A stretch of 27,648 bases of DNA from a virus: the IMG/VR virus record IMGVR_UViG_3300020190_000288, positions 1-27,648 of that record; one strand, 5' to 3'. The position numbers and the translations under genes were made by a program. The notes under the pieces are model-generated. The model saw only the letters and a program-made list of their open reading frames with translations, was not told where the DNA came from and did no database searches. Position 1 is the stretch's first letter; each line of letters begins with the position of its first letter. Below, one piece after another: positions 1-27,648 of the stretch.

Positions 1-1772
1 TTTGGAACTTTTGGCATCATTCTTGCAGGCTTTGGTTTCTTCCTTTTCGGAACATAGGGTCGCTCAAAAATGGTGCCGTCTTGCACAAGAAGGTCTCCGT
101 CTGCGTTTCTTGCATCGGGATTAAATCTCACTCTTGTTGCGCCACGTAGTGTTGCGCCAAGTTTCTTTTCTTCGAAGTCGTCAATCAACTCAATCAAATT
201 GTCATACGAATTATCATCGAGCCGGTCAATGTTCTTGATGGCCAACCCAACATCCAAGAGCTCTACATCCAGCCCCTTCTCGTCGGCCTCATTTATCGCA
301 CCCATCAGACCAATGTCATCTGCGCTATGAACAAAAAGGTGTTTGCCCGGGTTGTTGTCCTTGAAGGCATTCCAGGACGGCATTGGCGTGCCACAGGAAT
401 CGCAGCAACCACCATCATCATCTTTCCCTGAGGATGCCTCCCACCCGAAAGCATGGGCCGGACGGTTTGTGTCGGTTGGTACGTACACGACCTGTGGCTT
501 TACTTCCTCGGAAGTTCCGAACATGTATTCACTTCCTTGTGAGTGGTATGGAATTCGGAGTGTTGTGTTTACACCATCACGTCGCATTTCGGCGACGATC
601 ATGTTTTGGTCGGCGTACATAATTCTGCAAGGTCCACCAAAGTGCCTTGCCACAGCCTCGGTAAGCGCCAAACGCGCCACGTCTTGTGGGCGTGCCAGCA
701 CAACGTTTGCTGCGTAGACGTCACCGATGTGATTTTTTGTTTCAATTTCCGCTTCGTCCGACTTCTTCTTGGTATGTTCGTAGCGGTCTAGGAGTCTTCT
801 TCCCTTTGCGGCAAGTTTTGCCGCATCTGAGCGATCTTGTGGAACAGGTTCGCCCCAGGCAGCCGCTGAGAGCGCCAAACGCGTCGGTCTTCCCTTTGCG
901 TCTTTCATTGGTCCCCTGGGATTCGTGAAGAAGCGCGTAAGAAAAGAACCTTTTCTTCTCATCTTCTGTGGGGTGTCTGCGGCACCCTTGACGCCCGGTT
1001 TTAGATTTGCGCCCTCTTTGCGCTTGAAGTGCGCTCGACCGGCGGCCGTCAATCCGCCCTTTGGATCACGCAAGACTGGTTTGTCTGCTGCTTTTTCCTC
1101 TGGGCAACAATCGTCTTCAAGTGATTTGCCTTTGATTGGCACACAGTTCGGCACCATCTTGCCGCCCTTGCCCTTCTTCATTCCAACCTGCTTGTAGCCG
1201 GGCCAACACGGGCCATTTTCGGCTTTGACTTCGGTGTTTTGTTTGTCGGACTTGATTGAGATCGTTCCGGTGAGTTGGTTTGCACCGTGAAGAACCGGAG
1301 AAACTTCGTACAGTTCCACTTCTTTCAAGAGATTGGCGCTTTGTGCCGGGTCAAAAACCGCGTCTAAGGTTTTGTAGCCGATCGACCACTCTTGCTCGGC
1401 GCCAAAAAAGACGACGTTTGCAAAAGCCTCACGACCGCGTTCTGATTTTAGATTGAACTGAACCCTGGCAAACAAACCACCTACGCCACCCGAACGCATT
1501 TTGGACGGGAGCCGCGGGTCGTTGGGTGGTACTTCGTAGATTTCCAACACCTTGCCGATGGGTTCATTCCAATTGTGGCCCCATACAACACGCGGCTTGC
1601 GGCGTTTTAGGCTGCCATTGAAGGCACCCGGCAAGACCACGTCACCGACGGAGTCCTTATTGCCGATTGCGGCGACAAAACACTCAACGATTCCACGTGC
1701 CTCGTCTACGGCGACCTGGCCGTCGAGGGCCTTGTATTCGGCTGTCGAGGGTTGAATGCTCGTATTCTTCAA
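1..1772 (-). CDS. Prohead protease fused to DUF6321-like and further domains (partial, runs off left edge)
   Basis: The reverse strand is open from a TTG at 1772-1770 to base 1, giving at least 590 codons with no stop. TTG is chosen because an in-frame TAA lies at 1787-1785, CGGAG sits 7 bases upstream of the TTG, and the first in-frame ATG lies well inside the protease fold. Residues 1-180 are an HK97-type prohead (U35) serine protease, which cleaves scaffold and capsid proteins during head maturation: His66 lies in WGHNWNEPIGKV, Ser130 in EWSIGYK, and the C-terminal strand contains EVSPVLHGAN. A Cys-rich linker follows (VGMKKGKGGKMVPNCVP near 196-212, CC near 222). Residues about 232-331 match DUF6321 as I remember it (LRDPKGGLTAAGRAHF, MRRKGSFLTRFF, RLALSAAAWGEPVP, AAKGRRLLDRY). 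Residues 345-590 are unrecognised, with a CCDSC cluster at 456-460 and a basic Lys/Pro-rich segment at the edge. Known family: protease and DUF6321. Inferred: one fused polypeptide that may be self-processed. The capsid gene probably follows to the left. Confidence 0.9.
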   Translation of the reverse strand, partial: MKNTSIQPSTAEYKALDGQVAVDEARGIVECFVAAIGNKDSVGDVVLPGAFNGSLKRRKPRVVWGHNWNEPIGKVLEIYEVPPNDPRLPSKMRSGGVGGLFARVQFNLKSERGREAFANVVFFGAEQEWSIGYKTLDAVFDPAQSANLLKEVELYEVSPVLHGANQLTGTISIKSDKQNTEVKAENGPCWPGYKQVGMKKGKGGKMVPNCVPIKGKSLEDDCCPEEKAADKPVLRDPKGGLTAAGRAHFKRKEGANLKPGVKGAADTPQKMRRKGSFLTRFFTNPRGPMKDAKGRPTRLALSAAAWGEPVPQDRSDAAKLAAKGRRLLDRYEHTKKKSDEAEIETKNHIGDVYAANVVLARPQDVARLALTEAVARHFGGPCRIMYADQNMIVAEMRRDGVNTTLRIPYHSQGSEYMFGTSEEVKPQVVYVPTDTNRPAHAFGWEASSGKDDDGGCCDSCGTPMPSWNAFKDNNPGKHLFVHSADDIGLMGAINEADEKGLDVELLDVGLAIKNIDRLDDNSYDNLIELIDDFEEKKLGATLRGATRVRFNPDARNADGDLLVQDGTIFERPYVPKRKKPKPARMMPKVP

Positions 1773-1839
1773 GGGCAGACTCCGTTAGTAAACAAGGTTC
1801 CCAACAATAATAAAATAAGTAAATCCAATCTGGCGGAAC

Positions 1840-1871
1840 ATTTACGTAAATCTTCCTGAATTTACGTAAAT
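1840..1871. repeat. Tandem perfect 12-bp palindromes, operator or hairpin candidate
   Basis: ATTTACGTAAAT occurs at 1840-1851 and again at 1860-1871. Each copy is a perfect palindrome, and the copies start 20 bp apart, about two helical turns. They lie between the portal gene, whose stop codon TGA (1873-1871) touches the second copy, and the protease start at 1772. As DNA this looks like a paired site for a dimeric regulator. As RNA the two copies could pair into a 12-bp stem with an 8-base loop. No GC-rich stem with an adjacent U-run is present, so a classical terminator is less likely. Confidence 0.6.
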
Positions 1872-4156
1872 CAGAAATCGAAGCGCAGCTTGCACCTACA
1901 GTTGACCGTCAGGTGCGGTGGGGCAAGCGGGTCGCCGGGGAAACGAATCTTCAAATTGTCGACGGAAAAAGAATCCGTCAACCCGACGGACTTTCCGTGA
2001 AGCGAAACGTGATCGGCGCGAACCTTGGCATCTTTTCTGGTTATCCATGTTTTGTTGACTGCGCCAATCTGTTTGGCCGCAAAATATGTTCCTGCGTTGA
2101 AAGCCGTTTGCGATTCGTGTTCGGCGATGACTCTCCTGCGTTTTAGGAGCAAATTGACGAATACGGCTGCTATTGCGGTTTTTAGCAAACCAGATTTGTC
2201 TTCTTTGTCGTCAAGTGATGATGCGATTAGAATTGCCGCCTCGATTTCTTTTCGGGTGTTGGCATTCACGCTTTCTACTCTTTTTGTTTGGGCAGCAAGA
2301 TATTCGTCTAGTTCTTCTTCGTCAAAATCGGTTGGCATACCAGACCGCTCTTCGGCAAGGTTGGCCGCATCGACAACAATCCCGGAAAGAAGGGGTCGGA
2401 TATCTTCGCCCAACTGTTTATTCCAAACCACTTCGTCAAAAATTGCCTCAATTTTTAGGGTTCCGGTAGCAAGTTGTTTCCTTGCTTTTGCTCCCGTGGC
2501 TTTTTCCAACACGACCCGTTGTTGTCGCTCAAAGTTTCTTTCGAGCTGATTATCAAGAATTTCCGTCCACCTACCTACATTGTCGTCGGCTTTCGTATCC
2601 CACTCATCTTCTTCAAAATCAAAAAAGTTTCCGGACTTGACTTGCATGTCCGGCGAATAGGCTGATGTCATTCCCGGCGGCATCGGCACGTCAGACGTTT
2701 CCGTCATCGGTCCTGCAGCCTCAGCTGCTAAAGCCTGTTCCATTGTTTCGGGACGACCTGCGGCTGGTGGGGCCTCTCCAACGATCCCGCCTTCGCCAAC
2801 CAAGCTGCCAGGTATCCCCGGTGGTTGACCTGGGGGAGTAAGCCCTTGGGGTGCTTGACCAGGTGCGCCACCTTGGGCTGCCGCCATGGCTGCTTGTTGC
2901 TGCTGTGCCTGTTCTTGTGAGTTGAACGGTTTGTCTGTGTACCCGATCGGAGTCAGGTTCGGATTTGCAAGTAGGGCTTGCATCAAGTCTGATTCAATTA
3001 ATTTTCTTCCGGTTCCGTCGCGGTATTCGTTGCCCGTAATCAGACCAGCTTGAAACTCCTGCATGAGGTAGCGTTCACGCTCCTGCTTGTAAAGAACAAG
3101 AACCGGAACGTCGTCCACATCAAAGTCAACGTAATAGTCTTCGTCTAATTCATCGAGACCTCGGCCGATCAATTCAAGATGGGGCATCATTGTTTCATTC
3201 CAAAAGACACGATGTTCTTCTGCGGCGTTTGAGAACGTGCGTCCTGCTGCGTTTCCGATGACCGACTCGGGCACGCCGAACGCCGCCAGGATTTCTTCTT
3301 TCGTCAACTGACGCATTTGCACGTAGTTTGCGTCTCTTGGTGACGCACCGGTGTCAACGAAGTCCACGCCCTCATCCGAGGAAACTACGGAGACCGCCCC
3401 AGCGCGACCGATATTACCCCTGAATCTATTGCGTAATTCATCTTTGTCGTCGTCGTCAATTTCGCCTCGCACAACAAGAAGACCGCCCGGCCTTCCGTCG
3501 TTGATCAAAAAGTTCCTGTTGTAAATTTTTGAAAGATTCTCGATCTCGATTGCGATACCGGCCGATTCCATCGGGGTGAGCGAAAGATAAGGGTCAAGTG
3601 GGTGTGGTTTTCTAACCCAAATCACGTCTCTTGCTGGAACAATGGTCTTTGTCCCATTTCTTAGGTCGACCTCAAATCCACTTACAAATTTTTTCTTGTC
3701 GGGGATCGGCGATGTGTGTCCGGGGGGAAGAAGTTGAAGCCCAATTATTCCGCCGTCACGGCCACGGATAATTTCGATGAACGCACCTCGCGACGACATC
3801 AAAAGTTGTGATGAAAGCCTGTACCTAAATACGAATGCATTTTCGCCGTAGTTTGCTCTTGAATTCAAAATCCTGAGCAGCGGGTGATTTTTCCTGTCGA
3901 CTTTTTCTCCGTCCGGAGAATTGTCTTTTCTTAGGATCGCCGGAAGACGCGACTGATTGCCGGCAATAGCGTCGATGCACCTATTTACCCAAACAACCCG
4001 CTGAAAGCCTTCGCGGTATGCACGGTCAATGTCCCATGAATCCTTATAGGGCTTGCCAGTCTGATTCGGATTGAAAGCAACAGGTGCGCCTGGTGTTATA
4101 ATCGATTTGGCTGAGGCGTTTTGCCCTTGCTTATTGGATACTTGATTCCAAGGCAT
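1871..4156 (-). CDS. Portal protein fused to MuF-like minor head protein
   Basis: This 761-aa protein forms the dodecameric channel through which DNA is packaged. Residues about 40-400 are an HK97/actinophage-type portal: WVNRCIDAIAGN near 56-67, NHPLLRILN near 90-98, VIWVRKPHPLDPYLSLTPM near 178-196, and LTKEEILAAFGVPESVIG at 285-302. Residues about 412-500 are a Gln/Ala/Pro/Gly-rich linker. Residues about 515-761 look like a MuF/SPP1 gp7 minor head domain, ending in KTWITRKDAKVRADH, LHGKSVG, FPGDPLAPPH and VNCRCKLRF. The portal-only family is usually 400-550 aa, and the extra length is the fused domain. The ATG has no clear Shine-Dalgarno sequence. It lies 10 bases after the stop of the small membrane gene, so translational coupling is likely. 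The gene is divergent from the terminase, which is unusual because the two normally share an operon. Confidence 0.93.
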   Translation of the reverse strand: MPWNQVSNKQGQNASAKSIITPGAPVAFNPNQTGKPYKDSWDIDRAYREGFQRVVWVNRCIDAIAGNQSRLPAILRKDNSPDGEKVDRKNHPLLRILNSRANYGENAFVFRYRLSSQLLMSSRGAFIEIIRGRDGGIIGLQLLPPGHTSPIPDKKKFVSGFEVDLRNGTKTIVPARDVIWVRKPHPLDPYLSLTPMESAGIAIEIENLSKIYNRNFLINDGRPGGLLVVRGEIDDDDKDELRNRFRGNIGRAGAVSVVSSDEGVDFVDTGASPRDANYVQMRQLTKEEILAAFGVPESVIGNAAGRTFSNAAEEHRVFWNETMMPHLELIGRGLDELDEDYYVDFDVDDVPVLVLYKQERERYLMQEFQAGLITGNEYRDGTGRKLIESDLMQALLANPNLTPIGYTDKPFNSQEQAQQQQAAMAAAQGGAPGQAPQGLTPPGQPPGIPGSLVGEGGIVGEAPPAAGRPETMEQALAAEAAGPMTETSDVPMPPGMTSAYSPDMQVKSGNFFDFEEDEWDTKADDNVGRWTEILDNQLERNFERQQRVVLEKATGAKARKQLATGTLKIEAIFDEVVWNKQLGEDIRPLLSGIVVDAANLAEERSGMPTDFDEEELDEYLAAQTKRVESVNANTRKEIEAAILIASSLDDKEDKSGLLKTAIAAVFVNLLLKRRRVIAEHESQTAFNAGTYFAAKQIGAVNKTWITRKDAKVRADHVSLHGKSVGLTDSFSVDNLKIRFPGDPLAPPHLTVNCRCKLRFDF

Positions 4157-4166
4157 AATTTATTGG

Positions 4167-4337
4167 TTATTCCATCCCCAGCAGATATCCGACCAACCCG
4201 CTCGTAACGCCGCACACGATAAACCCAATCGGGGGCGCGAAAAGGAACCCACCCACCGTTGTCATAATTATAAATGACGCGATGAGCCAATTGGCTACAG
4301 TCGGCCGCCGGAATCGCAATTTGGGTGAGATTTTCAT
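4167..4337 (-). CDS. Small membrane protein, 56 aa
   Basis: This short reverse-strand gene starts at ATG 4337-4335 and ends at TAA 4169-4167, ten bases before the portal start. The N-terminus is basic (MKISPKLRFRRP, 1-12). Two hydrophobic stretches follow, about residues 14-36 (ANWLIASFII, VGGFLFA) and 37-54 (IGFIVCGV, GLVGYLLG), so it probably sits in the inner membrane as a small hairpin. Small hydrophobic proteins beside portal or terminase genes are common in phages, and their role is usually unknown. The start has no Shine-Dalgarno sequence, but a -10-like TAGTCT lies 6 bases upstream, which fits a leaderless message. The composition and position argue for a real gene. A longer reading frame at 4096-4353 overlaps it and the portal, and is less convincing. 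No function is assigned. Confidence 0.7.
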   Translation of the reverse strand: MKISPKLRFRRPTVANWLIASFIIMTTVGGFLFAPPIGFIVCGVTSGLVGYLLGME

Positions 4338-4343
4338 ACAACG

Positions 4344-4352
4344 AGACTACCA
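4344..4352 (-). promoter_or_regulatory. Extended -10 candidate for the leftward head operon
   Basis: On the reverse strand TGG-TAGTCT ends 6 bases before the ATG of the 56-aa membrane protein. The spacing would start transcription at or next to the ATG, giving a leaderless mRNA. No convincing -35 box is visible. It lies in the divergent gap between the leftward head genes and the rightward terminase. Confidence 0.4.
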
Positions 4353-4377
4353 CTCATCGGCAATCACCTAAATTACT

Positions 4378-5715
4378 ATGGATGGTGAGCCCCTATCAGG
4401 ACGAATCCGAATGACCAACTGGAATGAAGTATTGAAATATCTTGAGCCGAAGAAGGCTTTGTTTTGCCCTGAAGAACCCTCTTTGACCCAAAAAGTTTTT
4501 TTGCGCAGTTATGCCCTGGAAGCTCTTTTTGGAGGAGCTGCCGGCGGTGGTAAGAGTTCGGCCCTTCTTATGGCGGCGCTGCAATACGTGGACGTTCCGG
4601 GATATTCGGCGATTCTTTTTAGAAGGACTTTTGCGGACCTGTCGCTTCCTGGTGCCCTGATGGACAGATTCAGGCAATGGGTAGCGATGCATGATGACGT
4701 TCATTGGAACAACAACACCTATGTGGCGACATTTCCCTCCGGCGCAAGAATTTCTTTCGGATACCTTAATAATGTCAACGACTATTTGAGATACAAGGGT
4801 TCAGAATTCCAGTTCATTGGCATGGACGAGGTGACCGAAATACGGGAAAACGACTATCGATACCTGTTTTCGCGTCTTCGCCGACCAGCCAGCGGCCCGT
4901 TATCGAAGGTTCCGCTAAGGATGAGGGCGGCATCCAACCCGGCCCCAAACTGGGTCAGACAACGATTCATCGTCGAGGGCAAGAATCAGAACAGAATTTT
5001 TGTGCCATCCAAGCTCACCGACAACCCAGGCATCGACCCCGACTCCTACCGTCAGGCGTTGGCAGCGCTGGACCCGATCGAGCGCCGCCGCCTAGAAATG
5101 GGCGATTGGTGGGCGACGACACTCGGTACGTATTTTGATCGAACATGCTTCATCATCGTCGACCCAAATGAGGTGCCCCAAGTCCATTCGACAAGCAGGG
5201 CAGTTCGATTCTGGGATTTGGCAGCGAGCGAACCGACGTCAAATAATCCGGACCCAGACTGGACGGTGGGCACTTTGGTCCTTTTGGACCAGGGCGTTTC
5301 GTACATTTTGGATGTAAAACGCGCAAGACTCAAAAACGAGAAAGTGGAAAACCTCATTCTTCAGACGGCCATCGAAGACGGCCATGTTGTATCAGTTCGA
5401 ATGGAGCAAGAACCGGGTTCATCCGGTAAAGCCCTGATCGACAACTACGCGCGCTATGTGCTACCTGGCTATGACTTTTCTGGTATTAGGTCAACTGGAG
5501 ACAAAGAAACAAGAGCTAGGCCGTTTGCTGCAGCAGTAGCTAATGGAAATGTTCGCCTTGTTCGTTCTGCATGGCTAACAGATTGGCTTGATGAATTTAG
5601 CTCCTTTCCTGAGGCGTGTTCGCACGACGACCAGGTTGACTCGGCAGTTGGCGCGTTTACATTCCTCACCGGCCTGGGGTTGCCTCAAAGGAGAAAAGCC
5701 ACTATCCTCCTCTGA
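4378..5715 (+). CDS. terL: Terminase large subunit
   Basis: This 445-aa protein is the packaging motor: an ATPase that drives DNA into the prohead plus a nuclease that cuts concatemers. The ATPase domain shows Walker A GGAAGGGKSS (52-61), Walker B with FIGMDEVTE (Asp150, Glu151) and a coupling motif ASNP (185-188). The nuclease domain is RNase H-like, with Asp280 in RFWDLAAS, EQEPGSSGK near 343-351 and HDDQVDS (Asp417, Asp418, Asp421). Length fits the family. The start is uncertain. ATG 4378 has no Shine-Dalgarno sequence. ATG 4411 is preceded by AGGA at a usable distance and would remove 11 residues outside the ATPase fold. No small terminase is recognisable in this window. The gene is divergent from the portal and is followed after 38 bases by the recombination genes. 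Confidence 0.96.
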   Translation: MDGEPLSGRIRMTNWNEVLKYLEPKKALFCPEEPSLTQKVFLRSYALEALFGGAAGGGKSSALLMAALQYVDVPGYSAILFRRTFADLSLPGALMDRFRQWVAMHDDVHWNNNTYVATFPSGARISFGYLNNVNDYLRYKGSEFQFIGMDEVTEIRENDYRYLFSRLRRPASGPLSKVPLRMRAASNPAPNWVRQRFIVEGKNQNRIFVPSKLTDNPGIDPDSYRQALAALDPIERRRLEMGDWWATTLGTYFDRTCFIIVDPNEVPQVHSTSRAVRFWDLAASEPTSNNPDPDWTVGTLVLLDQGVSYILDVKRARLKNEKVENLILQTAIEDGHVVSVRMEQEPGSSGKALIDNYARYVLPGYDFSGIRSTGDKETRARPFAAAVANGNVRLVRSAWLTDWLDEFSSFPEACSHDDQVDSAVGAFTFLTGLGLPQRRKATILL

Positions 5716-5735
5716 CAGAAAGTAGTAGCCTGTCA
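5713..5735. repeat. Inverted repeat at the terminase stop codon
   Basis: TGACAG (5713-5718, containing the terminase stop TGA) and CTGTCA (5730-5735) are perfect inverted repeats around 11 bases. As RNA this makes a 6-bp stem. No U-run follows, so it is not a standard terminator. It could be a small operator or a processing hairpin in the 38-base gap before the gene at 5754, whose ribosome site AGAGGAG lies just downstream. Confidence 0.35.
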
Positions 5736-5753
5736 TACACAAAGAGGAGCAAC

Positions 5754-6299
5754 ATGAACAATACCCCGCTCACACCAGAGTGTGAATCGATCATTGCCGA
5801 CATATCGAAGGCTTTAGACCTTTTGCGTACGGCCGCCCAAAACGCCGCAAACCTAATCAAGGCGGTGGAATCATCATCAATTGATGACTCATGCGAACTT
5901 GCCGCGGCAATGAACAGGGCAAAAGCAGAAACAAAAGAGCTGTTTGAACTCCTGTCCGCCGACGTGATTTCCAAAATGGGTTCACTACCGGAACACATTC
6001 TGGCTGACGGCACCATAGTTGAGCGTCGTGCGGGTTCTGCCAGAAAAAAGTGGGACCACCTTACGCTCGCAAAATCAGTTACGGAAAAATTGCACCAAAT
6101 GGCAATCGACATGGATACGGGCGAGATGACGATGAGCAATCAGGACATTGCGATTCGCCTTCTCGACTATGTTGCCCCCAGCTATTGGCGGGTAAAGAAA
6201 CTGGCCGACCTTGGGATAAACGCAGACATGTACTGCGAGGTCACCGAGGGCGGGGTAAACCTAATCATTCGCAAGGGAGGAACCAGCGATGACGAATAA
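5754..6299 (+). CDS. Conserved phage protein of unknown function, 181 aa
   Basis: The ATG follows a strong ribosome site (AGAGGAG, 4 bases upstream). The N-terminal half is alpha-helical and Ala/Glu-rich. The C-terminal half carries RRAGSARKKWDH (around residues 89-100), RLLDYVAPSYWRVKKLADLG near 142-161 and a final beta-like segment. The last block resembles a protein I know from many actinophage genomes, where it often sits beside RecB-like nucleases. Here it overlaps by 11 bases the Rad52-like gene and stands two genes from the RecB-like one. That neighbourhood suggests a helper role in recombination or replication, which is an inference. No catalytic motif is seen. Confidence 0.88.
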   Translation: MNNTPLTPECESIIADISKALDLLRTAAQNAANLIKAVESSSIDDSCELAAAMNRAKAETKELFELLSADVISKMGSLPEHILADGTIVERRAGSARKKWDHLTLAKSVTEKLHQMAIDMDTGEMTMSNQDIAIRLLDYVAPSYWRVKKLADLGINADMYCEVTEGGVNLIIRKGGTSDDE

Positions 6300-6963
6300 A
6301 ATAGACAAATACCAACAACTTTCCGAGCCGTTTGCTCCAGAAATGGAGCGGACAATCACCAAGGGCGGTACGTCGCTCGTTTACATTCCGGTGAGCGAAG
6401 TCATAAACCGGCTCAACAAAGTGCTGGGCGTCGACAAGTGGACATTTGTTGTCCTCAAGTGCGACCGCGACCCAATCGACACCGATTTCGTCATTGCCCA
6501 TGTCCAGATTCGCTGGTACTACAGCGACGGCATCGGATACGTCGAACGTGACGGGATCGGCGGCCAGCGCATCAAGCGAAACAAGGCAGGTCAAATTGTC
6601 GACCTCGGCGATGAATTCAAGGGCGCAATATCGGATGCCCTGAAGAAGGCTGCGCAAACATTGGGGGTTGGTTTGTATTTGGCGCGCAGTGAAGACGCAA
6701 TCGAGATCGAAGCAGTCCTGGATGCGCAGTCGGCTCCCGCCCCAAAAGAGCCAGCCCGAGCTGAGACATCACCAAAATGGGCTGCTTTTCTCAGCGTGAG
6801 CAAGAAACTCAGCGCCGAGCAAAAGGAAGAGCTGAAGCGTCGTTGGGCAGAGTTCAGCGACGGTGCGGCTACCCCGACGGCCGCAACCGCGACCGAAGAA
6901 GAGATTGAGTTTCTCGCCGCCGAGGCGCTCGACATTCAACTAGGTAGCAAGGCTGAAGAATAG
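6289..6963 (+). CDS. Rad52-family single-strand annealing protein
   Basis: This 224-aa protein probably anneals complementary single strands during phage recombination and replication. The core is residues about 10-135. It contains VSEVINRLNKVLGVDKW, a beta segment with AHVQIRWYYSDG, and the diagnostic block RDGIGGQRIK, then IVDLGDEFKGAISDALKKA and LGVGLYLA. This matches the Rad52/Rad22 phage recombinase superfamily (Sak, DdrA-like). The C-terminus is Ala/Glu-rich and may bind a partner. The ATG overlaps the upstream gene by 11 bases and has GGGAGG upstream. A RecB/Cas4-like nuclease follows after 2 bases. An exonuclease paired with an annealing protein is the usual two-component phage recombination system, so the two likely act together. 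Confidence 0.88.
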   Translation: MTNKIDKYQQLSEPFAPEMERTITKGGTSLVYIPVSEVINRLNKVLGVDKWTFVVLKCDRDPIDTDFVIAHVQIRWYYSDGIGYVERDGIGGQRIKRNKAGQIVDLGDEFKGAISDALKKAAQTLGVGLYLARSEDAIEIEAVLDAQSAPAPKEPARAETSPKWAAFLSVSKKLSAEQKEELKRRWAEFSDGAATPTAATATEEEIEFLAAEALDIQLGSKAEE

Positions 6964-6965
6964 CC

Positions 6966-7745
6966 TTGTCCCAACTGCCTGAATATGTTTCCGCATCGTC
7001 GATCGGCACGTTTCAACAGTGCCCGCTGAAGTACAAACTCTCACGGATTGACCAAATAAAAGAACCGCCGACGAGGGAAACCCTGCTGGGGAATTTTGTA
7101 CATGAGGTGATGGAAGGCTTCTACGCCATCGGGTCCGACCGTGAGCGCAATGTGGCGACAGCTCAGCAAATTTATTCCGAGGTGTGGGAGTCCGGCGACT
7201 GGGCGGCCAAGGTTTCCCCATATCTCAGAGAAATGTCCATGAAGTTATTCAGGTGGAACGCCTGGTGGTGTATCGAGAACATTTTCAAGATTGAAAACCC
7301 AGACACAATCGACGTCAAAGGAATTGAGTTGGAACTTGACGTAACAATCGATGGTGTCCGTATCAAGGGTTTCATCGACAGGCTGGCAACGATCAACGGC
7401 AGGGATACGATTTCCGATTACAAAACGGGCAAAACGCCAAACGCAAAATATATGTCTGACAAGCACTTTCAGCTTTTGCTTTACTTTGTCTGCCTGTCGC
7501 AAGGATTGAGCCTGAATGAACCGATGCTTGAACTGCTGTATCTCAAAGACGCTCAGGTTAGGACAGTCGAACCAACACCCGAGCTGTGTGCCGGCGTTGT
7601 GGAAACGGTGGTGACGGTCAATTCCAAAATACAAAACGCTTTCGAGGCCGAACAGTGGGAGGCCGTTCCGTCAAAACTGTGCGACTGGTGTTTTTTCAAA
7701 TATAATGGTTGTACTCATTACACAAAAAACATGAGGAGACGTTAG
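6966..7745 (+). CDS. RecB/Cas4-like PD-(D/E)XK exonuclease with Fe-S cysteines
   Basis: This 259-aa nuclease belongs to the Cas4/AddB-like PD-(D/E)XK group. The seen residues fit in order: Cys19 (QQCPLKY), His46 (GNFVHEVMEGFY), Asp138 (GFIDR), Asp151 and Lys153 (ISDYKTGK), a QxxLY-like helix (HFQLLLYFVCLSQG, 167-180), then Cys239, Cys242 and Cys249 (CDWC, GC). The four cysteines are the pattern that holds a 4Fe-4S cluster in this family. The likely job is to resect DNA ends to make single strands for the Rad52-like protein encoded just upstream. The start is TTG at 6966, two bases after the upstream stop, and the N-terminal SSIGTFQQCPLKY motif requires a start close to this point. No strong ribosome site is seen, so coupling is likely. 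Confidence 0.9.
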   Translation: MSQLPEYVSASSIGTFQQCPLKYKLSRIDQIKEPPTRETLLGNFVHEVMEGFYAIGSDRERNVATAQQIYSEVWESGDWAAKVSPYLREMSMKLFRWNAWWCIENIFKIENPDTIDVKGIELELDVTIDGVRIKGFIDRLATINGRDTISDYKTGKTPNAKYMSDKHFQLLLYFVCLSQGLSLNEPMLELLYLKDAQVRTVEPTPELCAGVVETVVTVNSKIQNAFEAEQWEAVPSKLCDWCFFKYNGCTHYTKNMRRR

Positions 7746-7747
7746 TA

Positions 7748-8284
7748 ATGATCATGAATGATGAAACATTTGCCAGACTCGTAGCTGACAATGTAAAAAA
7801 TAGGACCACGGCCCCCCAGAACAAGTACCTTGAACTCCCAGAAAATAACGCAAAATGGCAACGGGCGTTGAACGCATTGATTAGAAACTTGGATTCGCAG
7901 ATTGCCGAAATCACATCCGATGCGCAGGCCGACTCGGAGAGATACTCAAATGTTGGTGACGCCGGCACAGAATTATTGGCTCAGGCCGTCGCAAACTACG
8001 ACGCCAGAAAACAAAAAATTGAGCGCTTTCGTTTTTATGTTGTAAAAAAACTTGCCGATGTGGTGCTGACGGACCAAGCAAACAAGACACACCTCGGTTC
8101 AGGGGAATCACTCGTCCATCGTGCCATCCGTAAACACATGGATATGAGTCGTATATATGGGATTGAAAACACCCCCCTGGATCGCGCGCTTTATGACTCC
8201 CTCAACGGAATTTGGTCGTTTGATGACATCAAGGAGGACGACCTTCTTGAATACAGCTTCAATGACCATGCGCCGGCGCTCTAA
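7748..8284 (+). CDS. Conserved phage protein of unknown function, 178 aa
   Basis: The start at ATG 7748 is preferred because GAGGAG lies 9 bases upstream. An in-frame ATG at 7709 would overlap the nuclease gene. The protein is largely helical and charged. Visible blocks are ELPENNAKWQRALNALI, ERFRFYVVKKLADVVL and TPLDRALYDSLNGIWSFDD near the C-terminus. I recognise this general arrangement from actinophage hypothetical proteins but know no function. It lies between the RecB-like nuclease and the HNH nuclease and overlaps the latter by 23 bases, so it is part of the recombination operon. No metal-binding or nucleotide-binding motif is visible. Confidence 0.85.
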   Translation: MIMNDETFARLVADNVKNRTTAPQNKYLELPENNAKWQRALNALIRNLDSQIAEITSDAQADSERYSNVGDAGTELLAQAVANYDARKQKIERFRFYVVKKLADVVLTDQANKTHLGSGESLVHRAIRKHMDMSRIYGIENTPLDRALYDSLNGIWSFDDIKEDDLLEYSFNDHAPAL

Positions 8285-8570
8285 GAAAAAAGAAAAAGAG
8301 TACGTCGAGCGGCGGAAAATAGTCTCGCGGTTGCTTCGGGAGCGGCCGTTTTGTGAAGCGTGTCCGGTGTTTGCGAAACACGACCGTTTGTCCACGTATG
8401 TAAGAAAAAACAGTGTGGATGTTCATGAGTTGGTCCGCCGATCGCAGGGCGGGTCGATATTGGATATTGATAATTTGATGTGTGTTTGTCGTAGTTGTCA
8501 TCGGCGTATCGGTAACTTCCCAGCTCTTGCGTTTGAACTTGGTCTGGCTAAGCGTGGCTGGGAACGCTGA
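8262..8570 (+). CDS. HNH endonuclease, 102 aa
   Basis: This small basic protein has a zinc-finger HNH nuclease layout. Cys31 and Cys34 (CEAC) form one half of a zinc knuckle, DVHELVRRSQGG gives the first His (55) followed by Glu, DNLMCVCRSCHRRIG gives Asn71, Cys76, Cys79 and His80. The second position of the usual HH pair is Glu here (HE), which occurs in active HNH enzymes. The start at 8262 (or 8268) is favoured over an upstream start at 8157, because that would overlap the neighbour by over 120 bases and add an unrelated N-terminus. Free-standing phage HNH enzymes assist packaging or act as mobile nucleases. Its place among recombination genes favours a phage function, but this is not certain. 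Confidence 0.85.
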   Translation: MTMRRRSKKKEKEYVERRKIVSRLLRERPFCEACPVFAKHDRLSTYVRKNSVDVHELVRRSQGGSILDIDNLMCVCRSCHRRIGNFPALAFELGLAKRGWER

Positions 8571-8571
8571 A

Positions 8572-8580
8572 TGTTAGATT
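8572..8580 (+). promoter_or_regulatory. Extended -10 candidate upstream of RuvC-like gene
   Basis: TGT-TAGATT ends exactly 6 bases before ATG 8587. There is no Shine-Dalgarno sequence in the 16-base gap after the HNH gene. The arrangement fits a leaderless transcript. No -35 box is evident. Confidence 0.4.
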
Positions 8581-8586
8581 TCATAA

Positions 8587-9108
8587 ATGCGAACTGCCGG
8601 GATAGACCTTTCTCTTACGTCCACCGGCCTGTGCATATCAAAAGTTCCGAGAACTATAAGGTCAAAACTTCGTGGTGCTGAGCGTCTAATCGAAATAAGA
8701 GATGAGCTATTGAAACAGCTCACAGAAAATAATGTTGATGTAGTTGCCCTGGAGGGCTATTCGTACTCATCAAGATTTTCCCAAGCCCACTCAATAGGGG
8801 AATTGGGTGGCGTAGTGAAGGTCGCACTTTGGGAATCTGGAATAAAAATTGTTGTAATACCCCCGACCAATAGGGCCAAGTTTGCTACCGGCCGAGGAAA
8901 TGCGTCCAAGGACGAGGTCGTTGCTGCGGTCCTTAGTATGACCACGATAGAGAGGCAGCCGGGATTGGACGATCTCTGTGACGCCTGGATTTTGGAGCAG
9001 ATGTTGCGATACATTTTAGGTGAAAGAAGTTTGAGTCTTTCTGAAAAACAACTAGCCGCTCTTGAAAATATAGAGCACGAAATAAAGGAGAATGCAGATG
9101 GTGTTTGA
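8587..9108 (+). CDS. RuvC-like Holliday junction resolvase
   Basis: This 173-aa protein shows an RNase H-fold resolvase layout: Asp7 in AGIDLSLTSTG, Glu56 in VVALEGYSYSSR, a Lys/Asp-containing helix start (NASKDEVV, 105-112) and Asp129/Asp132 in DDLCDAWIL. These are the four acidic positions expected in RuvC. The role is to cut branched DNA made by recombination or replication so that the terminase receives linear concatemers. Length matches bacterial RuvC (about 170 aa). The ATG lacks a Shine-Dalgarno sequence and may be read from a leaderless message. The gene's end overlaps the next gene by 11 bases. Phage-type RuvC relatives are common in actinophages and lactococcal phages. Confidence 0.9.
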   Translation: MRTAGIDLSLTSTGLCISKVPRTIRSKLRGAERLIEIRDELLKQLTENNVDVVALEGYSYSSRFSQAHSIGELGGVVKVALWESGIKIVVIPPTNRAKFATGRGNASKDEVVAAVLSMTTIERQPGLDDLCDAWILEQMLRYILGERSLSLSEKQLAALENIEHEIKENADGV

Positions 9109-9442
9109 TCGAAGCGCACCGATTAGCCAAGTTGAAATAGAACATGAACTGCTTCGCCTTCTCGACCTGCTCGAACAGGAGACCGAGGCGTTTGAAAAAA
9201 TCGCCGAAGATAACGCCAAGAAGGATTCCCTGCACAAAGCGAACTGGGCAAAAGAATACCTGTCCGGTAAGGGGTCGGTAAAAGAACGGGAAGCTTGGGC
9301 CGACTACAAAACCGCCGATATGGACTTTGACGCAAAAATTGCGGAGGGGCTTTTGAAATCAAAACGCGAAAAACTCTTGTCGCTGCGAACGAGTATCGAC
9401 GCCCTTAGAACGCTGAACGCGAATGTCAGGGTTCAGGTTTAG
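9098..9442 (+). CDS. Coiled-coil phage protein, 114 aa
   Basis: The start at ATG 9098 is chosen over ATG 9092, because AGGAG (9086-9090) is 7 bases from 9098 and only 1 from 9092. The protein is almost entirely helical and charged, with heptad-like spacing at residues 8-45 and 70-105, and ends with LRTSIDALRTLNANVRVQV. A similar pattern (a long helix, a break with KGSVKEREAW, then a second helix ending in LDALRTLNA-like sequence) is familiar from small phage proteins beside recombination genes. The function is unknown to me. It overlaps the RuvC-like gene before it and the ParB-like gene after it, so it is co-translated with both. Confidence 0.82.
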   Translation: MVFDRSAPISQVEIEHELLRLLDLLEQETEAFEKIAEDNAKKDSLHKANWAKEYLSGKGSVKEREAWADYKTADMDFDAKIAEGLLKSKREKLLSLRTSIDALRTLNANVRVQV

Positions 9443-9992
9443 GGTGATTCACAAAAATCTAAAAATCGAGAATTTGAAGCCTGCACCGTGGAGGTGCAAT
9501 CACGTTCAGTCGCCAGAGATGAAGGTTTTGACTCAATCGATTGTTCAACATGGTTGGTTATACCCAATTATTGTTTCGTCGTCCAGCATGGAGATAATCG
9601 ACGGTTTTCATAGGTGGGTGTGTGCACAAAATAATTCAGACATTTTTGAACGCGATCTCGGTGTTGTTCCGTGTTTACTTGTCGACGTGTCGGCCATTGA
9701 TGCGATGGTCATGCATGTTCAGCTGAATCGACCGAAGGGGAACCTTGTTGCCAAGAAACTTTCAAACTTGATTAGGTCGGTTACCTACTCCAAAAAATAC
9801 GACGAGTTGGAAATTCAAAAAAAATTGATGATGACCGACCAAGAGTTTGAACTATTGCTTGACGGAACGCTTTTGAAGGGCAAGAAACTGTCGGAGCACA
9901 CTTACTCTCGGGCTTGGGTTCCGATTGAGGCTCCCGCTGGCAGCAGCCCGCAGTCGGTTAAAATTGAGAGGCCGCCAAACGCTGACAGGTAA
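9423..9992 (+). CDS. ParB/Srx-like domain protein
   Basis: This 189-aa protein carries a ParB-like N-terminal fold: LKIENLKPAPW (13-23), a helix with MKVLTQSIVQHGWLYPIIV (33-51), the signature EIIDGFHRW (57-65, a variant of the usual DGxHR), and MHVQLNRPKGN near 98-108. Such domains bind CTP or ATP in chromosome segregation proteins, and phage versions may be regulators or nuclease-like. There is no obvious helix-turn-helix after the domain, so a partition role is doubtful. The start overlaps the upstream gene by 20 bases with no good ribosome site, indicating coupling. It closes the recombination block, and a promoter-like site follows. Confidence 0.87.
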   Translation: MSGFRFRVIHKNLKIENLKPAPWRCNHVQSPEMKVLTQSIVQHGWLYPIIVSSSSMEIIDGFHRWVCAQNNSDIFERDLGVVPCLLVDVSAIDAMVMHVQLNRPKGNLVAKKLSNLIRSVTYSKKYDELEIQKKLMMTDQEFELLLDGTLLKGKKLSEHTYSRAWVPIEAPAGSSPQSVKIERPPNADR

Positions 9993-10013
9993 ATCCCGCG
10001 ACGAGGGGGCAAG

Positions 10014-10022
10014 TGTTAGAAT
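10014..10022 (+). promoter_or_regulatory. Extended -10 candidate before the head-tail joining and tail genes
   Basis: TGT-TAGAAT lies in the 55-base gap after the ParB-like gene, 25 bases before ATG 10048. It is nearly identical to the site at 8572-8580 (TGTTAGATT). It could start the long rightward structural operon. No -35 box is clear. Confidence 0.4.
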
Positions 10023-10047
10023 TTGGGGTAGCCAGAAAGGCTTGTTT

Positions 10048-10275
10048 ATGGTCGTCCCCAATGTAACTCCCGATGTTGAGCCAGTCCCCGGGCCGGTGCC
10101 TGGTGTTGGGGGCGGTCGAAGACGACCGACATTTTTGCGTCGTGCAGCCGCTTATGCGCTGAGACGTGCCGCTGATCGTTTACAGCGGCAGGGCAGAAGA
10201 AGAACGGCAGCCGGTCAAGGCAGAGCGCTCATTCGTGAACGCAGGGGCCGTCTTTTGGGTGGAGTTGCGGCCTAA
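10048..10275 (+). CDS. Small arginine-rich protein, 75 aa
   Basis: The chosen start is ATG 10048 with AAAGG about 9 bases upstream. A longer frame from 9925 would overlap the ParB-like gene and is rejected. Residues 1-22 are neutral and rich in Pro, Val and Gly. Residues 23-70 are extremely basic, with about 20 arginines and clusters such as GGGRRRP, RRAAAYALRRAADRL and GRRRT. The middle can form an amphipathic helix. This looks like a nucleic-acid-binding or DNA-condensing protein. It sits directly before the connector gene, so it could be a minor virion protein. That role is inferred from charge and place only. The ending RLLGGVAA is not a known signal. Confidence 0.6.
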   Translation: MVVPNVTPDVEPVPGPVPGVGGGRRRPTFLRRAAAYALRRAADRLQRQGRRRTAAGQGRALIRERRGRLLGGVAA

Positions 10276-10294
10276 TCCACAATTGGAGAAATAA

Positions 10295-11158
10295 ATGTTG
10301 GTTTCGGTTTCCGATCTAAGAACATACATGGACGTTACGTTCACCAATAGGCAGACTGATGCTGCCGAATTTGTTCTAGCCGGATTACAAAGCGAGATGG
10401 AAGCCTATTTGGGTCGCCCGATTGAGTCCGGAGAGCAAGAAGAGCAGCACGTAATTCCGGCATCTTTTTACGCAATGCCACAGACAAGTTTTTTCTACGA
10501 ACGAGAACAGAGCACAACTGACGCAACGGTTGAGTATGTGACTCCAGGAATTCACCTACCGCTGAGAAGGTCTCCAGTGATATCGGTTGCAAGCGTCCAC
10601 GTTTCCTCGATTTCCAGCAGCGTTTATTTGGGTGAAGCGGTACAACGATCCGCAACCATTTCTGATGCGAATGTATCGGGTGGCTTCATAGTCTTTACAA
10701 CCCCAACCGCACACAAGTTCACCGTGGGCCAAAGGGTTTCGGTCAGCGAAGTGAGCCCGTCCGCATACAACGTCAGCGCTTCAGAGGTTGTCGAGGTAAC
10801 GACGACCACCTTCAAGGTAAAAACACCGCCAGATACAAATTTTTTGGATTACAACTCCGGAGGCAAGGCTTCTGCGGTTGGCACCGGTTACGTGGTGCAC
10901 AGATGGGGTCTAGAGATTTTCGGCGGATTACCCAATGACGTAGTTACAGTCGTTTACACGGGTGGTCTTGATGGGGCAGATATACCAACCATGAAACTTA
11001 TGATTCTTCGAGCTGCGACAAGGGAGATGCAGAATATGCACGACGACGTTGTCGGAGTTAAAGATTTGAATCCAAGAAACGTTGCCGTTGCGGAAACCGG
11101 CTTCCTTGAAAAAGAACTATCCGTACTCAAAACTTTTCGCCGTAGGAGAATAAGTTGA
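10295..11158 (+). CDS. Head-tail connector (gp6/gp15-like adaptor) with an inserted beta module
   Basis: This 287-aa protein follows GGAG, 8 bases upstream. The outer parts look like a phage head-tail adaptor: an N-terminal helical segment (SVSDLRTYMDV, AEFVLAGLQSEMEAYLGRPIE, 4-44), then strand-rich sequence containing LRRSPVISVASV, and the C-terminal helices KLMILRAATREMQNM and FLEKELSVLKTFRRRRIS. Its task is to extend the portal and seal the head for tail attachment. Residues about 118-195 interrupt this fold with a beta domain (FIVFTTPTAHKFTVGQRVSV, YNVSASEVVEVTTTTFKV) of a type often inserted in virion proteins. Its place right before the gpG-like gene supports the call. The adaptor call rests on pattern and order, not on a unique motif. 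Confidence 0.8.
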   Translation: MLVSVSDLRTYMDVTFTNRQTDAAEFVLAGLQSEMEAYLGRPIESGEQEEQHVIPASFYAMPQTSFFYEREQSTTDATVEYVTPGIHLPLRRSPVISVASVHVSSISSSVYLGEAVQRSATISDANVSGGFIVFTTPTAHKFTVGQRVSVSEVSPSAYNVSASEVVEVTTTTFKVKTPPDTNFLDYNSGGKASAVGTGYVVHRWGLEIFGGLPNDVVTVVYTGGLDGADIPTMKLMILRAATREMQNMHDDVVGVKDLNPRNVAVAETGFLEKELSVLKTFRRRRIS

Positions 11159-11607
11159 CCGTAGATATAGACATCAAAGTTAAGGGAGTCGCAAAAACTC
11201 AGGCTCGTTTTACCGGGATGATTGCCCGGTCGAAAGCATTTGAACCCATTTTCATCAAAGCCAAAAAGCAACTTGAACTGTCCAATGCCGCAAACTTCGC
11301 AGCTAACGGTCTTCCGGCGGGCGGATGGGCTCCCCTTGATCCGCAGTATGCGGCATTCAAGGCGGCAAAGTTTCCTGGTCGTCCAACACTCGTAGGAAAC
11401 GGCCGACTGTTTCGGAGTGTTGCGACGATGTCGAGTGGTCTGTCTTCAATCTCCCCGACAAAAGCCGAGTTCGGTACCAATGTTGAGTATGCAAAATTTC
11501 ATCAATACGGAACGCGCAAAATGCCGAAACGTAAAATTATTTTTGAGCCGGCTGGTTTCGCCAAAAACACTGCCAATGACGCAACCAAGTGGATATCTGC
11601 AGGGTAA
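11155..11607 (+). CDS. Mu gpG / HK97 gp10-like virion morphogenesis (tail completion) protein
   Basis: This 150-aa protein starts at TTG 11155 inside a TTGA overlap with the connector stop, so it is coupled to it. The C-terminal half has the family signature: GRLFRSVATM, then FGTNVEYAKFHQYGTRKMPKR (117-137; EYAxxHQxG and MPxR) followed by a hydrophobic strand and helix. Such proteins sit at the head-tail junction and are needed to attach or complete the tail. The Lys-rich N-terminal portion is a conventional start for this family (VDIDIKVKGVAKTQARF). Length is typical. Confidence 0.88.
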   Translation: MTVDIDIKVKGVAKTQARFTGMIARSKAFEPIFIKAKKQLELSNAANFAANGLPAGGWAPLDPQYAAFKAAKFPGRPTLVGNGRLFRSVATMSSGLSSISPTKAEFGTNVEYAKFHQYGTRKMPKRKIIFEPAGFAKNTANDATKWISAG

Positions 11608-11610
11608 GTC

Positions 11611-12210
11611 ATGCCTGGCGAATTGATGTACGGTGCGCATTTTGCGAAGGACTATGTCACGACCTTCTTGCAAGCCGACCTTCCGATTAGGTTGAATCGA
11701 TATCGCAACGGTTGGAACGTTGACGATAACTCTTTGCCCAATCCGCAGTTATATGTCAGTTATGAACCATTGGCTTTGGATACGTGGCCAACGATTATTA
11801 CGGTCGCAATCAATGCAAGTTCCTTCTCGCGGTTCAATCATGAACCCGGTTTTGACCCGGTTTATTACGTCACCTATGCCCTTAGAACCTACGTTTGGGT
11901 TAGGGGTGGCAATTCGGAAGAAGCAACCCTTATGCGAGATCGCTTGACTGCGGTTGTCCGTTCTGCACTGCTTGACTATCCCTGTTTTACTCGGCATGAC
12001 GCAACAAGGGATGCAAGAGTTGAAGAAACAAATCTGTCGGAAGAATACTCAGACCTCACCCTTCTGAAGGGTGACAGAGTGATGGCCGGCGCATTCGTCG
12101 GGTATAACGTCATTATGGAAGAGGCGATCACAAGAGAGCCGTTCGGAACTTTGGAAGAGATTGACCTTGAAGTCGTTTCTCAGCCATTGACGCAGCCCTT
12201 CACGGTATAA
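11611..12210 (+). CDS. Probable tail terminator / neck protein
   Basis: This 199-aa protein starts at ATG 11611, three bases after the gpG-like stop, with AGGG-type purine-rich sequence upstream. It contains a mixed alpha/beta region with VYYVTYALRTYVWVRGGNSEEATLMRDRLTAVVRSALLD (around 89-127), which resembles the sheet-plus-helix core of phage tail terminator (gpU-like) proteins. A later segment (TLLKGDRVMAGAFVGYNVIMEEAITREP) would form the second half. Position between the completion protein and the sheath gene supports the same call. No unique motif exists, so this is a moderate assignment from order and fold pattern. Confidence 0.78.
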   Translation: MPGELMYGAHFAKDYVTTFLQADLPIRLNRYRNGWNVDDNSLPNPQLYVSYEPLALDTWPTIITVAINASSFSRFNHEPGFDPVYYVTYALRTYVWVRGGNSEEATLMRDRLTAVVRSALLDYPCFTRHDATRDARVEETNLSEEYSDLTLLKGDRVMAGAFVGYNVIMEEAITREPFGTLEEIDLEVVSQPLTQPFTV

Positions 12211-12211
12211 T
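12206..12211 (+). promoter_or_regulatory. Consensus -10 hexamer TATAAT, 6 bases before ATG
   Basis: TATAAT is the perfect bacterial -10 consensus. It ends 6 bases before ATG 12218 and no Shine-Dalgarno sequence exists, so a leaderless transcript is plausible. It overlaps the stop codon of the preceding gene. TTGACG occurs at 12187-12192, but the spacer is only 13 bases, too short for a usual -35. Confidence 0.45.
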
Positions 12212-12217
12212 CGGTTC

Positions 12218-12661
12218 ATGTACTTTTTCAAATCTGTGCTTGACATCGCCGAAGTTGAACTTCAGGACGGCCAAATTCTCGTAAAAAACCTCACAGGAAG
12301 ACCGTTTCGTGTTGGTACCCCTGGGCAATTAGTAAGACCGGACGGTCTTGCCGTGGTCCAATCGAACGATCCGATTGTTCGACATAATCTAAATTTGAAC
12401 AGGATTGCCGAAATCGGCCATGTTGTTGCAAAAAAGTCTTCATCAGCCCCAAAGAAAGCTCGAAAGAAGAAGTCGGAGTCGTCCGATGGGGCAGGGCAGC
12501 CAGAAGTGGTTGCCGTTGAGGAAGCAAAAGTCGACGAAGCGGAAGCCGAGACCCCAGCAGTCGAGGCAACCCCAGTCGAGGCGGCTGACGTGCCTGTGGA
12601 AACAGGGGTAGATGTCGAGCAGCCAAAACTTGCGCCAAACGTGGACGAAGGTTCACTATAA
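12218..12661 (+). CDS. Hypothetical protein with lysine-rich and acidic tail, 147 aa
   Basis: Residues 1-68 form a compact, strand-rich domain (AEVELQDGQILVKNLTGRPFRVGT, VRPDGLAVVQSN, NRIAEIGHVV). Residues 69-84 are a lysine cluster (KKSSSAPKKARKKKSE). Residues 90-147 are a low-complexity Glu/Val/Ala/Pro tail with VEATPVEAADVPVE-like repeats. The tail is probably disordered. The gene stands between the probable tail terminator and the sheath, so a minor virion or tail-assembly role is possible. I do not recognise the family. The ATG lacks a ribosome site but has TATAAT 6 bases upstream. Confidence 0.78.
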   Translation: MYFFKSVLDIAEVELQDGQILVKNLTGRPFRVGTPGQLVRPDGLAVVQSNDPIVRHNLNLNRIAEIGHVVAKKSSSAPKKARKKKSESSDGAGQPEVVAVEEAKVDEAEAETPAVEATPVEAADVPVETGVDVEQPKLAPNVDEGSL

Positions 12662-12710
12662 TCGCAGTAGCTCATATTCGTAGCTGATCTCCTTATTGAC
12701 GGAGGAAAAA

Positions 12711-14162
12711 ATGCCAGGTGTAGTTGTAACGACAGCGGTCCGCACGGGCCCAACCAATGCTCAAGTCATGCCGACCGCGACGCTCTTTGTTGCGGGCGTG
12801 ACCGTGAGGGGTCCTGAAGGAAAGGCTATTGCCGTTTCAAGCATCGCCGAGTTTGAAGCCGTTTACGGTGGATACACATCAGACGGTTGGGTGAATCAAA
12901 CTCTTGAAACATTCTTTGAAGAGGGTGGCGCGCGCGCTTATGTTTCGCGCGTTATCCCAGATGATGCACTCAATGCAACTCTCGAACTCGACAATGCAAC
13001 GGCGGACACTTGCATGGTGCTTACTGCTTCCGGTGAAGGTGCATGGGCGAACGCTGGTGGCTTGAAGGCTTCGGTGGCAAACACCGCTGGCTCATTCAAA
13101 ATCACCATCCTTCTCGACAACGAGATTGTTTATGCAACGTCGCTACACACGACGGTCGCTGATGCGGTTGACGAGATTAACGGAAGCGCCACTGGCGGTC
13201 TGTACATCACGGCGGCTGCCGGTGCCAACTCGGGTGTTCCTGTCACAATTGCCGCATCCAACTTCGCTGGCGGCGCAGATGGCGGAGCGCTTGATGATGG
13301 CGACCTTGCTGAAGCGCTTGCGTTCTTCATTGATTCGTTTGGTCCGGGAGCAGTTGCGGCGCCCGGCTTCTATTCGTCGGGCAATTATGACGCGTTGATT
13401 AGCCACGCAGTTCAATACGGAAGAATTGCGCTTCTTGGATTCGATCGCGATGAGACGCCGGCCGCAGCAGCTGCAACAGCTGCCGGTTATGCGGATGCTG
13501 TCGGCGCCGAGTACACGGCATTCTTCTACCCGTGGGTGAAGATTCCAAACGGCAACCTGACATCGGTAATTCCTGCTGAGGGTTATGTTGCGGCAAAGCG
13601 CGCGAAGGTTCACAACGAAAAAGGCCCGTGGACGCCATACGCTGGCGCCTCGACGGAAGCTGCTTTCGTGACTGCTCCCTACAAAGTGCTGTCGTCTCAA
13701 GAAGAGGCGCAACTTGTCGATGCCGCGGTCAACCCAATCAAGTTGGTCAACGCAACCGTGCGCGTCTATGGTGCACGTTCGGTCTCTAGCGACGTAAGCA
13801 ATTTCCGTTTCATCAACGGTCGCGAGACACTGAACTACATCGTGTACGAGTCAAAGTATTCTCTTGAGTCGTTGGTGTTCCAACCAATCGACGGCCGTCG
13901 CGCACTGTTCGCAAGAATCGGCTCGACGCTGACAGCGATCATGGACAGAATCCGTGTTGCTGGTGGCGTCTATGAGGCGGTTGATGCGAATGGCAAGCTT
14001 GTCGACCCCGGCTACTCGGTTGTGGTCAATGACTCGCTGAACCCGGTCAGTCAGCTGGCCAGTGGAACGATCAGGGCGCGCGTCGGCGCCAGAATCTCTT
14101 CGATTGGTGAAACGATTGAAGTAGAGATCGTCAAATCCAACCTTACGGCGTCAGTTGCCTAA
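12711..14162 (+). CDS. Tail sheath protein
   Basis: The ATG at 12711 has GGAGG at optimal distance, so it is preferred over an in-frame TTG at 12696. The 483-aa product forms the contractile outer tube. N-terminal features fit sheath proteins: a start of MPGVVVTTAVR, then MPTATLFVAGVTVRGPEG, FEAVYGGYTSDGWVNQTLETFFEEGGARAYVSRV. The C-terminal part holds the conserved core: QEEAQLVDAAVNPIKLVN, RFINGRETLNYIVYE, LVFQPIDGRRALFARIGST, IEVEIVKSNL. Residues about 90-210 are the variable outer domain. The presence of sheath makes this a myovirus. The tube gene follows after 19 bases. Confidence 0.95.
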   Translation: MPGVVVTTAVRTGPTNAQVMPTATLFVAGVTVRGPEGKAIAVSSIAEFEAVYGGYTSDGWVNQTLETFFEEGGARAYVSRVIPDDALNATLELDNATADTCMVLTASGEGAWANAGGLKASVANTAGSFKITILLDNEIVYATSLHTTVADAVDEINGSATGGLYITAAAGANSGVPVTIAASNFAGGADGGALDDGDLAEALAFFIDSFGPGAVAAPGFYSSGNYDALISHAVQYGRIALLGFDRDETPAAAAATAAGYADAVGAEYTAFFYPWVKIPNGNLTSVIPAEGYVAAKRAKVHNEKGPWTPYAGASTEAAFVTAPYKVLSSQEEAQLVDAAVNPIKLVNATVRVYGARSVSSDVSNFRFINGRETLNYIVYESKYSLESLVFQPIDGRRALFARIGSTLTAIMDRIRVAGGVYEAVDANGKLVDPGYSVVVNDSLNPVSQLASGTIRARVGARISSIGETIEVEIVKSNLTASVA

Positions 14163-14181
14163 TCCATACGGAGGATAGATA

Positions 14182-14625
14182 ATGTCAAAGAAACTTGCTC
14201 AGCGCCAGATATTCGCGGAAATCGCCCCGATTACCGGCCAAGACATTTTGGGTCCGACACTGTCGGGATTTTTCGCCCAGATCTCCGGTGGCGAAATCAC
14301 AGCTGCCGTTGAAAAAATCTATGTCGGTGGAGAAAAGTTTCCGGAAGTGCTTTGTGCGCCATCCGAGGTCGGTGACGTGACGTTGACCCGCCACTATTCA
14401 AGCGACGAAAGAACCATCCTCAAGGATGTTCGTAAGGTCGTGGGTCGCGCCTACTACGAAATCAAGGTTTATGACACAAATTGCGACCTGATTAGCAATC
14501 AGTCCGAGCGCGTATATTCAAAGGCGCTTCTTGTCGGCCTTACCGAGCCAGATGGAGACTCCTCGTCCGGCGCCCCAGCGACGTTCGCTTTGACCTTTGC
14601 CGTCAGCGGCGAGCCCACACAGTAG
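14182..14625 (+). CDS. Tail tube protein
   Basis: This 147-aa protein is preceded by GGAGGATAG. It is strand-rich, with FFAQISGGEITAAVEKIYVGGEKFPEVL (28-55), DVTLTRHYSSDERTILKDV and a C-terminal FALTFAVSGEPTQ, which fits the inner tube subunit of contractile tails. Length is normal for the family. Order (sheath, tube, chaperone, tape measure) is the standard myovirus order. Adjacent genes are cleanly spaced: 19 bases from the sheath gene and a 63-base gap after it. Confidence 0.9.
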   Translation: MSKKLAQRQIFAEIAPITGQDILGPTLSGFFAQISGGEITAAVEKIYVGGEKFPEVLCAPSEVGDVTLTRHYSSDERTILKDVRKVVGRAYYEIKVYDTNCDLISNQSERVYSKALLVGLTEPDGDSSSGAPATFALTFAVSGEPTQ

Positions 14626-14672
14626 TAGCTAATAAGCTCCCGTAGGTGGTTGCGCCGCGGACCATGAAGAGT

Positions 14673-14681
14673 TGCTAGTGT
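14673..14681 (+). promoter_or_regulatory. Extended -10 candidate before the tail chaperone gene
   Basis: TGC-TAGTGT ends 7 bases before ATG 14689. The gap after the tube gene has no Shine-Dalgarno sequence near the ATG. A leaderless or very short leader is plausible. Confidence 0.35.
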
Positions 14682-14688
14682 TGCGTCC

Positions 14689-15189
14689 ATGAGCAACAAC
14701 GAAATCTACTCGATTGAAACAGAATTGCCCGCAGAGTTTCCGGATGACAACGTCCTTGGTCAACTCAAGAACGTCATCGCCAAGAAGGTCAAGCGTAAGC
14801 CAATCTTCTTGAATGTTCCAGAGCGTCCTGGGGTTCAGATTCTTATCAGCCCAAACATCACGCAAAACCAAATCAAGGCGTGGCAGAAAAACTGTGGCTC
14901 GGAAACCAAGAACGGTATTGATGCAACCAAGTTTGCGTGCACCGTCATTGGCCACACGACCATAGGTATTTACCTCAACGGAGACGAGGTGCTGGAGGAA
15001 GGCAAATCACTTGGTTTTGCATCGCCGGCCGTTCTTGAAATGACGCAAACAAAGCGAGCAATTCCTGATGCAATCCAGGCTTTCTTCGGCCTCGATCCGC
15101 ACGTTGAATCAGCCGCACTTGCAATCATTGATGCTTCCGGTTACGGCGACTCCGTGGAGAGTACCGAAAACCCTACGATACAGTCCTAG
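14689..15189 (+). CDS. Tail assembly chaperone, short form
   Basis: This 166-aa protein lies between tube and tape measure genes, where tail assembly chaperones (gpG-type) are encoded. It binds the tape measure during tail assembly and is not in the virion. It has a mixed fold with FLNVPERPGVQILIS, ATKFACTVIGHTTIGIYLNG and TQTKRAIPDAIQAFFGLDP. It ends at TAG 15187. A slippery heptamer at 15168-15174 allows part of the ribosomes to shift to the -1 frame and make a longer product. No Shine-Dalgarno sequence is seen before ATG 14689. Confidence 0.88.
   Translation: MSNNEIYSIETELPAEFPDDNVLGQLKNVIAKKVKRKPIFLNVPERPGVQILISPNITQNQIKAWQKNCGSETKNGIDATKFACTVIGHTTIGIYLNGDEVLEEGKSLGFASPAVLEMTQTKRAIPDAIQAFFGLDPHVESAALAIIDASGYGDSVESTENPTIQS
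15168..15174 (+). promoter_or_regulatory. Programmed -1 frameshift site (slippery AAACCCT)
   Basis: In the zero frame the codons are GAA AAC CCT, so A-AAC-CCT fits the X-XXY-YYZ rule exactly. After slipping back one base, translation continues TAC GAT ACA GTC and stays open to TAG 15363-15365. The zero-frame stop is 13 bases beyond the site. Confidence 0.8.
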
Positions 15190-15365
15190 ACGATCTAGCT
15201 GAAGACAACCGCGTCATAACGGCGGCAAGGTTGAGTGAGGTGTTTGGGGCTAGTCCAATCGACATTCTCAATGTGAGTATTGACGAATGGCTCATTTTGG
15301 TGGCCTGTGGTAAAGTTATTGAGGCGGATCGGCTCGCCGCCGAACGCGAAGCACAGGGGTATTAG
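15174..15365 (+). CDS. Tail assembly chaperone, -1 frameshift extension (gpGT-like)
   Basis: After the slip at 15168-15174, residues 1-162 of the short form are joined to 63 more residues, for a total of about 225 aa. The extension reads YDTVLDDLAEDNRVITAARL, then SEVFGASPIDILNVSIDEWL, ILVACGKVIEADRLAAEREA. It is helical and typical of the T part that contacts the tape measure. This -1 frame has been open since base 15132 and has no start codon with a ribosome site, so frameshifting is the best explanation. The tape measure starts 31 bases after its stop. Confidence 0.82.
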   Translation, partial: YDTVLDDLAEDNRVITAARLSEVFGASPIDILNVSIDEWLILVACGKVIEADRLAAEREAQGY

Positions 15366-15395
15366 CCCGTATTTAGTAGGTAGCTGAGGTCATCG

Positions 15396-18300
15396 GTGGC
15401 TGACGAACGCGTATCAATAGTAATCGATATAGACGTCAAGGATGTTGCGTCTATTGCTGCCGTACAAGCGGCTCTCGCAAATCTAAACAGGACCACAAAG
15501 CATAACGCCGCTTCAATGCGGATCATGCGTGGCGAGAACCAGAAGGTGACTGCCGGTCTTATTGGTGCCGGCAAGGGAGTGAAAACCCTTCAGGGACAGA
15601 TGGGCAAACTCAACACCGCTGCAAAAATTTTCCAGAAAACCGCCCGCGTCCTCATGTTCACGATTATCGGTATGGGCATTGAATTCGTGATTACGGCCGC
15701 GGCGCTCGCGTCAGTGAACCTTGTGTTTGCAACTGGTCGATTTCTTGCCAAAGCTTACAACTACACGATGCAGGCGTTGGCGGGAACGCTCGCGGCTGTT
15801 GGCGTAGCAGCGCTTGGAGCTGCGGCGGCGTTTAGGGAGGTGACCGCCGCCCAGCAAGCTTTTAGATTCAAGGGATCAGACAATCATGCAGCCGGAATCG
15901 CTGATGCGACTGGGGCACTAAGAAATCTGTACGCGGATTCGACGCTGGCTACGGCAGGTATCACTGCGCTGAACCAGGCGTTTGCGGCGGTGACCAAAAA
16001 TTCGGCATTTACGGCGCAAACCCAGGCAAGCCTTAAGGCGATGATGGATTTTGCTGCCGCGTCAGGAGACACCACCAAGGGTTTGAGTGCCGCAGCTTCT
16101 TTTCTTGGTTTGATGCAAAAAGAATCAAAATTTACGAAAGAGGCTTTGGCTGCGGCCGCACAAGTCGGTCCGGAGTTTGATAAAGCACTCAAGAAATTGC
16201 GAGGCTCCGGAAAAATAAAAGACACCAAGGACCTGATGACCGCCATACAGTCCGGCGCACTAGCCAAAGAAGCGGGCGTGACTGGTGCAGCAGACGCAGT
16301 GTCAATGACCTTGGTTGCTCAATTCAAAGGATATATGACCCAACTTTTTGGTGAGATGGCTTCCATCGGTCAAGACCTTTTGAACCCGTTCAAAAAAGCA
16401 CTGTTTGACATATTCCTCGTTGTCAGAAGGACGATGAGAAGAATCAGCTCGGACCTTCTCGCTTTTGGTAAAGGTAGTGCGATCGACGCGATAGTAACCG
16501 CAGTCGAAAAGATTTCAGATTTTTCGGTCAACCTGTTCAGAAAGTATTTGCCTGCAGCTGACGGATTTTTTGCTCGAACCAACAAGGTGTTTGTAGCAAT
16601 GGAGCGGTACACGAGAAGATTCCTCGACGTGATTCGGCCGCTTCAAAAAGGCGGAACGATCATCATTGATATGTTCGGTAAACCGATTTCGGAGATATTC
16701 AAGGGTTTTGGCAGAAACATCCGGGATTTCAGCACGCTAGCCGTGGAAAACAAGGACAAATTTTTGGAATTCGGTGAGTCGCTAAAAAATCTTGTGGCTG
16801 CGTTTTTTGATATGTCGCACCAGTTCAAAAAAATGTTCACCGAAGCTCTCCCCATAATCAACAGGGTCGTCAATGCTTTGGCTCTTTTGATTAGAATTGT
16901 CGGGGATTTTTTCGGTCTTATGTCAAAAGCCGGACCGCTTGGTGCATTCATGCCGGTGCTTGGGGCCATCATGGCGATAATGAAGGGACGGCGTTCCGGT
17001 GGTGGTATAGGAGGCAAGTTTTTACGCGGTTCGTATGGACTGGCGATGGGTAATACGCCCGGCATACCTTTTGCCATGCGTGGCGCACAGGGTCCGGACG
17101 CAGCCTTGGCGGGCGCCATGGGGGGAATAAATACGGCAGCCCAAAACCAAACAGCCGCGGCCAGTAATTTGCAAGGTTCGGCACAGAAACAGCAGTTTGC
17201 CGCGGTGGAGTTGTCGGGTGCGGCACGCGCGTTGTCGTTAGCGGCGCAGGCTAACATGCGCTTTGGGGCGGCAACGGGCGCAAACGGAATGGCCGCACAG
17301 ATCGCCACCAAACAGCGACAAAATTATGCAATTCTGAAAAATGCGCAGGGTCAATACATCGATCCGACAACCGGAAAAGTCATAAGAAATACCATAGCGA
17401 CCGATGAGGCATTTCAAAATTACATGAATCGAAATGTCGCCGTTACTGCGAAAATGAATCTTCCGCAACCGGCGGCTGGTAATGCGATCGTGACTGATGC
17501 GACTGCACCGTTATACGGTCAACATAGTGGCTTTATGCGCATGATGCAAAGACGGCAAGCACAAATGGAGACTTCCGGCCCGTTTCACCATCTTCCAGGC
17601 TTTGTTCCCAACACGGCAAAACCCTTCCCTGGTACCGGTACCCCTGTTAGAAATCCGTTCATGCCGGTCGTGTCGACACCAAGCACGCCAGTGATGGTTC
17701 CGCAGCCTATGGTTTTACCCGCGGGGACTGTCGCGCCTGGAGCCGGAGCCGCCTTGACGGGAGGTATGGGGGGATTCAGATCGGGTATAGCAAATTTGTT
17801 CCCTAACTTCCGAGGCAACGCGCAAACAGCCAAAGGGTCCATAAGCCAGTACTACAGAGCGATGAAAGCTGCCGGCAAGAATCGTTCGGCGATCGTAGGA
17901 GCCGGATTGAAAAAAACTGCTTTGGCTCTCACCGGAAGCAGTTTGATGAGTGGGGGATATCGAGCAGCCATCCAGGCACAGCAAGAAGCATTCGTGGAAA
18001 AGGGTGGAGATCCCAACGCCTTCAAAGCCAAGAGGGGCGCAGCAGTCAAGTCTGCACTAAAAGCAAACATGGGACTGGGGAACATGGCATTGAGCTTGGG
18101 TGGATCGTATTTGGCGAATAAATACGGCACCGAAGAAGCACAAGGCGCACTGCAGGCGGGAGCTGGTCTGATGATGATGTCCCCACTGGCCGGTATCGGA
18201 GTTGCGGGAATCGGAACCGCAATGTCATCGCAGACAACCAAGGGTGGCGTCATGTCCGGTATGGTCGGCGGAGCAGCAACAGGCGCCCTTATCGGAAGTT

Positions 18301-20138
18301 TCATACCCGGAATCGGAACTGCCCTCGGAGGAATAATTGGCGCCGGCGTGGGTGGGCTTGTTGGCTGGTGGAAGTCAGACCAAAACAAAAAGAAGATGCG
18401 CGACGACGTCCAGAAAAGAATGTCTGGAGCAATGTTGGTTCCGATCGCTGCGGCGATGGTTGAGGGGAGTTCGAAAGCCGCAATAGATGCGGCGGAAGCC
18501 AATGTCAAAAAAATGAAAAAGATGAAAGGTGCGGGCTCCGACGCTCAAGGCAAGTATCTCGACAAACTCGTGACGGACGGTCTCATTTCGGTGGAGGAAA
18601 GGGATCGAGCCTTCGCAGACCCGAATGCACGACAAGACCTTTTCGACAAATTAAATAAAGACGCAGCGCTTCAACTCAAGGTCACGACGAAAGTGATGGG
18701 CCGTTTCGATAAGACCATGGACGGGCTAACACAGGCGACCGGCATGACCGAAGAAGAAATCATGGCACTTGCCTCAAAGATGGGCGTTGACCTTTACGAC
18801 GAAACCAAAACGCTCGAGGAACAAATTACCGCGTTGGGTAAAGCGATGAAACTGACGGCGAAAGAACTTGACAATGCGATCAAGGATGTGGTCCTCAAGA
18901 ATTTGGACAGGCTCGAAAACTTCAAGACGAATTCCGAGCTAGAAGAAGCTGTCGACTCGGCACAAAACGCTTTTAACAGTGCTCCGAACATGGACACCGC
19001 CCGGAGCGTGATCGGTCAGATGGTGACGTTCCTGCAAACAAAATATCCGAACAATCAAGCAAAAGTTCTTGGCTCACTGTTCGAAATGTTCGATCCATCG
19101 AGCGACAATTATGTCTTTGGCCCGAAAGGCCCACTGGGGGGCGCAAAAAATATGCCCACAGATAAACGAAAAGAAATGGAAGACGCAATCAACAAGGAGT
19201 TTTTGACTCCTGCCATAGCTGATGCGGCAGGAATCGGCGCCACGCAAATCGGTGGAATGTTGAGCCAGGAAGAGATTTTGGGCGGCCCTCAGGCAATGAA
19301 AAACGTAGAGGGGGCGATTGCGACGGTTCTCAGGAGCGGAGACCAGGGAAGAATAGACAAGATGCAAAACTTTTTGAAATACGGCAATCTTGCTAACAAG
19401 AGTCCTGCCGAAGCGGCGAACGCGATCGAGAGAGCCCTTGGTTTCGAGCCGGGAAGCATATTTGCCGGAGGTTCTTTCACGAAACGAGACACAACAGAAC
19501 TTTTCGCAAAGCTTTCACTAGAGAAAGAAACTCAAAAGCAGCTCACGGCGGCAGTAGCCAATGGACTCAACGAGAAACCGAGTTGGTGGGATAATGACGT
19601 TCCGGATTGGTGGACCAGAGGTTTGAAAGCGAAGTCTGATAGTGGGGGAACGTTTACGTTGCTTCCTGGTGATGACACCAAAACCCCGCGAGCAAAACAA
19701 TTCGGCGACACATCGGTTTCAAGGAGACTGCGGTCGACTTTAGGTGCGCATGCCGCAATGGATGGCAGACTGACCGGCAAGCGAACAATCACGAGCTCGT
19801 ACAGAACTTTCAATCTCGGTTCGCCAAGCTCGGATCACGCGTCGGGGGCGGCATACGACCTGACCGGTCAAAATCTTGGTCAGTACGCAAAAATGGTTCG
19901 CAGCGGGGGTGGCTTTGCAGAATTCCACGGAGTGAATGCCAATCGCCACTTGCATGTGGTGCCCAAGACGGGGGATACGTATTCGACAAAAGCGGAATCC
20001 ATGGGCGGAACAACACCGATGGCTCCCGTGGTAAACGTAAACGTATACCCATCGCCGGGAATGAACGTCGACCAGCTGGTGGCCAAAACAATTCGTGCCC
20101 AGGAAAAAGCCATGCGCGACATACGAGAGAGGACGTAA
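15396..20138 (+). CDS. Tape measure protein with C-terminal M15-type peptidase domain
   Basis: This 1580-aa protein sets tail length and passes through the tail during injection. The GTG start at 15396 has TGAGG 6 bases upstream. The N-terminal part is helical, with a hydrophobic segment near residues 85-150 rich in Ala and Ile. Residues about 760-800 and other stretches are Gly/Pro/Ala-rich. Residues about 950-995 form a glycine-zipper-like segment (MVGGAATGALIGSF, GTALGGIIGAGVGGLVGWW) able to insert in membranes. Near the C-terminus a zinc peptidase pattern is seen: SSYRTF, SDHASGAAYD (His1481, Asp1488) and NRHLHVV (His1518, His1520), like the M15 (VanY/D-Ala-D-Ala peptidase) group. It could cut cell-wall peptides at entry. 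The final 50 residues are Val-rich and helical. Confidence 0.93.
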   Translation: MADERVSIVIDIDVKDVASIAAVQAALANLNRTTKHNAASMRIMRGENQKVTAGLIGAGKGVKTLQGQMGKLNTAAKIFQKTARVLMFTIIGMGIEFVITAAALASVNLVFATGRFLAKAYNYTMQALAGTLAAVGVAALGAAAAFREVTAAQQAFRFKGSDNHAAGIADATGALRNLYADSTLATAGITALNQAFAAVTKNSAFTAQTQASLKAMMDFAAASGDTTKGLSAAASFLGLMQKESKFTKEALAAAAQVGPEFDKALKKLRGSGKIKDTKDLMTAIQSGALAKEAGVTGAADAVSMTLVAQFKGYMTQLFGEMASIGQDLLNPFKKALFDIFLVVRRTMRRISSDLLAFGKGSAIDAIVTAVEKISDFSVNLFRKYLPAADGFFARTNKVFVAMERYTRRFLDVIRPLQKGGTIIIDMFGKPISEIFKGFGRNIRDFSTLAVENKDKFLEFGESLKNLVAAFFDMSHQFKKMFTEALPIINRVVNALALLIRIVGDFFGLMSKAGPLGAFMPVLGAIMAIMKGRRSGGGIGGKFLRGSYGLAMGNTPGIPFAMRGAQGPDAALAGAMGGINTAAQNQTAAASNLQGSAQKQQFAAVELSGAARALSLAAQANMRFGAATGANGMAAQIATKQRQNYAILKNAQGQYIDPTTGKVIRNTIATDEAFQNYMNRNVAVTAKMNLPQPAAGNAIVTDATAPLYGQHSGFMRMMQRRQAQMETSGPFHHLPGFVPNTAKPFPGTGTPVRNPFMPVVSTPSTPVMVPQPMVLPAGTVAPGAGAALTGGMGGFRSGIANLFPNFRGNAQTAKGSISQYYRAMKAAGKNRSAIVGAGLKKTALALTGSSLMSGGYRAAIQAQQEAFVEKGGDPNAFKAKRGAAVKSALKANMGLGNMALSLGGSYLANKYGTEEAQGALQAGAGLMMMSPLAGIGVAGIGTAMSSQTTKGGVMSGMVGGAATGALIGSFIPGIGTALGGIIGAGVGGLVGWWKSDQNKKKMRDDVQKRMSGAMLVPIAAAMVEGSSKAAIDAAEANVKKMKKMKGAGSDAQGKYLDKLVTDGLISVEERDRAFADPNARQDLFDKLNKDAALQLKVTTKVMGRFDKTMDGLTQATGMTEEEIMALASKMGVDLYDETKTLEEQITALGKAMKLTAKELDNAIKDVVLKNLDRLENFKTNSELEEAVDSAQNAFNSAPNMDTARSVIGQMVTFLQTKYPNNQAKVLGSLFEMFDPSSDNYVFGPKGPLGGAKNMPTDKRKEMEDAINKEFLTPAIADAAGIGATQIGGMLSQEEILGGPQAMKNVEGAIATVLRSGDQGRIDKMQNFLKYGNLANKSPAEAANAIERALGFEPGSIFAGGSFTKRDTTELFAKLSLEKETQKQLTAAVANGLNEKPSWWDNDVPDWWTRGLKAKSDSGGTFTLLPGDDTKTPRAKQFGDTSVSRRLRSTLGAHAAMDGRLTGKRTITSSYRTFNLGSPSSDHASGAAYDLTGQNLGQYAKMVRSGGGFAEFHGVNANRHLHVVPKTGDTYSTKAESMGGTTPMAPVVNVNVYPSPGMNVDQLVAKTIRAQEKAMRDIRERT

Positions 20139-20141
20139 GCA

Positions 20142-20813
20142 ATGTCAAATTTGGCAACGACTGGCAGAACAATCATCACTTTGAACGTGAACGTGACGCT
20201 GACGAATTGGCGGGCGGGTACGGCTGCCAAAACGGAGGGCAATCCGCCGACCATTACCCAGATTGCCGGCGCCAATAAATCTTTTCAGTTTCCTTTCAGG
20301 CCGCTCCCGATCCAACACGAGGGCTACGGTCCGGAGATGAACGAGGTCGAGCGTCCGTATGACATCCCGATTATGGATGTAAAATCCGGAAAATTGCGTC
20401 GTTTTAGTTTTGATGCACCGCTGACGATCCTTTCGGACGGAATTTCAAAGCCGATTGACTCGGATTTTAAGCTGTTGCAAGAGATGGCCGATGACGCGAT
20501 TCCGGTTCGTTTCATCGATATGCCCCCATCCATATCTTCGACAAACTGGTACATCGAGGATCTCACCTTCAATCAGGAACGAATGAAGATAAACGGGCCA
20601 AGCACGAGAATAAGTGCAAGTTTGAGTTTTGTTGAGTTTGCGCCACTTAGCACAAAATTTGTTTTTCTACGACCGATTTCTTATGGTGTGCCGACAGACA
20701 AAGTTGCAAGCAAAATAGTGACGACACCCCAAGACACCTTCCCAAGATTGTCTGCCTATAGCACAGGCACTGTCTCCGGCTTGAAGCAGAATCCTCAAGA
20801 AACTGGGGGGTGA
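20142..20813 (+). CDS. Baseplate/tail hub-associated protein
   Basis: This 223-aa protein follows the tape measure after 3 bases with GAGAGG upstream. It is mostly beta: FQFPFRPLPIQHEGYGPEM (49-67), YDIPIMDVKSGKLRRFSFDAPL, TNWYIEDLTFNQERMKINGP and ASLSFVEFAPL. The pattern of an N-terminal FxF-like strand, a PLTILSDG strand and a C-terminal 'SFVEF' strand resembles proteins of contractile tails that join tube and hub (gp53/LysM family neighbours). I see no LysM repeat. Position before the hub protein supports the call. Confidence 0.78.
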   Translation: MSNLATTGRTIITLNVNVTLTNWRAGTAAKTEGNPPTITQIAGANKSFQFPFRPLPIQHEGYGPEMNEVERPYDIPIMDVKSGKLRRFSFDAPLTILSDGISKPIDSDFKLLQEMADDAIPVRFIDMPPSISSTNWYIEDLTFNQERMKINGPSTRISASLSFVEFAPLSTKFVFLRPISYGVPTDKVASKIVTTPQDTFPRLSAYSTGTVSGLKQNPQETGG

Positions 20814-20818
20814 TCTAA

Positions 20819-22351
20819 ATGGCTAGCAATTCACCACTCCCGTATTATCCGACCGCTGAGGCGGCGAAGGTAAAAGAAGCGGATATTTTTTTGTATGGAA
20901 ACATCAACCTGCTTCTACGTGTGCCGAATCCGGAGAAACCCAAGCAACTAGAAACCCTTAAATCTATTTCCATAGCAAGAAAGGTGACCATCGGTGATCG
21001 CGTTCGGACAGTTCAAGTTGGAATTCCAACATTGAACACCGACGGAAAACAGTTGACCAATGCACAAGCAGAGGTTTTGTTCCAGCAAACCGGGTCACAT
21101 TTGGGTTTTTTCGCCGACGTAAAAACCGCGACAAAATATCTAATAAAATTGTCGGAGGCAAGCGGATACGTTCAAAAAACCATCCTAGCCGCAGAGCGTG
21201 CAGGCGTAAACGAGGAGGGGTTGTCGACTGTTGATTTTTTACCTTTTCCATTCCAGGCTTATCAGTCTGGTTTGGACCCGGCCGGTAAATTAGCCAAAGC
21301 GACGGTAGTCCAACCCAAAAGATTGGGCGAGCTCATATCCATTCCGGAAATACCCCCGACGTCTGAGGCGGCCATCTCAATTGCGGAACGCCTGACGTCC
21401 ATCTCTGTAAGTTACGACATTGGGGCGACCACAGAGGTTTCCCTTAAACTTGTCGACAACGACTTTTCTCTAATGGAGTCGAATTATTTCGTAACTCGCC
21501 GGGTCATAAAGTATCGCGGTCGAGAATACGAAGTTGCAGTAATTGAGGTCGAAAGCGAATCGGGCATCCCGGTTTTGAACGTAAAACTCCGGAGCCGAGC
21601 CGTGCAAAGAATGAAACGAGAAAAGACCGCAAAAAATTTGCAAGCCCCAAACGGGTATGAGCTGGCAAAAAAATCTGCTGCTGCTTTTGGCCTTTCATTC
21701 TACGGGGAACAAAAAACCAATAAACCACAAACCATTGTGCAAGCTCAAACAAAAGATAACGACGACTCACTATGGGATGTGCTGACAAGAACCGCCGGTG
21801 ATGCAAACTTTGTTTGTTTTGAAATGGACGGAACATTAATATATGCGTCAGAAAAACACCTCATGGGCGTATTCGGTGCGTATTCATTCGGCACTGACCC
21901 GAGCAACGGACAACCATTTACAGGAATTGGCTACAAGCCGAATGCAAAAAATTTTATTCCGTTGTGCTACGTGCCGCCATATATGATCGCCGACCTAAAA
22001 GTTCAAAAATCTGATATTCCGGATTGCATAGACAGGTTTCGGCTCATAGAAAACCCGTCTTTCAGGCAGTCAGATAACGACGTTTTTGAAGCGGACGGCT
22101 CATGTTCGATTGCCAGACCCAATGGGTGCTTGTTGCGCCCTGGTCATACCGTATTGGTCGGGCCATTCCCGACATTTTTTTCCGGTCTTTATTTGGTCAA
22201 TTCTGTTTCGTTCAACGAGGGCGAAAACACTCCGGTGGAGGTAAGTTTCAAGAGTCCCCAAAGAACAGAAAAAGACAAAAAAAATAAACCGTTGGTCGGT
22301 ATCAGGCCGGGGACTAGAAGTTTTGCAAGATTTAAGGATTCACAGCAATGA
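20819..22351 (+). CDS. Baseplate hub protein (gpD / gp27-like)
   Basis: This 510-aa protein has a strong purine-rich ribosome site (GGGGGGTGA). The N-terminal 190 residues hold strands and helices not matched to a known motif. The middle reads RLTSISVSYDIGATTEVSLKL VDNDFSLMESNYF and NVKLRSRAVQRM, and then KSAAAFGLSFYGE and DSLWDVLTRTAGDANFVCFE (roughly 317-337), all typical of late-control D/XkdQ-like hub proteins. It forms the ring that carries the spike and links to the tube. It overlaps the spike gene by 4 bases (ATGA), a usual arrangement. Confidence 0.85.
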   Translation: MASNSPLPYYPTAEAAKVKEADIFLYGNINLLLRVPNPEKPKQLETLKSISIARKVTIGDRVRTVQVGIPTLNTDGKQLTNAQAEVLFQQTGSHLGFFADVKTATKYLIKLSEASGYVQKTILAAERAGVNEEGLSTVDFLPFPFQAYQSGLDPAGKLAKATVVQPKRLGELISIPEIPPTSEAAISIAERLTSISVSYDIGATTEVSLKLVDNDFSLMESNYFVTRRVIKYRGREYEVAVIEVESESGIPVLNVKLRSRAVQRMKREKTAKNLQAPNGYELAKKSAAAFGLSFYGEQKTNKPQTIVQAQTKDNDDSLWDVLTRTAGDANFVCFEMDGTLIYASEKHLMGVFGAYSFGTDPSNGQPFTGIGYKPNAKNFIPLCYVPPYMIADLKVQKSDIPDCIDRFRLIENPSFRQSDNDVFEADGSCSIARPNGCLLRPGHTVLVGPFPTFFSGLYLVNSVSFNEGENTPVEVSFKSPQRTEKDKKNKPLVGIRPGTRSFARFKDSQQ

Positions 22352-22794
22352 CAGAAATCAATCACGGTCAAGGCTTAAAACTCAACCCCCAAAAGGGATC
22401 TTCTGCGCCTGGTCGTCCAACCGGGGTGTTTATTGGGAAGGTAACAAGGACGTCTGGGGGCGTGTACGTATCCATACCCAGCCTCACAGGCGGCCTCACA
22501 AACATCAATTTTGGCCCGTGCAAAGTCGTTGGATTGTACCCCACGGTTGGCAGTGCGGTGCTTTGCACTTTTTTGGAAAACAGAAACGACGACGTAGTTA
22601 TTTTGGGTAAAATTATTGCAACAAACATTCTTCAAAATACGGGCACCCCGGTGGTCGCAACCGATGCGACGACCAAGCAATACGTTGACGAAAAGGTGAC
22701 CATTCTTCAAACTCAAATCAACAGCCTCCAAACAGCCCTAACCGCCTTGACGAACAGGTACAACTCCCACGTGGCGCACCCGCCACCGGCCTGA
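22348..22794 (+). CDS. Baseplate spike protein with OB-fold (gp5/gpV-like)
   Basis: This 148-aa protein is shorter than many spikes. Residues 20-95 form an OB-fold (GVFIGKVTRTSGGVYVSIP, GLYPTVGSAVLCTFLENRNDDVVILGKI). Residues 104-148 switch to DATTKQYVDEKVTILQTQIN, a tail-fibre-type ATxxYVD motif, followed by a coiled coil and a His/Pro-rich end (NSHVAHPPPA). It would sit at the tip of the hub and pierce the cell envelope. The short coiled coil replaces the long beta-helix of T4-type spikes. It is translated from an ATGA overlap with the hub gene. Confidence 0.83.
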   Translation: MTEINHGQGLKLNPQKGSSAPGRPTGVFIGKVTRTSGGVYVSIPSLTGGLTNINFGPCKVVGLYPTVGSAVLCTFLENRNDDVVILGKIIATNILQNTGTPVVATDATTKQYVDEKVTILQTQINSLQTALTALTNRYNSHVAHPPPA

Positions 22795-22819
22795 TCGTCA
22801 ACGGCGCTCGTAAAAGAAA

Positions 22820-22828
22820 TGGCAAAAT
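22820..22828 (+). promoter_or_regulatory. Extended -10 candidate before the gp25-like gene
   Basis: TGG-CAAAAT ends 6 bases before ATG 22835, and no Shine-Dalgarno sequence is present in the 40-base gap. The first base differs from the TANNNT rule, so this is the weakest of the leaderless candidates. Confidence 0.25.
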
Positions 22829-22834
22829 AGGTAT

Positions 22835-23128
22835 ATGGCAACTTTCAAAATTCCGTTTCGGATTGTCAATGGATCTGTTGCGTCCCATACAGACGGGTCA
22901 CTTGAAAGCAAGGCTCAGGTTGTGTCGTTCGCGGTTTATACACATCGCGGCGAACTTCCCCTTGAGCCAACCTTCGGTATAACCGATCCGACGTTTGAAC
23001 CTAGTAACATTTTGGAGGCGCGCGCAGTGTTGACGCAGTTCTGGCCAGAAATCATTATTGAAAATTTTGAACTGAAAGACGTCGACAACAAAGGTCGGGT
23101 TGGTGTTTCAATTAGGGTAAGCGGGTAA
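22835..23128 (+). CDS. Baseplate wedge protein, gp25-like
   Basis: This 97-aa protein matches T4 gp25/P2 gpW-like wedge subunits: FKIPFRIVNGSVA at the N-terminus, a central KAQVVSFAVYTHRGELPLEPTFGI (27-50), then ARAVLTQFWPEIIIENFEL. The central block contains the family EPR-like position (here RGELPLEPTFG). The protein joins the sheath end to the wedge. It is followed after 2 bases by the J-like protein, the standard order. Length is typical. The start may be leaderless. Confidence 0.9.
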   Translation: MATFKIPFRIVNGSVASHTDGSLESKAQVVSFAVYTHRGELPLEPTFGITDPTFEPSNILEARAVLTQFWPEIIIENFELKDVDNKGRVGVSIRVSG

Positions 23129-23130
23129 TC

Positions 23131-24627
23131 ATGGGTTCGGTAGATTTTTCACGATACATAGACTTGACGCTTGACGATAAAAGTCCGCAAGAAGTTTATG
23201 AAGAAGCCGTCGAATACGGCCGAAACAGCCTCCCAGAACTAAACCTGCGAGCGGGAACGCTGGAAGACGCTTTGATGCAGGCTTTTTCGTACGTTGGATC
23301 AACCACAATTGGTGCAATTAATCGTCTGCCAGACGGTTTGATGGAGGGAATCCTAAAGCTTCACGGTCTCGAAAGACTTGAGGCAACATTTGCGGAAATT
23401 GATGTTCTGTTCACGGTTTCAGAAAATGGCGGCACCGTACCAGCCGGAACGTCGGTAATTTTCAATTATGACGACGGAAACTCACAAACGCAATACGCAT
23501 TTGAAACAACGCAGACCGTAACCGCCGGTTCTTCGTCTACGACCGTTGCCGCGTTGGTTCGATCACTTACGGCCGGAGTCATACCAGCGATTCCTATAGG
23601 AACCAATTTGAGCATTGGCGAACCGAGCTCGACGATCTTTCTGTGTGAAACAACGGGCAGCCTTTCGCAAGGTGCGGGAGACGAGACATCGGATGAGTAT
23701 CTTGCTCGGGGAACAACATACCTACAGTCGCTTTCAAGGGTTTTGACCACGGCCAACCAGGTACAAAATTTTATTCTCACAACGTTCTCCGGGGTAAAAC
23801 GTTGTCGCGTTTACGATCTGGCAAAGGCGATCGAATTCGACGCTGGAATAACGTCTACCATTTCCGGTTCGGGAACAAACGTAACAATTGCGACCAACGC
23901 CAGTTTTAGCGCAGCATGCGGAGCCGATCCCGTTTACAGGGTTTTGACTCCGGAGTATTACGGCAACATCGATGAGGCGCCATACGGGGACCCAAACTAC
24001 GCAAATTTTAAGTCCGGAACATACCAGGGTTCTTTTACGGGCAACAATCTAAATATAACGGGCAACGTAGTTTCTGTGCCGGCAACCGGGCCGGCCGATG
24101 TTATCAATCTGACGAAACTCGATTTGTTTGAAATTGAAGGCAATCCAAAACCGGGTCATTTCGTAGTTTTTGTTTGTGGTGAAGGTGGCAAACCGGTAAG
24201 CATGGAACTCAAGCAAGAAATTCGTGATGCTCTCGAAGAACGAATCGTTGCTGGACTTTCTTTCAAAATTTTGGATGTTTGGACATACGACATCAAGTTT
24301 GTAATCTCAATCAAAGCCGACGCAAGTTATTTGGTGGCCGACGTGATTGAAACCCTCAAAACATCCATCGAGGACGACATTTCCCCCGACAACTGGTCAG
24401 AGTGGGATTCCGTCGTGAGAATTTTTGATGTCGTCGTAAAGGCGTCCAAAGTGCCCGGCGTTGCGTACGTGTTTCAGGTGACGGGATCAATTCCCAGCTA
24501 TCCAGATACGGACCCGGGAAACAGCTTGCTTTTTGCGGAATCAACTAGCGGTTCGCAACTGATTGGTTACGCGCCGACATACGCAGGACTCCTACCGAAA
24601 GCCACAGTTGAAGTAACGGTTGCATAG
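23131..24627 (+). CDS. Baseplate J-like protein (gp47-like)
   Basis: This 498-aa protein forms the baseplate wedge with the next protein. It shows the gpJ layout: helical N-terminus (GTLEDALMQAFSYVGSTTIGAINRLPDGL), a strand domain with FTVSENGGTVPAGTSVIF, the motif ETSDEYLARGTTYLQSLS then TANQVQNFILTTFSGVKRC (about 190-232), and a C-terminal repeat-like domain (QEIRDALEERIVAGLSFKI; FDVVVKASKVPGVAYVFQV). In the middle (residues about 245-330) is an extra beta insert with GTYQGSFTGNNLNITGNVV. The gene is 2 bases from gp25-like and 3 bases from the next gene. Confidence 0.92.
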   Translation: MGSVDFSRYIDLTLDDKSPQEVYEEAVEYGRNSLPELNLRAGTLEDALMQAFSYVGSTTIGAINRLPDGLMEGILKLHGLERLEATFAEIDVLFTVSENGGTVPAGTSVIFNYDDGNSQTQYAFETTQTVTAGSSSTTVAALVRSLTAGVIPAIPIGTNLSIGEPSSTIFLCETTGSLSQGAGDETSDEYLARGTTYLQSLSRVLTTANQVQNFILTTFSGVKRCRVYDLAKAIEFDAGITSTISGSGTNVTIATNASFSAACGADPVYRVLTPEYYGNIDEAPYGDPNYANFKSGTYQGSFTGNNLNITGNVVSVPATGPADVINLTKLDLFEIEGNPKPGHFVVFVCGEGGKPVSMELKQEIRDALEERIVAGLSFKILDVWTYDIKFVISIKADASYLVADVIETLKTSIEDDISPDNWSEWDSVVRIFDVVVKASKVPGVAYVFQVTGSIPSYPDTDPGNSLLFAESTSGSQLIGYAPTYAGLLPKATVEVTVA

Positions 24628-24630
24628 GCA

Positions 24631-25890
24631 ATGCGAGCATTCAACAGACTTACCGAGGCTCAAGCCAAACTCACGGCCGTAAATGGCGACGGACTTTGGA
24701 GCACGCAAAATCTGACGGTAAGCAACAGCGGATTTTCCTCGTTTCGGCCTAACGGTTTTAGGCAGCTTGCACTCAAGCAAACCGATCCCCTGCTGACGAA
24801 CAAGCTCACGCTTTCCTCAATTTCAACCCCGCAAAGCGACCTGAACAAGGAAATGTCTTTCTTTTTTGCTGTACGGATGGAATCGGGTGGTTCTGTCACT
24901 GTAAAAATCACAGAAGACGTTTATGGTCAGGTCGACATTGAAGAAACTGTCGACATTACATCAAATACAAACATCTACCCAGCTTCCTCCAACTTTGGCT
25001 CAACCGTACAAAACTTCAAATGGACCGTTGTGCGGGTGCCGTATTTCAAAACCCCGGGAACAAATTTGGCTGCCTCTTACAACATTGAGATTTCTTTCGA
25101 CCCGACGGAATCTATAGAAGAATTTTATTTTTCGTCCCCTGTTTTGGTTGGTTACTATGACTTCTTTTTCAATAACACCGTTCTGGCGGATTTGGGAAAA
25201 AGTTTGCCTCATTGGCTGATCGACAAAGATATTGAAAATTCCGCCAACCTAAATCCCGATATCTTGATGACGCGATATATGGACGTCGCCTCCGGTCATC
25301 TTGACCTTGCTTTTGATTACATGAGAAAATTTATTTATCTTGATATTCAGGGCGGTTACACCCCGGCCAACCCCGATACCAAGAGCATATTGGTTGACCC
25401 GACCGTGGCCGATTATGTGACCCTTCTGTGGCTGCTGGTGTTTACGTTTACAAAACCGATTTCTAGATTTCAGCTTGTTCCTGATTACATTCCTGACCCT
25501 TTCATTCTTGACGAGAGCGCGCTCGATGGAACAGACAGACTTTTGCTTTCAAGTTCCAACGACACATCTCCGCCGGAATTTTCCCGCGAACTGCAAATTC
25601 AACTTTTAAGATGGCAGGCCTACACTGGCTACTACGGCGGTTTTGCTGGAACGATCAACGCCGTAAAAGAGGCGGCGAAACAAATGTTGTTTGGTTCACA
25701 AACCTTGACAGTCGATTACGACTACGATGTCGAACCGTGGGTCATCAACTTGACTTCGCCGTATAATCAAACTTTCGGGGGGGACTTTACTTTGATTGGG
25801 GAGTCGTCACCGCTTGTTATGGAAGCGGTTTCATACGCAAAACCCTTGGGGGTTTTGGTTACGCACCAAATGACCGCATTCCAACCGTAA
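24631..25890 (+). CDS. Baseplate wedge protein, gpI-like partner of J
   Basis: This 419-aa protein lies right after J-like, where phages of this type encode the gpI-type wedge protein. Residues 1-170 are a beta-rich lectin-like domain (SVTVKITEDVYGQVDIEETV, FKWTVVRVPYFKTPGTNL, YNIEISFDPTE). Residues about 170-419 contain the gpI-like part: LPHWLIDKDIENSANL, RYMDVASGHLDLAFDYMRKFI, a proline/aromatic-rich region and LRWQAYTGYYGGFAGTINAVKEAAKQML (the family RGT-like segment is GGFAGTINAV), ending with AKPLGVLVTHQMTAF. The beta domain is an addition relative to the shorter P2 gpI and might support fibre attachment. That is inferred. Confidence 0.78.
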   Translation: MRAFNRLTEAQAKLTAVNGDGLWSTQNLTVSNSGFSSFRPNGFRQLALKQTDPLLTNKLTLSSISTPQSDLNKEMSFFFAVRMESGGSVTVKITEDVYGQVDIEETVDITSNTNIYPASSNFGSTVQNFKWTVVRVPYFKTPGTNLAASYNIEISFDPTESIEEFYFSSPVLVGYYDFFFNNTVLADLGKSLPHWLIDKDIENSANLNPDILMTRYMDVASGHLDLAFDYMRKFIYLDIQGGYTPANPDTKSILVDPTVADYVTLLWLLVFTFTKPISRFQLVPDYIPDPFILDESALDGTDRLLLSSSNDTSPPEFSRELQIQLLRWQAYTGYYGGFAGTINAVKEAAKQMLFGSQTLTVDYDYDVEPWVINLTSPYNQTFGGDFTLIGESSPLVMEAVSYAKPLGVLVTHQMTAFQP

Positions 25891-25893
25891 GAC

Positions 25894-25920
25894 ATACGCG
25901 AAACGTATTTGGGGTATACT
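25894..25920 (+). promoter_or_regulatory. Inverted repeat and -10 (TATACT) before the lysis/fibre genes
   Basis: Right after the gpI-like stop, ATACG (25894-25898) and CGTAT (25904-25908) form a perfect 5-bp inverted repeat around CGAAA. TATACT (25915-25920) follows, one base from the -10 consensus. The next gene has GGAGG and ATG 25940. The repeat overlaps where a -35 box would be, so it could be an operator or a small terminator. No good -35 box is present. Confidence 0.35.
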
Positions 25921-25939
25921 TTTAGTACTGGAGGCTTTC

Positions 25940-26173
25940 ATGGCCGACAACGAAGAAAGCTCACTTGACGGATTGTTTGAACAGCTTGTTCGGGAGATAC
26001 TCCCGTCCACGGTAATCAGCAACTTTCTGTTGGTGGCCGAAGTTGTAAACGAGGATGGAACAGACCTAAACGTCACCGTGTCATCAAGTTTGACGCCTTG
26101 GCTTGCACTGGGAATGCTTCGATCAGCGGAGGAAATGATCACGTCCGGTGAATGCAATTTCAATTCAGCCTAG
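25940..26173 (+). CDS. Conserved small actinophage-type protein, 77 aa
   Basis: A GGAGG lies 5 bases before ATG 25940. The protein has a helical acidic N-terminus (SSLDGLFEQLVREIL), a beta hairpin (LLVAEVVNEDGTDLNVTVS) and the segment LTPWLALGMLRSAEEMI (51-67). That last block is familiar from a small protein family (DUF7213 as I recall) in phages of Actinobacteria, of unknown function. It stands 9 bases before the holin gene. Its position suggests a lysis or late role, but nothing in the sequence shows one. Confidence 0.83.
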   Translation: MADNEESSLDGLFEQLVREILPSTVISNFLLVAEVVNEDGTDLNVTVSSSLTPWLALGMLRSAEEMITSGECNFNSA

Positions 26174-26182
26174 GAGAAAAAC

Positions 26183-26398
26183 ATGAGTGCAAAATTCATT
26201 AAAGACACAGCGGAGCGGGCAGTCACTGCATTTTTGACCGCCTATCTTGGTGCTTGGGTTGCCGCAGGCAGCTCTTTCGACGCCCTGGTCGACAACGATA
26301 ATCTGAAAATCGGAGCTACTGCTGCCGCATTGTCGGTTGCCGCTGCGTTCGGCTTGAAGAAAGTTGGTCCGAATAAGGATTCAGCGTCAGTTCTCTGA
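26183..26398 (+). CDS. Holin, r1t-like, 71 aa
   Basis: The ATG at 26183 follows AGGAGAAA. The protein has a short charged N-terminus (MSAKFIKDTAERA), a first hydrophobic helix (VTAFLTAYLGAWVAAGSSF, 14-32), a short loop (DALVDNDNLKIG) and a second helix (ATAAALSVAAAFGL, 45-58), ending with Lys/Gly/Pro. Size, two helices and the start KDTAERAxxxF match the r1t/actinophage holin family, which opens the cytoplasmic membrane for an endolysin. No endolysin lies in this window. The tape-measure peptidase is the only cell-wall enzyme visible. Confidence 0.82.
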   Translation: MSAKFIKDTAERAVTAFLTAYLGAWVAAGSSFDALVDNDNLKIGATAAALSVAAAFGLKKVGPNKDSASVL

Positions 26399-26405
26399 AG
26401 TCCTT

Positions 26406-26422
26406 CGCCTCATTGGCAGGCG
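26406..26422 (+). repeat. Short inverted repeat after the holin gene
   Basis: CGCCT (26406-26410) and AGGCG (26418-26422) form a 5-bp stem with a 7-base loop. No U-run follows. It sits in the 69-base gap between the holin and the next gene, which also holds TACAAT (26431-26436), a possible -10 element. A weak terminator or attenuator is possible. Confidence 0.25.
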
Positions 26423-26467
26423 CCCTAATCTACAATGGGTTGAAGTAGTAGTTAGAGGTGCCTGTCA

Positions 26468-26869
26468 ATGATTGCCGGAACTTACAACATTGTTTGTCAG
26501 CAGGGGGCCGTGCTCAACCTGCTCATTCAAGTTGAGCAACCCGATCTTGCCGCGGATCCCACGGGTGGAACCTATGAACCGTTTGACCTAAGAGGCCATA
26601 CCGCAAGAATGCAGGTGAGAAGGACCCTTGAAAGTTCTACTGTGATTGCGAGCTTGACCACAGAAAATGCTGGTCTGAAAATAAATCCAGATTCGGTTGA
26701 GCCTTTCCCGGGAACTGAATACAACAATCTGCAAATTCTTATGACAAGTGCGGCGACATCGGCACTGACAAATGGCGGCGTGTACGACATTGAAATAATC
26801 AATGAAGACGGGTATGTTTCGAGACTCCTCGAGGGGGAGTTTAGGTTCGTTTATGAGGTAACCAGATGA
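26468..26869 (+). CDS. Tail-fibre-associated phage protein, 133 aa
   Basis: This protein starts at ATG 26468 after AGAGGTG. It has a compact beta fold: AGTYNIVCQQGAVLNLLIQV (3-22), EPFDLRGHTARMQVRR (37-52), ASLTTENAGLKINPDS (60-75), then GGVYDIEIINEDGYVSRLLEGEFRFVYEVTR (103-133). This layout (DL-GxTARMQVR, YDIEI, RLLEGxF, EVTR) is shared by many phage proteins placed beside fibre genes. Its function is not established; a virion or baseplate role is likely from position. It overlaps the next gene by 4 bases. Confidence 0.82.
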   Translation: MIAGTYNIVCQQGAVLNLLIQVEQPDLAADPTGGTYEPFDLRGHTARMQVRRTLESSTVIASLTTENAGLKINPDSVEPFPGTEYNNLQILMTSAATSALTNGGVYDIEIINEDGYVSRLLEGEFRFVYEVTR

Positions 26870-27279
26870 CAACGAATTACGTGACAGTAGAGCCGAACAA
26901 AGTCATTGTTCAGCTTCACAGCCCGTACGGCGCACGGGGTCGTGGTTGGTTCTCGGGATACGGAGACCCCGATAACGACGTCGGAAAGCCCGGCGACTTC
27001 TACATCGACCTTGATACCCAAAGGTATTTTGGACCAAAGACAGAAGCTGGTTGGCCGGCGCCATTCTATACGGCCGGAGCGATTGTGACTCGATATGAGC
27101 ACGTCCAATCAAGCCCTTCTGCCGAATGGATCATTAATCACGGACTCGGGGGAAGACCGTCAATCGTTGTCGTTGACAGCGCCGGCACGGTAGTCATCGG
27201 AGAAATCACTTACGTTTCCAACCTCGAAATTCGTGTAAACTTTACATCGGCGTTCGCCGGTTACGCCTATCTAACCTAA
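26866..27279 (+). CDS. Tail fibre / receptor-binding-type protein, 137 aa
   Basis: The gene starts in an ATGA overlap with the previous one. Residues 1-63 show GKPGDFYIDLDTQRYFGPKTEAGWP, a motif common in phage fibre proteins with collagen-like or short beta spikes. Residues 75-137 match a small beta domain seen in many phage fibres: HVQSSPSAEWIINHGLGGRP (79-98), SIVVVDSAGTVVIGEITYVS, IRVNFTSAFAGYAYLT. Such short domains are often modular and exchanged between phages. The protein is probably part of the fibre or its tip. No chaperone is seen. Confidence 0.83.
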   Translation: MTTNYVTVEPNKVIVQLHSPYGARGRGWFSGYGDPDNDVGKPGDFYIDLDTQRYFGPKTEAGWPAPFYTAGAIVTRYEHVQSSPSAEWIINHGLGGRPSIVVVDSAGTVVIGEITYVSNLEIRVNFTSAFAGYAYLT

Positions 27280-27288
27280 GGAAATTGC

Positions 27289-27642
27289 ATGGCCACAAAG
27301 TTCGTAACAAACCTTGACCTCAATAGCAATCAAATTCTTAATGGTCGCTTTCAGGTCCTTGACACAGACCCGCTAACGGGGAATTTCAACGGCCGCGTTT
27401 ATTTCAATTCGACCGAAGGCACACTCAAGTACTACTTCATTCCAACGGGCAGCCCTTCTGGATCGTGGCGCAAACTCGTAAGAGGCATTACTTCCGACAC
27501 TACAGCTCTGACAGCAACTGAAGCGTCTGGCAATTTCTCGCTCTCCATCGCGAATGCGACAACTTCTGTTTCTGGTCTCATGTCCGATACGGACAAGGCA
27601 ATTCTCGATGATTCAACAGCGGCGAATGTGGCCGGAAAATAG
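27289..27642 (+). CDS. Tail fibre N-terminal segment, stopped by TAG (possible frameshift)
   Basis: The ATG at 27289 follows TAAGGA. The 117-aa product begins KFVTNLDLNSNQILNGRFQV, a common attachment start of long phage fibres, has GRVYFNSTEGTLKYYFI and ends with GLMSDTDKAILDDSTAANVA. In related fibres this last block is followed by more sequence (VKRD-like, then repeats). Here TAG at 27640-27642 comes right after GGA AAA. In the -1 frame the visible bases read AAA ATA GTC AAA (K-I-V-K), which resembles that usual continuation. So the gene may be cut by a real frameshift, by an assembly or sequencing error in the A-run (27636-27639), or may be read through by frameshifting. The window ends 6 bases later. 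Confidence 0.75.
   Translation: MATKFVTNLDLNSNQILNGRFQVLDTDPLTGNFNGRVYFNSTEGTLKYYFIPTGSPSGSWRKLVRGITSDTTALTATEASGNFSLSIANATTSVSGLMSDTDKAILDDSTAANVAGK
27636..27642 (+). promoter_or_regulatory. Possible -1 slip site at the end of the fibre gene
   Basis: AAAA (27636-27639) directly precedes TAG. A one-base backward slip on AAA would avoid the stop and read ATA GTC AAA. This is not a full X-XXY-YYZ heptamer, so a programmed event is less supported than an indel. Confidence 0.3.
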
Positions 27643-27648
27643 TCAAAA

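Follow-up and report, generated by a model that had tools for sequence, protein, structure and literature searches.

Is the fibre-like gene at the right-hand end of this virus contig really interrupted, or is the interruption a product of sequencing and assembly? The window, i.e. the whole stretch of 27,648 bases analysed here, is a complete linear virus record and was not excised from a longer genome. An open reading frame on its plus strand (27289-27642) encodes 117 amino acids and terminates in ...STAANVAGK, with a TAG at GGA-AAA-TAG. The run AAAA at 27636-27639 lies immediately 5' of this TAG, and 9 bases are left before the contig ends; the apparent break thus falls within the final 13 bases of an incomplete contig. 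Both observations of the original prediction were reproduced, since the frame does end in NVAGK with a TAG after AAAA, and the -1 frame reads ...GKIVK until the window ends. Because the A-run is only 9 bases from the end of a contig that constitutes the whole record, an error at the contig end was the first suspect. As described below, the break in the reading frame is most likely not a real biological feature.

The gene is whole in a sibling contig

The best match of the 117-amino-acid protein was found in a sibling contig, IMGVR_UViG_3300021093_000689 (L082, 14,145 bases), with 100% identity over the 117 residues. The features of the window and their counterparts in L082 are as follows:

17544..27648, plus strand: stretch common to the window and IMGVR_UViG_3300021093_000689 (L082:1-10106), 99.87% identity
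27289..27642, plus strand: 5' part of a fibre-like virion protein gene, shortened to 117 amino acids in the window; full length in L082, 498 amino acids (L082:9746-11242)
27636..27639, plus strand: A-run, with four A in the window and five in L082; sole indel of the 10.1 kb overlap
27640..27648, plus strand: apparent TAG stop and the final 6 contig bases; these 9 bases are identical to L082 beyond the missing A

Over its 10,106 alignment columns, the overlap shows 12 substitutions and a single gap, which lies in the A-run. When the final 1.5 kb of the window was forced into an end-to-end alignment with L082, no other difference appeared. Moreover, the window's part of the overlap contains 197 runs of at least four identical bases, none of which carries an indel except the A-run.

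In L082, the gene forms one open frame of 498 amino acids, which reads NVAGKIVKRNATGDFSAGTITANLTGNVTGNVTGNVTG... and includes the expected IVKR block. The long open frame with fibre-like sequence, anticipated past the window's edge, is indeed present there and adds 381 amino acids. The predicted GKIVKR... continuation is therefore correct, and it is reached in frame without a slip, because the A-run of L082 has one extra A.

The 12 substitutions that separate the window from L082 span 17670-24814; ten of them are amino-acid changes, and seven lie at 17670-17937, less than 400 bases from L082's own left end. The motif GGAAAATAG occurs in two copies in the window, versus 0.19 expected; 3 of 100 shuffles also reached two copies, and nothing was drawn from this excess.

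Relatives that reach the site keep the frame open

An IMG/VR scan with the 117-amino-acid protein yielded 83 relatives; the analysis covers the 80 best. Each frame was translated from its matched start, and the site was taken as the residue aligned with Lys117. The site was reached in 79 of these 80 relatives, as the contig edge of the remaining one (L051) precedes it. The frame was open through the site in all 79 (60 distinct translations), with a stop there in none, and the open reading frame was closed in 73. The smallest run-ons beyond the site, of 10 and 13 amino acids (L028 and L075), belong to frames still open at the contig edge. An IMG/VR pattern scan for the junction with 0-3 extra bases retrieved only L082 and no second four-A copy, in a search from which the window's own record may have been absent.

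Another relative, L038, has a fibre-like gene shortened to 230 amino acids (L038:5001-5693). As compared with L046, 158 bases are absent near gene position 565, and the expected protein resumes in another frame.

Differences at other contig ends and the origin of the break

We also examined 59 contig ends in the loci of the relatives, 33 of which had a sibling of at least 95% identity extending past the end. Nine of these were excluded for lack of a sibling at 99.5%, which left 24 ends whose closest sibling is 99.5% identical or more; some contigs served as both test and sibling, so that the ends are not independent. Counted against the closest sibling over the 24 ends, the differences by distance from the end were:

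0-10 bases: 9 in 240
10-25 bases: 2 in 360
25-50 bases: 3 in 600
50-100 bases: 3 in 1,200
100-200 bases: 2 in 2,400
200-500 bases: 0 in 7,200
500-1000 bases: 0 in 12,000
1000-1500 bases: 2 in 12,000

Thus, the last 100 bases (2,400 in total) held 17 differences, versus 2 in 24,000 at 500-1500 bases. The 17 came from 6 ends of 5 contigs (L008, L010, L021, L063 and L066). L063 and L066, which have a common sibling, L065, gave 10 of the 17, and within 25 bases of the end they account for 10 of 11; without these two, the counts were 7 in 2,100 for the last 100 bases versus 1 in 21,000 at 500-1500. Differences are therefore concentrated near contig ends in this small control set, with an effect size that is rough because most of the control differences come from few contigs. 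Some of this excess may reflect genuine variants at which assembly halted. All 17 terminal differences were substitutions, with no indel in the last 100 bases of any of the 24 ends, and 18 of the 24 showed no difference there at all. The looser set of 33 ends likewise had no gap in the final 100 aligned columns. At the left end of L063 and at both ends of L066, the last 2-3 bases disagree with L065, and the sequences are otherwise near-identical there.

Taken with the intact frame of L082, the single indel at the A-run and the excess of differences near control ends, these data indicate that the interruption is very probably an assembly or sequencing error at the contig end. This reading is further favoured by the frame that is open in 79 of 79 relatives and by the lack of a second four-A copy in the IMG/VR scan. 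In addition, at least one k-mer length of shared sequence would normally be expected after a genuine variant in a de Bruijn assembly; only 9 bases follow the A-run here, which would again favour an end error. The real gene would then be a single uninterrupted frame of about 498 codons, as in L082. A run of five A would have lost one base just 9 bases short of the contig's end, and the resulting frame shift would have exposed a chance TAG. We infer that the base was lost in sequencing or assembly, not in the phage.

The window resembles known terminal errors at metagenome contig ends in that one base is missing from a short homopolymer at most 13 bases from the end, the sibling's frame is intact, and differences concentrate near other contig ends too. 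It departs from them in that the control ends carry substitutions only, or no difference in the last 100 bases. A one-base indel as an end error was not itself reproduced in the control, which counts against the contig-end explanation, as does the fact that loss of one base from a five-base run is uncommon for short reads.

The same absence of indels at control ends agrees with the strongest alternative, a real one-base deletion in the window's strain, which would be a sporadic event that inactivates or truncates the fibre-like gene and has no regulatory meaning. Single-base loss in A-runs is a common mutation class, and the window and L082 may not be one clone, given the 12 substitutions, 10 of them amino-acid changes, in 10.1 kb. 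However, such a deletion would lie in the contig's last 13 bases while no other indel occurs in 10.1 kb, and none of the 79 relatives is broken at the site. We thus consider a sporadic deletion unlikely, though it deserves more weight than any of the regulatory explanations considered below.

The A-run is not conserved among relatives

A run-length switch or slip site under selection should be conserved. The A-run is not: 4 of the 79 relatives have five A and 6 have four A, with at most three in the remaining 69. Together with the open frame in all 79, this makes a conserved phase-variation tract, a programmed slip or a split gene unlikely. Among the four options originally offered, a base error in the A-run is the best supported. 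The absence of stops at the site in the 79 relatives and the unconserved run speak against the other three (split fibre, programmed slip, phase variation).

In the case of phase variation, slipped-strand changes in the A-run would switch a receptor-binding protein between full-length and truncated forms. The window and L082 are near-identical and differ in run length exactly at the A-run, as do copies of known phase-variable phage receptor-binding genes. However, a run of 4-5 bases is short for a contingency tract, the run is unconserved, and the off-frame form occurs in none of the 79 relatives, so that on and off forms do not coexist among them; the truncated copy was found only at this contig end. 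Phase variation is accordingly very improbable. We give equally little credence to its population form, in which five-A phages (full fibre-like protein) and four-A phages (117 amino acids) would coexist and the contig would end where the assembler met both. If true, such a two-form population would mean that an environmental phage with a contractile tail switches a virion surface protein through run length.

The least credible of these mechanisms, with a probability close to negligible, is a programmed -1 frameshift at A-AAA-TAG that yields one short and one long protein. In its favour, a tRNA paired with AAA might move back by a single base within AAAA, and translation in the -1 frame matches the expected protein up to the window's edge. 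However, L082 and the other relatives need no slip, as their long protein comes from a single frame (79 of 79), and the site is by direct reading not a canonical X-XXY-YYZ heptamer. The window has only 6 bases after the TAG. A split gene was rejected, as the frame runs open through the site in every relative that reaches it (79, from the best 80 of 83).

With the contig-end error as the preferred reading, the case is chiefly cautionary: before an apparent frameshift within the final tens of bases of a virus contig is called phase variation or recoding, it should be compared with overlapping contigs.

Identity of the fibre-like protein

The 117-amino-acid part gave modest matches in PHROGs, the best of which (E 4.6e-09) was to a family without a named function, and no match in Pfam. 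The 498-amino-acid protein of L082, which also had no match in Pfam, had its best match in the 'head decoration' family PHROG 2647, at E 1.6e-59 and with residues 2-399 of 498 as the best stretch. Among PHROGs families with a functional label, 'tail fiber protein' came next, at E 4.6e-28; the matches included several 'tail fiber' families. A protein of cyanophage PSS2 matches the L082 protein with 50.8% identity over residues 174-352, and one of three PSS2 records names it 'capsid decoration protein'. In contrast to a head decoration gene, however, the gene here lies downstream of the baseplate-J and holin genes and, in L082, three open reading frames before an open 675-amino-acid protein with CBM_5_12 and tail-fibre family matches. 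Such a neighbourhood is easier to reconcile with a tail fibre than with a head protein. The name 'fibre' in the original prediction is therefore reasonable in view of the tail fiber PHROGs and is unproven, as the best match is labelled 'head decoration'. The window gene and its L082 counterpart are here called fibre-like, and any role in receptor binding would be putative.

A total of 359 phage records contain partial relatives of the 498-amino-acid protein, and no relative spans 80% of its length; the records include 196 of Mycobacterium, 48 of Synechococcus and 30 of Gordonia phages. A GTDB genome scan detected four loci, of which two belong to Acetobacterium wieringae DSM 1911 and the other two to MAGs (Phycisphaerae and Comamonadaceae). 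Their best segments are 31-51% identical, and these four loci do not fix the host.

The AlphaFold prediction for the 498-amino-acid protein was of low confidence (mean pLDDT 55.9, pTM 0.24) and poor except for a C-terminal beta domain. Values of at least 90 were obtained for 59 of the 498 residues, and block means were 91-93 from residue 431 on. A PDB fold search with this predicted structure returned no match at E <= 0.001; the weak leads were R-pyocin fibres (E 0.04-0.13).

Neighbouring genes

The upstream neighbour of the fibre-like frame encodes a 137-amino-acid protein, whose matches in 9 phage records all cover less than 80% of it. Its C-terminal part (window 26866-27279) and that of the fibre-like protein (L082:11015-11239) look alike and perhaps represent a shared domain; the BLASTP match between the two parts was weak (E 0.028 in a single comparison, 12 of 45 identical). 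Other genes of the window include:

3-1772, minus strand: long open reading frame
1871-4156, minus strand: portal gene with a Mu F-like head morphogenesis domain
4378-5715, plus strand: terminase large subunit
12696-14162, plus strand: tail sheath gene

The terminase and portal genes, on the plus and minus strands, respectively, are divergent in the window.
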